This document shows, piece after piece, positions 1 through 64,000 of a stretch of DNA of 64,000 nt. Location: assembly GCA_947167135.1 (NCBI GenBank), contig CAMVGV010000001.1, positions 1 to 64,000 on the forward strand, given 5' to 3'. The notes beneath the pieces were generated by a model that was given only the letters and a program-made list of their open reading frames with translations, was not told the origin of the DNA and searched no databases. The stretch is from an uncultured Lachnospiraceae bacterium. Lineage in GTDB: Bacteria > Bacillota > Clostridia > Lachnospirales > Lachnospiraceae. The first letter of the stretch is position 1, and each line of letters opens with the position of its first letter. The translations under genes were made by a program, and so were the position numbers.

Positions 1-297
1 AAGATCCGCAACCTTGAGGACGAGGTATGGAAGGCAAAAAAAGAAGGTGACGATACCAGTATCCCAACATCCCAGACACCAGCAGGTAAGGAAAAGCGCA
101 GGCCGAACAGCCGGGAAAAAAGCGGAAAACCCAAAGGCGGGCAGCCGGGACATGAAAAACACTCCCTTAAGGAACCTGATGAATCCGAGATCACGGATAC
201 TGTTGAATATGGTTCTGACATAGATGACTTTGAATGTCTTTCCTGCGGAAGCAACGATCCCCTCCGCTATGTTAATGGTGGAAAAACCTGTGAATAG
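1..297 (+). pseudogene. IS66-family transposase, N-terminal remnant
   Basis: The frame is open from the window edge and stops at 295-297. It reads a charged start, then a region matching the IS66 TnpC N-terminus: TSIPTSQTP, KPKGGQPGHEKHSLKEPDE, and a zinc-finger-like CLSCG. IS66 transposases are about 450-550 residues, so everything after the zinc-binding region, including the DDE catalytic core, is missing. The downstream sequence gives no continuation in any frame. The 5' part lies outside the window and may be intact. The remnant marks an old insertion site next to other decayed genes. Confidence 0.7.
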
Positions 298-745
298 TAA
301 CTGAATAGTAACGATACTCCGTTGATTGTGTAAGTACCAGTTGTCCATCTGCTTCGGTTCGTATATAATCCATGGTATAGGATCCTCCTGTTGATTGGGT
401 TATTACATCCGGCCAAAGATGCAACTCAACCTTATAGGAAGATCCTTTTTTATGCAACTGTCAATATACTATACCGCAGGGTCAGCGGCCGATGTATCAC
501 ATAGAAAAAATGATTGACCCTTTCTTAAAAGAAGAAGGATTGTGGAGGGAAGCCTTAAATGGTGTATATGGGATTGGAGTTTAATTAACAAGATTTCGGA
601 CAGCGTTCTCGAATTATCCGGACAAAGAACACTGTTCCAGAGGGACAAGCTGACATCTATTGGTTTATAGTATCACTCTACGGCTATACCGTCATCAGCC
701 GGAGGCTGATGCTCGACCAAAGGGCTCCTAGAAGGTCCTTTCAGG
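298..745. other. Intergenic debris between IS66 remnant and toxin gene
   Basis: No convincing gene was found. Two tiny frames are worth recording. On the minus strand, an ATG at 371-373 follows an AGGAGG at about 382-387 and runs about 33 codons toward the IS66 remnant, starting MDYIRTEADGQLVL. It looks like the start of a gene cut off by the insertion. On the plus strand, 492-594 encodes 30 residues (MYHIEKMIDPFLKEEG...), with no recognised family and no good ribosome site. Both may be fragments. Confidence 0.35.
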
Positions 746-1147
746 TCAAAGCGGTATGCGTTCTGTTGGTTGGAGCTGCTGAACTCTGATAGAATAGCTT
801 GTCTTTTTATCGTAGGCATTTGCTTTATCGTTAGGATGAGGCTCCAGACCGATGATGGTGATCTCTCCTCGGTTTGGACCGTAGCACCAATAGATGCGTC
901 CTGCGGCAGGAGTTTGATTCTCAATATATGACTGCCAGACTTTGGTTCCATAACGCCTGGATAATGAGGTGATCTCGTGAGTTTCCAATCCGGAATGACG
1001 AGGGTTTTGCTGAAGGTGAAAGAGCGCTTTTCCAATCTTCTTATGAAGCTTTACTTCGTCTTTGGTTGCAGAACCGGATTTGACTTTAGAACACAAAGTA
1101 TTCCAAAAATCCTGCATCTCGGGGATGCCCATAACAATACTGTACAT
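746..1147 (-). CDS. RelE-like toxin of a type II toxin-antitoxin pair (putative)
   Basis: This 133-residue protein has the layout of small RelE/ParE-fold mRNA interferases. Its central section includes SLSRRYGTKVWQSYI, GRIYWCYGPNRGEI and IIGLEPHPNDKANAYD, a pattern I associate with clostridial proteins encoded beside a small antitoxin. It starts 3 bp after the upstream gene stops, so the two are translationally linked. The last 20 or so residues (KKTSYSIRVQQLQ...) do not look like the usual short C-terminal strand. The neighbouring frame reads ILSEFSSS there, so a frameshift near 815-830 is possible. Toxin activity is inferred from context and not proven. Confidence 0.6.
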   Translation of the reverse strand: MYSIVMGIPEMQDFWNTLCSKVKSGSATKDEVKLHKKIGKALFHLQQNPRHSGLETHEITSLSRRYGTKVWQSYIENQTPAAGRIYWCYGPNRGEITIIGLEPHPNDKANAYDKKTSYSIRVQQLQPTERIPL

Positions 1148-1150
1148 AGA

Positions 1151-1399
1151 TCAATCCTCGAATTCTGATAAGTCGATGGGTGCGGATACATTTCCAGCTT
1201 TCATGTTTCTAACTGAAGCATCCATCATCGCAAGTGTATTTGCAGAAACCTGAAAAGGAACAGTAAGCTCTCTGGGCTCCAAAACGATAGTGCCATTATC
1301 CATTTCCTGGACATGGTAGTATTCAAAACTTGTGCTGCGGAGTGTAAGTCTTCTTTTAGAATCGAGTTTGGCATCGTATTCTCGGATAGCTGTTTGCAT
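1151..1399 (-). CDS. Small antitoxin-like protein
   Basis: This 82-residue protein lies directly upstream of the RelE-like gene and has a strong ribosome site (AAGGAGG, about 8 bases before the ATG). The N-terminal part, REYDAKLDSKRRLTLRS, resembles the beta-hairpin DNA-binding start of AbrB/MazE-type antitoxins. The middle (HVQEMDNGTIVLEPREL) continues the strand pattern, and the acidic end is suited to binding a toxin. Type II antitoxins usually precede their toxins and repress the operon, and the order here fits. The family match is from recall only. Confidence 0.6.
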   Translation of the reverse strand: MQTAIREYDAKLDSKRRLTLRSTSFEYYHVQEMDNGTIVLEPRELTVPFQVSANTLAMMDASVRNMKAGNVSAPIDLSEFED

Positions 1400-1510
1400 A
1401 TTCAGGTCCTCCTTGGGAAAGAATGAATGTGGGAAATCCCACTCGCATATTATCAGACAGGATCGGATATGTCAAGAGCGTGAGGACATAATGGTCATTA
1501 CGCTATATTT

Positions 1511-1648
1511 AGTTGCAAGCTTCTGGTAAAAATCCCTGCAACGGAGTATTATGTTTTTTATAATGGCACTGAAAAGAGTCCGGAGGCCATTGATCTGAGA
1601 CTGTCGGAGGCTTTCGAGGTTCCTTCTGAGGGTTACGAGTTAAGGGCT
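1511..1648 (+). pseudogene. Rpn/PD-(D/E)XK nuclease-transposase fragment
   Basis: The frame through 1526 reads KLLVKIPATEYYVFYNGTE, then LRLSEAFEVPSEGYELRAL. This resembles the middle of Rpn-type (recombination-promoting nuclease) proteins, where KIPTPEFYVxYNG precedes an RLSDAF segment. There is no start codon, no upstream catalytic domain, and the similarity ends near 1640. It is a short decayed fragment, in keeping with the adjacent IS66 remnant. The assignment rests on motif memory. Confidence 0.45.
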
Positions 1649-1712
1649 TTGAGCCTGACTTCCATTGAGAAAAGGATTTATTTTGAAGGTGCGGGTGCAC
1701 AGGAGGATGAAA

Positions 1713-4337
1713 ATGACCGGGATAAACAGAAAAAAAATAGCTGTTGCTTTATTGATATCGATGCTTTTTTCCGCAGTTCCGACAGGGATCATATGTGCTT
1801 CGGAAATAGAGGAGAGCAGCATAGAGTCCTATTCGAGGGGCGCGGAGACAGAGGATGGCGCCATAGAGTCCTATTCGAAGGGAACGGAATATGATTATTC
1901 TGAGGAAAAAGGCGCTGTGGAACAGCTTGAGGATCTGTTTACAACGATTGACCTTCAAAGCGCTACTATTACGGATCTGCAGCGCGAAATGGAAAAGGGG
2001 AATCTCACATCCGAAAAGCTGACCCGGATGTATCTTGACAGGATAAATGCCTATGATAAGAAAGAAAACCTGAATTCTATTATCTGGATAAATGATAATG
2101 CTTTGTCTGATGCAAGGAGGCTTGATTCAGAAAGAGCCGGAGGCAGGGTGCGTGGAAAGCTCCATGGTATTCCCATTATTGTAAAGGATAATTATAACGT
2201 GGCGGGAATGCCCACTTCAGCCGGTGCCGTGGCTCTTGCCGACCTTGTTGTGGATGAAGACGCAGGTGTTGTGAAAAAGCTGAAGGAGGCCGGAGCAGTA
2301 ATAATTGCAAAAGCCAATATGTCGGAATTTGCCATGAGTGCAGAAGACTCCCATTCTACTCTTGGTGGTGATGCCCATAATGCCTATGATCCTTCCCGTT
2401 CACCTGCGGGTTCTTCCGGAGGTTCTGCCACTGCTGCAGCATCAAATTTCGCAGCGGCTGCTCTCGGAACCGATACCGGAGGTTCCATCAGAAACCCATC
2501 CTCCTGGTCGGGGCTTTTCGGAATAAGACCATCAAAAGGCTTAACCTCGATTGACGGAGTTCTGCCGCTACAAGCTACAAGGGATACAACGGGTCCAATG
2601 GCAAGAAGCGCCGAAGACATGGCGATCGTTCTTGAAGCAATGGCAGGAACGGATGAAAATGATGATTATACTGTGGAAGCCAGTGCTGACGGACTGCGTG
2701 GCAGCGGCTACACAAAGGATCTTTCACCGGATTCACTTAAGGGGAAGAGGATCGCTTTCCTCACTTCATCTTTTGATTATCATATGCCAAGCTGTAATAA
2801 GGTCAATGAATATTACCGCGAAATGTATCATACGAACAAAGACGTGTATAATGAGTCGGAATTTGCCGATGATGAGAAGCTTCCGGCAGAAACTGAAATA
2901 CTTGCAAGACAGGCAAGAGCAGTATTAAGAAAAGCAGGGGCCGAATTTGTTTCTCTTTCCGAAGAAAAACTGTTCAGTGATGAATTTCTGCTTCTTATCA
3001 AGGATGGCGCATGGAACATCCCTTATAACTCTAATAATAAATATGTTGCTGAATATGACATCAATTTGTTTTTGAGTAAATTCGGAGAAAAAAGCGGGAT
3101 AAAAACCTTTAAGGATATTCTGAACAGCGGAGACGATATAGGCTGCTTCTTTGCTTCTTTTGGAGAAGATCAAAAAAAGTACGGATATGATCTCGCGGAT
3201 CATTTTGAAAAGGATGAATATGAAAAGTACGGTTATTATGCCGACAAAAGTACCGGATTTCTGAGGCCGCAGGAATGGGAAGAGGTCCGCAAATATCAGA
3301 AGAAGCTTTCCGACATTATGAAGGAAAAGGATATTGATGCGGTCATGTATATGTATTTTACGGATTTACCGATGCATCAGAATCAATATGATTCTTCCCA
3401 CAATAGCTCCTCTTATGATCGTGCTTTCGGACCATCTCTGGGTCTCCCTGACATGAATATTCCTATGGGCTTCAGGGCTGCAAGCTCTGATGATGCCGGA
3501 ACCCTGCTTCCGATGGGACTCAGCATGGTCGGAAGATTCGGGGGCGAAAAGGAGCTGATGGAGATTGCCTATGCTTATGAGAAGGCGGCGGGAGATTCAA
3601 TAAAGCATGCTCCGGGAAATACGCCTGCTCTCCGGGACGAAGAACTGAATTCATATCTCGACGCACTGATGGAGGAAGCCTGCCGCTTAAATCCTGTGAA
3701 AATGGGTCTTGACGGGAATTCCTCGGTATTTAAGAAGCTTAATGATGCGTATGATAAGGCTCTTAACGCAGACTATGACAATCCGTACAGTGTATATAAT
3801 GCCTCTTATGAGCTCGCTCAAGCCTATGATAAGATCACATACAGATTCCTGGAGAAAAGGAAAGCAGCCGGTACGGTACTCTTAAAAGGACAGAAGATCA
3901 ATAATATACCGGAGCTTATGTTCAAGGGTATAGAGGGAATATCAGGCTTTAATACGGATGATAAAAAAACCGCATCGGTATCAAAAAAAGGCGTGCTGAA
4001 GGGAAAGAAGGAAGGAAAAACAAGGGTTAATGCCCTTGCCTCCGGTGACAGGAAGAATGCTGCTACCCTGTCCTCCTGTACGCTTACTGTCATTAATAGG
4101 CCAAAGCTTGTTTTTAAGGATATTAAGCCTGATGAGAACAGCGGAAAGATAAACGGCTATGATGCATTTGTATCCGATGATACACTTCTTTTAGAGCCGG
4201 ACAGCTGGAAAAGCAGCAAAAATAGTGTTGCCGAGGTGGATGAGAACGGAATGATAACAGTAAAGGGCAAAGGAAAAACAAAGATCACCGCGGTTTTCGG
4301 AAATATCAAAGTGAAAGGGACATTAAAGATACAATGA
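1713..4337 (+). CDS. Secreted amidase-signature enzyme with C-terminal Ig-like domains
   Basis: The frame is open from 1665, but AGGAGG at 1701-1706 points to the ATG at 1713. This gives a signal peptide (INRKKIAVALLISMLFSAV). Residues of about 75-560 form an amidase-signature domain. Lys158 (VKDN), Ser234 (GSSGGS) and Ser258 (TGGSIRNP) match the Lys-cisSer-Ser triad in both motif and spacing. Such enzymes hydrolyse amide bonds. GatA is a relative, but export argues for a peptide, cell-wall or environmental substrate. The tail of about 250 residues carries at least one bacterial Ig-like (Big2-type) repeat (VAEVDENGMITVKGKGKTK), typical of surface-bound or cell-wall-associated proteins. It converges on the sugar transferase gene with only 12 bp between stop codons. 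Confidence 0.8.
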   Translation: MTGINRKKIAVALLISMLFSAVPTGIICASEIEESSIESYSRGAETEDGAIESYSKGTEYDYSEEKGAVEQLEDLFTTIDLQSATITDLQREMEKGNLTSEKLTRMYLDRINAYDKKENLNSIIWINDNALSDARRLDSERAGGRVRGKLHGIPIIVKDNYNVAGMPTSAGAVALADLVVDEDAGVVKKLKEAGAVIIAKANMSEFAMSAEDSHSTLGGDAHNAYDPSRSPAGSSGGSATAAASNFAAAALGTDTGGSIRNPSSWSGLFGIRPSKGLTSIDGVLPLQATRDTTGPMARSAEDMAIVLEAMAGTDENDDYTVEASADGLRGSGYTKDLSPDSLKGKRIAFLTSSFDYHMPSCNKVNEYYREMYHTNKDVYNESEFADDEKLPAETEILARQARAVLRKAGAEFVSLSEEKLFSDEFLLLIKDGAWNIPYNSNNKYVAEYDINLFLSKFGEKSGIKTFKDILNSGDDIGCFFASFGEDQKKYGYDLADHFEKDEYEKYGYYADKSTGFLRPQEWEEVRKYQKKLSDIMKEKDIDAVMYMYFTDLPMHQNQYDSSHNSSSYDRAFGPSLGLPDMNIPMGFRAASSDDAGTLLPMGLSMVGRFGGEKELMEIAYAYEKAAGDSIKHAPGNTPALRDEELNSYLDALMEEACRLNPVKMGLDGNSSVFKKLNDAYDKALNADYDNPYSVYNASYELAQAYDKITYRFLEKRKAAGTVLLKGQKINNIPELMFKGIEGISGFNTDDKKTASVSKKGVLKGKKEGKTRVNALASGDRKNAATLSSCTLTVINRPKLVFKDIKPDENSGKINGYDAFVSDDTLLLEPDSWKSSKNSVAEVDENGMITVKGKGKTKITAVFGNIKVKGTLKIQ

Positions 4338-4349
4338 CTAAATACAATC

Positions 4350-5762
4350 TTATGACGCTCCTTTACCGAAGATCACTACAAAGACTGTCTTCAGGATGAG
4401 CTTTGCGTCCAGAAGCAGCGACCAGTTGTCGATATAGTAAAGATCCAGTCTTACAACATCATCAAAATTCTTTATCTCACTTCGCCCGGAGACCTGCCAC
4501 ATGCCGGTTATTCCGGGCCTTATGGAAAGACGCCTCATATGGATATTTCCATACTTCTCGTATTCATCCTCCGTCGGAGGTCTTGTTCCCACCATGCTCA
4601 TATCGCCCATCAGCACGTTCCAGAACTGCGGCAGCTCGTCTATGCTGGATTTCCTTAGGAATTTGCCTACGGGGGTTATCCGCGGGTCATCCTTGATCTT
4701 GAACATCAGGCCGTTCATCTCATTTTTTTCCATCAGCTCTGCTTTTCTCTTTTCCGCGTCGGCGTACATGGTCCGGAGCTTATAGATCTTGAATCTCCTG
4801 CCGTTTATCCCCACCCTTGTCTGGGCAAAGAATATGGGACCGGGGCTGGTGAGCTTTATCACGGGTCCGAAGATAAGGAGCGATATACCGCAGATAATAA
4901 GGCCTACGAAGCTGCCGATGATATCAAAGAGGCGCTTGATGAAAAGGGCGCCGGGATTATGTATGGCAGCGGCAAAGCTCACCACCTGGTATCCGGCAAA
5001 TTCCCTTATTCTCCGTTCTCTTGCATCCAGATTGAATTCGATACTAAGGTTTACCGTTACCCCCATCTGTTCAAAGCCTGTGATGATCTTTCTGAGCTTC
5101 ACCTCATAGCTGTAGGGGATATTGATGAAGACCTCATCATAGACGTTCTGTCTGTGGGTAAGGAGATAATTATCCTCATTTCCTACTACGGGGATCCCGT
5201 TGATATTCCGTCCCACCATATCCTTGTCAAGAATGGTGATACAGGAGATCCGCATAAGATATCCCTGTTTCTCCTCGAATTGTGCGAGAATATCCTTTGC
5301 CAGGAAGGAAAGGGTGACGAGCATGACATTATTGATCTTTTCACCGTTTTTTGCGTGGCTGATAAGGACAGCCCTGAAGACCATACGGAAGATATAGTCC
5401 AGCACGAAGGAGAAAGCAAAGACCAGTCCTATCACATAACGCGAAACGATGTTTCCCTGCTGCACTGCGAAGAGGTAGATCATCGTCATTGCGAGAAGGG
5501 ATACATGGTTTTTCAAAACGGATGTGAGATTCTCAAGAGGACTCTGGTGAACCACCGAAGGCCGGTTATTATCATAAAATACAAAGATCACGACATACAT
5601 CAGAATGATAACAACCAGCGCGGACAAATAGAGATCGATTATCTCAATTGAAAAAGGATCTTCAAATCTCAGGTATAAGGATATAAAAAAGGCGATCAGC
5701 AGGCTTATGATATCAATTACCAGAACCACACTTCTTCTGATCTGGGACGAACGTAACAGCAC
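4350..5762 (-). CDS. Polyprenyl-phosphate sugar-1-phosphate transferase (WcaJ/WbaP-type)
   Basis: This protein catalyses the first membrane step of exopolysaccharide or O-glycan synthesis: transfer of a hexose-1-phosphate from a nucleotide sugar to undecaprenyl phosphate. It has 470 residues. About four N-terminal membrane helices are followed by a Rossmann-like domain, then a re-entrant helix (IKRLFDIIGSFVGLIICG) and the catalytic bacterial sugar transferase domain. The diagnostic motifs are FAQTRVGINGRRFKIYKLRT, KSSIDELPQFWNVL and MSMVGTRPPT. The GTG start at 5762 has AAGGAG 9 bases upstream. It is transcribed alone and divergently from gmd, across a repeat-rich gap. The exact sugar cannot be read from sequence. 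Confidence 0.88.
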   Translation of the reverse strand: MLLRSSQIRRSVVLVIDIISLLIAFFISLYLRFEDPFSIEIIDLYLSALVVIILMYVVIFVFYDNNRPSVVHQSPLENLTSVLKNHVSLLAMTMIYLFAVQQGNIVSRYVIGLVFAFSFVLDYIFRMVFRAVLISHAKNGEKINNVMLVTLSFLAKDILAQFEEKQGYLMRISCITILDKDMVGRNINGIPVVGNEDNYLLTHRQNVYDEVFINIPYSYEVKLRKIITGFEQMGVTVNLSIEFNLDARERRIREFAGYQVVSFAAAIHNPGALFIKRLFDIIGSFVGLIICGISLLIFGPVIKLTSPGPIFFAQTRVGINGRRFKIYKLRTMYADAEKRKAELMEKNEMNGLMFKIKDDPRITPVGKFLRKSSIDELPQFWNVLMGDMSMVGTRPPTEDEYEKYGNIHMRRLSIRPGITGMWQVSGRSEIKNFDDVVRLDLYYIDNWSLLLDAKLILKTVFVVIFGKGAS

Positions 5763-5871
5763 TTCACAAACTCCTTCTTAATCTATGGTAGTATAGACGA
5801 TTGTACTCTATTTTTGCCATGTCTGCAAATATTTACCGTTGTGTGTTATACTGAAAAACAGAAGTCGGTAT

Positions 5872-6262
5872 GTCATTCTGAGGGCGAAGCCCGAAGAATC
5901 TTACATACGTGGGGAAGATTCTTCGCTTCGCTCAGAATGACACAGTGTGGGCTCAGAATGACACAGTGTGGGCTTAGAATGACACGGTGTGGGCTCAGAA
6001 TGACACAGTGTGGATCCGGAATGAGATGAAGTGATGTCATCCTGAGGGCTCTCTCTTGTCATCCTGAGGGCTCTCTCTTGTCATTCTGAGGGCGAAGCCC
6101 GAAGAATCTTACATACGTTTAGAAGATTCTTCGCTTCGCTCAGAATGACACAGTGTGGGCTCAGAATGACACAGTGTGGGCGCAGGATGACACAGTGTGG
6201 GCTCAGAATGACACAGTGTGGGTGTGGGCTTAGAATGACACAGTGTGGGCTTAGAATGACAG
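5872..6262. repeat. Two dispersed palindromic repeats with stuttered arms
   Basis: Two full elements occupy the sugar transferase-gmd gap. Each has a left arm (CATTCTGAGGGCGAAGCCC then GAAGAATCTT), a short spacer (ACATACGT...) and a right arm (GAAGATTCTTCGCTTCGCTC then AGAATGACA). The arms are imperfect reverse complements, so each can fold into a long hairpin. Both are extended outward. Right-arm units CTCAGAATGACACAGTGTGG repeat at about 5932-6015 and 6141-6262. Left-arm units GTCATCCTGAGGGCTCTCTC repeat at 6034-6080. No gene was found here. Confidence 0.85.
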
Positions 6263-6305
6263 GAAGTGGGGATGTCTCCGGTGACTCCAAGGAGGATTAG
6301 AACAT

Positions 6306-7376
6306 ATGAGAAATGTTGCACTTATTACAGGTATTACAGGCCAGGACGGTTCGTATCTTGCGGACCTTCTGCTGGAAAAAGGATATGAGGTTCACGGTAT
6401 CATCCGCCGGCAGTCCAGCATCAATACGAAGCGCATAGACCATCTTTATTACAATAAGGAATTGAAGGACAAGACCTTCTTCCTGCATCATGGCGACATG
6501 ACGGATTCCAGCAATCTGAACCGGATGATAGAGCAGATCCAGCCGACGGAGATATACAATCTCGCGGCCCAGTCCCATGTGGGAGTTTCCTTCGAGGTGC
6601 CGGAATACACCGCGGAAACCACCGGAGTGGGAACCTTGCGTATCCTCGATGCCATAAAGAAAACCGGGGTCAAATGCCGTTTTTACCAGGCTTCCACATC
6701 GGAGCTTTTCGGCGGGATACCGGAGACGGCACCGCAGTCGGAGAAGACACCATTCTATCCGAAGAGCCCCTACGGTGCGGCGAAGCTCTATTCCTACTGG
6801 ATTACCGTGAATTACAGGGAGGCGTACGGCCTTTACGCATGCAACGGTATCCTCTTTAATCACGAGTCACCGAGACGCGGAGAGACCTTTGTGACAAGGA
6901 AGATAACTCAGGCCGTGGCGAGGATCATTAACGGGGATCAGGATACCCTTCCCTTGGGCAATCTGAATGCGAAGCGTGATTGGGGCTTTTCCGGAGACTA
7001 TGTGGAGGGAATGTGGCGGATACTCCAGCAGGATAAGCCGGGAGACTATGTGCTTGCTTCCGGAGAGACCCATTCCGTACGGGAATTTGCCGAGCTTGCC
7101 TTTAAGGAGGTTGGTATCGATCTCGAGTGGAGGGGCACCGGAGTCAATGAGAAGGGATACGACAGGAATACCGGAAGGATCTATGTGGAGGTGAATCCGA
7201 AGTACTTCAGACCCGCTGAGGTGGAGCTTCTTTGGGGAGATCCCTCCAGGGCGGAGAAGGAGCTTGGATGGAAGAGACAGACCAGCTTCAGGGAGCTGGT
7301 TCATATGATGGTTGATTCCGATATGAAGGACATCACCGGGAAAAGCATAGAGGAATACCTGCAAACAACCCTTTGA
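6306..7376 (+). CDS. gmd: GDP-mannose 4,6-dehydratase
   Basis: Gmd converts GDP-mannose to GDP-4-keto-6-deoxymannose, the precursor of GDP-fucose, GDP-rhamnose and related deoxysugars for surface glycans. At 356 residues it has the normal length. The NAD(P)-binding motif [15 protein letters not shown] is at the N-terminus. The catalytic Tyr156-x3-Lys160 pair lies in [12 protein letters not shown], and [18 protein letters not shown] is typical of Gmd. AAGGAGG lies 12 bases before the ATG. No GDP-fucose synthase gene is in the window, so the final sugar is unknown. It fits with the nearby sugar transferase and the glycosyltransferases further on. Confidence 0.93.
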
Positions 7377-7442
7377 CGGGTGTATGTCTTGGAGATATAA
7401 TGATACAAACGGCAAAAGTACAAATATAAGGAGGGCAGGGGT

Positions 7443-7763
7443 ATGGACAATCTTGATCTGACAAGGCTCGAAGATGCGGTTGACGGCCTGAGGCAGAATC
7501 TGAGAAGTGTAAGGCATAATGTTAACGAACTGATAAACAAGGAGGAGGAGGTTAAAATGAGAGAAACAAAAAGAGATCCCATTCTCTGGGCACTGGCAAT
7601 CATCGGAGTGATCGCAGCGGTTGCAGCCATTTCCTATGCGGTATACCGTTATTTCACACCTGATTATCTGGAAGACTATGATGATGACTATGATGACAGG
7701 TTTGATGATGATTTCTTTGATGATGAGGAAGAGGAAGCTAAGCCCGCGAAGAAGGATGAGTAG
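7443..7763 (+). CDS. Small membrane protein with acidic C-terminus, unknown function
   Basis: No family was recognised. The 106-residue product has an N-terminal helical stretch (LDLTRLEDAVDGLRQNLRSV), one membrane helix (PILWALAIIGVIAAVAAIS), then a tail very rich in Asp/Glu/Tyr (EDYDDDYDDRFDDDFFDDE) ending in lysines. It has a good ribosome site (AAGGAGG) before the ATG. A second, stronger site (AAGGAGGAGG at 7539-7550) precedes an in-frame ATG at 7557, which would give a 68-residue form lacking the N-terminal helix. The acidic tail would lie in the cytoplasm or at the surface depending on topology. Confidence 0.65.
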   Translation: MDNLDLTRLEDAVDGLRQNLRSVRHNVNELINKEEEVKMRETKRDPILWALAIIGVIAAVAAISYAVYRYFTPDYLEDYDDDYDDRFDDDFFDDEEEEAKPAKKDE

Positions 7764-7768
7764 AAAGA

Positions 7769-7793
7769 TCATTCTGAGCGAAGCGAAGAATCT
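7769..7793. repeat. Half-copy of the dispersed repeat
   Basis: TCATTCTGAGCGAAGCGAAG followed by AATCT matches one arm of the dispersed element. It occupies the gap between the small membrane protein gene and rlmD and ends 7 bases before the rlmD start, so rlmD has no separate ribosome site of its own. Confidence 0.75.
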
Positions 7794-7799
7794 GTTTAT

Positions 7800-9218
7800 A
7801 TGAAGAAAAAAGAAATATACACGGGAACCGTTAAAGAATTAAAGTTCCCGAATAAGGGAATCGTCTGCACAGATGAAGGGGACGTGACGGTAAAAGGCGT
7901 CCTTCCGGGGCAGACGATTTCTTTCGTGCTGACAAAAGTGAAGAACGGCCGCTTCGAGGGGAGGCTTATGGAGGTCTTGGAGAAGGCTCCGGATGAAAGG
8001 GTGAGCCCCTGTCCCCATTTTGGGATCTGCGGGGGATGCACCTATCAGAATCTTCCCTACGGAGCAGAGCTCAGATTAAAGAATTCCCAGGTACAGACCA
8101 TATTGGACAGAGCGGTTAAAGGGAACTATGTATACGAGGGCATTATTCCTTCTCCCTTAGACGAGGAATACAGGAACAAGATGGAATTATCCTTCGGTAA
8201 TGAAGTTCTCGACGGTCCGCTTACCCTCGGAATGCACAGGGCGGGGCGTTTTAATGATGTGGTTACTGTTGACGGCTGCCGCATTGTTGACGGGGATTAC
8301 CGGCTTATAATCAGAAAGACCCTGGATTTTTTCAGTTCGCGAAACATTCCGTTTTACAGAAAGCATACGGAAGAGGGGTATTTACGGCATCTTGTCATCA
8401 GGAAGGGAAGGAAGAGCGGGGAGATACTTCTTTTGATCGAGACCACCTCGCAGCTTGACTTTGATATGGGGGAGTATGCCCAAATGCTGCTGTCGCTTGA
8501 AGGCCGTGGGGAAGATCCTTCGCTGTCGCTCAGGATGACAGCTGACGGGCTGACAGGGAAGTTTGCGGGTATTCTTCATCTACGTAACGACAACCCTGCG
8601 GATAATGTACAGGGAAGCGACATTACGCTTCTTTACGGCAGGGATTATTTCTATGATGAGATACTGGGCTTAAGCTTCAGGATCACACCTTTTTCATTTT
8701 TCCAGACCAATACCTGCGGCGCGGAGCTTCTTTATTCAAAGGCCCGGGAGTACGCTCTGTCGGTGATGAACGGGGACAAGGTACCGGTGATATTTGACCT
8801 CTACAGCGGCACCGGCACCATAGGGCAGATAATGTCGAAGGCCGCGGATAAGGTTATCGGTATCGAGATAGTTTCGGAGGCAGTGGAGGCTGCAAGGGAG
8901 AATGCAGCCGCAAATCACCTTGATAATACTGAATTCATAGCGGGGGATGTGCTGAAGGAGCTTGACCGTATAGAGGAAAAGCCGGACATCATTATTCTTG
9001 ATCCTCCGAGGGACGGCTGCGCCCCGAAAGCTCTTTCAAAGATCATCGACTACGGATGCAGACATATCATTTATATCTCCTGCAAGATTACAAGCCTTGA
9101 GCGTGATCTGCTTCCCCTTCAGGAAGCGGGCTACAGGGTCATTAAGGCCGCCGCGGTGGATATGTTCCCAAACACGGCAAATATCGAAGTCGCAACGCTC
9201 CTTGAGCGCGCGGGCTAA
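7800..9218 (+). CDS. rlmD: 23S rRNA (uracil-C5)-methyltransferase, RlmD/RumA family
   Basis: This SAM-dependent enzyme methylates a uridine in 23S rRNA (U1939 in E. coli for RlmD; paralogs RlmC/RlmCD act elsewhere). An N-terminal TRAM-like domain is followed by iron-sulphur cysteines Cys71, Cys77 and Cys80 (CPHFGICGGC) and a fourth at DGCRI. The C-terminal Rossmann domain has IFDLYSGTGTIGQI, ILDPPRDGCAPKAL and the catalytic Cys428 in YISCKITSLERDL. At residues of about 238-248 the protein carries EDPSLSLRMTA, which is encoded by a copy of the dispersed repeat and looks like an insertion in a surface loop. The specific target uridine is not certain. Confidence 0.88.
   Translation: MKKKEIYTGTVKELKFPNKGIVCTDEGDVTVKGVLPGQTISFVLTKVKNGRFEGRLMEVLEKAPDERVSPCPHFGICGGCTYQNLPYGAELRLKNSQVQTILDRAVKGNYVYEGIIPSPLDEEYRNKMELSFGNEVLDGPLTLGMHRAGRFNDVVTVDGCRIVDGDYRLIIRKTLDFFSSRNIPFYRKHTEEGYLRHLVIRKGRKSGEILLLIETTSQLDFDMGEYAQMLLSLEGRGEDPSLSLRMTADGLTGKFAGILHLRNDNPADNVQGSDITLLYGRDYFYDEILGLSFRITPFSFFQTNTCGAELLYSKAREYALSVMNGDKVPVIFDLYSGTGTIGQIMSKAADKVIGIEIVSEAVEAARENAAANHLDNTEFIAGDVLKELDRIEEKPDIIILDPPRDGCAPKALSKIIDYGCRHIIYISCKITSLERDLLPLQEAGYRVIKAAAVDMFPNTANIEVATLLERAG
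8511..8541 (+). repeat. Dispersed repeat arm inside the rlmD reading frame
   Basis: GAAGATCCTTCGCTGTCGCT followed by CAGGATGACAG is a near-match to the right arm of the intergenic element. It is read in frame as EDPSLSLRMTA. It contains a length change relative to intergenic copies (GCTGTCGCTC) that keeps the frame open. It sits between the central beta domain and the methyltransferase fold. Confidence 0.75.
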
Positions 9219-9253
9219 TGAAAGTCCGTTCCTTAAGATTTTCTGTATTTTCG

Positions 9254-9291
9254 TTCATTGGCTTTCTTCTTATGATACAATCAACGCGTTG
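9254..9291 (+). promoter_or_regulatory. Predicted promoter with palindromic operator for the Dlt-like operon
   Basis: An extended -10 (TGATACAAT, hexamer at 9276-9281) has a weak -35 candidate TTCATT at 9254-9259, 16 bases upstream. It is followed at 9282-9291 by a perfect palindrome CAACGCGTTG that would overlap the transcription start. The palindrome could bind a dimeric repressor. This is a prediction from sequence pattern only. Confidence 0.45.
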
Positions 9292-9301
9292 CGGGAAACG
9301 A

Positions 9302-9345
9302 ATCCTGCCTGCTGCTCCTTACGCAGGATATAGGCAGGGGTTTTT
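9302..9345 (+). terminator. Terminator/attenuator in the leader of the Dlt-like operon
   Basis: CCTGCCT (9304-9310) can pair with AGGCAGG (9332-9338), followed by GG and TTTTT, which resembles an intrinsic terminator. The same left strand, read as ATCCTGC (9302-9308), can instead pair with GCAGGAT (9323-9329), which would block the terminator stem. The structure ends 12 bases before the first gene. It may end rlmD transcription, act as an attenuator, or do both. Confidence 0.5.
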
Positions 9346-9357
9346 GAGATTTGTGTC

Positions 9358-10329
9358 ATGAACAAAAGCCGGATCACGAAAAACACTATAGACGGACTTC
9401 TGTTTCTGGGGATCCTTCTTGTTATATTCGCTGTTTCATCAAAGCTTGTAAAGCCTGACTTCGGCGAGGTCTATAATATTGTTCAGGTCACACAGAAGCT
9501 GGATTCCTTTGAAGAGGAGATACCGAATACCATTGATGTGATCTTTGCGGGAAACAGCGAGGTATACAGAACCTTTTCCCCGCAGCAGCTCTTTAAGGAA
9601 AACGGTATTTCCTCATACTGCATGAGTGAGAGCGCCCTTAGGCTATGTGATGCCCTGGAGCTCATAAAGGCTTCATATGATTCCCAGACACCGTCGGTGA
9701 TAGTCCTTGAAGCGGATACGATCTTTTCAGATGCCTATACGCATAAGGACGGCTATGCACTTCCGACGAATCTTATCGAGGATATCTTTCCCATATTCCA
9801 CTATCACACAATATATAAATCCTATGTGCCGAATTTTATTTATGATGACAGCGTACCCTTACGTACAGAGCACGCTCTCCGGGGCTTTGTTGAAACAAAT
9901 GAGGCCGTGCCCTATACCGGACCTCAGGATTATATGAGTGTGGGTGATCCTGTCGGGATCAATGAGGAAAGCAAGAAATATCTCGCGGAAATACGGAAGT
10001 TCTGCGAAGAGAAGAATGTACCTTTGGTCCTGACCGCCGCACCAAATGCGAAGAACTGGACCTATTCAAAAAATGAGGCTTTGACTGAATATGCCGAAAA
10101 GTACGGTCTTGACTTTGTTGATCTGAATATGCACCTTGAGGATATGGGCATTGACTGGGCAACCGATACCATGGACGGAGGAAACCATATGTCCTTTGAG
10201 GGCTCGAAAAAGACCACGGCATTTTTCGGAAAGTATCTTGAGGATAATTTTGATCTGCCCGATCACAGAGGTGATCCAGTATACGACGGCTGGGAAAAAG
10301 ATATCAAGGAGTATGGACTGTATCCGTGA
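9358..10329 (+). CDS. Membrane-anchored SGNH/DltD-like protein (MBOAT partner)
   Basis: This 323-residue protein has one N-terminal membrane anchor (TIDGLLFLGILLVIFAVSS) and an extracellular SGNH-hydrolase-like domain. Proteins of this type (DltD, AlgJ/AlgX-like) work with membrane-bound O-acyltransferases to move acyl groups onto extracellular polymers. Block I reads FAGNSEVYR, with Ser67 present but Asn66 where the usual GDS has Asp. The C-terminal block is DGGNHMSFEGSKK, again with Asn276 before His277, whereas the paralog at 24966 has GDS and GDH. Its stop overlaps the MBOAT start by 4 bp. It may be catalytically altered or purely structural. Confidence 0.7.
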   Translation: MNKSRITKNTIDGLLFLGILLVIFAVSSKLVKPDFGEVYNIVQVTQKLDSFEEEIPNTIDVIFAGNSEVYRTFSPQQLFKENGISSYCMSESALRLCDALELIKASYDSQTPSVIVLEADTIFSDAYTHKDGYALPTNLIEDIFPIFHYHTIYKSYVPNFIYDDSVPLRTEHALRGFVETNEAVPYTGPQDYMSVGDPVGINEESKKYLAEIRKFCEEKNVPLVLTAAPNAKNWTYSKNEALTEYAEKYGLDFVDLNMHLEDMGIDWATDTMDGGNHMSFEGSKKTTAFFGKYLEDNFDLPDHRGDPVYDGWEKDIKEYGLYP

Positions 10330-11921
10330 GTATTGGTCTTTTTATTGAATGTATAAGGTTATGGTGGGATCCGGTTTACTCGACCTGGATGTTTTTCGCC
10401 CTCTTCCTGCCGGTGGTGATCCTTCTTTATACCATCGTAAAGGAGGAAAAGCGTTATCTCGTGCTCCTTTTTTCAAGCTGGTTCTTCTTTATTTCTTTGA
10501 GCGGCTGGCTCTTTATCATTCACCTTGCTGAAACCGTTTTCACCTGGAAAACAGCGCTTTCGATACAGGCTGTAAGCGATGATCAAAGCCTTAAAAGGAA
10601 GGAAAAAAGCGCAAAGAAGAAGGGGGTACTGGTAAAGGGAATACTTTGCCTCATTTTTATCCTATTTATCCTGAAATATCTTGATTTTACGGGCTCGGGA
10701 ATAATCCGGATCATACATCTTCTACACATTCCTTTTCCTGAGTGGCGGATGTTAAATATCATCGCACCCGTGGGTATTTCCTACTTTACCCTGGAAGCTG
10801 TATCCTACCTCGCGGATGTGTACTGGGAGAAGACTGCTGCTGAAAAGAGCTATTCAAAGGTTGCTCTTTATATGGGCTTTTTCCCAACATTGATCGAGGG
10901 TCCCATCACCAGGTTTTCCGATATAAAGGATAGCCTGTTTAAGGGGCTGCCGGTGACCTACGACAATCTGACGGCCGGGTATCAGAGGATACTTCTCGGG
11001 CTTTTCAAGAAGCTTATGATCGCAGATCATCTTGCTCCGGCTGTGGATATTGTTTACGGACTTGACGAGATGAAGGGGAGCATCGCATTGTTCGCTGCCA
11101 TTATCTTCACGGTTCAGGAGTATATGGACTTCTCGGGCTCCATTGACATTGTTATCGGCGCTGCGAGGATCTTCGGAGTGGGCTTAAAGGAAAACTTCCG
11201 TCAGCCCTTCTTTGCGAAGAATGCTTCCGACTTCTGGCACAGGTGGCATATTACCCTCGGAACCTTTTTCCGGGACTATGTCTTCTATCCCGTGTCCGTG
11301 AGTAAGGGAGTGATGAAGCTTTCAAAAAAAATGAAGGACCGCTTCGGTATGGAGGTGAGCCGTCTGACCGGCCCGTCCATAGCAATATTCTGCGTATGGA
11401 TATTGAACGGGATCTGGCATGGTCCGAAGTGGACCTACATTTTCTACGGTCTCTATTACTTTGTGCTTATATTCACCGAAAATCTTCTGGAAAAACCTTT
11501 TCTTTCCCTCCTATCAAGGCTTAAAATGGATGAGACTTCGGTTCCGGTAAGGATATTCCGCTCCGTTAAGCTTTTCTTCATAGTGATCTTCGGGGAAATG
11601 TTTTTCAGGGCGGAAGCCATGTCACAGGGAATAAAGATGTTCACCCTTATCTTTACTGACTTTGATCCGGATGCCCTTTTAAGCGGTCTCGGGGAATACG
11701 GTATGGATTATCATGATTACCTGACTGTCATTGTTGCATTTCTTCTGATAATGCTCTTCAATGTGCTGAAGGAAAAGAATGTTCCTATTGACAGAAAATT
11801 CAAAGCTCTTCCAAAGCCTGTCCGCTGGGCGGCCTGGTATGTTATCATAATGAGTATAGTTGTTTTTGGTGCCTATGGCAGCGGATATGATGCAGCGAGG
11901 ATGATATATGCAAAGTTTTAA
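10326..11921 (+). CDS. MBOAT-family O-acyltransferase (DltB/AlgI-like)
   Basis: This multi-pass membrane acyltransferase of 531 residues resembles DltB, which takes an acyl or aminoacyl group from a carrier protein inside the cell and passes it to the outside. Family motifs are present: PVGISYFTLEAVSYLADVY, FFPTLIEGPITRFSD, NASDFWHRWHITLGTFFRDY, and the likely catalytic His of LNGIWHGPKWTYIFYG near residue 365. It starts at a GTG overlapping the SGNH gene and overlaps the ligase gene by 14 bp, so the three are co-translated. The close paralog at 26146 has the same length. The cargo is inferred from the downstream ligase and carrier protein. Confidence 0.87.
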   Translation: MSIGLFIECIRLWWDPVYSTWMFFALFLPVVILLYTIVKEEKRYLVLLFSSWFFFISLSGWLFIIHLAETVFTWKTALSIQAVSDDQSLKRKEKSAKKKGVLVKGILCLIFILFILKYLDFTGSGIIRIIHLLHIPFPEWRMLNIIAPVGISYFTLEAVSYLADVYWEKTAAEKSYSKVALYMGFFPTLIEGPITRFSDIKDSLFKGLPVTYDNLTAGYQRILLGLFKKLMIADHLAPAVDIVYGLDEMKGSIALFAAIIFTVQEYMDFSGSIDIVIGAARIFGVGLKENFRQPFFAKNASDFWHRWHITLGTFFRDYVFYPVSVSKGVMKLSKKMKDRFGMEVSRLTGPSIAIFCVWILNGIWHGPKWTYIFYGLYYFVLIFTENLLEKPFLSLLSRLKMDETSVPVRIFRSVKLFFIVIFGEMFFRAEAMSQGIKMFTLIFTDFDPDALLSGLGEYGMDYHDYLTVIVAFLLIMLFNVLKEKNVPIDRKFKALPKPVRWAAWYVIIMSIVVFGAYGSGYDAARMIYAKF

Positions 11922-13383
11922 GAGTAAAAATATAAAAAATGTACTTGATCTTCTGGAGGATGCCGCAGGGAAGTATACGGTAAAGACAGCCTACTCCGAT
12001 CAGGAAAGGAGCATAAGCTTTGAGGAGGTTCTTCTGAAAGCGAGAGCCGTCGGGACATACCTTATTAAACATAATACCGGCGAGGGGCCTGTGGCTGTTA
12101 TGCTTAAAAGGAGCGTTGATACCATAGTGGTATTTTTGGGTGTGGTCTATTCAGGACATGCCTATGCTCCGGTAGGCCTGGATATTCCGGATGAAAGACG
12201 GGAAAAGATATTAAAGCGGCTTCAGCCTTCATTTATCATTAATGAAGCTATGCTGCCCGGTATCTTCAATGAAAGGATAGACCGCACTCTCCTTGATGAG
12301 AAGAGGAAGGACATTTTGATGACAGATCCCTTATATGTGATCTTTACCTCCGGCTCCGGCGGGGATCCCAAAGGGGTTATCACATCGCATCTCTCCCTCT
12401 TAAATTACATTGAGGGCTACACAGGGGTTATGGGGATCGATTCGGGCGACGTGATGGCGGCCCAGTCTCCTCTTGACTATATCGCGGCCATAAGGGATAT
12501 CTATGTGCCGCTTTTTACCGGAGTGGAAGATGTGCTGGTACCGAAGGAATTTTTCATGCAGCCGGATGTGCTTTTCGATCTCCTGAATGAAAGAAGGGTA
12601 AGCTGCGTGGGCTGGAGTACCTCTGCCATATCGATCCTTACGAAGCTCAAAGCATTTAAGGACAAGAAACCGGAATTCTTACGGAAGATCTGCTTTTCCG
12701 GGAGCGTGATGAACGGGGCGGTTCTTCGGCAGTGGCAGGAGGAGCTGCCGGATGCTGTATTTGTAAATCAGTACGGGCCTACGGAAACCACAGCGAGCTG
12801 CACCTATTATAAGATCGACCATCCGGTGGAGGAGGATGAGATCATCCCGATCGGCATTCCCTATCCGGATTACAGGGTCTTCCTCATTTCAGAGGATGAT
12901 GCCCCGGTTAAGCAGGGAGAAGAGGGAGAGATCGCAGTTGCTGGAGCCGGAGTGACCTTGGGTTATATTAATGATCCTGAAAGGACGGCAGCGGCTTTTA
13001 CCTGTAATCCTCTGGAAAAGGCCTTTTATGAGAGGATCTACAGAACCGGGGACATTGGTGTTTTCCGCGAGGACGGACTTCTCATGTTCCACGGCAGGAA
13101 GGACAGGCAGATAAAGCATATGGGCCACAGGGTGGAGCTTGACGAGATAGAGAGCGCTGCCGCGGCCTCGGGAATAGAGAGGAGCGCGGCTCTTTATGAC
13201 GCAGACAGGGAAAACCTCTGGCTGTTTTATGAAGGTGAGATCGATACGAGAACCCTGGCACTTTCTTTGAGGGAAAAGCTCCCGGGCTTTATGGTTCCGA
13301 GGAAGATAAAGAACATGGATGCCCTGCCGCTCCTTCCCAACGGAAAAACAGATTTTAATACATTGAAAAGTATGATACACTAA
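11908..13383 (+). CDS. AMP-forming amino acid/acyl ligase (DltA-like adenylation enzyme)
   Basis: This 491-residue stand-alone adenylation domain activates a carboxylic or amino acid with ATP and loads it on a carrier protein. Motifs in order are: phosphate-binding loop FTSGSGGDPKG (around residue 145-156, differing from TSGSTGxPKG), NQYGPTETT near 287-295, RTGDIGVFREDG, GRKDRQIKHMGHRVELDEIE, and the C-terminal catalytic Lys480 in LPNGKTDF. Its length and its place next to MBOAT and SGNH genes recall DltA. However, the decarboxylase in this cluster suggests that the substrate may not be D-alanine. Specificity residues cannot be decoded by eye. Confidence 0.82.
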   Translation: MQSFKSKNIKNVLDLLEDAAGKYTVKTAYSDQERSISFEEVLLKARAVGTYLIKHNTGEGPVAVMLKRSVDTIVVFLGVVYSGHAYAPVGLDIPDERREKILKRLQPSFIINEAMLPGIFNERIDRTLLDEKRKDILMTDPLYVIFTSGSGGDPKGVITSHLSLLNYIEGYTGVMGIDSGDVMAAQSPLDYIAAIRDIYVPLFTGVEDVLVPKEFFMQPDVLFDLLNERRVSCVGWSTSAISILTKLKAFKDKKPEFLRKICFSGSVMNGAVLRQWQEELPDAVFVNQYGPTETTASCTYYKIDHPVEEDEIIPIGIPYPDYRVFLISEDDAPVKQGEEGEIAVAGAGVTLGYINDPERTAAAFTCNPLEKAFYERIYRTGDIGVFREDGLLMFHGRKDRQIKHMGHRVELDEIESAAAASGIERSAALYDADRENLWLFYEGEIDTRTLALSLREKLPGFMVPRKIKNMDALPLLPNGKTDFNTLKSMIH

Positions 13384-13413
13384 GAGCGATTTGGGCGGAG
13401 CGGCCTGTCATTC

Positions 13414-13596
13414 ATACACCTGTTTTTGGTTGTGCGTCCACTGGACGTTTTACCATTCTGAGGGCGGAGCCCCCACTGTCATTCTGAGGGTGCAGCCCCC
13501 ACTGTCATTCTGAGGGCGCAGCCCGAAGAATCTTAAGATCCTTCGCTGCGCTCAGGATGACAATAAGGGATGAGAAGATCCTTCGCTTAGGGTAAC
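13414..13596. repeat. Composite repeat with left-arm stutter
   Basis: The segment 13414-13472 matches part of the 177-bp composite element found at 23789 and 25894 (ACACCTGTTTTTGGTTGTGC then GTCCACTGGACG). It runs into three left-arm units (CATTCTGAGGGCGGAGCCC and variants, about 26 bp apart), one full palindromic element with CTTCGCTGCGCTCAGGATGA, and a final partial arm. It separates the ligase gene from the carrier protein gene inside what looks like one functional cluster. Confidence 0.8.
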
Positions 13597-13630
13597 GAGT
13601 AGATATATTAGTATAAAGGAGGTGGAAGTA

Positions 13631-13864
13631 TTGAGGGAAAAGATTCTGGAAATCCTTACAGAGGTAAGACCGGATATTGATTTTGAAAATGAAACCGAGC
13701 TTGTTAGCGGTAATATTCTGGAATCCTTTGACATCGTCCAGATAGTGGCAGAACTGGATGATGAATTTGATATCGAAATATCTCCAAAGGATCTGACCGC
13801 GGAAAACTTCAATTCCCTGGATGCCCTGGAGGAACTGATAGAAAGACTCTCAGGGGAAGGATAA
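13631..13864 (+). CDS. Acyl/aminoacyl carrier protein (DltC-like)
   Basis: This is a 77-residue phosphopantetheine carrier protein. The frame extends back to GTG 13622, but the AAAGGAGG at 13615-13622 overlaps that codon and fits the TTG at 13631. The attachment Ser32 lies in GNILESFDIVQIVAEL, the canonical helix-2 site. The protein is strongly acidic, as carriers are. It should accept the group activated by the ligase at 11908, and the decarboxylase starts 3 bp after its stop. A weak promoter (TATATT at 13604-13609) may give it separate transcription, since repeats fill the gap upstream. Confidence 0.85.
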   Translation: MREKILEILTEVRPDIDFENETELVSGNILESFDIVQIVAELDDEFDIEISPKDLTAENFNSLDALEELIERLSGEG

Positions 13865-13867
13865 GTC

Positions 13868-15058
13868 TTGAATACTCCGTATTATCTTTTTGATGCATCA
13901 AAATTCAGGGAGAGGATTGCTTTTATAAAGAGTGTTTTTCCGGATAAGGATCTGACCTTTTCCATAAAGGCGAACCCTTTTCTTCTTTCTGCGCTTCCGG
14001 ACAGGGATACCATCAGATATGTGGAGGTCTGCAGTCCTGGAGAGCTTTCTCTGTGCAGGGCTTCAGGGGTTCCCGGTGACAGGATACTTTATTCCGGTGT
14101 TATGAAGGAAGAAAGCGATGTACATGAAGCCTTTGAATACGGGGCTGCGATCCTTACGGCGGAGAGCAGGCGGCACTATGCTCTGATAGCAGCGGAGGGA
14201 AAAAGCTCCGGGAAAAGGGCAAAGGTGATCCTCAGGCTGTCCTCCGGCAATCAGTTCGGGATGTCAGAGGAGGATATTCTGGACATTCTTTCGGAGAGAG
14301 AGCGGCATGATGTCGACATCATAGGCATTCATTATTATTCCGGAACTGCCAAGACGAGGCTGAAGCAGATTGAAAAGGATATGAAAAATCTGACTTCCCT
14401 GCTGGAAGAAGCTGAGAGCAGGGCTTCCTTTGTCCCGGATCTTGTGGAGTACGGTCCGGGGCTTTCCTCAGAGTACTATGAAGATCCTTATGAAGAAAAG
14501 GACAGAGAATTGATAAAGCTCGTATCGGAGCCCATCAGGGAATTCGGAAGGAGGTACAGAACCGGTCTCGAGATGGGTCGTTTTATGGCAGCACCATCAG
14601 GTGCTTATTTCACCTCCGTTATGGACATAAAGCTTAACGGAGGCGCGAATTATGTGATCTGCGACGGGGGAGTGCATCAGCTGAAGTACCATGGACAGAA
14701 TATGGCAATGAAGGTTCCTCCTGTCTCACTTATCCGTGACGGCGAAGAGATATGGAGTACCGAAGGCCGCGGGGATCCTTTGGATCCCGGATCCAATGGC
14801 GCTCCGGGCGGAAAGCATTACTGTATCTGCGGAAGTCTCTGCACCACAGCAGATGTGCTGATCCGGGATATCGAGCTTCCGGAGCTTATTATAGGAGATG
14901 TTCTGTGCTTCGGAAGGTGCGGCGCCTACTCAGTGACCGAGGGGCCTCTTGCCTTTCTTTCAAGGAACATGCCCGAGATCTGGCTCCGTGACGGAGAGAC
15001 GAGACTCCTAAGAGAAAGCAGGGAGAGCTGGAAAATGAATACACCGATGTCATTCTGA
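13868..15058 (+). CDS. Fold-type III PLP decarboxylase (LysA/BtrK-like)
   Basis: This 396-residue member of the diaminopimelate/ornithine decarboxylase superfamily is distinct from the true LysA at 16982. Lys34 (FSIKAN) should bind PLP. The second domain has CGSLCTTADVLIRD (Cys321, Cys325) and the GAY motif (352-354), all decarboxylase hallmarks. It follows the carrier protein gene by 3 bp, a pairing known from BtrI/BtrK of butirosin synthesis, where glutamyl-carrier protein is decarboxylated. A related ligase/carrier/decarboxylase set occurs in exosortase-associated loci. The last residues (TPMSF) and stop codon come from a dispersed repeat, so the original C-terminus may have been altered. 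It starts at TTG. Substrate is unknown. Confidence 0.75.
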   Translation: MNTPYYLFDASKFRERIAFIKSVFPDKDLTFSIKANPFLLSALPDRDTIRYVEVCSPGELSLCRASGVPGDRILYSGVMKEESDVHEAFEYGAAILTAESRRHYALIAAEGKSSGKRAKVILRLSSGNQFGMSEEDILDILSERERHDVDIIGIHYYSGTAKTRLKQIEKDMKNLTSLLEEAESRASFVPDLVEYGPGLSSEYYEDPYEEKDRELIKLVSEPIREFGRRYRTGLEMGRFMAAPSGAYFTSVMDIKLNGGANYVICDGGVHQLKYHGQNMAMKVPPVSLIRDGEEIWSTEGRGDPLDPGSNGAPGGKHYCICGSLCTTADVLIRDIELPELIIGDVLCFGRCGAYSVTEGPLAFLSRNMPEIWLRDGETRLLRESRESWKMNTPMSF

Positions 15059-15119
15059 GGGCGAAGCCCGAAGAATCTTCCCAACGGAAGAAAGATCCTT
15101 CGCTTCGCTCAGGATGACA
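15048..15119. repeat. Dispersed palindromic repeat overlapping a stop codon
   Basis: This is a full element: left arm TGTCATTCTGAGGGCGAAGC, spacer CCCAACGGAAG, right arm AAGATCCTTCGCTTCGCTCA then GGATGACA. The TGA within CATTCTGA at 15056-15058 is the stop codon of the decarboxylase gene. Confidence 0.85.
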
Positions 15120-15141
15120 AAAAACAGAATCAGGAAACAAG

Positions 15142-16836
15142 ATGAACACAAAAGAAAACTACGAATACTGGATAAAAAACCTTCCGGATGGGAGCCCGCT
15201 TAAGGATGACCTTCTTTCCGTAAAGGATAATGAAGCGGAGATCACCGACAGGTTTTATCAGGAGATAGTCTTTGGAACGGCGGGTCTGCGCGGCATCTGC
15301 GGAGCCGGCAGCAACAGGATGAATGATCTCACGGTTTCCCGTGCCACAAAGGGTATAGGTGACTATATCTTAAAGTCAGGCCTCGATATTTCCCGCGGTG
15401 TGGTGTTTGCCTATGACTGCCGCTATCATTCAAAGGAATTTTCCTATCTGGCGGCGGGGATCCTGAACGCAATGGGGATAAAGGTTTATATCTTTCCATC
15501 CCTTCGTCCCACCCCGGAGCTCTCCTTTACAATAAGGGAGCTTCACGCGGTATCCGGTGTCAATATGACCGCAAGCCACAATCCCAAGGAGTATAACGGC
15601 TACAAGGTCTACTGGGAGGACGGTGCGCAGATCTCCGGAAAGGTTTCGGACGGGATTTTGAGGGAGATCCAAAAGTACGGCTTCTTTGACGGTATTAAGA
15701 AACTTGAGCCCGAAGAGGCGGAAAGAAAAGGTCTCCTTGTTACTCTCGGTGAGGACATGGACAGGAAGTACCTGGATTATGTGAAGTCCCTTTCCCGGAG
15801 AGAGGACAGTTCACTTGACAAATCGGTTTCCGTTATCTACACTCCCCTAAATGGTGCAGGCAGTATCCCTCTTTCCCGTATAATGAAGGAACGGGGCTTT
15901 GAGAATTTCCGTATTGTGAAGGAACAGGAGGATCCGGATCCGGAGTTTACAACAGTACCCTTTCCTAATCCCGAGGAGCCGGCGGCCTTTGGTCTCGCTG
16001 AAAAATACGGAAATGATCTGGATGCGGAGGTGCTTATCGCCACTGATCCGGATGCCGACCGTATGGCCATAGAGGTCAGGGATGGAACTGGCAGATATCA
16101 GTTCCTAAACGGCAACCAGACCGGAGCTCTTCTTATCAATTATTTCGCAGAGAGCGGAAAGGCAGCCGGGAAGCTTCCCGGAAAATATGCCATGATAAAG
16201 TCCATAGTTACGGGAGACTTCGGGAAGACCATCTGTGAGGCTTACGGGATAACCGTGTTTGAAGCATTGACCGGCTTCAAGAATATCTGTGGAAGGATTC
16301 CGGAAACAGAAGCAAAGGGGTATAAGTATTTCTTCGGCTATGAAGAGAGTATAGGCTGTGCCCCGGGAGAAAAGGTCAGGGATAAGGACGGTATCGCCGC
16401 AGGAATGCTGATCGCCGAAATGGCGGCTTTTTATAAGAAACAGGGGCTCACGCTTTATGAGAAGCTTCAGAGGGTTTATGAGGAGTACGGCTTCTTCGCC
16501 GAGAGGCAGAAGTCCTTTGTACTGAAGGGAAAGGAAGGACAGGAAAGGATCGGGAGGATCATGGATCACTTCCGGGGAAATGCACCGGCAGCATTTGGAG
16601 GATTTGAGGTACGGGATGTCAGGGATTATATAAAAGGCTACGAGGACATACCGCCTTCTAATGTGCTTATTTTCCGTATGGTCGACGGCTCCTGGTTTGC
16701 CATGAGACCCTCAGGAACGGAGCCGAAGATCAAGTTTTATTTTTACACCTTCGACCGGAGTGAAGGGAAGGTATCAGCGGATAAGGTGAAGGCACTGGAA
16801 GAAGCCGTGATCTCGGCGGCGGAAGGTGTGGAGTAA
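15142..16836 (+). CDS. pgcA: Phosphoglucomutase/phosphomannomutase
   Basis: This enzyme interconverts hexose-6-phosphate and hexose-1-phosphate, feeding UDP-glucose or GDP-mannose synthesis. It is 564 residues, typical of the Firmicute PgcA type. The phosphoserine loop is TASHNPKEYNG with Ser145. The metal site is DPDADRM (Asp302, Asp304, Asp306), the sugar-binding motif is GYEESIG, and the phosphate-binding loop MRPSGTEPKIKFY lies near the end. AGGAAAC precedes the ATG. Repeats lie on both sides, so operon membership is unclear. It could supply the GDP-mannose branch that Gmd uses. Confidence 0.92.
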   Translation: MNTKENYEYWIKNLPDGSPLKDDLLSVKDNEAEITDRFYQEIVFGTAGLRGICGAGSNRMNDLTVSRATKGIGDYILKSGLDISRGVVFAYDCRYHSKEFSYLAAGILNAMGIKVYIFPSLRPTPELSFTIRELHAVSGVNMTASHNPKEYNGYKVYWEDGAQISGKVSDGILREIQKYGFFDGIKKLEPEEAERKGLLVTLGEDMDRKYLDYVKSLSRREDSSLDKSVSVIYTPLNGAGSIPLSRIMKERGFENFRIVKEQEDPDPEFTTVPFPNPEEPAAFGLAEKYGNDLDAEVLIATDPDADRMAIEVRDGTGRYQFLNGNQTGALLINYFAESGKAAGKLPGKYAMIKSIVTGDFGKTICEAYGITVFEALTGFKNICGRIPETEAKGYKYFFGYEESIGCAPGEKVRDKDGIAAGMLIAEMAAFYKKQGLTLYEKLQRVYEEYGFFAERQKSFVLKGKEGQERIGRIMDHFRGNAPAAFGGFEVRDVRDYIKGYEDIPPSNVLIFRMVDGSWFAMRPSGTEPKIKFYFYTFDRSEGKVSADKVKALEEAVISAAEGVE

Positions 16837-16923
16837 GATCCTTCGCTGGCGCCGCAACGGCTATGTCATTCTGAGGGCGAAGCCCGAAGAATCTTAAGAT
16901 CCTTCGCTGCGCTCAGGATGACA
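16834..16923. repeat. Dispersed repeat, half arm plus full element
   Basis: A right half-arm (AAGATCCTTCGCTGG) begins in the stop codon of the mutase gene. It is followed by a full element at 16864-16923 with CATTCTGAGGGCGAAGCCC, GAAGAATCTTAAGATCCTTC (arms almost directly joined) and GCTGCGCTCAGGATGACAG. Confidence 0.85.
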
Positions 16924-16981
16924 GGTAGGATAAACGTATCACCGGAGTTTACGAGGGGAAACCGGAAAGGAGCAGTATTAT

Positions 16982-18277
16982 ATGATCAGGGAAATAAAAA
17001 ACGGAAAGCTTTATTTCGACGGCTGTGACACCACGGCTCTTGCTAAAGAGTACGGTACACCCCTTTATGTTTTTTCGGAAAGCGACATTGAAAGCCGTGT
17101 CGCGGAATTAAAGAAGGACTTTATCGAAAAGTACGGGAACTGCCGCGTTGCCTATGCTTCAAAGGCCTTCTGCAGCAGAGGAATGTATAAGCTTCTTGAG
17201 AAAAGCGGTTTTTCCATAGATGTGGTCAGCGGCGGAGAGCTTGCAGTCGCAATGTCGGTTGATTTTCCGGCTGACAGGATCGAATTTAACGGGAATAATA
17301 AGCTGCCTTCGGAAATAGATATGGCGGTTAAGTACGGTGTCAGGCGCTTTATCCTTGACGGAACAAAGGAGCTTCCTCTTATAGAGGAGGCCTGCAAAAG
17401 GTATGACAAAAAGGTAAAGGTTGTTGTCCGCATAACCCCGGGGGTTGCGGCATCGACCCATGACTACATCGTCACAGGAAAGCTGGACTCAAAGTTCGGT
17501 ATCCCTATGGAGGATGATGTACTTTATCCCCTTATAAAAAGCGTTATTGATTCGCCTTATACCGAGTTTCAGGGGCTGCATATGCATATAGGCTCCCAGC
17601 TCTTTACCACAAAGGAGTTTATGGAATCCCTTGAGGTGATGCTCACCACAGCGACCGAGGTAAAGAGAAGGCTCGGTGAGGATATTAAGGAATTCAATCT
17701 GGGCGGAGGCTTCGGCGTGACCTACACCAATGAGGAGAGAAAGCCTTACTCCTTCTTCCTTGATCCGATGATGGAGAGGATCATAGAGTGGTCAAAGGAT
17801 ATGGGAATGGAGAGACCGAAGGTTTCCATTGAGCCGGGACGGAGTATCGTGGCGGAAGCCGGCATCACACTCTATACCGTGGGGCAGATAAAGGAGATAA
17901 AGGACGTAAGGAAGTATGTGTCCATAGACGGGGGAATGGGGGATAATATCCGTGTTCCCCTCTATGATGCGGTTTACACCGGGATCATAGCGAATAAGGC
18001 TGAGGAGCCTTGTACGGACAAGGTTACGATCTGTGGAAAGTGCTGTGAATCCGGTGATATAATAATCCGTGATCTTATGATCCCGGAGAGCACGGTGGCA
18101 GGAGATATAGTGGCGGTTTATTCTACAGGAGCCTACGGCTATACCATGGCTTCAAACTACAATAACTGTCCCATCCCCGCAGCGGTGCTCGTGAAGGACG
18201 GCCGCCACGCCCTTCTGATAAAGAGACAGACCTACGAGCAGATCATGGAGAACCAGCTCGTACCGGAATGGCTGTGA
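16982..18277 (+). CDS. lysA: Diaminopimelate decarboxylase
   Basis: LysA converts meso-diaminopimelate to L-lysine, the last step of lysine synthesis. At 431 residues it has the normal length. Lys61 in YASKAFCSRGM binds PLP. Glycine-rich EFNLGGGFGVTY, SIEPGRSIVAEAG, CGKCCESGDIIIRD and GAYGYTMASNYN are all LysA hallmarks. AAAGGAG lies about 10 bases before the ATG. No other lysine gene is adjacent and no lysine riboswitch was recognised upstream, where a dispersed repeat sits. It serves as the in-window reference for the shorter, divergent decarboxylase at 13868. Confidence 0.94.
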   Translation: MIREIKNGKLYFDGCDTTALAKEYGTPLYVFSESDIESRVAELKKDFIEKYGNCRVAYASKAFCSRGMYKLLEKSGFSIDVVSGGELAVAMSVDFPADRIEFNGNNKLPSEIDMAVKYGVRRFILDGTKELPLIEEACKRYDKKVKVVVRITPGVAASTHDYIVTGKLDSKFGIPMEDDVLYPLIKSVIDSPYTEFQGLHMHIGSQLFTTKEFMESLEVMLTTATEVKRRLGEDIKEFNLGGGFGVTYTNEERKPYSFFLDPMMERIIEWSKDMGMERPKVSIEPGRSIVAEAGITLYTVGQIKEIKDVRKYVSIDGGMGDNIRVPLYDAVYTGIIANKAEEPCTDKVTICGKCCESGDIIIRDLMIPESTVAGDIVAVYSTGAYGYTMASNYNNCPIPAAVLVKDGRHALLIKRQTYEQIMENQLVPEWL

Positions 18278-18279
18278 GG

Positions 18280-18340
18280 TGTCATTCTGAGGGCGTAGCC
18301 CGAAGAATCTTGCCAACGGAAGGAAAGATCCTTCGCTTCG
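18280..18340. repeat. Dispersed palindromic repeat, right arm truncated
   Basis: The left arm TGTCATTCTGAGGGCGTAGC and spacer are intact, but the right arm ends at AAGATCCTTCGCTTCG before the usual CTCAGGATGACA. The break lies about 30 bases before carB. Confidence 0.8.
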
Positions 18341-18371
18341 TATTATTAATAATTGAAAGGAACATCAATAA

Positions 18372-21300
18372 ATGCCACGCAGAAACGATATCAAGAAGGT
18401 AATGATAATTGGCTCGGGTCCCATTGTGATAGGTCAGGCCTGCGAATTTGATTATTCGGGAACCCAGGCCTGCAAGGCTCTCCGGAGCCTGGGGTATGAA
18501 GTGGTCCTTGTGAATTCGAATCCCGCCACCATAATGACGGATCCGGAAATGGCGGATGAAACCTACATAGAACCCCTGAATGCCGAACGGGTGGAGAAGA
18601 TAATCGAAAAGGAAAGGCCGGATGCGCTGCTCCCGAATCTCGGCGGACAGTCCGGGCTTAATCTCTGCTCTGAGCTTTATAAAAAAGGAGTTCTGGAAAA
18701 ATACGGCGTCAAAGTGATAGGAGTCCAGGTGGATGCCATTGAGCGTGGAGAGGACAGGACGGAATTTAAGAAGACCATGAATGAGCTGGGGATAGAGATG
18801 GCCCGTTCAAAGGCCTGTTATTCCGTTGATGAAGCACTTGAAACTGCGGATGAGCTGGGATATCCGGTGGTACTCCGTCCGGCCTACACCATGGGAGGCG
18901 CAGGAGGAGGCTTTGTTTACAATAAGGATGAATTGAAGGTTGTCTGCGAGAGAGGTCTGCAGGCTTCTCTTATTCATCAGGTTCTGGTGGAGGAATCGAT
19001 ACTCGGCTGGGAGGAACTGGAGCTGGAGGTTGTCCGGGACAGCAAAAATAATATGATCACCGTCTGCTTCATAGAGAACGTGGACGCTGTGGGAGTTCAT
19101 ACAGGCGACTCCTTCTGCACCGCGCCGATGCTCACGATTGCTGAGGATCTGCAGCAGGAGCTTCAGAAACAGGCATATTCCATAGTGGAGCATATCGGTG
19201 TTATCGGCGGCACAAATGTGCAGTTTGCCCATGATCCGAAGAGCGGCCGCATCATCGTTATAGAGATCAATCCCAGAACCTCACGTTCATCTGCCCTTGC
19301 CAGCAAGGCTACGGGCTTCCCCATCGCTCTGGTGTCCGCAAAGCTGGCAGCGGGACTTACCCTTGACGAGCTTCCCTGCGGAAAGTACGGTACTCTTGAT
19401 AAATATAAGCCTGACGGGGATTACGTGGTAGTCAAGTTCGCACGCTGGGCTTTCGAGAAGTTCAAGGGAGTCGAGGATAAGCTCGGTACCCAGATGAGAG
19501 CCGTGGGCGAGGTCATGAGTATCGGAAAGAACTATAAGGAGGCCTTCCAGAAGGCTGTGCGCTCTCTTGAAAAGGGACGCTACGGTCCGGGTCATGTAAA
19601 AGACTTCGCTGAAAGGTCAAAGGAGGAGCTTTTAGGTCTCCTTCGCAGTGCTTCGTCGGAGCGGCATTTCATAATGTATGAGGCTCTCCGTAAGGGTGCC
19701 ACGGTTCAGGAGATTTTTGATATCACCTCTGTTAAAGAGTACTTTATAAAGGAGATGAAAGAGCTTGTAGAGGAGGAAGAGGCTCTTATCAGGGATTTTC
19801 ACGGGAAAGTGCCGTCTCCCGAGGCTCTTATAAAGGCAAAGAAGGACGGCTTTGCCGACAGATACTTAGCGGAGATACTCAATATTTCCGAGGAGGCTGT
19901 CCGTGAAGCCAGGGAAAATGCCGGATGCATCGAAAAGTGGGATAAGGTACACGTAAGCGGAACGGAGGATTCAGCCTACTACTATTCCAGCTATTCACTT
20001 GACAGTGATCTTGAAAATCCTGCGGCTGACAAAAAGAAGATTATGATATTAGGCGGCGGTCCCAACAGGATCGGACAGGGCATAGAATTTGACTACTGCT
20101 GTGTCCACGCCGCAAAGTCCCTTAAGAAGCTGGGCTTTGAAACCATAATCGTAAACTGTAATCCGGAGACCGTGTCTACGGACTACGATACCAGCGACAG
20201 GCTCTACTTTGAGCCCCTCACCCTTGAGGATGTGCTGAGTATCTACAATAAGGAAAAGCCTGTCGGAGTGATCACCCAGTTCGGAGGACAGACTCCGCTG
20301 AACCTTGCTGCGGAGCTTGAAAAGTACGGCGTGAGGATACTCGGTACCTCGCCTAAGGTTATTGACCTTGCGGAGGACAGGGATCAGTTCCGCTCTGTTA
20401 TGGATAAGCTGGGGATCCCTATGCCCGAGTCAGGAATGGCAACCACGGTTCCGGAGGCACTGGAGCTCGCACACAGGATAGGCTATCCCGTAATGGTGCG
20501 TCCCTCCTATGTTCTCGGGGGCAGGGGAATGGAGATAGTCCGTGATGATGACAGCATGCGGGATTATATGAATGCTGCCGTGGGAGTTACCCCTGACCGC
20601 CCGATACTTATTGACAGGTTCCTCCATAACGCCCTGGAATGTGAAGCGGATGCCATTAGCGACGGGAAGGATGCCTTTGTTCCTGCGGTAATGGAGCATA
20701 TCGAGCTTGCGGGTATCCATTCCGGTGACAGCGCCTGCATCATTCCTTCAAAGCATATACCGGAGGAAGCACTGAATACCATAAGGGAGTACACGAAGAA
20801 GATCGCAACGGAAATGAACGTTGTCGGACTAATGAATATGCAGTATGCCATAGAGGACGGAAGGGTCTATGTGCTGGAAGCAAATCCCAGGGCATCCCGG
20901 ACGGTGCCTCTGGTATCAAAGGTCTGTGACATAAGTATGGTTCCGATAGCCATAGATATCATAACCGGGGATATCACCGGAAGGAAGTCGCCGGTTCCGG
21001 AGCTAAAGCAGAAGAATATTCCCTATTTCGGGGTGAAGGAAGCGGTATTCCCCTTCAATATGTTCCCTGAGGTGGATCCCGTGCTGGGGCCTGAAATGCG
21101 TTCCACAGGCGAGGTTCTGGGTCTTGCGGACACTCCCGGAGAGGCTTTCTTCAAGGCTGCCGAGGCCGCAAAGGCAGGTCTTCCCCTGGAGGGCAGCGTT
21201 CTCATCTCGGTCAATGACGAGGACAAGCCGGAGGCCGCAGAGATCGCAAGGCTTTTCCATGAGAACGGCTTCAAGATATATGCTACCGGTGAAACCTGCA

Positions 21301-21602
21301 GAAGAATAGACGAGGCAGGCATCCCCGTGGAGCATGTCAATAAGAACTACGAAGGCAGACCGGACGTGAGGGATCTTATCATTAACGGAAAGCTTGACTT
21401 AATCGTCAATTCCCCTGTCGGGAAATATAATATTCATGATGACAGCTATTTAAGAAAGGATGCTATCAAAGCCCGCATCCCCTATGTCACCACCATAGCT
21501 GCAGCCCGTGCCGCAGCAGAGGGCATAAGGGAGATAAAGCGTTCGGGAAATTCGCCGGTAAAGTCACTGCAGGAGCTTCATGAATGGAAAACAGGCATTT
21601 AA
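18372..21602 (+). CDS. carB: Carbamoyl-phosphate synthase large subunit
   Basis: CarB makes carbamoyl phosphate from ammonia (delivered by CarA), bicarbonate and two ATP, for pyrimidine and arginine synthesis. The 1076-residue length is typical. The two homologous ATP-grasp halves each open with a glycine-rich segment (MIIGSGPIVIGQACEFDYSG and MILGGGPNRIGQGIEFDYCC). Both contain PVVLRPAYTMGG/PVMVRPSYVLGG, and EINPRTSRSSALASKATG/EANPRASRTVPLVSK. A C-terminal MGS-like allosteric domain follows. No carA lies beside it. AAAGGAACATCAATAA precedes the ATG. The last 19 bp overlap the following membrane glycosyltransferase gene. Confidence 0.96.
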   Translation: MPRRNDIKKVMIIGSGPIVIGQACEFDYSGTQACKALRSLGYEVVLVNSNPATIMTDPEMADETYIEPLNAERVEKIIEKERPDALLPNLGGQSGLNLCSELYKKGVLEKYGVKVIGVQVDAIERGEDRTEFKKTMNELGIEMARSKACYSVDEALETADELGYPVVLRPAYTMGGAGGGFVYNKDELKVVCERGLQASLIHQVLVEESILGWEELELEVVRDSKNNMITVCFIENVDAVGVHTGDSFCTAPMLTIAEDLQQELQKQAYSIVEHIGVIGGTNVQFAHDPKSGRIIVIEINPRTSRSSALASKATGFPIALVSAKLAAGLTLDELPCGKYGTLDKYKPDGDYVVVKFARWAFEKFKGVEDKLGTQMRAVGEVMSIGKNYKEAFQKAVRSLEKGRYGPGHVKDFAERSKEELLGLLRSASSERHFIMYEALRKGATVQEIFDITSVKEYFIKEMKELVEEEEALIRDFHGKVPSPEALIKAKKDGFADRYLAEILNISEEAVREARENAGCIEKWDKVHVSGTEDSAYYYSSYSLDSDLENPAADKKKIMILGGGPNRIGQGIEFDYCCVHAAKSLKKLGFETIIVNCNPETVSTDYDTSDRLYFEPLTLEDVLSIYNKEKPVGVITQFGGQTPLNLAAELEKYGVRILGTSPKVIDLAEDRDQFRSVMDKLGIPMPESGMATTVPEALELAHRIGYPVMVRPSYVLGGRGMEIVRDDDSMRDYMNAAVGVTPDRPILIDRFLHNALECEADAISDGKDAFVPAVMEHIELAGIHSGDSACIIPSKHIPEEALNTIREYTKKIATEMNVVGLMNMQYAIEDGRVYVLEANPRASRTVPLVSKVCDISMVPIAIDIITGDITGRKSPVPELKQKNIPYFGVKEAVFPFNMFPEVDPVLGPEMRSTGEVLGLADTPGEAFFKAAEAAKAGLPLEGSVLISVNDEDKPEAAEIARLFHENGFKIYATGETCRRIDEAGIPVEHVNKNYEGRPDVRDLIINGKLDLIVNSPVGKYNIHDDSYLRKDAIKARIPYVTTIAAARAAAEGIREIKRSGNSPVKSLQELHEWKTGI

Positions 21603-22795
21603 ATCCACTGGATAAGTTCCTGGTGGGGATAATAGAAAAATACATATATGAGATTGCCATAGCGCTCCTCATTCTTTTCTCTCTTGTGATACGCTATAAG
21701 CTTACGACCTTTAAGTTTAACGGGGACTATATTTCCGGCGACTTTCAGGGCTTTCTCAGAGTCTGGGTGAATTATTACCGGGAGCTCGGTGTGGTAAAGG
21801 GCTTAGGCCGCAGTATCGGGGACTACTTTGTACCCTATAATCTTATCCTTGCGGCTATTTCCGTTATTCCAATTTTTGACGAGGGTATCTGGATCTCCGC
21901 AGTATCCGTTTTCGGAGAATATCTCGGGGCTCTCTTTATGTTTAAGATCTTAAACCACCTGACGGGAGGAAATAAGAAGAGGGCTGCCTTTGCTGCGGCA
22001 ATGATGCTCTATCTCCCGATGGCTATGCTTAACGGTTCTCTCTGGAAGCAGTGTGACGGCTTTTATACCGCCTTTATCTTCATAGGCCTGTATTACTTTT
22101 TTAAGAAGAAGTACGATCCTGCTTTTGTCTTTTTTGCCATCGCGTTTATCTTTAAGCTGCAGACCCTGTTTTTTGTGCCCTTCCTTATTGTGATGTATAT
22201 CTGCTACCACGAATTCAGTATACTTAAGTTTCTGTGGTTTCCCGGGCTCTACCTTGTGGCGGGGATCCCTGCGCTTATCTGCGGCCGCTCCCTTGCGAGT
22301 ACCTATCTCGTATATTTTAAGCAGACCGACGTGGGGAAGATGACTGTGGGCTTTCCGAATATCTATGTTCTCGGGATAGACAGCTATGAGGCTATGACGG
22401 TTCCTGCTCTTATGATCACACTGGCGGTTCTTGTGATCGCTGCCTGCTTCTTTAAGTCAAAGAGGGAGCAGCTTGATCAGAAGCTTATGTTTGCGGCTGC
22501 GGGTTATCTTGTTATGACCTGTGTTATGTTCCTGCCGGCCATGCATGAAAGGTATGATTATCTTGCGATCCTGATCCTTAGCATGTACACCCTTGCAATA
22601 GATGTGCGTCTCGCTCCTGCGGCGGTCATCATGAATATCTGCCCCATCTTTACCTACGGAAGTTATCTCTTCCATATGGGTGACAATCTGATAAGCTACC
22701 AGCTTATGAGCCTTATGTATCTTTTTGCCTATCTCTATGCGGCCGGGTATCTGTATCTCAGCCTTACGGATCCTGTTCTTAGGAAAGAGGGGTAG
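21584..22795 (+). CDS. Multi-pass GT-C type glycosyltransferase (putative)
   Basis: This 403-residue protein has about ten predicted membrane helices. It resembles GT-C enzymes that use polyprenyl-phosphate sugars outside the membrane. Supporting features are an acidic first loop (FNGDYISGDFQGF), LNGSLWKQCDGFYTAFI, FKLQTLFFVPF and FLPAMHERYDYLAILIL. The last recalls the MHERY/VHERH motif of ALG6-like and bacterial mannosyl/glucosyltransferases. It starts inside the 3' end of carB with AGGAG 8 bases upstream, so it is probably co-transcribed. The adjacent GT2 gene would make its lipid-linked donor. Substrate is unknown. Confidence 0.7.
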   Translation: MENRHLNPLDKFLVGIIEKYIYEIAIALLILFSLVIRYKLTTFKFNGDYISGDFQGFLRVWVNYYRELGVVKGLGRSIGDYFVPYNLILAAISVIPIFDEGIWISAVSVFGEYLGALFMFKILNHLTGGNKKRAAFAAAMMLYLPMAMLNGSLWKQCDGFYTAFIFIGLYYFFKKKYDPAFVFFAIAFIFKLQTLFFVPFLIVMYICYHEFSILKFLWFPGLYLVAGIPALICGRSLASTYLVYFKQTDVGKMTVGFPNIYVLGIDSYEAMTVPALMITLAVLVIAACFFKSKREQLDQKLMFAAAGYLVMTCVMFLPAMHERYDYLAILILSMYTLAIDVRLAPAAVIMNICPIFTYGSYLFHMGDNLISYQLMSLMYLFAYLYAAGYLYLSLTDPVLRKEG

Positions 22796-22807
22796 GGAGA
22801 ACGAACC

Positions 22808-23767
22808 ATGTCCTGTAAGCTTTATATCATCTTACCCTGCTATAACGAAGAAGAGGTGCTGCGCGGCAGTGCGGAGAAGGTACTGGAAGTCCTGCACTCA
22901 CTTATCTCAGATCCTTCCGGAACGGTTTCACAGGAAAGCCGCATTCTCTTTGTGGATGACGGCTCCGCTGACAGGACCTGGGATATCATAGCATCACTTC
23001 ATGATGAGGATCCCTGTTTCACGGGGCTAAAGCTTGCAAAGAATTACGGCCACCAGACCGCTATTTTTGCGGGCATGGAGAGGGCCTTAAAAGCGGGCGC
23101 CGACTGTATGGTCACAATAGATGCGGATCTGCAGCAGGATATAGCCGCCCTTCCGGAATTCCTGGAAAAATACAGGAAGGGAGCTGACATAGTTTACGGT
23201 ATCCGTGATTCCAGGGATACGGACAGCTTCTTTAAGAAGACCACGGCGACCCTCTACTACAGGCTTATGAAGGCTCTCGGAGTCCGGATAATCCCGCAGA
23301 GTGCGGATTACAGGCTTATGTCAAAGCGGGCGGTTGAGGCTCTGTCGGAATATAAGGAGCATAATCTCTTTATAAGGGGACTGGTTCCTGATATAGGCTT
23401 TAAGAGCGATTCGGTTTATTTCCACGTAAAGAAAAGGGAGGCCGGCAGCTCCAAATACACCCTGAAGAAAATGCTGACCCTTGCCCTGGACGGCATTACC
23501 TCCTTTTCCATACAGCCATTAAGGCTGGTCTTTATGTTCGGGATAATAAGCTTCATCGTGTCGCTTGTAATGATGGCACTTACGATAGTTGACCATATCC
23601 GGGGTGTTACCGTTCCCGGCTGGTCTACCCTGACCATAAGCATCTGGCTTCTTGGCGGGGTGCAGCTCTTATCCCTCGGCATACTCGGGGAATATATAGG
23701 GAGGACCTATATGGAGTCAAAAAGGCGGCCCAGGTATTTCGTGAGCTGCGACCTTGACGACGAATGA
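22808..23767 (+). CDS. Polyprenyl-phosphate glycosyltransferase, GT2 (GtrB/DPM1-like)
   Basis: This 319-residue GT-A family 2 enzyme transfers a sugar from a nucleotide donor to polyprenyl phosphate on the inner membrane face. Motifs are LYIILPCYNEEEVL at the start, LFVDDGSADRTW, the metal-binding MVTIDADLQQD, and SADYRLMSKRAVEAL. Two C-terminal membrane helices (LRLVFMFGIISFIVSLVMMA and WLLGGVQLLSLGILGEYIG) end in YMESKRRPRY, typical of the GtrB/YfdH group. It follows the GT-C gene by 12 bp, with AGGGAG before its ATG. The pair probably forms a surface sugar-addition module. Confidence 0.87.
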   Translation: MSCKLYIILPCYNEEEVLRGSAEKVLEVLHSLISDPSGTVSQESRILFVDDGSADRTWDIIASLHDEDPCFTGLKLAKNYGHQTAIFAGMERALKAGADCMVTIDADLQQDIAALPEFLEKYRKGADIVYGIRDSRDTDSFFKKTTATLYYRLMKALGVRIIPQSADYRLMSKRAVEALSEYKEHNLFIRGLVPDIGFKSDSVYFHVKKREAGSSKYTLKKMLTLALDGITSFSIQPLRLVFMFGIISFIVSLVMMALTIVDHIRGVTVPGWSTLTISIWLLGGVQLLSLGILGEYIGRTYMESKRRPRYFVSCDLDDE

Positions 23768-23788
23768 GAGTTTAGGGGCGGAGCCCTC

Positions 23789-23965
23789 CTGTACGGCCCC
23801 CACTCGCGCATAGCGCACCGATGGCAGCCGTGCTCAGCACGGCTATACGCCATTCAAAATGTGCCATTGGCACATTTTGCATAAACGGGGGCGTAAAACA
23901 AAACAACCAAAAATACACCTGTTTTTGGTTGTGCGTCCACTGGACGTTTTACCATTCTGAGGGCG
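23789..23965 (+). repeat. 177-bp composite element, copy 1 of a perfect inverted repeat
   Basis: By manual comparison, 23789-23965 is identical to the reverse complement of 25894-26070. It contains several internal short palindromes: CAGCCGTGCTCAGCACGGCT, AAAATGTGCCATTGGCACAT, and ACCAAAAATACACCTGTTTT with GTCCACTGGAC. It ends in a left arm of the dispersed repeat. The two copies flank the deacetylase and SGNH genes. Confidence 0.9.
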
Positions 23966-24066
23966 GAGCCATTTGTCATTCTGAGGGCGGAGCCATTTGT
24001 CATTCTGAGGGCGGAGCCCGAAGAATCTTCCCACCGTGAGGAAAGATCCTTCGCTTACGCTCAGGA
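23952..24066. repeat. Left-arm stutter and full dispersed element
   Basis: CATTCTGAGGGCGGAGCC is repeated three times at 24-bp spacing (CATTTGT linkers), then continues into CGAAGAATCTT, spacer CCCACCGTGAGG and AAGATCCTTCGCTTACGCTC with AGGAAAGG. The terminal AAAGGAAAG may serve as the ribosome site of the next gene. Confidence 0.85.
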
Positions 24067-24087
24067 AAGGAAAGTTTTTCTTACGTT

Positions 24088-24966
24088 ATGATAGAGATCC
24101 ACGCGGATGATTTCGGTATAAGTCCGGGAGCTTCGGAGCAGATCATTGACTGCATCAATAACGGCTGCGTGAACGGCACCAGCATTATGCCAAACAGCCC
24201 GTACCTTCCGGAGTGCATGGAGGTTCTGCGGAGAGACTGCCGGAAGGAGGTTTTTCTTTCGGTCCATTTTGACCTGATTACCGGACATGCTCTGACGGGG
24301 CGCAGTATTTTGACCGACGGGGAAGGCTATTTCAATACTTCCTATTCCGGCTATATCCTGAACCTTTTTCTTCCGTTTTACAGGAGAAAATATCTTGCCG
24401 CTGTAAAGAAGGAGCTTTCGGCACAGCTTGACCGCTGTCTTCCCTACCTTGACAGGGAGAGGATACGTATCGACAGCCACAGGCATGTGCATATGATACC
24501 GGCGGTTTTTTCCCTTATTATGGAGCTCATAGAGGAAAAGAACTTAAGGCTTTCATATATCCGCATTACAAGTGACGCCCCCTATGCCTTCAGAGGGATC
24601 GGGCATTTCACTGGCTTCCGTCCTCTGAATATCATTAAGAGCCTCCTGCTTTTTGCCTTCGGAGTAATTAACCTTTTCCGTTTCGGAAACAGACTTAAAG
24701 GAAAGACTGCGGACTTTGCGGGGATACTGTTTTCCGGCTCCCTGACACCGGGAAATCTCCATAACATTTTGAATAACAGGCTGCACCAAAGGGCAGCAAA
24801 GAGGGGACTGGAGATCATGATCCATCCTTACCGGATCACGGAGAAAGAGGTTCTGGAGCGTATCCATGACGCGGAGGACAGGGCTTATGTGGCGTCTAAG
24901 ATGAGGAGCCTGGAGATCGAAGCCGTCAAAAATCCCGGAAATATTGAATTATTGAAAAAGCTGTAA
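24088..24966 (+). CDS. ChbG/HpnK (YdjC) family carbohydrate deacetylase
   Basis: This metal-dependent deacetylase family removes acetyl groups from N-acetylated sugars, such as chitooligosaccharides (ChbG) or lipid-linked aminosugars (HpnK-type). The N-terminus IEIHADDFGISPG carries Asp7/Asp8. His60 (LSVHFDLITGH) and His131 (DSHRHVHMIP) complete the expected metal site. It has 292 residues. Its stop overlaps the start of the following SGNH gene (TAATG), so both are translated together. Flanking by inverted copies of the 177-bp element is unusual. The context of glycosyltransferases and MBOAT suggests a role on a surface glycan or glycolipid. Confidence 0.8.
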   Translation: MIEIHADDFGISPGASEQIIDCINNGCVNGTSIMPNSPYLPECMEVLRRDCRKEVFLSVHFDLITGHALTGRSILTDGEGYFNTSYSGYILNLFLPFYRRKYLAAVKKELSAQLDRCLPYLDRERIRIDSHRHVHMIPAVFSLIMELIEEKNLRLSYIRITSDAPYAFRGIGHFTGFRPLNIIKSLLLFAFGVINLFRFGNRLKGKTADFAGILFSGSLTPGNLHNILNNRLHQRAAKRGLEIMIHPYRITEKEVLERIHDAEDRAYVASKMRSLEIEAVKNPGNIELLKKL

Positions 24967-25910
24967 TGATAGAAAGAATGAAGCATAAAAAAGCCATATG
25001 CCTGATGATCGGGTTTTTCTTCCTGCTTTTTTTGACGTCCTATCTCGTGAGCCCCGAAGAGGGTGAGGTATACGACATTATTTCGACCCGCAGGAAGATC
25101 GCGGATATTCACCTTGAGAAGGAGAATACGATAGATGTTATTTTTGCCGGGGACTCCCTGGTTTTCAGGGATATCTCCCCGCTCCGCATATGGGAGAAGA
25201 GCGGTATCACCTCCTATGACTTAAGCGACGGCGCCATGAGGCTCTGTGACCAGTGTGTCCTGATAAAGAATTTCTGCCGCAGACAGAGCCCGAAGCTTCT
25301 GGTGCTTGAAGCGGACATTATGACAAAGGACGCTTCCCCGTTTAAGGACGATTTTGCAATTCCGACGAATATGATCGAAAGGCTGTTTCCCATATTTCAT
25401 TACCACACCTTTTACAAGGGATTCAATATCTTCGATGAAAATGAGGGGGCATCCGGGACAAAGGGATACCAGCCGGAAGATACGGTGGAGCCCTACGAGG
25501 GAAGCCTTGATTATATGACGGAGGATGCGGAGCCTGTGGAGATCGGAGAGCTGAATCTGATCTATCTTGACAGGATAGTGGATTTCTGCGGGGAAAATGA
25601 TATTGAGCTTTTGATCCTGGCACTTCCGAGTCCCGGGAATTACAACAAAGAGGTTCATAAGGCGGTGCAGGAGTGGGCTGACGACAAGGGAACGGAGTTT
25701 GTCGATATGAATCTTTTTTATGAGGAACTTGGTATCGACTGGGCGAAGGATACCAAGGACGGCGGGGATCATCTGAACAGAAGCGGCTCCGAAAAGGTAT
25801 CGGACTATATAGCCGGGTACCTTAGGGAGAATTACGATCTTCCGGACCACAGGGATGACCCGGAGTATTCCGACTGGAAGATTCTTCGGGCTGCGCCCTC
25901 AGAATGGTAA
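24966..25910 (+). CDS. Membrane-anchored SGNH/DltD-like protein, second copy
   Basis: This 314-residue paralog of the protein at 9358 shares the N-terminal anchor (AICLMIGFFFLLFLTSYLVS), block I FAGDSLVFRDISP (Asp63, Ser64, the canonical GDS) and the C-terminal DGGDHLNRSGSEKVSDYI. It probably partners the MBOAT at 26146 in extracellular acyl transfer. The ATG overlaps the deacetylase stop. A second ATG at 24978 is also possible. Its final residues (ILRAAPSEW) and stop lie in the dispersed repeat arm and inverted repeat at 25881-26070, so the natural C-terminus has been replaced by repeat sequence. Confidence 0.75.
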   Translation: MIERMKHKKAICLMIGFFFLLFLTSYLVSPEEGEVYDIISTRRKIADIHLEKENTIDVIFAGDSLVFRDISPLRIWEKSGITSYDLSDGAMRLCDQCVLIKNFCRRQSPKLLVLEADIMTKDASPFKDDFAIPTNMIERLFPIFHYHTFYKGFNIFDENEGASGTKGYQPEDTVEPYEGSLDYMTEDAEPVEIGELNLIYLDRIVDFCGENDIELLILALPSPGNYNKEVHKAVQEWADDKGTEFVDMNLFYEELGIDWAKDTKDGGDHLNRSGSEKVSDYIAGYLRENYDLPDHRDDPEYSDWKILRAAPSEW

Positions 25911-26070
25911 AACGTCCAGTGGACGCACAACCAAAAACAGGTGTATTTTTGGTTGTTTTGTTTTACGCCCCCGTTTATGCAAAATGTGCCAATGGCACAT
26001 TTTGAATGGCGTATAGCCGTGCTGAGCACGGCTGCCATCGGTGCGCTATGCGCGAGTGGGGGCCGTACAG
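25894..26070 (-). repeat. 177-bp composite element, copy 2 (inverted)
   Basis: This is the reverse complement of 23789-23965 with no difference found by eye. It begins inside the 3' end of the SGNH gene. The stop codon TAA at 25908-25910 lies within it. Confidence 0.9.
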
Positions 26071-26100
26071 GGAGGCTGCACATTCGGAATGCCCCAACTG

Positions 26101-26126
26101 TAATCCTGAGCGAAGCGAAGGATCTT
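26101..26126. repeat. Half-copy of the dispersed repeat
   Basis: TAATCCTGAGCGAAGCGAAG followed by GATCTT is a single arm, 20 bases before the MBOAT start codon. Confidence 0.7.
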
Positions 26127-26145
26127 GTTTGCAGGTTAAACATTA

Positions 26146-27741
26146 ATGCTGGATATACAATACATAACTGAATGCTTATCGGAATGGTGGAGGCAGCTTT
26201 CATACACCACCTGGATGTATTTCGCGCTGTTCCTCCCCGTTACCATGCTTATCTATCAGATCTCTCCCCGGAAGAACCGGAGGATAGTGCTTCTTGCGGC
26301 CGGATGGTTCTTCTTTTTCAGCCTGAGCGGTATCCTCCTTCTTGCCAATATCGTTTCATCGGTTTTTGTCTGGATCACCGGTATACAGCTGGAGAAGGCG
26401 GGAAATGACAAGAGCATAGACAGGAAGGGGCGGCAGAAGAAAAAGAAGCGGATACTTTTTCTATCCGTGCTGCTGTTGATACTGGTCATCATTCTTTTCA
26501 AATATCTCAACTTTATCGGCCTTAATACCGTCAGGCTCACGCAGCTTTTCCAAATCCCCTTCAACTGGAAGATCCTGAAGCTCGCCGTGCCTGTGGGTAT
26601 CTCATATTACACCCTGGAATCCATATCCTATCTGACGGAGATCTACAGGGGAAATATGAGCGCGGAGAAGAGTGTTCTGAATGTGTGTCTTTTTATGTCC
26701 TTCTTTCCGAAGCTGGTGGAGGGACCGGTTACAAAATATACCGAGGGAACTCCTCTTTTTTCCGGAGAGGGCATAAAGGAAGAAAATGCGGCATACGGTT
26801 ATCAGAGGATACTCTGGGGCCTTTTTAAGAAGCTCTGTATTGCGGATCAGCTTTCGCCCGCTGTTTCACAGATCTTTGAAGGTGAGTATATGGACGGGGG
26901 CGTGGCTCTTTTCGGAGCCTTTCTCTTTACTGTCCAGGAATATATGGATTTTTCCGGCTCTATTGACGTGGCCATCGGAAGTGCAAGGATATTCGGGGTA
27001 AGGCTTCCGGAAAACTTCAGACAGCCGTTCTTCGCAAAAAACGCCTCGGATTTCTGGCGGAGATGGCATATCACCCTGGGACGCTTCTTCAGGGAGTATA
27101 TCTTTTATCCTGTGGTTCTCGCAAAGCCCGTTACCCGGTTTACGAAGAAGGTAAAGGATGCTCTGGGAAAAAATGCCGTAAAGCTGCTGACACCGGCCAT
27201 AGCACTGTTTCCCGTATGGCTTGCAAACGGAGTCTGGCACGGTGCGAAGTGGTCGTACATTTTCTACGGTATGTACTATTTTGTCATAGTGTATCTTGAG
27301 ACCGTTCTGGAAGAGCCTGTGCAGAAGCTTCTGGAGCGGATTAAATTAAGTGAAGGCTCTGTTCCGGTGAGGGTTTTCAGGTATCTGAAGCTCATGCTGA
27401 TCGTGGTGGTCGGAGAGATGTTCTTCAGAGCCGAGACCCTGAGTGTGGGTATGCATATGCTTAAGCTCATTTTCACGGATCTGCGCTTTGATATGGTGGT
27501 ATATCATATCCAGGATATAGGCATAGACAGATACGGGTATATGGTGATCATTTTCGGTATTCTTGTGGTCTGTGCCGTGGAGATAATGAAGGAAGCGGGG
27601 ATCCCGATCCGTGCGAAGCTTGAAGCCCTGCCCCTTCCCTGCCGTTTTGTTTTCTGGTATGCCTGCATATTTTTCGTAATACTATTTGGGGCCTACGGTA
27701 CCGGATACGATCCGGTGGATCTTCTTTATGCACAGTTCTAG
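26146..27741 (+). CDS. MBOAT-family O-acyltransferase, second copy
   Basis: This 531-residue paralog of the MBOAT at 10326 has the same length and motif order: PVGISYYTLESISYLTEIY, FFPKLVEGPVTKYTEG, NASDFWRRWHITLGRFFREY and the catalytic-site motif LANGVWHGAKWSYIFYG near residue 365. It should pass an acyl group across the membrane to a polymer, with the SGNH protein at 24966. This locus has no ligase or carrier protein, so it may share the carrier from 13631 or use acyl-CoA. The ribosome site is weak. The 177-bp inverted repeat separates it from its likely partners. Confidence 0.87.
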   Translation: MLDIQYITECLSEWWRQLSYTTWMYFALFLPVTMLIYQISPRKNRRIVLLAAGWFFFFSLSGILLLANIVSSVFVWITGIQLEKAGNDKSIDRKGRQKKKKRILFLSVLLLILVIILFKYLNFIGLNTVRLTQLFQIPFNWKILKLAVPVGISYYTLESISYLTEIYRGNMSAEKSVLNVCLFMSFFPKLVEGPVTKYTEGTPLFSGEGIKEENAAYGYQRILWGLFKKLCIADQLSPAVSQIFEGEYMDGGVALFGAFLFTVQEYMDFSGSIDVAIGSARIFGVRLPENFRQPFFAKNASDFWRRWHITLGRFFREYIFYPVVLAKPVTRFTKKVKDALGKNAVKLLTPAIALFPVWLANGVWHGAKWSYIFYGMYYFVIVYLETVLEEPVQKLLERIKLSEGSVPVRVFRYLKLMLIVVVGEMFFRAETLSVGMHMLKLIFTDLRFDMVVYHIQDIGIDRYGYMVIIFGILVVCAVEIMKEAGIPIRAKLEALPLPCRFVFWYACIFFVILFGAYGTGYDPVDLLYAQF

Positions 27742-27847
27742 CCTTTCCTGCGGAGCTTTGCCCGTCGAAATTACCCGGTTTTCCGGAATGCGGGAACGTC
27801 ACTTTAGTATATTTTTATATTTTGTTGGGTTTTTGTTTATTTTTGTA

Positions 27848-27876
27848 TTGCATTTTTAACAAATACGTGTTATAGT
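27848..27876 (+). promoter_or_regulatory. Strong predicted promoter of the glycerol operon
   Basis: TTGCAT (27848-27853), a 17-base spacer and TATAGT (27871-27876) with an upstream TG (27868-27869), which makes an extended -10. The surrounding region is AT-rich. It is the only good promoter in the 27742-28055 gap and lies about 180 bases before glpP. Confidence 0.7.
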
Positions 27877-27894
27877 CATCTCATCAGTTGAATC

Positions 27895-27987
27895 GAGGTG
27901 CCTATGAGACGAGAGAACATGGCTATAAAACAGCAGACAGCTGCTAAATAGTTTGTGTTCCTTTTATTTTTTAAACGTGCGCACCTC
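27895..27987 (+). promoter_or_regulatory. glpP leader with 15-codon upstream ORF and RBS-pairing sequence
   Basis: A short frame at 27904-27951 (MRRENMAIKQQTAAK) follows GAGGTG. The sequence GAGGTGC (27895-27901) is complementary to GCACCTC (27981-27987), so the upstream ribosome site could be hidden in RNA structure. A GTGCGCAC palindrome (27977-27984) overlaps the second strand. The leader may control expression of the glycerol operon. It matches no riboswitch I know. Confidence 0.4.
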
Positions 27988-28055
27988 ATCAGGTCACCGG
28001 GAAAGCAAATTTCCGAAAAGTTCATGACAAGGGGTCCGCACGGAACGGAGTCAAA

Positions 28056-28631
28056 ATGTGCAGGGCGTTTGTTGAACAGGTCGAAGACAATCCAATAATA
28101 GCGGCGGTCAAGGATGACGAGGGTCTTCGATTATCTCTTACAAGTGAATCCAGTGTGATCTTTATCCTGTACGGAGATATCTGCACCATTCCGAACATTG
28201 TAAAACGAATACATGACGCCGGACGGACCGCGATGGTTCATGTTGACCTCATTAACGGCCTTTCATCCAGAGATGTGGCTCTGGACTTTATTAAAACCAG
28301 TACAGTGGCCGACGGCATCATAACGACAAAGAATGCGCTCATCCCCCATGCAAAGGAGCTGGGGCTGAACACGGTACTCAGGTACTTTGTTCTGGATAGT
28401 CTCGCTCTTATCAATATGGAAAAAGGAGCAAAGCCCGGTGTGCCACAGCCCGATCTCGTGGAATTCCTCCCGGGGATCATACTTCCCGATATGATAAAGA
28501 GGATAAAATCCATAAGCAGGGTGCCTGTAATGGCAGGCGGACTCATTTCCGACAAGGCAGGGGTTATGAATGCACTCTCGAACGGGGCGGTGGCAGTATC
28601 CACCACAAACCCCAAGGTCTGGTTTCTATAA
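28056..28631 (+). CDS. glpP: Glycerol-3-phosphate-responsive antiterminator
   Basis: GlpP is an RNA-binding regulator with a TIM-barrel-like fold. When bound to glycerol-3-phosphate it lets RNA polymerase read through terminators in glp leaders. This 191-residue protein has the full family pattern: QVEDNPIIAAVKDDEGL, VIFILYGDICTIPNI, VHVDLINGLSSRDVALDFI, DGIITTKNALI, VEFLPGI and VPVMAGGLISDK. It ends AVSTTNPKVWFL, the usual C-terminus. It is the first gene of the glp cluster and follows a strong promoter. CGGAG precedes the ATG by about 7 bases. Confidence 0.92.
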   Translation: MCRAFVEQVEDNPIIAAVKDDEGLRLSLTSESSVIFILYGDICTIPNIVKRIHDAGRTAMVHVDLINGLSSRDVALDFIKTSTVADGIITTKNALIPHAKELGLNTVLRYFVLDSLALINMEKGAKPGVPQPDLVEFLPGIILPDMIKRIKSISRVPVMAGGLISDKAGVMNALSNGAVAVSTTNPKVWFL

Positions 28632-28679
28632 GGATCAAAGCAGAAATTCTCTCATATAGGGAACACTACTTACAACTAA

Positions 28680-30209
<1,530 letters not shown>

Positions 30210-30232
30210 TTTAATCAAAGGTTTTAACTGTT

Positions 30233-30306
30233 TCCGCCGGAGTGCCTGATGTCTCCGGCGGAGACAGAAAACGAAGGCCTGAATGGGCAGGCCGGATAAT
30301 TTTTTC
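30233..30306 (+). terminator. Two hairpins between glpK and glpF
   Basis: TCCGCCGGAG (30233-30242) pairs perfectly with CTCCGGCGGA (30253-30262) but has no T-run after it, so it may protect or process the mRNA. A second hairpin, GGCCTG (30276-30281) with CAGGCC (30288-30293), is followed after six bases by TTTTTT and could be a partial terminator. Either could tune glpF levels or be a GlpP target. Confidence 0.5.
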
Positions 30307-30326
30307 AAAAAAGGAGGTTTTAGTTT

Positions 30327-31040
30327 ATGCAGGCTTATATTGCTGAATTCATTGGAACTGCTATACTGGTTCTCCTCGGAGACGGTGTATGCTGCAACGT
30401 TAATCTTGAGAAGTCAGGATTTAAGGGTGGTGGAGCTGTTTACATCCTTATCGGATGGGGAATGGCAGTTATGGTTCCCGCATTCACCTTTGGTGCAATG
30501 TCAGGTGCTCACTTTAATCCCGCTGTTACCATTGGCGCTGCTATCCGTGGCGGTCTTGCCTGGAATCTCGTTCCCGGCTATATCATCGCCCAGATGCTCG
30601 GCGGCTTCGTAGGCGCAGCTATCCTTATGGTTCTCTTTGCAGATCACATTAAGGCTACAGATGATGACGCTACTGTTCGCGGATGCTTCTGCACAGGACC
30701 GTCCATCCCGAATCCCGGACTCAACTTCCTTTCAGAGTTCGTTGCTACCTTCATCCTTGTATTCACACTTGCTTCTATTCCCGCCAACTGCGGCGATTCA
30801 GGACTTTCCTGGGTTCTCGTTTACGGCGTAATCGTAGCTTGCGGTGCTTCCTTCGGAGGACTTACCGGATACGCAATGAATGCTGCAAGAGATTCAGCTC
30901 CCCGTTTTGCTTATCAGCTTCTCGGACCTAATAAGGGCAACAAGGATCCCAACTGGGGCTATGGCTGGATACCCCTTATCGCACCTATCTGCGGCGGTAT
31001 CGTAGCATCTCTCCTTCATATGGCAGTATTCGTTGGATGA
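30327..31040 (+). CDS. glpF: Glycerol uptake facilitator (MIP/aquaglyceroporin)
   Basis: GlpF is a six-helix channel for glycerol diffusion. This 237-residue protein has the first NPA box in GAHFNPAVTIG (Asn64-Pro65-Ala66). The second box reads YAMNAARDSAPR (Asn185-Ala186-Ala187), an NAA variant of NPA. The Asp after the second box, typical of glycerol-conducting members, is present in ARD. A very strong ribosome site (AAAAAAGGAGG) lies 10 bases upstream. It lies between two hairpins, so it can be expressed at its own level within the operon. Confidence 0.95.
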   Translation: MQAYIAEFIGTAILVLLGDGVCCNVNLEKSGFKGGGAVYILIGWGMAVMVPAFTFGAMSGAHFNPAVTIGAAIRGGLAWNLVPGYIIAQMLGGFVGAAILMVLFADHIKATDDDATVRGCFCTGPSIPNPGLNFLSEFVATFILVFTLASIPANCGDSGLSWVLVYGVIVACGASFGGLTGYAMNAARDSAPRFAYQLLGPNKGNKDPNWGYGWIPLIAPICGGIVASLLHMAVFVG

Positions 31041-31090
31041 GGTTTGGTTATTTTTGGTAAAATCAAATATTGATTGCTGATTGAGTGGAG

Positions 31091-31131
31091 AAAAACGGCG
31101 ACGGAAGCATCAGGCTCTGTTGCCGTTTTTT
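31091..31131 (+). terminator. Intrinsic terminator after glpF
   Basis: AAAAACGGCGAC (31091-31102) pairs with GTTGCCGTTTTT (31119-31130) with a single G-U pair, ending in a run of six T. It should terminate a glpPKF transcript before glpA, unless GlpP antiterminates. Confidence 0.8.
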
Positions 31132-31164
31132 AAAAAGGTGTTGTAATTTAAGAAAGGAATGACT

Positions 31165-32622
31165 ATGACCTACGATTGTATCATAATCGGAGCAGGCGTC
31201 AGCGGAAGTGCCACAGCCCGTGAGCTTTCAAAGTATGACCTGAACGTCTGTGTGCTTGAAAAGGGCGAGGATGTCTGCTCCGGAACAAGTAAGGCAAACA
31301 GTGCCATTGTGCATGCCGGCTTTGACGCAGCCGAGGGATCACTTATGGCCAAGCTCAATGTAGAAGGAAATGAGATGATGGGTCAGCTGGCTGAAGACCT
31401 TGACATCCCCTTCGAGAGAAACGGTTCTTTGGTAGTCTGCATTCATGAGGAGGAAAAAGGCGGACTTCAGGAGCTTTATGACAGGGGTATTGCAAACGGT
31501 GTCAAGGAGCTGAGGCTGCTTGATAAGGAGGAGCTTCACAAGATGGAGCCCAACCTTGCGGACGAGGCCTGCGCTGCTCTCTATGCTCCCACAGGCGGGA
31601 TCATCTGCCCTTTCATGCTGAATATCGCAATGGCCGAGAATGCAGCTATGAACGGCGTTGATTTCTTCTTTAATACGGAGGCCGAGACATTAAAGCGTGA
31701 CGAAGACGGAATCTGGCATATCCGCACAAATAACGGCGAATACAAGACAAAGTATGTTGTAAATGCAGCAGGCATTTATTCCGACGTATTCCACAATATG
31801 GTTGCGGACAAGAAGATCCACATCACACCGAGACGCGGTGATTACTGCCTTCTCGACAAGGAAGTGGGAAATCTCGTTTCAAAGACCATATTCCCCCAGC
31901 CCACCAAGCTCGGTAAGGGCGTGCTGGTTTCACCGACCATACACGGAAACCTTATAGTAGGACCCACGGCCATAGACATAGAGGACAAGGAGGCTACGGC
32001 AACAACGGCTGCCGGCATCAACGACCTTATCGAAAAGGCCGGAATGCATGTAAAGAACCTTCCCGTTGCGAGAAAGGTCATCACAAGCTTCGCTGGACTC
32101 CGTGCCCATGAGGACAACCACGAATTCGTTATCGGCGAAGTTAAGGAGGCTCCGGGTTTCATTGACTGCGCGGGTATCGAGTCACCGGGACTTACATCGA
32201 GCCCTGCCATCGGAAGGATGGTTGCAGGTATCGTCTGTGACCTTGCAAAGCCCGCAAAGAAGGCAAACTGGAACGGAAAGAGAAAGGGCATACTGAATCC
32301 TTCCAATATGTCGGTAGAAGAGAGAAACGAGCTCATCAAGAAGGAGCCCGCATACGGACAGATCATCTGCCGCTGTGAGTCCATTTCCGAGGGCGAGATA
32401 CTTGATGCTATTAGGCGTCCTCTCGGGGCACGTTCACTTGACGGTGTGAAGAGGCGTACCAGAGCCGGAATGGGAAGATGCCAGGCAGGCTTCTGCTCAC
32501 CGAGAGTAATGGAGATAATAAACCGCGAGCTTGGTATTCCCATTGAGAAGATCACGAAGAGCGGAGGCAAGTCAGTGATCGCTCCTGAGCGTACAAAGGC
32601 CGGGAAAGGAGGAGAAGCATAA
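31165..32622 (+). CDS. glpA: FAD-dependent glycerol-3-phosphate dehydrogenase with BFD-like domain
   Basis: This enzyme oxidises glycerol-3-phosphate to dihydroxyacetone phosphate. The frame allows ATG 31159, but AAAGGA ends at 31158, so ATG 31165 (MTYDCIIIGAG) fits better. The DAO-fold FAD domain opens with IIIGAGVSGSATARELS. NSAIVHAGFDAAEGS and AGIESPGLTSSPAIGRM are family motifs. The C-terminal region carries a BFD-type [2Fe-2S] site (IICRCESISEGEI...MGRCQAGFC). About 486 residues matches the anaerobic GlpA-like form of Clostridia. Its stop overlaps the next gene (TAATG), which encodes the GlpB-like partner. Confidence 0.9.
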   Translation: MTYDCIIIGAGVSGSATARELSKYDLNVCVLEKGEDVCSGTSKANSAIVHAGFDAAEGSLMAKLNVEGNEMMGQLAEDLDIPFERNGSLVVCIHEEEKGGLQELYDRGIANGVKELRLLDKEELHKMEPNLADEACAALYAPTGGIICPFMLNIAMAENAAMNGVDFFFNTEAETLKRDEDGIWHIRTNNGEYKTKYVVNAAGIYSDVFHNMVADKKIHITPRRGDYCLLDKEVGNLVSKTIFPQPTKLGKGVLVSPTIHGNLIVGPTAIDIEDKEATATTAAGINDLIEKAGMHVKNLPVARKVITSFAGLRAHEDNHEFVIGEVKEAPGFIDCAGIESPGLTSSPAIGRMVAGIVCDLAKPAKKANWNGKRKGILNPSNMSVEERNELIKKEPAYGQIICRCESISEGEILDAIRRPLGARSLDGVKRRTRAGMGRCQAGFCSPRVMEIINRELGIPIEKITKSGGKSVIAPERTKAGKGGEA

Positions 32623-33887
32623 TGATGACTTATGATATTGTTATCGTAGGCGGAGGTCCTGCGGGTCTTGCAGCTGCAGTAGCGGCAAGAGAAGCCGGAA
32701 CACAGTCGATCCTCATCCTTGAACGTGACCATGAGCTGGGAGGCATCCTTAATCAGTGCATTCATAACGGCTTCGGACTCCATACCTTCAAGGAGGAGCT
32801 TACCGGTCCCGAGTATGCATACCGCTTCATGAAGCAGGTATTTGACGAGAAGATCGAATATAAGCTTAATACCATGGTTATGGATATCTCTCCTGACCGG
32901 GTTGTTACCGCTATGAACAAGACCGACGGAATGTTTGAGATCAAGGCCGGAGCAGTTATCCTCGCAATGGGCTGCCGTGAGAGGCCGAGAGGAGCCTTGA
33001 ATATTCCGGGCTACAGACCTGCAGGCATCTTTTCTGCAGGTACGGCTCAGCGCCTTGTTAATATCGAGGGCTACATGCCGGGACGTGAGGTTGTGATCCT
33101 CGGATCCGGTGATATCGGACTCATTATGGCACGCCGTATGACGCTTGAAGGCGCAAAGGTAAAGGTTGTTGCAGAGCTTCTGCCCTTCTCAGGAGGCTTG
33201 AAGAGAAATATCGTTCAGTGTCTTGATGACTTCGGCATCCCTCTTAAGCTTTCACATACCGTTGTTGACATCGAGGGTAAGGAAAGGGTTTCCGCGGTAA
33301 CCATTGCAAAGGTTGGCCCCGATATGAAGCCTATCCCCGGTACGGAGGAGAGATACACCTGTGACACCCTCCTTCTCTCCTGCGGACTTATCCCGGAGAA
33401 CGAGCTTTCAAAGAGCGCAGGCGTAGAGCTTAACCCCGTTACCAGCGGACCTGTTGTGAATGAGTCCCTGGAAACCAGTATCCCCGGCGTATTTGCCTGC
33501 GGAAACGTGCTTCATGTTCACGATCTGGTTGACTTTGTTTCCGAGGAAGCAAAGAAAGCCGGAGAAAACGCATCGAAGTTCGTTAAGGAGGGTGAGAAGA
33601 AGAGCGACAAGGAGCCTATTAAGCTTGTTGCCACAGAGGGCGCGCGCTATACCGTTCCCTGCACTCTGGACACAGACAGGATGGACGATCTCCTTACTGT
33701 ACGCTTCCGCGTTGGCGCAGTCTTCCAGGATTCCTATGTAAGCGTTTACTTTGATGATGAGCGCGTGATGCATAATCAGAAGAGGATCATGGCTCCCGGT
33801 GAGATGGAACAGGTTATACTCCAGAAGAAGAAGCTTTCAGAATACCCGGATCTCAAGACTATTACCATAAAGATAGAGAAGGAATAA
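32622..33887 (+). CDS. NAD(P)/FAD-dependent oxidoreductase, GlpB-like partner of GlpA
   Basis: This 421-residue two-dinucleotide-binding-domain flavoprotein has an N-terminal FAD motif IVGGGPAGLAAAVAAREAG and an internal NAD(P) motif VVILGSGDIGLIMARRMTLE. MGCRERPRGALNIPG and IPGVFACGNVLHVHDLVD are conserved features. In Clostridia this protein, the GlpA-like enzyme and a DUF1667 protein are encoded together and probably form a dehydrogenase complex that passes electrons on. AAAGGAGGAG precedes an ATG that overlaps the glpA stop. The electron acceptor is not evident. Confidence 0.88.
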   Translation: MMTYDIVIVGGGPAGLAAAVAAREAGTQSILILERDHELGGILNQCIHNGFGLHTFKEELTGPEYAYRFMKQVFDEKIEYKLNTMVMDISPDRVVTAMNKTDGMFEIKAGAVILAMGCRERPRGALNIPGYRPAGIFSAGTAQRLVNIEGYMPGREVVILGSGDIGLIMARRMTLEGAKVKVVAELLPFSGGLKRNIVQCLDDFGIPLKLSHTVVDIEGKERVSAVTIAKVGPDMKPIPGTEERYTCDTLLLSCGLIPENELSKSAGVELNPVTSGPVVNESLETSIPGVFACGNVLHVHDLVDFVSEEAKKAGENASKFVKEGEKKSDKEPIKLVATEGARYTVPCTLDTDRMDDLLTVRFRVGAVFQDSYVSVYFDDERVMHNQKRIMAPGEMEQVILQKKKLSEYPDLKTITIKIEKE

Positions 33888-33899
33888 GGAGGCAGAGAG

Positions 33900-34265
33900 A
33901 TGACTACAAAAGAACTTACCTGTATCGGCTGCCCCATGGGGTGTCTGATAACGGTTCAGATGGAAAAAGGCGAAGTAATAAGCGTAGAGGGCAATACCTG
34001 CCAGAAGGGCGATATCTACGCCCGTAAGGAGGTTACGAACCCCACACGTATCGTGACCAGTACGGTTGTGATAAAGGGCGGCGACAAGCCCCGTCTTTCC
34101 GTTAAGACGAAGAACGATATCCCGAAGGACAAGATCTTCGAGGTTATGAAGGATATCGATGCTGCCGACGTAACAGCTCCGAAGCATATAGGTGATGTTG
34201 TAGTAAGCAATGTTGCAGGCACGGGAGTTGACGTTATCGCCACGAGAAACATAGAAAGCGCATAA
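33900..34265 (+). CDS. DUF1667 Cys-rich protein of the GlpAB complex
   Basis: This 121-residue protein has four conserved cysteines near its start (LTCIGCPMGCLITV and GNTCQKGD), a pattern that suggests an iron-sulphur cluster. The domain is routinely encoded after glpA/glpB-like genes in Clostridia and is thought to act as the small electron-transfer subunit. AAGGAGG lies 9 bases before the ATG and 12 bp separate it from the upstream gene. A strong terminator 78 bp downstream ends the operon. Biochemical function is inferred. Confidence 0.85.
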   Translation: MTTKELTCIGCPMGCLITVQMEKGEVISVEGNTCQKGDIYARKEVTNPTRIVTSTVVIKGGDKPRLSVKTKNDIPKDKIFEVMKDIDAADVTAPKHIGDVVVSNVAGTGVDVIATRNIESA

Positions 34266-34342
34266 CTATTTTGAAACAGCTGCCTGCGGCACCGCAGGTG
34301 GTTTATGAAATTCATTCAATCACATTCATAGATTCAGAGAAT

Positions 34343-34378
34343 AAGACCCGGAAGGCAGAATTTCTTCCGGGTCTTTTA
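34343..34378 (+). terminator. Intrinsic terminator of the glycerol operon
   Basis: AAGACCCGGAAG (34343-34354) and CTTCCGGGTCTT (34364-34375) form a perfect 12-bp stem with a 9-base loop, followed by TTA. Confidence 0.9.
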
Positions 34379-34469
34379 CAGCGTTCCAAAAGAGCAGAAT
34401 ATAGTGTAAAAAAGGAGATGATCTGCTCAAAATGGGATTCTCTATACGGCCGGGGATTGACAAAACGGG

Positions 34470-34488
34470 CTGCATAAGACTTATGCAG
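34470..34488. other. Perfect 19-base palindrome in a long gene-free gap
   Basis: CTGCATAAG-A-CTTATGCAG is a perfect 9-bp inverted repeat. It lies in the 486-bp gap between the glycerol operon and the beta-helix gene. It could be an operator or a small hairpin; no T-run follows. Apart from the terminator, this palindrome and repeat modules, I see nothing else in the gap. Confidence 0.5.
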
Positions 34489-34571
34489 TAAGCAATGTTT
34501 TAGTACCGCACACAAAAAAGACACAATTCAAACATTTTTTAAACAGATTCTTTCGATATCATTGCTTTTGT

Positions 34572-34700
34572 CGGGGCGAAGCTGCTCCGTGACATTGAAG
34601 GATCTTTCCAAGCCTTTATGCCAACATCTTTTCGCTTCCGCTCAAAGATGTCGCCGTAACATCAGTCCTTCGGACTGGTGTCAAGGCCCGAAGGATCTTT
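34572..34700. repeat. Variant repeat modules before the beta-helix gene
   Basis: The segment contains AAGGATCTTTCC, the hairpin ACATCTTTTCGCTTCCGCTC-AAAGATGT, and a second hairpin ACATCAGTCCTTCGGACTGG-TGT. It ends in CCCGAAGGATCTTT. The CATCAGTCC...GGACTG module recurs in the 112-bp tandem repeats at 39562, so these belong to the same modular family. Confidence 0.65.
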
Positions 34701-34751
34701 AATTAGTAGTAATATACGACAATATAGAATTCAGAAAGTCGAGGTCGGATA

Positions 34752-36392
34752 ATGAGTAGAGAAAGAATCAGGAAAAATGCTGCACTTCTTGCAACAGTGA
34801 TATTATTTGCGAGCACAGCGGGTACTGCCTGTGCTGATGGAAGGCTTCCTTCAACTGCAGCCATCAGAACGGATACCGGACTGAAGACGGATGCTGCCGC
34901 GGAAAGCACGGAGGATAGTGTTACTGAAGATCTTAAGGATAGTGATGCTTATGAGGTAATGGAAAGCTCTGCTGACGGTGAGCATGTAATAACAGCAGAC
35001 GGGGACGCCGTTTCATACAGTGAGGTAAAGATTCAGAAAACCGGTGACTCCGAGGGCGACGAAGCCGATTTCTACGGTGAGAATTCCGCAGTATTTGCAA
35101 CAAACGGCGCCACTCTTGACCTAAGCAATATCTCGGTTAATACAAGCGGCACCCACGCAAACGCCGTATTCAGCTACGGAGAGGGGACCACCGTTAATAT
35201 CTCGGACTCGGTGATACTTACTGACGGTAACTGCTCCGGCGGAATAATGACCACCGGTGGAGGCACCATGAATGCTGATAACCTTACCGTTCACACCACC
35301 GGAAATTCCTCTGCCGCCATACGTTCGGACAGGGGAGGCGGAACGGTCAACGTGACCGGAGGAAGCTACTCTGCGGATGGCAGCGGATCGCCGGCGGTTT
35401 ACTCCACTGCAGATATCACGGTAAATGACGCAGTGCTTAATTCCACCGCATCCGAGGGGGTCGTGGTGGAAGGAAAGAACAGCGTAACCCTGAATAATGT
35501 GAAGCTTACCGCAGACAATAATAAGCATAACAGCGACAAGTCGGATAATTTCAAGGCGGTGATGATATATCAGTCAATGTCGGGTGATGCCGATCAGGGA
35601 AAGGCCGAATTTACCATGAACGGCGGAAGCCTTACTAATATGAGCGGTGATGTATTCTTCGTAAATAATACTGTAGCGGACATAAGCTTAAAAAATGCGG
35701 ATATCTCAAACCGGGGAGGCGGAGCCTTCCTGAGAGCTGCTGCGGCTGGCTGGGGTAACGAAGGCTCAAACGGCGGAAAAGTGAATCTCTATGCCGACGG
35801 ACAGAAGATAAACGGAGATATCATAGTAGATGACATATCTATACTGAATATGTATCTTTCAGACGGTTCCGAGTTTGTGGGAGCTGTAAATGCCGGCGGA
35901 AAGGCCGGGGACGTATATGTGGAGCTTAAAGACGGCTCTAAATGGACTCTCACCGCTGATTCCTATATAAGCTCCCTTACCGCTGATCTTGGCGCTATAG
36001 ACCTTAACGGTCATAAGCTCTATATTGACGGTGATGAGTATAACGAGGACTCGGAGTATAGCGGCGAAGCAATCGAAATAAAGAGCGAGAGCGGAGTTTC
36101 CCGTAACGGAATGCCGGGACAGGGAAACCCGCCGGAAGGAAAAGGAAACCCGCCTGAAGGGGGAAGCATTTCCCGTAACGGAATGCCGGGACAGGGAAAC
36201 CCGCCGCAGGGAAACCCGCCTGAAGGGGGAAGCATTTCCCGCAACGGGCTGCCGGGAAAAGGCAACCCACCGCAGGGAAACCCGCCGGAAGGAAAGGGAA
36301 ACCCGCCGCAGGGAAACCCACCGCAGGGTAAGCCCGGGGAGGGTAAGGGAAACCCTCCCGGCGGAGAAAGCGGGAAGGGAGCTTCGTCTTGA
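34752..36392 (+). CDS. Secreted beta-helix protein with Gly-Asn-Pro-Pro repeat tail
   Basis: This 546-residue product has a signal peptide (NAALLATVILFASTAGTACA). Its central region, about residues 75-420, has short repeating Asn/Gly/Thr-rich turns (GATLDLSNISVNTSGTHANA, GTVNVTGGSYSADGSG), typical of right-handed parallel beta-helices in adhesins and pectate-lyase-fold proteins. The last 95 residues repeat SRNGMPGQGNPPEG and GNPPQGNPPEGGSI, a Pro/Gly-rich stalk with no LPxTG motif or membrane anchor. It is probably surface-located or released and may bind wall or substrate. It is monocistronic between the glp terminator and a pseudogene. No enzymatic residues were recognised. Confidence 0.65.
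   Translation: MSRERIRKNAALLATVILFASTAGTACADGRLPSTAAIRTDTGLKTDAAAESTEDSVTEDLKDSDAYEVMESSADGEHVITADGDAVSYSEVKIQKTGDSEGDEADFYGENSAVFATNGATLDLSNISVNTSGTHANAVFSYGEGTTVNISDSVILTDGNCSGGIMTTGGGTMNADNLTVHTTGNSSAAIRSDRGGGTVNVTGGSYSADGSGSPAVYSTADITVNDAVLNSTASEGVVVEGKNSVTLNNVKLTADNNKHNSDKSDNFKAVMIYQSMSGDADQGKAEFTMNGGSLTNMSGDVFFVNNTVADISLKNADISNRGGGAFLRAAAAGWGNEGSNGGKVNLYADGQKINGDIIVDDISILNMYLSDGSEFVGAVNAGGKAGDVYVELKDGSKWTLTADSYISSLTADLGAIDLNGHKLYIDGDEYNEDSEYSGEAIEIKSESGVSRNGMPGQGNPPEGKGNPPEGGSISRNGMPGQGNPPQGNPPEGGSISRNGLPGKGNPPQGNPPEGKGNPPQGNPPQGKPGEGKGNPPGGESGKGASS
36105..36353 (+). repeat. In-frame coding repeats of the GNPP tail
   Basis: Units such as GGAAACCCGCCGGAAGGA and GGAAGCATTTCCCGTAACGG recur with a period made of 12- and 15-bp blocks, all multiples of three. 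The number of copies can therefore change without breaking the frame. Confidence 0.8.
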
Positions 36393-36414
36393 AAAAAGTA
36401 TAAAAAAGTATAAA

Positions 36415-37018
36415 ATGCAGAATCCTTTTACCACCACATTCAGCAAAATACCGGACTATACATATATTCCAACCTCCCAGACAGAGGAGATAATCGAGAA
36501 TTTCAGCTATGATGTCCCGTCGGAGTCAGTATATAAGATAACCGGGGTCAGAGGATCCGGGAAAACTGGGATATGCTTATGCAATTTGCCTCAATGCTTT
36601 ATATGGAGCTCCTTATCAAAAAGAAAGAAAGCGAAACGGGCTTAACTGTTTCAGCCAATTTTTTGGGGAGCGGGGCAGATATCGGAATATCGGAACAAAA
36701 ATCTGAAAAGATCTTCGATATAGGTGCAGAGCTGGATCGTCTGATCCAGGAAGCAGCGGGACAGAAAAAGAAAATAATGATAGGAATTGATGAGGTTTCA
36801 AAGACTCCGGGCATGGTAGTATTTGCATCGGAATTCGGGAAATGGCGCGTCTTCTTACGGATAAGGAGGAGTACAAACGGAGTGAAATAACGGCGCTTAT
36901 GGACAAACCGGGAAATTACTCTGTTTACAGGGACAGGCTTTTAAGGCGTGGGATAATAAACGCGAGACAGGCGTATATCTCCCTCGCACTTCCGTTTTTT
37001 AATGAATATATAAAATAA
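36415..37018 (+). pseudogene. Decayed AAA-type ATPase (three fragments)
   Basis: Fragment 1 (36415-36570) has TFSKIPDYTYIPTSQTEEII and the Walker A motif TGVRGSGKTG. Fragment 2 (36573-36840) has MLMQFASMLYMELLIKK and a Walker B-like KIMIGIDEVSKTPGM. Fragment 3 (about 36841-37018) has MARLLTDKEEYKRSEITALM and GIINARQAYISLALPFFNEY, then a stop. This is the order of an intact ATP-binding protein with a winged-helix end, but about 100 bp or more is missing after Walker A and again after Walker B, with frame changes. It is not functional as it stands. Confidence 0.75.
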
Positions 37019-37170
37019 TCAAGATAACCCACCACCTTTAGGTGGTGGGAATATCTTGATTTCGGGTGCGGGGTTATAAGCCCCGTACCCGGAGAGCTGC
37101 GTCAGCAGCGATTTTATAACGAGCAAAAAGCGAAGCGTTTGCGAGTTTAACAAAGGAATACTGCTCTTGA
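37019..37170. other. Multi-hairpin non-coding stretch, possible mobile-element end
   Basis: Four neighbouring inverted repeats were found. TCAAGATA...CCCACCACCT pairs with AGGTGGTGGG...TATCTTGA (37019-37059, about 18 bp of stem). CGGGTGCGGGG pairs with CCCCGTACCCG (37063-37091). GCTG-CGT-CAGC lies near 37098. GCAAA...TTTGC lies near 37125-37142. Such paired hairpins recall the subterminal ends of IS200/IS605-type elements or a structured RNA, but no transposase or TnpB gene is nearby. Confidence 0.45.
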
Positions 37171-37300
37171 ACCGATTGCATGAGAATTAGAACAATATGC
37201 GAAACGGGATCTGTTGTAGAATGAAAGGCTGTGGAAGGAAATACAAGGCTGCGGATAGCGATAATTGAAAGAATATGACTTATAAAAAGATTAAGTGATT

Positions 37301-37330
37301 AGCAGAGGATGATTGCCCTCTGCTTTTTTT
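37301..37330 (+). terminator. Intrinsic terminator without an upstream gene
   Basis: AGCAGAGG (37301-37308) pairs with CCTCTGCT (37317-37324), followed by seven T. The only decayed gene upstream ended 280 bp before, so the terminator may end an unrecognised RNA from the structured stretch. The rest of 37171-37449 contains nothing else I can name. Confidence 0.75.
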
Positions 37331-37449
37331 GTTTTGTCTTTTTTTATCAGTCAGGCATCTGATGAAGGAGGGAGGTGTTGCAGTTAAAGAATCTGGACTT
37401 GATAATGCAGTGGAAGAATTTACAGGCATATAAGCTAAAGCAGGTCAGG

Positions 37450-38172
37450 TCAACATTTCCTGACCCCCACCATGTACACGCCATCGGCAAGGCCGTCGCC
37501 GTCGCCAAGATTAGACATCATTTCATCAAAGTTTACATAATTCTCGGATCTTCTATGGGAATTATGGACGATGAAACGGGGGGATGCCTGACAGGTTTCG
37601 GTGCTGTCCACTCCGGAGGAAAGGGAAGCAGAATGTCTGTCCGCGCCGGACGCCGGGGAAGCGGAAGGAACGTCCGGGATCCGTTCTATACACATCATGT
37701 GCAGCATGCGTCTTAAGCTGCGGCGGTTATTCATTACCGTAAATATCATCACATCCGAGCATTCTGCAAGCTCCTTAAATTTTTTCCTGTTTGAGGTATT
37801 TTCCACAAAAAAGCCGAGGCTTCGTAAATATTTCGCTGCGGCCTGGGGTGCAGTGCCGAAGGCTGCAAAGAAGGAGGCTCCGTGTCCCTCAAAATGACGG
37901 ATTATTTCAGCGAGCGGCTGAGGTTTACCGAGAAGCAGCAGTGCATTGTATACAGCAGCTGTCCCGCAGCCCGAATGTGCAAAGCTTTTCGAGCCGTATC
38001 TAAGATTCTTTTCTTCATTCTGATCCTCAATGAATACGTTTTCCCGGGAAGAAGTATAAGATTTATTTATCTTATAATTATTTTCCGTTGTTTTTTTATG
38101 AAAGATGCCCATCAACGTGTTCAGGAAGCCGGAAACAGCGTAAAACAGCAGTATAAAGGGGTGTGAAGCCAT
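37450..38172 (-). CDS. C39-like cysteine peptidase-fold protein (putative)
   Basis: The frame opens at 38181, but AAAGGA abuts that ATG, so the ATG at 38172 is preferred (about 240 residues). A membrane-spanning start (PFILLFYAVSGFLNTLMG) is followed by SFAHSGCGTAAVYNALLLLG with Cys69, like the CGxxA box of C39 and related papain-fold peptidases. A likely His partner lies in RFIVHNSHRRSENYVNF near the end. The family is recalled from other Firmicutes, often uncharacterised. It is transcribed away from the flagellar operon. It could be a peptidase or an inactive relative. Confidence 0.5.
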   Translation of the reverse strand: MASHPFILLFYAVSGFLNTLMGIFHKKTTENNYKINKSYTSSRENVFIEDQNEEKNLRYGSKSFAHSGCGTAAVYNALLLLGKPQPLAEIIRHFEGHGASFFAAFGTAPQAAAKYLRSLGFFVENTSNRKKFKELAECSDVMIFTVMNNRRSLRRMLHMMCIERIPDVPSASPASGADRHSASLSSGVDSTETCQASPRFIVHNSHRRSENYVNFDEMMSNLGDGDGLADGVYMVGVRKC

Positions 38173-38184
38173 TCTTTCCATCCT

Positions 38185-38212
38185 TTGACTTTTGTGTATT
38201 TTGCCTTATAAT
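38185..38212 (+). promoter_or_regulatory. Predicted promoter of the flagellar operon
   Basis: TTGACT (38185-38190), a 16-base spacer and a perfect TATAAT (38207-38212). It looks like a primary sigma factor promoter rather than a sigma-28 site, in keeping with flgB-fli operons being early genes. It lies in the gap between the divergent C39-like gene and flgB. Confidence 0.7.
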
Positions 38213-38303
38213 TATAGATGAATAATTGTCATTATGGTAGTACCGGATCGGGGCTACGGTTTATGATGGCATAAGATTGATTCCTAAAAAGGAGGCGTGC
38301 GAC

Positions 38304-38696
38304 ATGGTAAAAACCGATATATATGATTATATCAATGTGCTCGACAAGGCTGCCGACGCTTCGGCTTTACGGAATAAAGCCATTGCCAATAACCTGGCAA
38401 ATATTGATACACCCGGCTATAAGAGACAGGATGTTTCTTTCGCCGCAAATCTGGAGGAAGCCTTAAGGCACTCGAGATTCGAGAGCCTGGATGACAAGGT
38501 GGGATCCATAAGGATGGACCGCCTGCGGGGTAAGCAGTACACCGATTCTGAAGGCTATTCCTACAGACTGGACGGTAATAATGTGGACATAGATACTGAA
38601 AATGCCGAGCTTGCAAAGAATAATATTTTGTATAACGGCCTTACCCAGAGCATCACGGCGGAATTCCAGAATATCCGTTCCGTGACGCAGAAGTAA
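38304..38696 (+). CDS. flgB: Flagellar basal-body rod protein FlgB
   Basis: FlgB forms part of the proximal rod of the flagellar basal body. The frame extends to 38277, but AAAGGAGG about 10 bases upstream fixes the ATG at 38304, giving 130 residues. The signature IANNLANIDTPGYKRQDVSF near the N-terminus is the flagellar rod family motif. The C-terminal part (NNILYNGLTQSITAEFQNI) matches the FlgB coiled-coil end. It is the first gene of the operon, with flgC 16 bp downstream. Confidence 0.93.
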   Translation: MVKTDIYDYINVLDKAADASALRNKAIANNLANIDTPGYKRQDVSFAANLEEALRHSRFESLDDKVGSIRMDRLRGKQYTDSEGYSYRLDGNNVDIDTENAELAKNNILYNGLTQSITAEFQNIRSVTQK

Positions 38697-38712
38697 GAGG
38701 GGAGGAAATATA

Positions 38713-39171
38713 ATGGGAGTATTTGACAGCTTTGGCATAAACGCATCGGGTCTTACCGCGGAGAGACTCCGTATGGATGTGATCTCCGAGAATATAGCGA
38801 ATGCCAATACAACCAGAACCAGTAACGGTGATCCCTATACCAGAAAGGTAGTCACTTTCGAGACAAAGAATAATCCGGAGCCATCTTTCAATTCCATACT
38901 TGCCTCAAATCAGAGCAAGTATGCCCAGTCAAATCTGGCGGGGGTGAAGGTCGGCGGGATCTATAATGACACGCATTCCGAGTACAAGATGGTTTATGAT
39001 CCGGCTCACCCCGATGCGGATGAGAACGGTTATGTACTCTATCCAAATGTGAATACCATCACGGAGATGACCAACCTTATAGATGCCAGCCGCGCTTACG
39101 AGGCGAATGCAACGGCCTTTACAACGTCAAAGGCTATCGCACAGCAGGGGCTGACCATTGGCAAGGCCTGA
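38713..39171 (+). CDS. flgC: Flagellar basal-body rod protein FlgC
   Basis: FlgC is a proximal rod subunit. The 152-residue protein has the rod motif (MDVISENIANANTTR), the conserved YVLYPNVNTITEMTNLIDAS segment, and the C-terminal helix DASRAYEANATAFTTSKAIA. GGGGAGGAAATATA precedes the ATG. It lies between flgB and fliE as in most Firmicute fla operons. Confidence 0.95.
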   Translation: MGVFDSFGINASGLTAERLRMDVISENIANANTTRTSNGDPYTRKVVTFETKNNPEPSFNSILASNQSKYAQSNLAGVKVGGIYNDTHSEYKMVYDPAHPDADENGYVLYPNVNTITEMTNLIDASRAYEANATAFTTSKAIAQQGLTIGKA

Positions 39172-39219
39172 TAAAGGATGATTCCCGGGATAACCGCTTA
39201 TTGATCTTTGGAGACGCAT

Positions 39220-39534
39220 ATGGACATTACAAAATTATATAACGTAACGAGTGACGCCATTGAGGATGCGGCCTTAAGAACCGGAAACGGAAGGATTGCC
39301 GATTCAGGGAATTTCGGAGGCTTTCTTCAGAGTGCCGTGAACCAGATAAATGAGACCAATTCCTATCTGCAGGACCAGGAGGACGAGGAGGTAAAGCTGG
39401 CACTGGGACTCACGGAGAATACCCATGATCTGGCTATTGCCCAGGCGAAGGCCCAGGCTTCCTTACAATACACGGTAGCCCTCCGGGACCGCTTCATCGA
39501 AGCCTACAGAGAAATCATGCAGATGCAGATTTAG
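39220..39534 (+). CDS. fliE: Flagellar hook-basal body complex protein FliE
   Basis: FliE joins the MS ring to the rod. The frame can begin at TTG 39208, but TTTGGAG at 39207-39212 is a ribosome site for the ATG at 39220, giving 104 residues. The C-terminal half (DLAIAQAKAQASLQYTVALR and RFIEAYREIMQMQI) is the conserved FliE end. It is followed by a 518-bp repeat-filled gap before fliF, an unusual break in this operon. Confidence 0.93.
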   Translation: MDITKLYNVTSDAIEDAALRTGNGRIADSGNFGGFLQSAVNQINETNSYLQDQEDEEVKLALGLTENTHDLAIAQAKAQASLQYTVALRDRFIEAYREIMQMQI

Positions 39535-39561
39535 TCAGCATTTTCTCGAAGAGAAAATGCT

Positions 39562-39785
39562 GACAAGGCGACATATGACATCAGTCCGAAGGACTGACGT
39601 CACGGCGACATTTTCACGCAACGCGTGAAAATGTTGGTTATACCGGAAGAAATAAAGTACTGTGAGGAATGACGACAAGGCGACATATGACATCAGTCCG
39701 AAGGACTGACGTCAAGGCGACATTTTCACGCAACGCGTGAAAATGTTGGTTGTACCGGAAGAAACAAAGTACTGTGAGGAATGAC
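39562..39785. repeat. 112-bp unit repeated twice in tandem, in the fliE-fliF gap
   Basis: The unit starts GACAAGGCGACATATGACAT and holds two hairpins, CAGTCCGAAGGACTG and CATTTTCACGCAACGCGTGA-AAATG, then TACCGGAAGAAA and AAGTACTGTGAGGAATGAC. Copies begin at 39562 and 39674, and a third start at 39786 is cut short. Differences are few (TTATACC/TTGTACC, AAATAAAG/AAACAAAG). A separate hairpin (GCATTTTCTCGAAGAGAAAA) lies just before, at 39539. Confidence 0.9.
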
Positions 39786-39800
39786 GACACGGCGACAAAA

Positions 39801-40043
39801 AGATCCTTCGTCGCTGCGCTCCTCAGGATGACAGAGGCTGCGCTCCTCAGGATGACAGAGGCTACGCTCCTCAGAATGACAATGTGCGCTCAGAATGACA
39901 ATGTGCGCTCAGAATGACAATGTGCGCTCAGAATGACAAGATGCACTCAGAATGACAATGTGCGCTCAGAATGACAAGATGCGCTCAGAATGACAATGTG
40001 CGCTCAGAATGACAAGATGCGTTTAGAATGACAATGTACAAAG
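39801..40043. repeat. Right-arm array of the dispersed repeat before fliF
   Basis: It opens with AAGATCCTTCGTCGCTGCGC, then CTCAGGATGACAGAGGCTGC twice, then about nine units of GCGCTCAGAATGACAATGT at 18-20 bp spacing, some with AAGAT in place of AATGT. The array stops 10 bases before the fliF start codon. Confidence 0.88.
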
Positions 40044-40052
40044 GACACATAA

Positions 40053-41666
40053 ATGCAGGAACGACTCAGACAATTACTTGACCGGTTCCTAGAGTGGTGG
40101 AACAGGTTCAGCACAAAGCAGAAGACACTGATAATTTCCGTTGGTGCAGCGGTGGTTGTTGCCATTACCGTTCTTATCTGGACGGTTTCGGCACCTAAGT
40201 ATGCGGTACTGGCGGTTGCGGAGGATACCGCCCAGACAGCCCAGATACGGGATCTTCTGGATGAAAACGGTATGGACTACAAGATCAGCGATGACGGTCT
40301 GACCATTTCGATCAACAAGAAGCAGCTGAGCGATGCGAATATACTTCTCGGTGCCAATAATATCCCGGCTGAAGGATATGATATCTCCAATGTATTTTCC
40401 GGCGGCTTCTCCAGTACGGAAACCGACAAGGAGAAGAGATACCAGCTCTATCTGGAAAAGAATATAGAGAATGATCTGGAAACCCAGGAAAATATCAAGA
40501 GCGCAACGGTGAACCTGAGCATTCCGGATAATGACGGGACGCTCCTTTCGGAGCACCGGGAGAACTATGCCAGTGCTATGCTCGTGCTTGATAATCCGGA
40601 GGCTATGACCGATGATATAGCAGCGGGGCTTGCCAGATTCATGGCGACAGCCATAGGAAACGCCACCACAGAGAACATAGTCATAATGGACTCCAAGGGG
40701 AATATGCTCTTTTCAGGGGAGGACACCTCCTCATCCACCGGTGCGGGAGCCGCATCCAGCAGGCTTTCCTATAAGCAGAAGTATGATCAGCTTGTTGAGA
40801 GCCAGATAAGGGATGCGCTGGTAGGTGCGAAGATCTACGATTCCGTCCAGGTGGTTCCGAACCTGAATCTGAACTGGAATGATATAGAGACCACGGAGCA
40901 CACCTATACTCCGGCTGAAGGACAGGATCAGGGAGTACTTTCCCATCAGGATACCTACTCACAGACTGCTGAGAACACAAACGGACAGGTGCCGGGAACC
41001 GATACCAACGGAGACAATACCTATGTTTACGCTGATAACGGAAATTCCACCACCACTACAGATGAGACCAGTAGGGATTATCTTCCGAATGAGACAATAA
41101 CCCATACCACAGGCGGCGGCGGAGCGATAGAGTATGATACCAGCTCTATCGGAATAACCGCCATCAGGTATGTGATCTATAATGAGGATGAAATGCAGGC
41201 TCAGGGCCTTCTGGACGGAACCACCTTTGAGGCCTTCCAGGCAGAGAACAGTGATCTCACCAAGCTGGAGGTTGACGAGGATGTGAGGAACGTGGTTTCC
41301 ATGGCCACGGGGATACCTGCAGCCAATATCCAGATAGTTGCATTCCAGGAGCCGGTGTTTGTGCCTGCCGAGAGTAACCTTCCCGACTGGCAGACCATAC
41401 TTATGATAGGTCTTATCGTCCTGATCCTCGGACTCCTTGCCTTTGTTGTGATCAGATCCATGAGGGGAGAGAATGCCATGGAGGAGCCTCAGGACGAGAT
41501 TCAGCTGGGTGACCTTCTGGCAAGTACCCAGGAAGCGTCCCTTGAGGATATCGACCTGGAGGAGCAGAAGTCAGATGCCAGACTTTTGATCGAGAGTTTT
41601 GTTGATAATAATCCCGAAGCTGCAGCAGTACTTTTGAGAAACTGGCTTTCGGATGAATGGGGGTAA
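40053..41666 (+). CDS. fliF: Flagellar MS-ring protein FliF
   Basis: FliF builds the membrane-embedded MS ring that anchors the rod, the C ring and the export gate. The 537-residue protein has an N-terminal membrane helix (LIISVGAAVVVAITVLIWTV), ring-building motifs (YKISDDGLTISINKKQL, EGYDISNVFSGGF and ETQENIKSATVNLSIPD), and a C-terminal helix (QTILMIGLIVLILGLLAFVV). The end (EAAAVLLRNWLSDEWG) binds FliG. AAAGGA lies 8 bases before the ATG, immediately after the repeat array. Confidence 0.94.
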   Translation: MQERLRQLLDRFLEWWNRFSTKQKTLIISVGAAVVVAITVLIWTVSAPKYAVLAVAEDTAQTAQIRDLLDENGMDYKISDDGLTISINKKQLSDANILLGANNIPAEGYDISNVFSGGFSSTETDKEKRYQLYLEKNIENDLETQENIKSATVNLSIPDNDGTLLSEHRENYASAMLVLDNPEAMTDDIAAGLARFMATAIGNATTENIVIMDSKGNMLFSGEDTSSSTGAGAASSRLSYKQKYDQLVESQIRDALVGAKIYDSVQVVPNLNLNWNDIETTEHTYTPAEGQDQGVLSHQDTYSQTAENTNGQVPGTDTNGDNTYVYADNGNSTTTTDETSRDYLPNETITHTTGGGGAIEYDTSSIGITAIRYVIYNEDEMQAQGLLDGTTFEAFQAENSDLTKLEVDEDVRNVVSMATGIPAANIQIVAFQEPVFVPAESNLPDWQTILMIGLIVLILGLLAFVVIRSMRGENAMEEPQDEIQLGDLLASTQEASLEDIDLEEQKSDARLLIESFVDNNPEAAAVLLRNWLSDEWG

Positions 41667-41672
41667 GTTGTA

Positions 41673-42764
41673 ATGGCGGCAGCCGAAAAAACTCTGCCTG
41701 CTGAGGCCGCGGGGTCGTTTCCCGCAGCTGCACCCGGCGCGAATAAGATGGATACCAGCGCGGCGGCAGGGCTTACGGGGACGCAGAAGGCGGCGGTTCT
41801 CCTTATTGCACTTGGACCGGAAAAATCTTCCAAGATATTTCAGCACCTGAAAGAAGAAGAAATAGAAGAATTAACACTGGAGATTGCCAATACCAGGTCG
41901 ATAACGCCCCAGGTCAAGGAGGCTGTTATCAATGAATTCTACCAGGTATGCCTTGCGCAGCAATATATTGCGGAGGGTGGTATCGGCTATGCTAAGGAGC
42001 TTCTGGAGCAGGCTCTGGGACCGGAGAAGGCCGTAGATGTTATTTCCAGACTTACCGCATCGCTGCAGGTTAAGCCCTTTGAGTTTGTGAGAAAGACGGA
42101 TCCTTCCCAGCTTCTGAACTTTATACAGGAAGAGCATCCACAGACTATCGCCCTTATCCTGTCCTACCTTAATCCTGCGCAGTCTGCAATGATCATCGGG
42201 GCTCTGCCTCCGGACAAACAGGCCGATGTGGCGAGACGTATTGCGAAGATGGACAGGACGAGTCCGGACGTCATAAAAGAGGTGGAGAAGGCCTTGGAAT
42301 CAAAGCTTGCATCCCTTGTAAACCAGGATTATACAATTGTCGGTGGTGTTGATGCCATAGTTGAGATCCTGAATACGGTAGATCGTGCGACAGAAAAGCA
42401 TATAATGGAGACTCTGGAGATAGACGAGCCTGAGCTTGCGGACGAGATCAGGAAGAAGATGTTCGTATTCGAGGATATCCTTCTTCTGGACGACCGTGCT
42501 ATCCAGCGTGTGCTCAGGGATGTTGAGAACAGCGACCTGGCACTTGCCCTTAAGGGCGCCAATGAAGAAGTACAGACTGCCATCTTCAGAAACCTTTCCA
42601 AGCGTCTGGCAGCTATGATAAAGGAAGATATGGACTTTATGGGTCCCGTTCGTATGAAGGACGTCGAAGAAGCCCAGCAGAAGGTCGTAAATATCATCAG
42701 AAAGCTGGAAGATTCTGCCGAGATCGTTATTTCCAGAGGCGGAGGAGACGAGATAATTGTCTAA
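41673..42764 (+). CDS. fliG: Flagellar motor switch protein FliG
   Basis: FliG couples the stator to rotation and sets direction. The 363-residue protein begins with an Ala-rich extension, then LTGTQKAAVLLIALGPEKSS, EEHPQTIALILSYLNPAQSA and the C-terminal motor domain (MFVFEDILLLDDRAIQRVLR, KRLAAMIKEDMDFMGPVRMK). The torque helix region is complete. It follows fliF by 6 bp and overlaps fliH by 8 bp. Confidence 0.95.
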   Translation: MAAAEKTLPAEAAGSFPAAAPGANKMDTSAAAGLTGTQKAAVLLIALGPEKSSKIFQHLKEEEIEELTLEIANTRSITPQVKEAVINEFYQVCLAQQYIAEGGIGYAKELLEQALGPEKAVDVISRLTASLQVKPFEFVRKTDPSQLLNFIQEEHPQTIALILSYLNPAQSAMIIGALPPDKQADVARRIAKMDRTSPDVIKEVEKALESKLASLVNQDYTIVGGVDAIVEILNTVDRATEKHIMETLEIDEPELADEIRKKMFVFEDILLLDDRAIQRVLRDVENSDLALALKGANEEVQTAIFRNLSKRLAAMIKEDMDFMGPVRMKDVEEAQQKVVNIIRKLEDSAEIVISRGGGDEIIV

Positions 42765-43665
42765 TATGATAAAACGGGCCTTTGTCAAGGTAGAGGGTTC
42801 GGAAAAGCTTATTATAGATTCAAACAGACTCGTCCAGGACAAAATGGAGGAGATCATAAGTACACCGCCCCCGGCAGAGTACGGAAATGATTCCGGCGGA
42901 TTTGATGAATTCACGGAAGGCATTGTGGCAGACAGGGTCGAAATGCTTGTTGGAGAACAGGAAGAGGGAGAAGAGGCGGATGCCGAGGCTCCCTCTAATG
43001 TCTTGAAAAGTGAGGAACCTACACCGCCCCCGGCCGGGATCAGTGAGGAAATGCTCTCAGCCGCAAGGGCTGAGGCAGAAAGTATAGTTGCTGAGGCCAA
43101 TGAACAGGCACAGGCCATTTTAAGTGATGCAGAGCAGAACGCAGCCGCAACCCTGGAGAATGCCAAAAACGAGGGCTACAGCGCGGGACATGATGAGGGC
43201 TACAATGCCGGAATGCAGGAAGCGGAGGCAATAAAGGCCGAGTACCAGGACAGGATAGAGAGCCTCGAAAATGAATACCGGCAGAAGATCGATGAGCTGG
43301 AACCGATGTTCATCGATACGCTGACAGATATTTATGAGCATATAATCCATGTGAATTTTTCGGACTCAAAGGATATTATCTTTCATCTGATCCAGGACGC
43401 GGTGAGAAAGGTTGAGGGTAACGAGGGCTTTATCATCCATGTATCAAAGGATGACTATGGCTTTGTCTCCATGCAGAAGGAGGAGCTTCTTTCCGGGATA
43501 ACCGCTGCCGGTGATGTTGAGATAGTTGAGGATATGACATTAAAGAGCAACGAATGTTTTATAGAGACGGGCGGCGGGATCTTTGACTGCTCCCTTGAGA
43601 CCCAGCTTGCAGGATTAAAGAGGGAATTAAGGCTCCTGTCCTATACAAGCGACCAGAAGGACTGA
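42757..43665 (+). CDS. fliH: Flagellar assembly protein FliH
   Basis: FliH binds and regulates the export ATPase FliI. The protein is 302 residues from TTG 42757 (MSNMIKRAFVKVEG), which has GGAGGAG about 9 bases upstream. An ATG at 42766 is the alternative. The acidic, low-complexity N-terminal third is followed by a long helix (EAESIVAEANEQAQAILSD) with the AGHDEGYNAGMQEA repeats typical of FliH, then a globular end. A 380-bp gap full of repeats separates it from fliI. Confidence 0.88.
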   Translation: MSNMIKRAFVKVEGSEKLIIDSNRLVQDKMEEIISTPPPAEYGNDSGGFDEFTEGIVADRVEMLVGEQEEGEEADAEAPSNVLKSEEPTPPPAGISEEMLSAARAEAESIVAEANEQAQAILSDAEQNAAATLENAKNEGYSAGHDEGYNAGMQEAEAIKAEYQDRIESLENEYRQKIDELEPMFIDTLTDIYEHIIHVNFSDSKDIIFHLIQDAVRKVEGNEGFIIHVSKDDYGFVSMQKEELLSGITAAGDVEIVEDMTLKSNECFIETGGGIFDCSLETQLAGLKRELRLLSYTSDQKD

Positions 43666-43681
43666 TGGAAAGGCGGCGATT

Positions 43682-43843
43682 ATGTCATTCTGAGGGCGAA
43701 GCCCGAAGAATCTTTGCTCCCGGGTGAAAGATCCTTCGCTGCGCTCAGGATGACAAGGAACTGCGCTCAGGGTGACAAGGAACTGCGCTCAGGATGACAA
43801 GGAACTGCGCTCAGGATGACAGGGAACTGCGCTCAGGAAGGAA
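43682..43843. repeat. Full dispersed element with right-arm array, fliH-fliI gap
   Basis: A complete element (CATTCTGAGGGCGAAGCCC, spacer TGCTCCCGGGTG, CTTCGCTGCGCTCAGGATGA) is followed by four 22-bp units of GGAACTGCGCTCAGGATGAC. The linker GGAACTG is specific to this locus. Confidence 0.88.
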
Positions 43844-43849
43844 AAATGT

Positions 43850-44010
43850 CCAGTGGACACATGACCAAAAACAGGTTTATTTTTGGTCATTTAGTTTTTC
43901 GGGTAAGTATTGCAAAATGTGCCAGTGGCACATTTTGAATGGCGTTTAGCCGTGCGGTGCACGGCTGCCATCGGACAGCCATGCGCGGCAGTGCCCCGCA
44001 CTCACAGGAT
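43850..44010 (-). repeat. Diverged copy of the 177-bp composite element
   Basis: The module order is the same as at 25894-26070: GTCCAGTGGACAC, ACCAAAAACAGGTTTATTTT, AAAATGTGCCAGTGGCACAT, GGCGTTTAGCCGTGCGGTGC and CATGCGCGGCAGTG. Many base changes and a shorter middle show that it is older. Compensating changes keep the palindromes (TGCCAGTGGCA here, TGCCAATGGCA at 25987). Confidence 0.8.
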
Positions 44011-44045
44011 GTCAGGAAAGACAGATACAGGGAGAAATAGTATCA

Positions 44046-45395
44046 GTGGTTGAGCCCGTAATTGATTTTTCAAAATACAAAAAGGTTTTGGGGCAGAGCT
44101 TTTATAAAAAGCTCGGCAAGGTTGTGAATGTGGTGGGGCTTACCATAGAGTCCTTAGGGCCGGATGCTCTCCTTGCGGATATCTGCAGGATCATTCCGGA
44201 GGACAGCACAAAGGCACCCATTATGGCTGAGGTCGTGGGCTTCAAGGACAGCAAGACCCAGCTTATGCCCTATGACAAAACAGACGGTATCGGGGCGGGA
44301 TGCACGGTTGAAAACCTGGGTCACACTCTGACCGTTACCGTAAGTGATGATCTCCTGGGAAAGACCCTGGACGGCCTGGGACGGCCTACAGACGGCTCCG
44401 TGATATACGGGGGACGGGAGTATTCTGTCGAAGCAGAGCCTCCGGATCCTATGGACCGGGTTATAATAAACGAGGTTCTGCCCCTTGGAGTCAAGGCCGT
44501 GGACGGCCTGATGACCATAGGCAAGGGGCAGAGAGTCGGTATCTTCGCAGGCTCCGGCGTTGGAAAGAGTACCCTTATGGGTATGTTTGCCAGAAATACA
44601 AAAGCGGATATTAACGTGATCGCCCTTATCGGAGAGCGGGGCAGGGAAGTCCGGGAATTCGTTGAGAGGGATCTCGGTGAGGAAGGAATGAAACGGTCTG
44701 TTGTCGTTGTTGCCACCTCGGACAGGCCGGCGCTTGAGAGAAATAAGGCCGCAAAGACAGCTACCGCCATAGCGGAGTACTTCAGGGATCAGGGCAGGGA
44801 TGTGCTCCTAATGATGGATTCATTGACACGTTTCTCCATGGCTCAAAGGGAGATAGGGCTTGCCAGCGGAGAGCCTCCGGTTACAAGAGGATATCCGCCC
44901 TCGGTTTATTCAGAGATGCCGAAGCTCCTTGAAAGAGCCGGGAACGGAAAGACCGGATCCATCACGGGCCTTTATACCGTGCTTGTGGACGGGGATGATT
45001 TTAATGAACCGATCACTGACACAGCCCGTTCGATCCTTGACGGACACATTATGCTTAACCGCAGGATCGCCCAGCAGAATCACTATCCGGCAATAGATGT
45101 TCTCCAGAGCATATCGAGATGTATGAGCCAGATCGCGGATAAGGAGCATAAGTCTCTTGCGGGAAAAATGAAGAATGTGATGGCTACCTATCAGGAGGCC
45201 GAAGATCTGATAAATATCGGAGCTTACCAGAAGGGTTCAAACCCGAAGATAGACTATGCCATACAGAAGATCGATACCATAAACGAGTTTCTGATGCAGA
45301 CAACGGATGCAAAGTTTACCTTTGAAGAGACATTGCAAAAGCTGAAGGAGGTTTTTGAGGAACCGGGGGCAGCTGTAGAAGTGGGTGGCTCGTGA
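44046..45395 (+). CDS. fliI: Flagellum-specific ATPase FliI
   Basis: FliI is the hexameric ATPase of the flagellar type III export apparatus. The 449-residue protein starts at GTG. Walker A is GSGVGKS (169-175, Lys174), Walker B region is DVLLMMDSLTRFSMAQREIG, and GEPPVTRGYPPSVYSEMP and LVDGDDFNEPITDTARSILD are strongly conserved. GGGAGA lies about 11 bases upstream. It resumes the operon after the repeat-filled gap. Transcription must cross or restart in that gap. Confidence 0.95.
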   Translation: MVEPVIDFSKYKKVLGQSFYKKLGKVVNVVGLTIESLGPDALLADICRIIPEDSTKAPIMAEVVGFKDSKTQLMPYDKTDGIGAGCTVENLGHTLTVTVSDDLLGKTLDGLGRPTDGSVIYGGREYSVEAEPPDPMDRVIINEVLPLGVKAVDGLMTIGKGQRVGIFAGSGVGKSTLMGMFARNTKADINVIALIGERGREVREFVERDLGEEGMKRSVVVVATSDRPALERNKAAKTATAIAEYFRDQGRDVLLMMDSLTRFSMAQREIGLASGEPPVTRGYPPSVYSEMPKLLERAGNGKTGSITGLYTVLVDGDDFNEPITDTARSILDGHIMLNRRIAQQNHYPAIDVLQSISRCMSQIADKEHKSLAGKMKNVMATYQEAEDLINIGAYQKGSNPKIDYAIQKIDTINEFLMQTTDAKFTFEETLQKLKEVFEEPGAAVEVGGS

Positions 45396-45473
45396 AGCCG
45401 GTTGTCCTTTGGACTGAAGGCCGCAGGATAACAGAGGGTGCTGTAGAAACACAGGTGATCGGGGTTAGGTGAA

Positions 45474-45920
45474 ATGGCGAGATTTAAGTTCAGGATGCAG
45501 AACATCCTAAATTTGAAAGAAAAGCTCGAGACCCAGGCAGAGATGCGCTTTGCGCAGCAGAGAATGGTCCTTAATGAGGCGGAGAGAGCGAAGGAGCTGC
45601 TCCTTGAAAGAAAGGCCGCTCTTGAAGAGGAGGCAAAGAGACTCAGAAAGGATTCACTGGATCTTCTGGAAATACAGAATAATGACCTGAGCCGGCGTCT
45701 CTGTGCAGAGGATATAGTCCGTTCGGAGGAGAAGATAAAAAGGGAAAAAAAGATTCTGGAGCTTAGGCGGAGGGAGCTTGAAAACGTTATGAAGGAGAGA
45801 AAGGCTCAGGAGAAGCTAAGGGAGAAGGCCTTTGAAAGGTTTCTCAGGGAAGAGGCCGCCGCAGAGAGTAAAACGATCGACGAACTCACAAGCTATACTT
45901 ATGGGCAAAAGATTCAGTAA
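45474..45920 (+). CDS. fliJ: Flagellar export protein FliJ
   Basis: FliJ is a small coiled-coil stalk that links the FliI ring to the export gate. The 148-residue protein is almost all charged helix, from FKFRMQNILNLKEKLETQAE to KAFERFLREEAAAESKTIDE, the family's usual pattern. AGGTG precedes the ATG, and its stop overlaps the next start (TAATG). Confidence 0.88.
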   Translation: MARFKFRMQNILNLKEKLETQAEMRFAQQRMVLNEAERAKELLLERKAALEEEAKRLRKDSLDLLEIQNNDLSRRLCAEDIVRSEEKIKREKKILELRRRELENVMKERKAQEKLREKAFERFLREEAAAESKTIDELTSYTYGQKIQ

Positions 45921-46879
45921 TGGCAGATTCAAATAACCTTCCTGCGGAGCAGGGAGCAGGAAACTTAAAAGAAAGCGACAAGAAAAAGGGAAATGACGAG
46001 ATTAATGACGAGGAGGAGTCGGGTGCCCTGTCAATAATCCTGGTCACGCTCTTTATCGTACTTATCTGGCTGGCGATACTCGGACTTCTGGTGAAGCTTG
46101 ATGTTGGCGGCTTTGGTTCGGGTGTCCTGACCCCGGTTCTAAAGGACGTTCCCATAGTGAACAGGGTTCTGCCGGGCTATAATCCCAATGTTGAAGGAAA
46201 CGGCTTTGGTACGGAAGAGATCGAGGGCGGCTATACGGATGTGGATTCTGCGGTGTCAAGGATAAAGGAGCTGGAGAACCAGCTTACGGATGCACAGCAG
46301 GCAAATAACGACCTTAGACTTGCCAATGATGAGCTGCAGAAGGAGATCGACCGTCTCCGCACCTTTGAAAATAACCAGGTGGAGTTCGAGAAGATCAAGG
46401 ATGAGTTTTATAATGAGGTGGTCTTTTCCGACAAGGCTCCTGATCCTTCAGAATATCAGAAGTTTTATGAGCAGATAGAGCCTGCCAATGCGCAGATCCT
46501 TTATAAGCAGGTCGTTGCGGAGGAAGAGACGGATAAGAAGGTTCAGGAATACGCCAAGGCTTATTCTTCTATGAAGCCGAAGGACGCTGCGGAGATCTTT
46601 AATGTTATGGTCCAGTCCTCAGGCGCAGACGGTGATGCTTATCTCGTTGCGCGGATACTTAAGGCCTGCGGACCCGATGCAAGGGGAGAGATCCTCGGCG
46701 CCATGGAAGCGGACAATGCTGCCATAGTTACGAATATAATGGAACCCGATGAGGTCATCGATACGTCGGGAGGCGGTCCGAGGACCGTACCTGAGGAATT
46801 TAATAAACCTAAGAATGAAGATGAGAACAGTGAGGGCGAAGAAGCGACCGCTGCTACGGAGGAGGGAAATGGAAATTAA
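45920..46879 (+). CDS. MotE-like flagellar membrane protein
   Basis: This 319-residue protein has a cytoplasmic acidic start, one membrane helix (residues 37-58), then a coiled coil (SRIKELENQLTDAQQANNDL). A C-terminal MgtE-N/MotE-like domain follows (YAKAYSSMKPKDAAEIFNVM, ARILKACGPDARGEILGAM). MotE-type proteins lie beside fliJ in many Gram-positive bacteria and are linked to motility. It overlaps fliJ by one base and the thioesterase gene by 11 bases. No fliK, flgD or flgE follows, so the usual operon order stops here. Confidence 0.75.
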   Translation: MADSNNLPAEQGAGNLKESDKKKGNDEINDEEESGALSIILVTLFIVLIWLAILGLLVKLDVGGFGSGVLTPVLKDVPIVNRVLPGYNPNVEGNGFGTEEIEGGYTDVDSAVSRIKELENQLTDAQQANNDLRLANDELQKEIDRLRTFENNQVEFEKIKDEFYNEVVFSDKAPDPSEYQKFYEQIEPANAQILYKQVVAEEETDKKVQEYAKAYSSMKPKDAAEIFNVMVQSSGADGDAYLVARILKACGPDARGEILGAMEADNAAIVTNIMEPDEVIDTSGGGPRTVPEEFNKPKNEDENSEGEEATAATEEGNGN

Positions 46880-47276
46880 TGACATAAATACCGGCATAAA
46901 GGGGCATGGAGAAGAGACCGTAACGGAAGAGCTGACTGCGGCGAAGATCGGGAGCGGGCTTTTAAGGGTGTATGGCACACCGGCGCTTGCAGCTCTTATT
47001 GAGAATACTGCATTAAACAGTATTTCAGGATTTTTGAATGAGGGACAGGGAACAGTCGGGACAAAGCTCGATATCTCACATCTTTCCGCCACTCCGGTGG
47101 GGATGAAGGTAAGCTGCGATACGGTGCTCACGGAGGTAGACCGGAGGAGGCTGGTTTTCTCCGCCGAGGTATTTGATGAAGCCGGGAAGATCGCGGAAGG
47201 AACCCATGAGAGATTTATCGTGGATAATAAGAGCTTTGAAGAGAAGGCATACGCTAAAGCAGGAAAGACAGGATAA
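46869..47276 (+). CDS. Hotdog-fold thioesterase, FlK-like
   Basis: The frame is open from 46749 inside the previous gene, but GGAGGAGGG just before 46869 sets the start, giving 135 residues. It matches fluoroacetyl-CoA thioesterase-like proteins: GSGLLRVYGTPALAALIENT and GTKLDISHLSATPVGMKV. Thr37, Glu45 and His71 have the same spacing as the Thr42/Glu50/His76 triad of FlK. Most relatives are general acyl-CoA thioesterases of unknown substrate, so fluoroacetate specificity is not implied. Its stop is one base before sbcD. Confidence 0.8.
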   Translation: MEINDINTGIKGHGEETVTEELTAAKIGSGLLRVYGTPALAALIENTALNSISGFLNEGQGTVGTKLDISHLSATPVGMKVSCDTVLTEVDRRRLVFSAEVFDEAGKIAEGTHERFIVDNKSFEEKAYAKAGKTG

Positions 47277-47277
47277 A

Positions 47278-48408
47278 ATGAGACTTATTCATACATCAGA
47301 CTGGCATTTGGGAATGACATTCCGGGGAGGAATGTCTTTTTCATCTGATCAGGAATACGCGGTCAACGGGATCATAAGGATCGCGGAGGAGGAAAAGGCG
47401 GACGGCATACTTATTGCCGGGGATGTTTTTGACAAGAGCATCGCATCTCAGGACGCCATAAGGCTTTACGACCGGATGATCACTCATATTTGTGGTGATC
47501 TGGGGATACCGGTGTATATGATAGCGGGTAATCATGACGGGGCGGAGCGTATCTCCCAATGCAGTGCCCTTTTAAGGCGGAGCGGCCTGTATATTGCGGG
47601 TTCACTGACTAAAGAGCTTCAGCGTGTGGAGGGTGAGGATACGGATATCTACCTTCTGCCCTGGATATCGACGGATAAGGTGCGGACGGTATTTCCGGAC
47701 AGGGCGGATGAGACAGTTTCCATGGAGGATGCCTACAGGGTGGTTCTTGACCGCTGCAGGGAGCGTTTCCGTAAAGGAAAAAAGAATATCCTTCTTTCGC
47801 ATGCCTATATTATTGACGCGGAAACCTCCGTAAGTGACATTGCCGCAGAGGTCGGAAGAGCCGCCGCTGTCAGCGCGGATCTGTTTAAGGACTTTGATTA
47901 TGTGGCTCTGGGGCATCTCCACGGCCCTCAGGATATAAGGGAAAACTTAAGATACAGCGGTTCACTTATGACTTATTCCTTCGGAAAGGAGGAAAAGCAG
48001 GTAAAAAGCGTCACCCTGATCGACACTTCAAATATGGAACGGAAGATAATACCCATCCCGCAGCTTCATAAGAGGGTGACCTTAAGGGGCAGCTATGATG
48101 AGCTTATGAAGGCTGATTTTGATGAAGAGGTACTTCAGGGCTATGTGAAGCTGGAGGTAACGGATCATTTTGTGGGAATGGATGCCATGGCGGCCTTCAG
48201 GGAGAAGTACGGAAACCTCCTGGAGCTTTCCGGAAAGGGACTTGAAAAGGAGGATGCAAAGATCACGATGACAATAGAGGAATTTGAAAATGCCGGGACG
48301 GATCCGGAAGAGGTTTTTACGAGGTACTGCCGGGATATTATGGGTGAAGAGCCTACGGAGCATATCCGGAAGCTGTTCCGGGAGGCGGTTGGTAAGAGTA
48401 TTCACTGA
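47278..48408 (+). CDS. sbcD: Exonuclease SbcD (Mre11 family)
   Basis: SbcD is the nuclease subunit of SbcCD, which cleaves hairpin and palindromic DNA and protein-blocked ends. The frame extends upstream to 47173, but the ATG at 47278 (MRLIHTSDWHLG) is right for the family, giving 376 residues. Phosphodiesterase motifs are SDWHLG (Asp8, His10), LIAGDVFD, AGNHDG and LGHLHGPQ. sbcC follows after 196 bp of repeats. In a genome rich in palindromic repeats, this pair has an obvious target class. Confidence 0.94.
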   Translation: MRLIHTSDWHLGMTFRGGMSFSSDQEYAVNGIIRIAEEEKADGILIAGDVFDKSIASQDAIRLYDRMITHICGDLGIPVYMIAGNHDGAERISQCSALLRRSGLYIAGSLTKELQRVEGEDTDIYLLPWISTDKVRTVFPDRADETVSMEDAYRVVLDRCRERFRKGKKNILLSHAYIIDAETSVSDIAAEVGRAAAVSADLFKDFDYVALGHLHGPQDIRENLRYSGSLMTYSFGKEEKQVKSVTLIDTSNMERKIIPIPQLHKRVTLRGSYDELMKADFDEEVLQGYVKLEVTDHFVGMDAMAAFREKYGNLLELSGKGLEKEDAKITMTIEEFENAGTDPEEVFTRYCRDIMGEEPTEHIRKLFREAVGKSIH

Positions 48409-48416
48409 GGGAGGGA

Positions 48417-48586
48417 AAAAGATCCTTCGGGCTTCGCCCTCAGGATGACAAAGATGCCGCCCTCAGGATGACAAAGATGCCGCCCTCAGGATGACGAAGA
48501 TGCCGCCATCAGGATGACAAAGATGCTGCCCTCAGGATGACAAAGATGCTGCCCTCAGGATGACAAAGATGCCGCCCTCAGGATGA
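48417..48586. repeat. Seven-unit array of the dispersed repeat between sbcD and sbcC
   Basis: AAGATCCTTCGGGCTTCGCC (a fused left/right arm) and CTCAGGATGACA are followed by GATGCCGCCCTCAGGATGAC units at 23-24 bp spacing with small changes (CATCAGG, GCTGCC). The linker AAAGATGCC is specific to this locus. Confidence 0.88.
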
Positions 48587-48604
48587 TAATCGAAAGGTAA
48601 ACAT

Positions 48605-51256
48605 ATGAAACCCTTAAAAATAGAATTTCAGGCATTCGGACCCTATGCGGGGCATGAGACAGTGGACTTTACGGAGCTTTCGGAAAACGGACTCTTTCTG
48701 ATATTCGGAAAGACGGGCACCGGAAAGACCATGATACTTGACGCCATGACGCAAGCGCTTTACGGGAAGAGCAGCGGGCACGGAAGGGATGACTTTCAGT
48801 CCTTACGCTGCAGTACCGCGGCTTTTGAAACTCCAACCTTTGTAAGATTTGAATTTGAGAATAACGGGGAATATTACTGCTTTGAACGGAGACTTTCAAG
48901 GAAGAGAAAGAATCTATCTCCCTCATATAACCTTATGAAAAGGGATGAAAACGGCGACTGGCAGACGATCCTTGAAAACCCCAGGGAAAAGGATCTGAAT
49001 GAGAAGGCCGCAGAGATAGTGGGTCTTCCCTATGAGCAGTTCAGACAGGTTATAGTCCTTCCGCAGGGACAGTTTGAAAGGCTTCTCACCTCCACCTCGG
49101 AGGAAAAGGAAAAGATACTCACCAGTATCTTCGGAGAGGAAAGGTGGCAGGAGATCGCAGTCTCCTTTTATAACGAGGCGGAGGAACGGAGGAACCGGCT
49201 GAAGGAATCAAGGGAAAGGATAGCCGGGAGTCTCAGGGAGGAAGGCTGCGAAAGCCTTTCGGAGCTTCAGGATCTGATCGTGGAAAAGAAGGAGAATATA
49301 AGGATACTTGACAGGGAAACGGAGAGCCGGGACTTCGATAAGGAGATAAGGGAAAAGCAGGAGCTTCTTTCCCTTACAAAGCGTTTTTCTGATCTCCACA
49401 AGGCAGAAAGGGCATTGGAAGCCATATTGGAGAAAAAGGAGGAAACCGGGGCTATGGAAATAAGGCTCAGGGAAGGGAAGAGAGCTGAGGCTGTACGATC
49501 CCTGCTTTCCGTTCTGAGAGAAGCGGAGACTGAACTGAAGAAAAGAAGGAAGGAAACGGCAGGGATCAAAGCCCTTCTGGAAGAGAAAAAAAGCCGGGCT
49601 GAGAAGGCGGCAGAGGACCTGAAGCTACATGAGGGGAAAGAGGAAGAAATTGAAAATAACCGGAAGCTTATGATCCGCTATGAGGAAAAAAGAAAGGCTT
49701 ATGAAGGACTTGAGGAAGCGGAGAAGGGGCTTAAGGACGCGGAAAAAATAAAGGCCGCAGCAGACAGGGAGGAAGTATCGGCAAAAAAGGAATATGAAGC
49801 ACACGCCGAAAGGACGGTGGAGCTTAAGAGAGAATATGAGTCTCTGGAAGCAGAGCATACCGGTCTCTTAAATTCCTATATCGCCGGGATAACAGGGGTG
49901 CTGGCGGCTGAACTGAAAGAGGGAGAACCCTGCCCGGTCTGCGGGAGCAGGGAGCATCCGAAGAAGGCTGCCATATCCGGTGAAACGGTGTCAAAAGCTG
50001 AGGTGGACAGGATCAGGAAGAAAAGAGACAGGAAGTATAAGGAGCTGGAGGAGGAAACGGCTTTAAGCGATAAGGCAAAGAGAAGCCTTGAAGAAAGGCA
50101 GGCGGAACGGGAGAAGGCCGGACAGAAGGTAATACAGGCGGAAGCATATCTCAAGGGCTTCAGAATGGATCTGGTGCCTGACATAGGGTCACTAAATGAG
50201 CTTGACAAAAAAATAAAGGAGCTTTCGGATGAAGAGGAGGCTTTCCTCAGGAATAAAGAGGAGCTGCTTAAAAGGGAAAAGGAAAGCCAGAACGCGTATA
50301 CGGAGATAAAGGCCGCACTTGAAGCCGCGGTAAGGGAAGAGAAAAAATCAGAGGAAAAATGCAGGGAATCCGGGGCTCTTGCGGAAACGGCTCTTAAAGA
50401 AAACGGGTTTTCTGCCAGAGAGGAGGCGGAGGAGCTTATGCTCTCTCCGGATGAGGAAGAGAAGATAAGCTCCGGGATCCGCAGCTATTATGCCTCAAAG
50501 GAGGCGGCCGGGAAAAGCTTAAAGGAGCTAAGGGATGAGCTCCGGTCAATGACCGAGCCCGATGAGGAAAGCTGCAGGAAGGAGCTTGACGACGCTATTG
50601 CGGGAAAGAGCGGATATAAGGAGAAAAGGGCAGTCCTCTTATCCGAGCAGAAGAGGCTTGAGAATAAAATGAAGCTCCTTACGGAAAAGGGAGAGGGCAT
50701 AGACGAGGCCTTAAGGGAAGCAGAGGAGGACTTCATTTTTGCAAAGAGGTTAAGGGGCGACTCCGGAACCGGACTTCAGAGATATGTCCTCGGGATCATG
50801 TTTTCTTCTGTTATCACAGCAGCGAATTCCATGCTTGAAATGGTACATGGCGGCAGATACCGCCTGTTCCGTTCGGATGATAAGGTACAGGGCTCAAATA
50901 AAAAAGGGCTGGAGCTTAAGGTCTTTGACAAGAACAGCGGGGAAAAGGAGGGACGCTTTGTGGGTACGCTGTCCGGGGGAGAAAAGTTTCTCGTTTCCCT
51001 GGCGCTCTCCATCGGTATGTCTGTTGTTGCCGGAAAAAGCGGCATCAGGATAGAAGCCCTTTTTATCGACGAAGGATTCGGAACACTCGACAGCGATTCC
51101 ATAGGGGATGCGATGAATGTGCTGAACAGTGTGCAGGAAGCGCATGGCCTCGTGGGTATAATATCCCATGTCCGGATGCTGGAGGATCAGATCCCCGTGA
51201 AGCTCCGGATAAGGCAGGATGAAGGCGGGAGCCATATTGTCAGGAGTGTGGGTTGA
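48605..51256 (+). CDS. sbcC: Exonuclease subunit SbcC (Rad50-like SMC ATPase)
   Basis: SbcC is the ATPase partner of SbcD. The 883-residue protein has an N-terminal Walker A (GKTGTGKT, 35-42) and a Q-loop region (YEQFRQVIVLPQGQFERLL). Two long coiled-coil arms flank a zinc hook CPVC (Cys443, Cys446). The C-terminal ATPase half has the signature LSGGEKFLVSLALS (789 on) and Walker B ALFIDEGFGTLDSDS. AAAGG lies 7 bases before the ATG. Length is slightly below the E. coli protein but normal for Clostridia. Confidence 0.94.
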   Translation: MKPLKIEFQAFGPYAGHETVDFTELSENGLFLIFGKTGTGKTMILDAMTQALYGKSSGHGRDDFQSLRCSTAAFETPTFVRFEFENNGEYYCFERRLSRKRKNLSPSYNLMKRDENGDWQTILENPREKDLNEKAAEIVGLPYEQFRQVIVLPQGQFERLLTSTSEEKEKILTSIFGEERWQEIAVSFYNEAEERRNRLKESRERIAGSLREEGCESLSELQDLIVEKKENIRILDRETESRDFDKEIREKQELLSLTKRFSDLHKAERALEAILEKKEETGAMEIRLREGKRAEAVRSLLSVLREAETELKKRRKETAGIKALLEEKKSRAEKAAEDLKLHEGKEEEIENNRKLMIRYEEKRKAYEGLEEAEKGLKDAEKIKAAADREEVSAKKEYEAHAERTVELKREYESLEAEHTGLLNSYIAGITGVLAAELKEGEPCPVCGSREHPKKAAISGETVSKAEVDRIRKKRDRKYKELEEETALSDKAKRSLEERQAEREKAGQKVIQAEAYLKGFRMDLVPDIGSLNELDKKIKELSDEEEAFLRNKEELLKREKESQNAYTEIKAALEAAVREEKKSEEKCRESGALAETALKENGFSAREEAEELMLSPDEEEKISSGIRSYYASKEAAGKSLKELRDELRSMTEPDEESCRKELDDAIAGKSGYKEKRAVLLSEQKRLENKMKLLTEKGEGIDEALREAEEDFIFAKRLRGDSGTGLQRYVLGIMFSSVITAANSMLEMVHGGRYRLFRSDDKVQGSNKKGLELKVFDKNSGEKEGRFVGTLSGGEKFLVSLALSIGMSVVAGKSGIRIEALFIDEGFGTLDSDSIGDAMNVLNSVQEAHGLVGIISHVRMLEDQIPVKLRIRQDEGGSHIVRSVG

Positions 51257-51290
51257 CAGGTCTGGTATACTTGGGGAAAGCGGAGGGAAA

Positions 51291-51335
51291 AGATTCTTCG
51301 CCGCGCTAAGCACTGAAGTGCCCCGCAAAAGTAGT
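51291..51335. repeat. Degenerate repeat fragment
   Basis: GATTCTTCGCCGCGCTAAGC and ACTGAAGTGCCCCGC resemble a right arm fused to the GCGGCAGTGCCCCGC end of the composite element (compare 44000 and 63555). It is short and decayed. Confidence 0.45.
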
Positions 51336-51367
51336 GAAAAACAGCATTATTAGAGGAGATAAATTCA

Positions 51368-51949
51368 ATGCCTGCTTTATTAAATTTTTCGGATGCATCA
51401 CCGGTGGTACTGGTAATTATGCTGATAATTGCGGTGTTTCTCTGGATAGAGGGGTACAGGCTATATAAGCTTGCCGTATTTTTTCTGGGTTTTATAGCAG
51501 GATTCAGCCTAAGTGGCCTTATCCTGAATTCCGTCACAGGTCTGCCTGTTCCGGCGCTTGTCATCCAGGTTGTAGTGGGACTTGCCCTCGGAGCAGCATC
51601 ATTCCTGATATTGAAGCTGGGACTCTTTATCGCGGCAGCTTGTGCGGTATTTTTCCTGCTCAATAATCTTTTGCAATCCCTTGGGATAGTGGGAACCGTA
51701 ATATCCTTTGCCGCTGCGGTGGTGGCAGGCTTTGTTGCAACAAAGGCGGATAAACCTGTTATCATCGTTCTTACCTCCATTATCGGAGGCTTTGCCATAA
51801 CGGGTGCACTGCTCCGGCTTATTATGCTTATCCCCTATGACCTTTCCTTCCTTCCCGGGGAGGGATCGATTGTCTGGCTTATAGTAAAGGTTCTGGTATC
51901 GGCTGTGGGAATAGCCATACAGTTTTCTAAAGTGAAGGATGAGGACTGA
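51368..51949 (+). CDS. Multi-pass membrane protein, DUF4203/TMEM198-like (putative)
   Basis: This 193-residue protein has about six to seven hydrophobic helices (VVLVIMLIIAVFLWIEGYRL, LGFIAGFSLSGLILN, LVIQVVVGLALGAASFLILK, and others) rich in Gly/Ala. The pattern fits the DUF4203/TMEM198-type channel-like proteins, but that assignment is by general appearance only. AGAGGAG precedes the ATG. It overlaps the antiporter gene by one base (TGATG), so the two may work together in ion or membrane homeostasis. Confidence 0.5.
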   Translation: MPALLNFSDASPVVLVIMLIIAVFLWIEGYRLYKLAVFFLGFIAGFSLSGLILNSVTGLPVPALVIQVVVGLALGAASFLILKLGLFIAAACAVFFLLNNLLQSLGIVGTVISFAAAVVAGFVATKADKPVIIVLTSIIGGFAITGALLRLIMLIPYDLSFLPGEGSIVWLIVKVLVSAVGIAIQFSKVKDED

Positions 51950-53121
51950 TGGAAACTCTTGATATTCTGATGGATATGGCGGTGATAATACTCTTCGCCA
52001 AGTTTTTTGCACTGCTTGCAAGGAAGCTCCATGCACCCCAGGTGGCGGGCGAGATAATCGCAGGGATAATCATAGGTCCGACACTTCTGAATCTTGTGCA
52101 GACAACGGATTTCTTAAATGAAATGGCTGAGCTCGGAGTCATACTCCTTATGTTCAGCGCAGGTCTCGAGACGGACTTAAGAGAACTGAAGAAATCCGGG
52201 TTAAAAGCTACACTCATTGCCTGCGCAGGGGTTTTTTTACCTCTGATCCTCGGAACCCTTCTCTATATGTGCTTCTACGGATTTGACGTTGCGGGCAGTC
52301 CGGAATTTATAAAGGCGCTTTTCATAGGTACCATACTCACAGCTACCAGTGTAAGCATCACGGTGCAGGTATTAAAGGAGCTCGGAAAGATATCAACGGA
52401 GCTCGGGATGACCATAATGAGCGCCGCGATCATAGATGATGTTATAGGTATCCTGGTGCTTACGGCAGTGATAGGCATGAAGGATCCCAGCAGCAGTATT
52501 CTCCTTGTTGCGGGAAAGACCGTTCTCTTTTTCGTGCTTGCATTTTTTGCCGGTATTGTGCTCTATCAGGTAATGAAGAGGATAGACGAGCGCTATCCGC
52601 ATACCAGACGTATCCCCATTATCTCCATTGCCATCGCCTTTATCATGTCCTATGTGGCGGACAGATATTTCGGTGTTGCGGATATAACGGGAGCCTTTCT
52701 TGCGGGAGTGATCTTAAGCTCTTTAAAGGACTCCGAATATATTGAAAGGAGGGTCGATATCAATTCCTATACCTTTTTCGGCCCGGTTTTCTTTGCGTCC
52801 ATCGGTCTGCAGACAAATCTCCGCACCCTGGACTCCACCATTCTTTTATTCTCACTGGCATTCGTGGTAGTAGGACTGCTGTCCAAGATAGCAGGCTGCG
52901 GAGGAATGGGAAGGATCCTCGGATATAAGGGGAAGGATGCCCTCAGGATAGGAGTCGGCATGATGACCAGGGGCGAGGTGGCTCTTATCGTGACCCAGCG
53001 TGGCCTGAAGGCAGGTATCATCGGAAGCGAATACTTTACGGCCGTGATCCTGCTTATCGTGATAAGCTCTCTTTTGACCCCTCTTTTACTGAAGGCTCTG
53101 TTCACGGAAAAAACCGCCTGA
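51949..53121 (+). CDS. Cation:proton antiporter, CPA2 family
   Basis: This 390-residue antiporter has about 12 membrane helices, typical of the Na+/H+ exchanger domain without a TrkA/RCK regulatory tail. Motifs include PQVAGEIIAGIIIGPTLL, ELGVILLMFSAGLETDL, GTILTATSVSITVQVLKELG, AAIIDDVIGILVL (the ion-binding Asp-Asp pair) and GMMTRGEVALIV. The ion (sodium or potassium) cannot be told from sequence. It is the last gene of a two-gene unit and is followed by an AT-rich gap. Confidence 0.9.
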   Translation: METLDILMDMAVIILFAKFFALLARKLHAPQVAGEIIAGIIIGPTLLNLVQTTDFLNEMAELGVILLMFSAGLETDLRELKKSGLKATLIACAGVFLPLILGTLLYMCFYGFDVAGSPEFIKALFIGTILTATSVSITVQVLKELGKISTELGMTIMSAAIIDDVIGILVLTAVIGMKDPSSSILLVAGKTVLFFVLAFFAGIVLYQVMKRIDERYPHTRRIPIISIAIAFIMSYVADRYFGVADITGAFLAGVILSSLKDSEYIERRVDINSYTFFGPVFFASIGLQTNLRTLDSTILLFSLAFVVVGLLSKIAGCGGMGRILGYKGKDALRIGVGMMTRGEVALIVTQRGLKAGIIGSEYFTAVILLIVISSLLTPLLLKALFTEKTA

Positions 53122-53216
53122 GACCTGATTTGCATAAGTTATTTACATAATTTTTAACCAATTCTTCACATTTTTTTAATTTTTCCCCATAATTTGTAGA
53201 AATATCACAAATATTA

Positions 53217-53225
53217 TGCTATATT
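53217..53225 (+). promoter_or_regulatory. Possible extended -10 promoter for the wall amidase gene
   Basis: TGCTATATT (hexamer TATATT at 53220-53225) lies in a very AT-rich 200-bp gap. The nearest -35-like TTGTAG is 20 bases upstream, too far, so this would rely on the extended -10. Confidence 0.35.
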
Positions 53226-53323
53226 TTGTGTGTTGTTTTTAAAACCAGTAGACATAATCTATGTACTATAATTTAGTGAATACCTGTGTTTCAGGATATA
53301 AAAGCTATTGTAGAGGAGAGGTT

Positions 53324-56300
53324 ATGAAAAAACGTACCAAGTATTTAACAGCAATCATTTTGTCTGCCGCGATGATAGCCGGAACGGTGAGTCCGGGCTT
53401 TGCGCAGGAGGTCGGTGATACCGTCTCTATCGAAAGCAGCATTGCTATTACTGAGGAGGGAGACAGCAGTGAGATTATTGAAGGTGAGAGCGGGAATCCT
53501 GAAGTTCAGGCAGAAGCTGAGGAGGCGCCTGAGACCGCGGATGCTGGTCTGGAGGCAGATAACGGAGCATCCGGTGAAGTTTCTGATAATGTAGCGGAGA
53601 AACCGGACGTACCTGCAGAGCCGGAATATGTCGAAGAGTTCGGAGAGACTGCTGACGCAGAGGCGGGACTGGATGAGAAAACCTGGGTTCCCGGCCACTG
53701 GGTGGAAAATTTTGAATATGAATATGACGGTAATCTCCATCTGCCCGGAGACTATAATATCTACGACTCATTCGGTGCAGGAACTGTTTACAGGGTTGAA
53801 AAGACAGGAGAGAATATCACAAAGCAAGAAAGAGTGAAGGATATCACAGAGTCTTCAAGAATTGTCTCCTTCAATGCCATAAAGTCGATAAGCCAGAACT
53901 ATCTGTATGTGTTCGAACCTGCCGGCGGTGAGGATGGAAAAAAGCTTGAGATCAACGTAAGGATAAAAAAGAGAGACGTTACCATCCGTAGCGCAACATA
54001 CGCGAAAACATATGACGGGAAGCCTCTTTCGCAGAATTCGGCAGCCGAACCCAAGGAACCTGAGGTCGTCAGGGGTTCTATGGCCGGACAAGAAAAATTC
54101 AACTATGTTTTCACCGGAATAAACAAGGGAGACCCTGAGAAGGACACCTCGGTTCCGAATACCTTCATCGCTTCATCAAACGGTGATGCCATTCTTGAAA
54201 ACTATAATACCAGCTATGAATACGGAAATCTTGTAATATCTGCTTCAAGGAACGGGGTAAATTCCCTTCCGGCTCCTTCGGGGGTAAAAGCCGTAATAGA
54301 CAATAATGGAAGGATAAAGCTCACCTGGAAGAAGGTAAAGTCATATAAGAGTAACGGCAAGGGTGGAGGAAAGACCGCCTACAGGATATGGAGATATAAC
54401 GGTGATGACACCTGGACTTCTCTGGGAGAGGTCAGTAAGAGATCATTTCTGGACTCCACGGCGGGTGAAAACGAGAGACTGATATATAAGATAGCAGCCT
54501 TCGGTTATGATTCATCCGGGGTTCAGGGGGAGAGCGAGACCCCTGCCTATGTCAGGACTACACCGAAGATTGTCAGCGCTTCGCCCTATGACGGGGTAAA
54601 GTCCGTAAATGTCACCTTTATGGGACTCGGTACCGACTCGGATCATTATATTCTGGAGCATTGGAATAAGAAGAGCAAGGGCGCAAGGGATGAGATAGAT
54701 GTAAATAAATATAATTCCGCTACCGGAAAATACGAGGGAAAGAATCGCACCTTAAGCACAAACTGTTATACGGATGCGGGAGGACCGAGTGTGCAGGTAT
54801 CAGTGAATAAGGCCACAATGTGCTTCAGGGTAAAGGCAAAGGAGAGCTCTGTCTATGACTTCGGAAAGAAGGAGACAATACCCGAATCAAAGTGGTCAAA
54901 GGTACAGAATGTAAAGATGATCTCCACCGCTCCCGTGCTCCGCGGGGAAAGGAAATCAAAGAGCTCCTTTGAGCTTAAGTGGAATAAGATAAACAAGGCA
55001 AACGCGTATCTCCTGGAGTGGAGCAAGACACCGGACTTCAAGACATTTTACGGTGATGCACCGCTCTACTGCAGCAAGGATACAAAATCCTCATATTATA
55101 ATTCGAGGTCATATACGGTTGAGGGTGTGGAATTCGGCGTGCCTTACTACTGCAGGGTTACGGCTTATAAGAAGAAAAAGGGTGAGGCCGGCTATGGTAC
55201 TGCCCTCGGGACCTCGGCAGTGCTCGTGGAATACGGAAGACAGGAAGCCGTAAAGGATCTCAGCGCAGAGTATTATGAAGACGGTAATCACAGATGCGAT
55301 GCCAAGCTCACTTGGAAGGATGACGCCGAAAATATAAGGGGTTACTACATTCAGAGGTGGAGCTACGCATACAACAAAGCCACCAAGGCCTATGATACCG
55401 AAACCGGACATGCAGTCATTAATGATTACAAGACCATGTCAAGTAATTATATTAAGAAGAACGGTTCCGAAATAAGATATGTTAATCAGGACGGCGAAAA
55501 GATAAACAATGGAGAACTGATAAAGTACAGAGTACAGTCGGTTACCTATTACGGAGCCGGTGCCGGTGAATTCCATGACGGCTATGTATTCGGCGAGCCT
55601 TCGGATTTCTACTATATGAATCCTTCCGGAGTGGACTTTGCAAAGAAGAAGTATGTTGTGAAGACAGGGGAGACCCTTACTCCGAAAATAAAGCTAAAGC
55701 CGGCCAAGATGCCGAAAAAGGCGGACGGTCTCACACAGGCCGAATTCAAGAAGATCTTCTTCCTGAATGACAAGATGGAATATACACTGGAGAGCGATAG
55801 TTATACCGCTTCCGAGATCAAGAAGTTTGTGACCGTCGGATCCACTTCAGGAAAGCTTAAGGGTGTAAAGGGCCACAAGGCAAAGGATATAAAGCTTAAG
55901 GTTACGTCACCGAATGATCCGTCAAACGTATTTGCAACGACCATCGTCTGTGTCGGAGGAAAGGGAGCGGCTTCGGATCCGGCAACGGAGAAATCCACAA
56001 CCGAGCTCACCGTTTGTATAGACGCAGGCCATGGCGGCAAGGATGACGGCGCGACAGGAAACGGCATTACCGAGAAGAGTATGAACCTGAAGATCGCAAA
56101 GAAGGTGGGATCCTATCTTGAAAAGAAGGGCGCAAAGGTTTATTATACGAGGACGGATGATACCTATGTATCCCTGACGGACAGAACGGATTACGCGGAT
56201 GATAATAACTGCAATCTCTTTGTCAGCATGCACTGCAATTCTGCTGAAAGCTCAGGTTCTAACGGAACAGAGGTCTATTATTCGGTAAAGAGTAAATACG

Positions 56301-56566
56301 CGAAGCACAAGCTTGCGGACGAGATAAGCTCAGCTGTTTCAAAGGCTCTCGGAACCACGAACATCGGTTCAAAGACCCGTTCGGGAAATGACGGCGACTA
56401 TTACTCGGTAATAAGAACCTCTGCAGCAAAGGGGATATCCGGACTCATCGTAGAGCATGCCTTCATTTCAAATTCCTCTGATGCGGAGAAGCTTAAGGAC
56501 GACAGCAAGCTCGATGATATGGCCAAGGCCGAGGCGGAAGCCATATACAAATATTGGAACAAGTAA
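53324..56566 (+). CDS. Secreted N-acetylmuramoyl-L-alanine amidase with Fn3-like regions
   Basis: The product hydrolyses the bond between MurNAc and L-alanine in peptidoglycan. The frame opens at 53261, but GAGGAGAG points to the ATG at 53324, giving a signal peptide (KYLTAIILSAAMIAGTVSPG) and about 1080 residues. An acidic linker is followed by several fibronectin-III-like segments (PSGVKAVIDNNGRIKLTWKK and others). The C-terminal Amidase_3 domain has the zinc ligands His903 (DAGHGG), Glu917 (ITEKSMNL) and His970 (VSMHCN), and the catalytic Glu1044 (IVEHAF). It is unusually long for the family because of the modular N-terminus. It is probably cell-surface and active in wall remodelling. Confidence 0.9.
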   Translation: MKKRTKYLTAIILSAAMIAGTVSPGFAQEVGDTVSIESSIAITEEGDSSEIIEGESGNPEVQAEAEEAPETADAGLEADNGASGEVSDNVAEKPDVPAEPEYVEEFGETADAEAGLDEKTWVPGHWVENFEYEYDGNLHLPGDYNIYDSFGAGTVYRVEKTGENITKQERVKDITESSRIVSFNAIKSISQNYLYVFEPAGGEDGKKLEINVRIKKRDVTIRSATYAKTYDGKPLSQNSAAEPKEPEVVRGSMAGQEKFNYVFTGINKGDPEKDTSVPNTFIASSNGDAILENYNTSYEYGNLVISASRNGVNSLPAPSGVKAVIDNNGRIKLTWKKVKSYKSNGKGGGKTAYRIWRYNGDDTWTSLGEVSKRSFLDSTAGENERLIYKIAAFGYDSSGVQGESETPAYVRTTPKIVSASPYDGVKSVNVTFMGLGTDSDHYILEHWNKKSKGARDEIDVNKYNSATGKYEGKNRTLSTNCYTDAGGPSVQVSVNKATMCFRVKAKESSVYDFGKKETIPESKWSKVQNVKMISTAPVLRGERKSKSSFELKWNKINKANAYLLEWSKTPDFKTFYGDAPLYCSKDTKSSYYNSRSYTVEGVEFGVPYYCRVTAYKKKKGEAGYGTALGTSAVLVEYGRQEAVKDLSAEYYEDGNHRCDAKLTWKDDAENIRGYYIQRWSYAYNKATKAYDTETGHAVINDYKTMSSNYIKKNGSEIRYVNQDGEKINNGELIKYRVQSVTYYGAGAGEFHDGYVFGEPSDFYYMNPSGVDFAKKKYVVKTGETLTPKIKLKPAKMPKKADGLTQAEFKKIFFLNDKMEYTLESDSYTASEIKKFVTVGSTSGKLKGVKGHKAKDIKLKVTSPNDPSNVFATTIVCVGGKGAASDPATEKSTTELTVCIDAGHGGKDDGATGNGITEKSMNLKIAKKVGSYLEKKGAKVYYTRTDDTYVSLTDRTDYADDNNCNLFVSMHCNSAESSGSNGTEVYYSVKSKYAKHKLADEISSAVSKALGTTNIGSKTRSGNDGDYYSVIRTSAAKGISGLIVEHAFISNSSDAEKLKDDSKLDDMAKAEAEAIYKYWNK

Positions 56567-56625
56567 TTAGCCGAAGCTTCTGTTCTTTTCAAGTGGGGAC
56601 TATCCCATAGAGTAAGAGACGTATT

Positions 56626-57327
56626 ATGTATAAGTGTAAATTAAGGTTAATATTACTACTGACGGCCGCGGCGGTGCTTTTCACCGCCTGCGGCATATTT
56701 GATAAAACAAAGACAGCGGACGCGGATCCTTCCGGGGCTGCTTCGGAAAGCAGTGAAGAAGGTGAGGAGGAAGAGTACGAAGCGCCCGAGGCAGAAGAGA
56801 TCGATCAGGACAGCGCGGATAAGTTTTTGAGTGAAAAGCTGGATGAGCTTGACTGCAGAGCGGTCTTCAGTGAATATTCAGAGGTGGACGGGGTTGACGT
56901 TTACCTCTATTCTGTAGTAAATAAAAAGGAAGTGGAACTGGATCAGATGCTGGCGGTCAATGCGGTATCCGGTGAGGTCATGGTCTATGACTATGACAAT
57001 GATAAGCTTCTTCCCTTTGACAGGTTTGAGTACTATGTGGACAGCGGAAGCGGCGAAGTCGGCTGGGACTCAAAGTATTATCTGGAGCCCAGAACCGTGG
57101 AGCTCTTGCCGGCGGACGATAACAGCTTTGAATTCACCATAAAAAAGAAGGGCGAGGAAAAGCCTGAGCTGGAGGGTGTTGCAGCGGTTGATCCCGGCAA
57201 GAAGAATGAAGCGGTCTATGAGGACGACAAGGTGTCTCTGACCTTCTTAAATAAGGGCGACACCCTGGAGATCAGCGATAACGGCAATATCAGCGGTCTC
57301 GCCGGCATATACAGCAGACAGGAGTAA
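56626..57327 (+). CDS. Lipoprotein of unknown function
   Basis: This 233-residue protein has a clear lipobox (LLLTAAAVLFTACG) with lipidated Cys22. An acidic Ser/Glu-rich linker follows (GAASESSEEGEEEEYEAPEA). The folded part (LDCRAVFSEYSEVDGVDVYL, LAVNAVSGEVMVYDYDNDKL) has PepSY-like strand spacing but no motif I can name. It lies between a wall amidase and a putative glycoside hydrolase gene, 10 bp before the latter, so a wall-associated role is likely. Confidence 0.65.
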   Translation: MYKCKLRLILLLTAAAVLFTACGIFDKTKTADADPSGAASESSEEGEEEEYEAPEAEEIDQDSADKFLSEKLDELDCRAVFSEYSEVDGVDVYLYSVVNKKEVELDQMLAVNAVSGEVMVYDYDNDKLLPFDRFEYYVDSGSGEVGWDSKYYLEPRTVELLPADDNSFEFTIKKKGEEKPELEGVAAVDPGKKNEAVYEDDKVSLTFLNKGDTLEISDNGNISGLAGIYSRQE

Positions 57328-57337
57328 TAAGGAAAAT

Positions 57338-58339
57338 ATGAAGATTATAAAGAAGCTACTGGCGGTTTTGCTTACGGTTGCAGTCCTTTCCGGGGCGTCA
57401 AATGCAGTGGGACTCAATCTCGAAAGGGCAGAGGCGGCTCCTTCGGGACTTAAGGGGGTGTGGTTTTCCTTCCTTGACTGGCAGATGTATCTGAAGGGCA
57501 AGGATCAGGGCGGCTTTGATTCCGCCTTTTCATCGGTCTGCGATACCACGCTCTCACATGGCTTAAACACAATATTTGTCCACGTAAGGAGCCATAATGA
57601 TGCGGTGTATCCTTCCCGGATATACCCCTGGAGCAGCCAGATGCTGAACGGTTCAGACCCGGGCTACGATCCCCTTAAGGATATGGTGGATATAGCACAT
57701 TCAAAGGGACTCAGCATCCATGCCTGGATAAATCCTTACGGCTTCAGGAACGGTGCGATATCCGCAAACCCCCAGCTTTCCAACACAGCAAACGTGGTGG
57801 CGGGAGTGCAGGAGATAGTATCGAATTACGCGGTGGACGGAATACATTTTGACGACTACTTCCCTCCCATAGGAAAGGGAGAGATGAATTCCATGGTGAG
57901 CCAGGTTCATGGAGTCTGTTCCGGAGCCGGAAAGCTTTTCGGTATTTCACCCCAGGGAAACTTAAGTAACGTCCGTGCATCCTCCGCAGATGTGGATACC
58001 TGGCTTTCAACCGGCGGATATGTGGACTATCTGGTGCCGCAGATCTACTGGTCGGATAATTACGGAGCAGGCGGGAACGTTACCATGTTCTCGGACCGCG
58101 CAGCTAAATTCAAGTCCATAGATTCAGCAGGGATAACGCTATATGTCGGGCTTGCGGCATACAAGGCAGGGCAGCCGGTATCGGGAGATCCGGGCTGGGC
58201 TTCTTCATCGACAAACCTTGCCGGACAGAGAGACAAAGCATATGCAAACGGATACAGCGGTTACGTGCTTTACCGTTACAGCACCCTGGTAAGCGGTGCG
58301 GCGCAGGCGGAGCTCGGGGCACTTCAGGCAAAGGGATAA
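57338..58339 (+). CDS. Secreted glycosyl hydrolase-like 10 (GHL10/DUF187) protein
   Basis: This 333-residue protein has a signal peptide (LLAVLLTVAVLSGASNAVG). It then has the TIM-barrel pattern of GHL10/YngK-like proteins: GLKGVWFSFLDWQMYL, GLNTIFVHVRSHNDAVYPS, DPLKDMVDIAHSKGLSIHAW, NPYGFRNGAI and YAVDGIHFDDYFPP. The acidic residues of HFDDYF are the likely active site. Members are thought to act on cell-wall or surface glycans. Its context (wall amidase, lipoprotein) fits. AAGGAAAAT lies before the ATG. Confidence 0.82.
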   Translation: MKIIKKLLAVLLTVAVLSGASNAVGLNLERAEAAPSGLKGVWFSFLDWQMYLKGKDQGGFDSAFSSVCDTTLSHGLNTIFVHVRSHNDAVYPSRIYPWSSQMLNGSDPGYDPLKDMVDIAHSKGLSIHAWINPYGFRNGAISANPQLSNTANVVAGVQEIVSNYAVDGIHFDDYFPPIGKGEMNSMVSQVHGVCSGAGKLFGISPQGNLSNVRASSADVDTWLSTGGYVDYLVPQIYWSDNYGAGGNVTMFSDRAAKFKSIDSAGITLYVGLAAYKAGQPVSGDPGWASSSTNLAGQRDKAYANGYSGYVLYRYSTLVSGAAQAELGALQAKG

Positions 58340-58348
58340 AGTAAAATT

Positions 58349-59176
58349 ATGAAAAAAGCCATAGTGATCCTTCCCATAAGCGGGGAAGAAAGACAGGAAT
58401 ATGAATCCTTAAAGGGATATGATTTTTCATTTGTTGAAGCGGACAAGCTGACAGCAGAGGAGTTTCAGTCAGCCTCTCTTGTCATCGGGAAGCTGAGTCC
58501 GGCTAAGCTTAGGATCCTTTCTTCGGAGCAGGCAGCTACGAGCCCGGAAATACAGGGTGATCCGGGAGTTTCGAAGATACTGAATAAGCCGCTTATTCTG
58601 GCTTCGGCATCGCCAAGAAGAAGGGAGCTCCTAAAAAAGGCAGACATACCCTTCACCGTAATGCCTGCCGATATCGAGGAGGTTATGGTGGCCGGGGAGC
58701 CTGCGGACGTGGCAGAGGAAATATCCTCATACAAGGCGGAATATGTGGCGGATAAGCTCATCAGGGAAGAAAAGCAGGATTCCTTTGTGATCCTTTCTGC
58801 AGATACTATAGTAACCGTGGACGGGAAGGTTCTGGGAAAGCCCAGGGACGAAGAGGAAGCCTTCAATGTACTGAAAGAGCTTCAGGGAAGAGAGCATGAG
58901 GTCTATACCGGAGTCACAATTGCCGTTAAGCATCCGGGGAAGAACGTGCATTATAAGCAGTTCCATGAGAAGACCAGAGTGAAGATCTATCCTGTAAGCG
59001 ACGAACAGATAAGGGATTATATCTCTACGGGCGAGCCCCTGGATAAGGCAGGTTCATATGCCATACAGGGATCCTTTGCAAAATATATCAAAAGCATAAA
59101 GGGAGACTACAGCAATGTTGTGGGGCTCCCGGTAGGCAGAGTATTTAAGGAGCTTAAGCAGTTCCTAAGGAAATAA
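58349..59176 (+). CDS. Maf-type nucleotide pyrophosphatase with N-terminal extension
   Basis: Maf proteins hydrolyse non-canonical nucleoside triphosphates (dTTP/UTP or modified bases) to monophosphates. The Maf domain begins at about residue 80: LILASASPRRRELLKKADI, SYKAEYVADKL, ILSADTIVTVDGKVLGKPRD, and GSYAIQGSFAKYIKSIKGDY. The first 80 residues (KKAIVILPISGEERQEYE...LVIGKLSPAKLRILSSEQAA) resemble the beginning of a D-2-hydroxyacid dehydrogenase and are fused in frame. No Met lies at the usual Maf start, so the extension appears to be translated. It overlaps the MBOAT gene by one codon position (TAATG). Confidence 0.85.
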   Translation: MKKAIVILPISGEERQEYESLKGYDFSFVEADKLTAEEFQSASLVIGKLSPAKLRILSSEQAATSPEIQGDPGVSKILNKPLILASASPRRRELLKKADIPFTVMPADIEEVMVAGEPADVAEEISSYKAEYVADKLIREEKQDSFVILSADTIVTVDGKVLGKPRDEEEAFNVLKELQGREHEVYTGVTIAVKHPGKNVHYKQFHEKTRVKIYPVSDEQIRDYISTGEPLDKAGSYAIQGSFAKYIKSIKGDYSNVVGLPVGRVFKELKQFLRK

Positions 59177-60603
59177 TGATATTTAATTCAGTCTCATTTG
59201 CGGTCTTTTTTCCGGTCGCAGTACTGATATATTTCATATTGCCTGCAAAGGCAGGCAAGGCTAGAAGGATATGGCTGCTCTTATGCAGCTATTATTTCTA
59301 TATGAGTCAGGGAGCAGGTTATGTACTGCTCCTCCTTCTTGCTACCGTGATAACATATATATCGGCGTTCTGGGTCTATAAGAACCGCTTTCTCCTTACA
59401 CTTTCCTTTGTATTGGAGCTGTCACTCCTTTTCTTTTTCAAGTATTTCAATTTTTTCTGCGAGACCTTCGGGATAGAGACCGGCTTTAACATACTGCTTC
59501 CGGTGGGGATATCCTTTTATATCTTTAAATCCCTCTCATACATTGCGGATGTTTATAAGGGTGAATGCAGTCCGGAAAGGGATTTTGTAAGGTATGCGCT
59601 GTTCGTATCCTTCTTCCCCGAGCTTCTCGCGGGACCCATAAGCCGTGCCCCCTCAGTGCTGCCCCAGTTTAATGAAGAGCACAGCTTTGAGTATGAGCGG
59701 GTGCGTCACGGTCTTTTACGGATGCTGTGGGGATATTTTGTGAAGCTCGTTATCGCCTCACGGCTTTCCATAATGGTGGATCTCATTTTTTCAAATGTGG
59801 ATTATGCGGACGGCCTGCAGCTTCTGGTTGCGGCGCTATCCTTTTCAGTACAGATCTACTGCGACTTTATGAGCTATTCCGAGATAGCTCTGGGAGCCGG
59901 GGAGATATTCGGGATACAGCTCCACGAGAACTTCCGTCAGCCTTTTCTCGCCACCAGTCTGTCGGACGCCTGGAGAAGGTGGCATATGTCCCTTATGCAC
60001 TGGTTTAAGGACTATCTTTATATTCCCCTTGGAGGAAGCAGAAAGGGGAAGCTTCGGAAATATCTGAATATCCTTATAGTATTCACTCTTTCCGGTCTCT
60101 GGCACGGTGCAGCCTTTACCTATATAGTATGGGGATTTCTGTCAGGTCTCCTGCAGGTTCTGGGAGAGGTGACATATGGCTTCAGAAGCCGTTTAATAGC
60201 GGCCTTTCCGGTGGACAACCCCTTCACGGCAAAGGTGCATTCATATTATATGAGGATCATGACATATTTCCTTTTCAGCTTCACAGCGGTCTTCTTCAGA
60301 TCGGAAAGCGTGTCCGATGCGGTGAAGATCATAGAGAAGATCTTTACCGATATCAATTTATCTGTGATAAGAAGCTTTGATATAACCGCTCTCGGTCTCG
60401 GAACCTTTAATCTCTGTATTGCCTTTGCCATGGTCATATTCCTTTTCGTTACCGACATAATAAAGGAGAAAAAGGGGGATATCTTCTCCCTGGTACTGGG
60501 TTCCGCCTGGTATGTGCGATGGACGGTTTATTTCTTCCTCACACTGGCAATAATATTCAGCGCGAATATCGGAGCCGCGAAGTTTATTTATTTTGAATTC
60601 TGA
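59176..60603 (+). CDS. MBOAT-family O-acyltransferase, third copy
   Basis: This 475-residue MBOAT is of the AlgI/PatA/DltB type, more typical of polysaccharide O-acetylation than the two 531-residue copies. Motifs are LPVGISFYIFKSLSYIADVY, SFFPELLAGPISRAPSVLPQ, LSDAWRRWHMSLMHWFKDYL and LSGLWHGAAFTYIVWG, with the catalytic-site His near residue 309. Its start overlaps the maf stop (TAATGATA) and it ends directly before the SGNH gene. Acetyl-CoA is the likely donor, by analogy with AlgI-type proteins. Confidence 0.87.
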   Translation: MIFNSVSFAVFFPVAVLIYFILPAKAGKARRIWLLLCSYYFYMSQGAGYVLLLLLATVITYISAFWVYKNRFLLTLSFVLELSLLFFFKYFNFFCETFGIETGFNILLPVGISFYIFKSLSYIADVYKGECSPERDFVRYALFVSFFPELLAGPISRAPSVLPQFNEEHSFEYERVRHGLLRMLWGYFVKLVIASRLSIMVDLIFSNVDYADGLQLLVAALSFSVQIYCDFMSYSEIALGAGEIFGIQLHENFRQPFLATSLSDAWRRWHMSLMHWFKDYLYIPLGGSRKGKLRKYLNILIVFTLSGLWHGAAFTYIVWGFLSGLLQVLGEVTYGFRSRLIAAFPVDNPFTAKVHSYYMRIMTYFLFSFTAVFFRSESVSDAVKIIEKIFTDINLSVIRSFDITALGLGTFNLCIAFAMVIFLFVTDIIKEKKGDIFSLVLGSAWYVRWTVYFFLTLAIIFSANIGAAKFIYFEF

Positions 60604-61599
60604 ATGCACTGCATCTTAATTATGAACACATTTATCAGGCTTTTGAAAAAGTTCATACTGCTCGCCATTCCGCTTATGCTGGTTTGTGCTTATACGTTCC
60701 TTAACCCTATGGGCTATATGTCCTTAGAGTATCCTATGTGGGTTGAGGAAAAGGATGCGGTTCACGGGCCTTTCGGCAGCAGTGAACCGGAGATCCTTGT
60801 TGTGGGGGATTCCAGGGCGAAGTCCGGGATCATACCGAAGGAGATAGTTGAAGACGGCAGTATATACAATATTGCCATAGGCGGATCCACAGCCATAGAA
60901 ATGTACTTTGCCGTAAAGAATTATCTGAAGAATCACAGGGCTCCGGAGAAGGTTCTTTTGATCTTTGCACCCTTCCATTTCACGGAAATGGATAACTGGG
61001 ACCAGACGCTTTACTTTAATTATCTGTCCGCAGCCGAGGTGCTGGAGGTAAAGAAGGACGCAGTGAGGTACGGAACGAAGAAGGTCAATCATAACGGTTC
61101 GTTTGCCGATCTTTTATCATTTTCCCTGCGTCTGCCGAATAAGTATATGGATGCCCTTATCACCTCACGCTTCAACGGAAACAGGGCAGCTAACCTGAAG
61201 AAATACGCGGCTGTCCGGGAGGACGGCGGCTATACCGCATTCGGAGAGGATGAGTACAATGACGGTCTGAGCTACGAGACACATAAGGAGGACTTTGAGC
61301 TGGATCCTCTGGTGGATGAGTATTACATTAGGCTTTTGGATCTTCTGAAGGATGAGGGTATAGATGTGATAATCGAGCAGGCTCCCTTAAATACCGCCTC
61401 ACATGAGGCTATCAGGGATGAATATTTTACAGACTATGATGATTATATGCAGGGGATCGCAGACAGATATCCTTCTTTTTCAGTGGTAAGGGGAGTTCCG
61501 GAATACGACAATTCCTGTTTTGGGGACAATAACCACCTGAACCGCCGCGGTGCGGAGAAATTCAGCAGGGAGATTAAGGAGAAGTGGTTTGGGGAGTGA
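60604..61599 (+). CDS. Membrane-anchored SGNH-like protein, third copy
   Basis: This 331-residue partner of the MBOAT at 59176 has an N-terminal helix (LLKKFILLAIPLMLVCAYTF), block I ILVVGDSRAKSGI (Asp69, Ser70) and the C-terminal GDNNHLNRRGAEKFS. Proteins of this kind (AlgJ/AlgX-like) complete O-acetyl transfer to exported polysaccharide. The ATG follows the MBOAT stop without a gap, and ATG 60622 is a possible alternative. It is not closely similar to the SGNH proteins at 9358 and 24966. Confidence 0.75.
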   Translation: MHCILIMNTFIRLLKKFILLAIPLMLVCAYTFLNPMGYMSLEYPMWVEEKDAVHGPFGSSEPEILVVGDSRAKSGIIPKEIVEDGSIYNIAIGGSTAIEMYFAVKNYLKNHRAPEKVLLIFAPFHFTEMDNWDQTLYFNYLSAAEVLEVKKDAVRYGTKKVNHNGSFADLLSFSLRLPNKYMDALITSRFNGNRAANLKKYAAVREDGGYTAFGEDEYNDGLSYETHKEDFELDPLVDEYYIRLLDLLKDEGIDVIIEQAPLNTASHEAIRDEYFTDYDDYMQGIADRYPSFSVVRGVPEYDNSCFGDNNHLNRRGAEKFSREIKEKWFGE

Positions 61600-61755
61600 A
61601 AGATCCTTCGCTTCGCTCAGGATGACAATTTTAATGGATGTGATATACTGTCAGATGGGTTAGGAGCCCTGTCATCCACCGGATGTTTTTCCAACCGGTT
61701 ATAGAAGATCCTTCGCTTCACTAAGGATGACAAGAGAGAGCACTCAGGATGACAG
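61600..61755. repeat. Dispersed repeat arms before lepB
   Basis: A right arm (AAGATCCTTCGCTTCGCTCA-GGATGACA) starts 2 bases after the SGNH stop. After a unique stretch come CTGTCATCCACCGGATG, another AAGATCCTTCGCTTCACTAA-GGATGACA, and a shortened CTCAGGATGACAG unit. Confidence 0.8.
61622..61649 (+). promoter_or_regulatory. Predicted lepB promoter using a repeat-derived -35
   Basis: ATGACA (61622-61627), the last bases of a dispersed repeat arm, is a 5/6 match to TTGACA. After 16 bases comes TATACT (61644-61649) with an upstream TG, an extended -10. The unique sequence supplies the -10. Confidence 0.5.
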
Positions 61756-61778
61756 CAATATAAGTAAAAGAGGTTGAG

Positions 61779-62300
61779 ATGTCAGAAAAGAAAGTCAGAA
61801 ACGAGATAATCGAATGGGTGGTTACCATCGCCGCTGCTGTGCTGGTGGCGCTTTTTATAAATAATTTCATTATAGTGAACGCTACGGTACCGACGTCCTC
61901 AATGGAGCAGACGATAATGTCAAATGACCGGGTTATCGGGCTCAGGCTCGCATACAAAAGTTCTGATCCCGAAAGAGGTGATATCATCATATTCCGCTAT
62001 CCGGATAATGAGGACATACTGTATATCAAGAGGATAATCGGTATGCCGGGAGACACGGTGGAGATTCATGACGGCGGTGTGTATATTGACGGGTCGCTTT
62101 TGGACGAACCCTATCTCAAGGTTACGACGGAGGGGGAGTTCGGTCCCTATATGGTGCCTGAGGGGCACTACTTTGTGATGGGGGACAACAGGAATAATTC
62201 CGCAGACTCAAGATTCTGGAACAATACCTTCCTTGAAAGAGAGAAGATAGTGGGAAAGGCTGTGCTCCGGTACTGGCCGTCCGTGAAAAAGCTGAATTAG
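61779..62300 (+). CDS. lepB: Signal peptidase I
   Basis: LepB cleaves signal peptides from exported proteins. The 173-residue protein has one N-terminal membrane helix (WVVTIAAAVLVALFINNFII) and the Ser-Lys dyad: Ser41 (PTSSMEQTI) and Lys84 (LYIKRIIGMPGDTVEI). The YFVMGDNRNNSADSRFW box is complete. AGAGGTTGAG precedes the ATG. Small single-helix forms like this are usual in Firmicutes. Confidence 0.95.
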   Translation: MSEKKVRNEIIEWVVTIAAAVLVALFINNFIIVNATVPTSSMEQTIMSNDRVIGLRLAYKSSDPERGDIIIFRYPDNEDILYIKRIIGMPGDTVEIHDGGVYIDGSLLDEPYLKVTTEGEFGPYMVPEGHYFVMGDNRNNSADSRFWNNTFLEREKIVGKAVLRYWPSVKKLN

Positions 62301-62309
62301 GAGAAGAAT

Positions 62310-63497
62310 ATGATATCAAAAAAGATGCAGGCACTGGTAAGCAATAATTCCGTTATCCGGATGATGTTTGAAGAAGGCCGGAAAATGGCCAGAAAGTACG
62401 GGGAGGAAAATGTCTATGATTTTTCCCTCGGAAATCCAAATGTTCCCGCTCCTGACAAGGTGCGTGATGTGGCGGTGGAATTATTAAATAATGAGGATCC
62501 TCTGGAGCTTCACGGATATATGAGCAATGCGGGCTATCCGGAGGTAAGGAAAAAGATAGCGGAAAACCTGAACCACCGCTTCTCTACCTCCTTCAACGAG
62601 AATAATATCATGATGACCGTCGGAGCCGCTGCGGGGCTTAATTGTGCCCTTAAGGCCATAATAGATCCCGGGGATGAGGTTCTTACCTTTGCACCTTATT
62701 TTGTCGAATACAAAAACTACGTGGCAAATTATGACGGGGTGCTGAAGACGGTACTTACGGATCACGAGACCTTCCAGCCGGATCTTAATGCTCTTTCGGA
62801 AGCCGTGGGTGATAAAACAAAGGCGCTTATCATCAATTCCCCCAATAATCCTTCGGGTGTCATCTACTCCGGGGAAACCATAAAGGGGATTGCGGAGATA
62901 CTCGAAAGGAAGCAGAAGGAATACGGACATGATATCTTCATCATTTCCGATGAGCCGTACAGGGAGCTGGTTTATTCCGATACGCCCGTACCCTACGTCA
63001 CGAAATACTATGACAATACCATGGTCTGCTATTCTTTCTCAAAAACACTTTCCCTTCCCGGAGAACGTATAGGCTATCTCGTTATTCCGGACGAGGCCGC
63101 GGATCATGAGGATCTTTTTGCGGCAGTGACCATAGCAAACCGTGTTATGGGATGTGTGAACGCTCCTTCACTTTTCCAGAAGGTTGTGGCGGAGTGCCTG
63201 GATGCAAAGGCCGATACCGGCTTTTACAAAAAGAACAGGGATACCATATATGAAGCACTTACTTCCTACGGCTTCAAATGCGTGAAGCCTGAGGGGGCTT
63301 TTTATCTCTTTATCAAGACTCCGGTGGACGACAGGGAATTTACGGAGGAGGCGAAGAAGGAGCACATACTTGTGGTGCCGGGTACCTCCTTTGCCCTGGG
63401 GGGCTTTGTGAGGCTTTCATACTGTGTTTCATATGACACCATCGTTAATTCCCTTCCGGGATTCAAGAGACTGGCGGAGCATTACGGGTTGTCATGA
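62310..63497 (+). CDS. Class I/II PLP-dependent aminotransferase (aspartate-type)
   Basis: This 395-residue enzyme has the fold-I aminotransferase motifs: YDFSLGNPNVPAPDKVRDVA, MTVGAAAGLNCALKAIIDPG, IINSPNNPSGVIYS, IISDEPYREL and the PLP-binding Lys245 in YSFSKTLSLPGERIGYL. The C-terminal substrate-binding Arg region reads FVRLSYCVSYDTI. It may transaminate aspartate, alanine or another amino acid, and the substrate is not evident. AGGAG lies before the ATG, 9 bp after lepB, so the two are probably co-transcribed. Confidence 0.88.
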   Translation: MISKKMQALVSNNSVIRMMFEEGRKMARKYGEENVYDFSLGNPNVPAPDKVRDVAVELLNNEDPLELHGYMSNAGYPEVRKKIAENLNHRFSTSFNENNIMMTVGAAAGLNCALKAIIDPGDEVLTFAPYFVEYKNYVANYDGVLKTVLTDHETFQPDLNALSEAVGDKTKALIINSPNNPSGVIYSGETIKGIAEILERKQKEYGHDIFIISDEPYRELVYSDTPVPYVTKYYDNTMVCYSFSKTLSLPGERIGYLVIPDEAADHEDLFAAVTIANRVMGCVNAPSLFQKVVAECLDAKADTGFYKKNRDTIYEALTSYGFKCVKPEGAFYLFIKTPVDDREFTEEAKKEHILVVPGTSFALGGFVRLSYCVSYDTIVNSLPGFKRLAEHYGLS

Positions 63498-63499
63498 TG

Positions 63500-63843
63500 G
63501 AGGAGGAAAAATGTCCGGCGGACATTTTTCGGGCACGCTTTGACGCGCTATGCGCGGCAGTGCCCCGTAAAGATCCTTTCTGTTGCTTCGCAACCCCTCG
63601 CCGGGGCGGCATCCCACATCTGCGATGTGGGATAAATCTCGCCGGGGTGGCATCCCACATCTGCGATGTGGGATAAACGTCGCTTCGCTCAGGATGACAG
63701 GTGGCATTGTCATTCTGAGGGCGAAGCCCGAAGAATCTTACCCTGCGGTGTAAAGATCCTTCGCTTCGCTCAGGATGACAAAGGGACGCTCAGGATGACA
63801 GAGGAGCGATCAGGATGACAGAGGAGCGCTCAGGATGACGAGG
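63500..63843. repeat. Composite and dispersed repeats before hisC
   Basis: The gap opens with AAAAATGTCCGGCGGACATT and GCGCTATGCGCGGCAGTGCC, ends of the composite element. It continues with two CGCCGGGGYGGCATCCCACA-type units containing CATCTGCGATGTGGGAT hairpins (63599-63676). A full dispersed element follows (63707-63780), then three right-arm units of GCTCAGGATGACAGAGGAGC (about 20-bp spacing). No gene was found. Confidence 0.85.
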
Positions 63844-63849
63844 TGAAAT

Positions 63850-64000
63850 ATGAGTTATGAGGATAATGTAAGAAGAGTTGTCCCTTATACCCCCGGGGAG
63901 CAGCCGGGAGGAAGGGTAATAAAACTGAATACAAATGAATGTCCGTATCCTCCTTCTCCGAAAGTAAGGGAGGTGCTAAGGGATCTTGATACGGATAATT
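63850..64000 (+). CDS. hisC: Histidinol-phosphate aminotransferase, 5' part only
   Basis: The first 50 codons are in the window: [19 protein letters not shown], then [20 protein letters not shown]. This is the start of HisC-type aminotransferases (KLNxNExPxxPSPxV). GAGGTG from the end of a repeat unit lies 5 bases before the ATG. The gene runs off the window, so the catalytic Lys cannot be checked, and a related class-I aminotransferase is possible. Confidence 0.8.

Follow-up and report, generated by a model that had tools for sequence, protein, structure and literature searches.

A Dlt-like gene cluster that carries a decarboxylase of its own raises the question of which acyl group it would deliver in place of D-alanine, whose addition governs the surface charge of Gram-positive bacteria, their resistance to peptides and their recognition by the immune system. 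Such a cluster occupies positions 9358 to 15058 of the 64,000-nucleotide stretch of DNA from an uncultured Lachnospiraceae bacterium analyzed here (the window), where five intact open reading frames on the same strand encode an SGNH protein, an MBOAT acyltransferase, an AMP-forming ligase, a carrier protein and a fold-III PLP decarboxylase (Table 1). As the initial annotation stated, the SGNH and MBOAT genes overlap (by 4 bp, 10326-10329), as do the MBOAT and ligase genes (by 14 bp, 11908-11921), and the carrier and decarboxylase genes lie 3 bp apart (13865-13867). The 238 bp gap between the ligase and carrier genes (247 bp if the carrier begins at TTG) was absent from that annotation and contains interspersed repeat copies. 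The TTG at 13631 is a likelier carrier start than the GTG at 13622, because AAAGGAGG is found at 13615-13622. Every one of the NCBIfam models for DltA, DltB, DltC, LysA and TIGR03099 remains under its cut-off for the proteins of the cluster. The description of the cluster as a Dlt-like cassette with its own decarboxylase stood, and its genes co-occur far outside the window genome.

Table 1. Features of the five-gene cluster and of the second MBOAT/SGNH pair, in window coordinates.
Feature	Coordinates	Strand	Description
SGNH-fold protein	9358..10329	+	323 aa; probably anchored in the membrane by its N-terminal helix; may act last, as a DltD/PatB-like acyl transferase
MBOAT acyltransferase, DltB-like	10326..11921	+	531 aa; own C-terminal acyl-shuttle motif ..MIYAKF, Tyr528
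AMP-forming ligase, stand-alone	11908..13383	+	491 aa; class I pocket
Interspersed repeat copies	13451..13566		inside the ligase-carrier gap; not thought functional
Carrier protein	13631..13864	+	77 aa if started at TTG, 80 aa if started at GTG 13622; Ser35 (counted from 13622) is the phosphopantetheine site
Fold-III PLP decarboxylase	13868..15058	+	396 aa; TTG start; BtrK/TIGR03099-like motifs
Second SGNH protein	24966..25910	+	42% identical to first; no Pfam match
Second cassette-type MBOAT	26146..27741	+	50% identical to first; C-terminus DLLYAQF

The decarboxylase is encoded by 41 of the 200 family genomes, counting the window genome, and a scan of species genomes yielded 584 stretches that encode a relative. 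The cassette was inspected at 121 loci, which comprise the window, 40 loci from 39 other family-sample genomes (a match in G061 was left out and G090 contributed two) and the best 80 of the 584 stretches; two pairs among them are identical loci (L036/L125 and L038/L166). All loci were located through the decarboxylase, and the 40 family loci, with the window, supplied the sequences for the five gene profiles. Among loci found in this way, 87 of 121 have the complete set of five clustered on one strand, with many different gene orders. In some loci, a ligase and a decarboxylase have no MBOAT alongside; six of the loci without a linked MBOAT were traced to the whole genome, and in five of these six a full-length cassette-type MBOAT is encoded elsewhere (573-655 bits). 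Further, an MBOAT match at E <= 1e-170, a threshold that is one of five values tried after the data were seen, is present in 34 of 41 decarboxylase-positive genomes versus 8 of 159 negative ones, using a model built from linked MBOATs. By these three measures, the co-occurrence of the five genes proposed from the window is strong. Chance is ruled out by conservation, namely of the clusters and of decarboxylase Lys34 (117/117), Cys325 and Tyr354 (both 118/118) and carrier Ser35 (116/116). It is well supported that this rumen bacterium and many other gut Clostridia share the architecture of a conserved five-gene cassette. Cultured commensals such as Eubacterium ramulus and Ruminococcus albus are among the bacteria that have it.

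At 17 of the 121 loci, some of them at contig ends, only the ligase, carrier and decarboxylase are found. These loci bear on the alternative that the trio supplies an aminoacyl-carrier to several users, for example cytoplasmic sugar N- or O-acyltransferases, with the MBOAT and SGNH proteins as one outlet only. In particular, the trio at L129 adjoins a hexapeptide acyltransferase gene with no MBOAT, and the arrangement at L133 is similar. However, both the MBOAT and the SGNH genes accompany the trio at 87 of 121 loci, and the unlinked MBOAT was recovered from five of the six genomes searched, making a shared supply of this kind improbable.

The decarboxylase matches the Pfam families Orn_Arg_deC_N and Orn_DAP_Arg_deC, the latter being the C-terminal decarboxylase domain, while Ala_racemase_N matches its N-terminal domain. 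It has the decarboxylase motifs that were read from the window at the outset: Lys34, CGSLC (321-325) and GAY (352-354). Its best PDB match is BtrK (109.5 bits), the best LysA reaching 87.8 bits, and its best NCBIfam match is TIGR03099 (138.8 bits versus a cut-off of 478.45). Against the LysA model TIGR01048, it scores 131.4 bits with a cut-off of 297.9, and a true LysA (422 bits) is encoded nearby at 16982-18277. Moreover, the decarboxylase carries LCT and QFG and lacks an RPxLY-like stretch, a pattern shared by BtrK and TIGR03099, whereas the window LysA has CES, KFG and the Arg; the LysA-type Glu and Arg are absent from the decarboxylase, leaving it with the BtrK-type pattern. In a tree, the decarboxylases form their own clade (100/100), the window LysA lies in a separate clade (100/99) and a reference taken for comparison with TIGR03099 (L185) falls outside the decarboxylase clade. 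The tree called for by the initial annotation therefore sets the enzyme apart from LysA, but it does not settle BtrK as the nearest family, and a fold comparison did not discriminate LysA from BtrK. Model scores, the separate clade and the motifs led us to reject a LysA or racemase identity.

The ligase has an AMP-binding domain (193.4 bits) and scores 248.4 bits against the DltA model TIGR01734, whose cut-off is 559.85. With pocket positions mapped by eye to GrsA numbering, the window ligase has a class I pocket (D190 I192 A193 R196 S239 C262 S264 Q288 A296 S297) that differs at 9 of 10 positions from L277, a DltA over the cut-off; Ser190 and Asp192 are present, and a base at 196 is absent, in all 10 of the DltA-model matches that were read. 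The ligase pocket is thus unlike those of the DltA comparators, an outcome that agrees with the earlier proposal. The DltA-type combination of Asp235 and Cys301 is replaced in the window ligase by Ile and Ser; the corresponding residues of B. cereus DltA, Asp197 and Cys269, whose roles are given in excerpts of PMC4176424, were assigned to these positions by motif and not by alignment. Some DltA-model matches also have no Cys at 301. Under ordinary D-alanylation, the fold-III enzyme would be a racemase of amino acids or a paralogue of LysA, with no connection to the ligase. That reading would accommodate the Ala_racemase_N match and the true LysA next door. It is very unlikely given the C-terminal decarboxylase domain with invariant Cys325 and Tyr354, the clade apart from the window LysA, the pocket unlike DltA and the linkage of the genes in many contexts.

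Across the family of ligases, Ile takes the place of the alpha-amino Asp235 in all 68 class I members, position 239 is Arg or Lys in all 111 scored ligases and position 301 is Ser in 110 of 111, as at VinN S299 (excerpts of PMC11253843). The same excerpts describe VinN-type beta-amino acid ligases by Asp at 235, Ser at 301 and a shortened loop with positions 330/331. Asp235 occurs only in class II, which also keeps Lys239, and the loop segment has a length of 25 here and 26 in DltA matches, although L206 and L208 have 25 as well. Three ligases were not readable for classing, and L268 and L092 fit no class. Loss of Asp235 was rejected as a mark of the whole ligase family, being true of class I only, and Lys239 was rejected as a mark of decarboxylase-linked ligases, since the related class III has it too. 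In class III, with Lys or Arg at 239, 18 of 30 cases have a gene for an Asp/Glu racemase immediately upstream, versus 0 of 121 in classes I and II together, and for this reason an acidic substrate is favored. The base at 239 together with Ser301 suggests, at the level of sequence, that the loaded substrate bears another acidic group. Five class II ligases sit in cassettes with no decarboxylase gene, meaning none within the flanks of about 1.5 kb with which L248-L276 were seen; these ligases, and the loci with no adjoining MBOAT, depart from a simple version of the scheme.

The remaining proteins have the parts of a carrier and of an MBOAT-SGNH pair. The carrier matches PP-binding at 22.6 bits. 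The MBOAT protein matches Pfam MBOAT at 46.9 bits and the DltB model TIGR04091 at 135.8 bits (cut-off 375); His308 (96/96), His365 (95/95) and Tyr528 (94/94) are conserved, and 89 of 98 MBOATs end in a C-terminal xxYxxF. The SGNH protein reaches 28.2 bits with Lipase_GDSL_2, under the cut-off of 32.9, and DltD ranks 50 by Foldseek against its structure model and lies outside the 50 entries listed by VIA-align. Overall, the conserved MBOAT His, the C-terminal Tyr motif and the SGNH Ser and His of such pairs are all present.

With moderate confidence, we propose that the cassette makes its acyl group on the carrier, where an acidic amino acid is loaded and decarboxylated before export to an outer polymer. 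Gene content, conservation, linkage, clade, motifs and pocket differences are the observations from which we infer this chemistry. The side-chain carboxyl of an acidic L-amino acid, Glu or Asp being the likeliest, would be adenylated by the ligase, which would then load the residue onto Ser35 of the holo-carrier. By analogy with BtrK and VinO, the decarboxylase would strip the free alpha-carboxyl of the carrier-bound residue, yielding a 4-aminobutyryl (from Glu) or beta-alanyl (from Asp) thioester. As in DltX and PatA, the MBOAT would take the acyl group through the membrane, with the Tyr of its own C-terminal motif as the acceptor, and Ser67 of the SGNH protein would accept it and esterify the putative outer polymer. 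The outcome would be a cationic ester replacing D-alanine.

The order of these steps would be different if decarboxylation came first, with a free amino acid as the substrate (for example, Asp giving beta-alanine or Glu giving GABA), and the ligase then received a ready-made omega-amino acid, the remainder being Dlt-like. There is precedent in IdnL3, a macrolactam-pathway PLP decarboxylase that uses free beta-glutamate before loading (excerpts of PMC11284099); a class I pocket without the alpha-amino Asp235 suits beta-alanine or GABA too, and decarboxylase-less cassettes exist. However, among solved relatives the carrier-dependent BtrK is closest in sequence, the decarboxylase gene is often directly adjacent to, or overlaps, that of the ligase or carrier, and the 239 base with Ser301 may signal an extra acidic group on the loaded substrate; we consider this order unlikely. 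In a different chemistry, Asp or Glu would be attached by the ligase through its alpha-carboxyl and would lose the side-chain carboxyl to the decarboxylase while carrier-bound, so that aspartyl, for instance, would become alanyl. This chemistry is compatible with class II, which retains the alpha-amino anchor Asp235 and Lys239, but not readily with class I, where Asp235 is missing. To our knowledge, no fold-III enzyme decarboxylates a side chain on a carrier, which further counts against it, and we judge it highly improbable.

Decarboxylation on the carrier followed by export would combine features of several known systems. The operon of the Dlt pathway of teichoic acid D-alanylation (DltA/DltB/DltC/DltD/DltX) likewise encodes a ligase, a carrier, an MBOAT and an SGNH protein, and its donor is carrier-bound; in contrast, the cassette adds a PLP decarboxylase, has a ligase pocket unlike the DltA comparators, stays below the DltA, DltB and DltC cut-offs and has the shuttle motif built into the C-terminus of its MBOAT, where Dlt uses a separate DltX microprotein. 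PatA/PatB and other MBOAT-SGNH pairs share the C-terminal xxYxxF and the partner SGNH protein, but excerpts of PMC12148441 describe MBOATs with this motif as working without a carrier protein and evidently using acyl-CoA, whereas the cassette has a ligase and a carrier. The exosortase-associated TIGR03098/TIGR03099 pair comprises a related ligase and a related decarboxylase, the cassette's decarboxylase being far under the TIGR03099 cut-off. The butirosin enzymes BtrJ/BtrI/BtrK include the closest decarboxylase by sequence and use a small carrier for decarboxylation, as proposed for the cassette; BtrJ is an ATP-grasp enzyme, whereas the cassette ligase is an ANL adenylating enzyme, and the destination is a membrane acyltransferase and not an aminoglycoside. 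BtrK converts glutamyl-BtrI to GABA-BtrI (excerpts of PMC7857480). VinN/VinL/VinO of vicenistatin, which the initial annotation does not mention, provide a tested ligase/carrier/PLP decarboxylase precedent in which loading must precede decarboxylation (excerpts of PMC11284099); the same three functional parts are likened here by description and not by the VinN and VinO sequences, and the Vin system differs in that its product is a polyketide starter unit and VinN keeps Asp230. No description of the five-gene combination was found among the titles and abstracts listed from an open-access collection without preprints, and the excerpts of PMC12419801 do not describe it.

The window also encodes a second MBOAT/SGNH pair, whose SGNH protein is possibly a second outlet for the same carrier. 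Among the neighbors of the 121 cassettes, no polymer synthesis gene stood out. The largest neighbor cluster (26 genes at 24 loci) was rejected as a fixed sixth part, being a chained mix in which 6 of 26 genes have a GGDEF-type motif and many others resemble response regulators by eye; the next clusters cover at most 11 loci. Across all neighbors, nine GGDEF/GGEEF genes lie near 9 of the 121 cassettes.

DltA matches are few in the genomes sampled: none of 56 sampled genomes of the window genome's order has a DltA over the curated cut-off, and 13 of 291 in a gut and rumen Clostridia sample have a DltA-like match at E <= 1e-100. A tentative generalization, somewhat less likely than not, is that gut and rumen Clostridia vary the aminoacyl chemistry of a family of modular Dlt-like cassettes by changing the ligase class and a single tailoring enzyme, with on-carrier decarboxylation in classes I and II (GABA-yl or beta-alanyl esters), racemization in class III (D-aspartyl or D-glutamyl) and perhaps formylation in some of class II. 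If this generalization holds, surface GABA-ylation or beta-alanylation would be a new kind of envelope modification in common gut bacteria. The cassette itself would take on-carrier decarboxylation beyond antibiotic synthesis and would contradict the published rule by which an MBOAT that has its own shuttle motif does without a carrier protein. It offers a concrete, testable answer to what these bacteria use in place of DltA.

The cassette proposed in the initial annotation is present as five intact genes on one strand (see table), with the SGNH, MBOAT and AMP ligase genes overlapping by 4 and 14 bp and, as had been read, 3 bp between the carrier and the fold-III PLP decarboxylase. Its recurrence in other genomes is borne out: a complete cluster (same strand, gaps below 3 kb) occurs in 87 of 121 loci, comprising the window, 40 family loci and the best 80 of at least 584 scan stretches. 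The remaining 34, some of which stop at contig edges, hold only the ligase, carrier and decarboxylase (17), lack the SGNH match alone (6) or the ligase alone (4), or have smaller or different gene sets (7). The commonest gene orders are LIG-ACP-DEC-MBOAT-SGNH (29 loci), LIG-DEC-ACP-MBOAT-SGNH (20), SGNH-MBOAT-LIG-ACP-DEC (9, and another 5 in which a second decarboxylase-like gene is present, LysA in the case of the window), MBOAT-SGNH-LIG-DEC-ACP (7) and SGNH-LIG-ACP-DEC-MBOAT (6), and still others occur; the linkage therefore outlasts rearrangement. In the window, two repeat copies bracket the carrier/decarboxylase pair.

Features of the window and of selected loci in other genomes or contigs (L numbers)
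Locus	Coordinates	Feature	Remarks
Window	9358-15058	five-gene cassette	
Window	9358-10329	SGNH	
Window	10326-11921	MBOAT	
Window	11908-13383	AMP ligase	class I
Window	13631-13864	carrier	
Window	13868-15058	PLP decarboxylase	
Window	5870-6270	interspersed palindrome-like repeat	third repeat region
Window	13451-13566	interspersed palindrome-like repeat	in gap after ligase gene
Window	15047-15119	interspersed palindrome-like repeat	from within 3′ end of decarboxylase gene onward
Window	16982-18277	true LysA	two genes downstream of cassette; 422 bits to TIGR01048
Window	24966-27741	second cassette-type SGNH/MBOAT pair	42% (SGNH) and 50% (MBOAT) identity to first; behind YdjC-like gene, no ligase adjoining
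Window	59176-61599	third MBOAT (475 aa) and the protein after it	MBOAT 29% identical to first; second protein maybe SGNH-like (by eye)
L092 (own genome, contig C14)	8139-9911	further ligase/carrier pair, signature YDMKTCSLGS	locus resembles nonulosonic acid synthesis (by eye); Asp/Glu racemase-like gene upstream
L129	6269-7192	hexapeptide acyltransferase (Pfam Hexapep)	in place of MBOAT beside the trio
L056	7316-10612	decarboxylase	shares a single open frame with domains of bacterial Ig-like and transglutaminase-core type
L228	7556-8440	formyltransferase-like (PF00551, 78 bits)	adjoins carrier gene
L236	2-850	formyltransferase-like (PF00551, 81 bits)	adjoins carrier gene

A survey of neighbours found no sixth gene recurring in more than one fifth of the 121 loci. 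L043, L053, L059, L066, L068, L069, L073 and L154 have response-regulator-like genes (by eye) on the same strand as the decarboxylase and no more than about 4.2 kb away from it, several directly 3′ of the SGNH gene, and two-component control of the cassette is possible. Genes with GGDEF/GGEEF motifs lie near nine cassettes (L036, L037, L042, L112, L113, L120, L125, L142 and L148, where L036 and L125 are one locus counted twice), too few to be called a cassette part. L133 is arranged like L129, its hexapeptide acyltransferase being judged by a similar sequence start, and in both a second ligase/carrier pair comes next. The mix of cytoplasmic and surface domains in L056 is odd and possibly an assembly effect.

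The decarboxylase query matched 88 of 200 family genomes at E ≤ 1e-3, the weaker matches probably including many LysA genes; 41 genomes were positive at E ≤ 1e-37. A scan of species genomes gave at least 595 stretches, at least 584 of them confirmed (tblastn, E ≤ 1e-3). The best 80 of these, fetched for locus inspection, came from Lachnospiraceae, Ruminococcus albus, Agathobacter, Pseudobutyrivibrio, Butyrivibrio, Eubacterium ramulus, a Christensenella record and others, many being rumen records judged by title. An even sample of 398 Bacillota genomes yielded 6 matches at E ≤ 1e-60 (four above 480 bits), and the system is thus patchy outside its core groups.

Moreover, the MBOAT may be supplied from elsewhere. 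The cassette MBOAT alignment was run against six genomes with a ligase/decarboxylase pair (the carrier in five) and no adjoining MBOAT. In five of them it matched one or two full-length cassette-type MBOATs elsewhere in the genome (best 573-655 bits), and the sixth has a weaker match only (264 bits). Of the 41 decarboxylase-positive genomes 34 have a match at E ≤ 1e-170, compared with 8 of the 159 that are negative (Fisher p = 6e-24), an association inflated because the MBOAT model was built from linked MBOATs.

Catalytic residues are nearly invariant across cassette loci: carrier Ser35 (116/116), MBOAT His308 (96/96) and His365 (95/95), SGNH Ser67 (91/92) and His277 (90/90), decarboxylase Lys34 (117/117) and Cys325 with Tyr354 (118/118), and ligase Lys480 (114/114). 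The MBOAT ends in xxYxxF in 89 of 98 proteins, the first residue being F in 58 and M in 12, including the window; of the others, six end in Y..Y and three lie at contig ends. A 2025 paper (PMC12148441) assigns the FXYXXF shuttle of Dlt to DltX and describes MBOATs outside Dlt that carry it at their own C-terminus, with no similar carrier protein. Compared with those MBOATs, the cassette joins a carrier protein to a motif built into the MBOAT.

Although the proposed outline of working is that of Dlt, no protein of the own genome exceeded the curated DltA and DltB cut-offs in a profile search. DltA exceeded its cut-off in 0 of 56 genomes of the order sample and 2 of 291 of the class sample (13 of 291 at E ≤ 1e-100). 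Ten DltA-model matches from the class sample were read; all have Ser190 and Asp192, and none has a base at 196. The window pocket, whose identity with that of D-Ala-specific DltA the initial annotation had named as a refutation, differs from these (Asp190, Ile192, Arg196). The two pockets over the cut-off read S D L M S L C T V A (L277) and S D V I A V A G V L (L278). In B. cereus DltA, D-alanine is described as contacted by Asp197 and Cys269 (PMC4176424), where the window ligase, matched by motif, has Ile and Ser. The open-access titles and abstracts searched contained no description of the five-gene combination.

Ten pocket positions, read from the alignment and assigned to GrsA numbering by eye, divide the ligases into four classes, with five further ligases unreadable or outside them. 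Class I (68 ligases, including the window; D I A R S/A C S Q A S, sixth place variable) is accompanied by the decarboxylase in 68 of 68 cases, class II (53; D D V K S/T x S L/V/I C N) in 48, class III (30; Y/C D A K/R ...) in one (L056), and class IV (4; Y S M ...) in none. Of the decarboxylase-linked ligases, 116 have Asp190 and 1 has another residue there; among the unlinked ligases these counts are 5 and 35. Between classes I and II, 16 positions of the ligase (each fixed above 85%) are different, against none in the other four proteins.

PLP decarboxylation on the carrier needs a free carboxyl beside the amine, so the thioester would have to sit on the side-chain carboxyl, after which the decarboxylase would remove the amine-adjacent one. 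Precedents are described for decarboxylation following loading (VinO, PMC11284099), for conversion of glutamyl-carrier to GABA-carrier (BtrK, PMC7857480) and for side-chain carboxyl adenylation (ACV synthetase, PMC7147772). VinN recognises a beta-amino acid through Asp230, Ser299 and a shortened loop (PMC11253843); the Ser is common to cassette ligases and the Asp occurs in class II only. Points against this reading are the five class II cassettes without a decarboxylase, and McyG, which according to the same source shows that a ligase can lack Asp235 and still activate L-Phe. The reverse order, with the free amino acid decarboxylated first and loaded afterwards, seems unlikely. A formyltransferase-like gene adjoins the class II ligase and carrier genes in L228 and L236, where the decarboxylase is absent, so that other tailoring enzymes may stand in for it. 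BLAST matches to this kind of gene were also obtained in L231 (38%), with a weak one in L036/L125 (28% over 148 aa).

Further, of the 30 class III ligases 18 have an Asp/Glu racemase gene directly upstream, compared with 0 of 121 in classes I and II and 0 of 4 in class IV (BLAST, two queries). No decarboxylase was seen in these 18 loci (L237, L238, L241, L242, L246, L254, L256-L260, L262, L264, L267, L269, L271, L273 and L275); the spacing, measured between stop-to-stop frames, is -42 to +88 bp, and the L237 gene matches PF01177 (135 bits). Judging from this neighbourhood, class III ligases probably load D-Asp or D-Glu. With an acidic substrate in class III, the basic residue 239 common to classes I-III likely meets a carboxylate, which in classes I and II would be the group that the decarboxylase removes from the carrier-bound amino acid before its export. 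A D-aspartyl or D-glutamyl surface modification by class III loci is possible.
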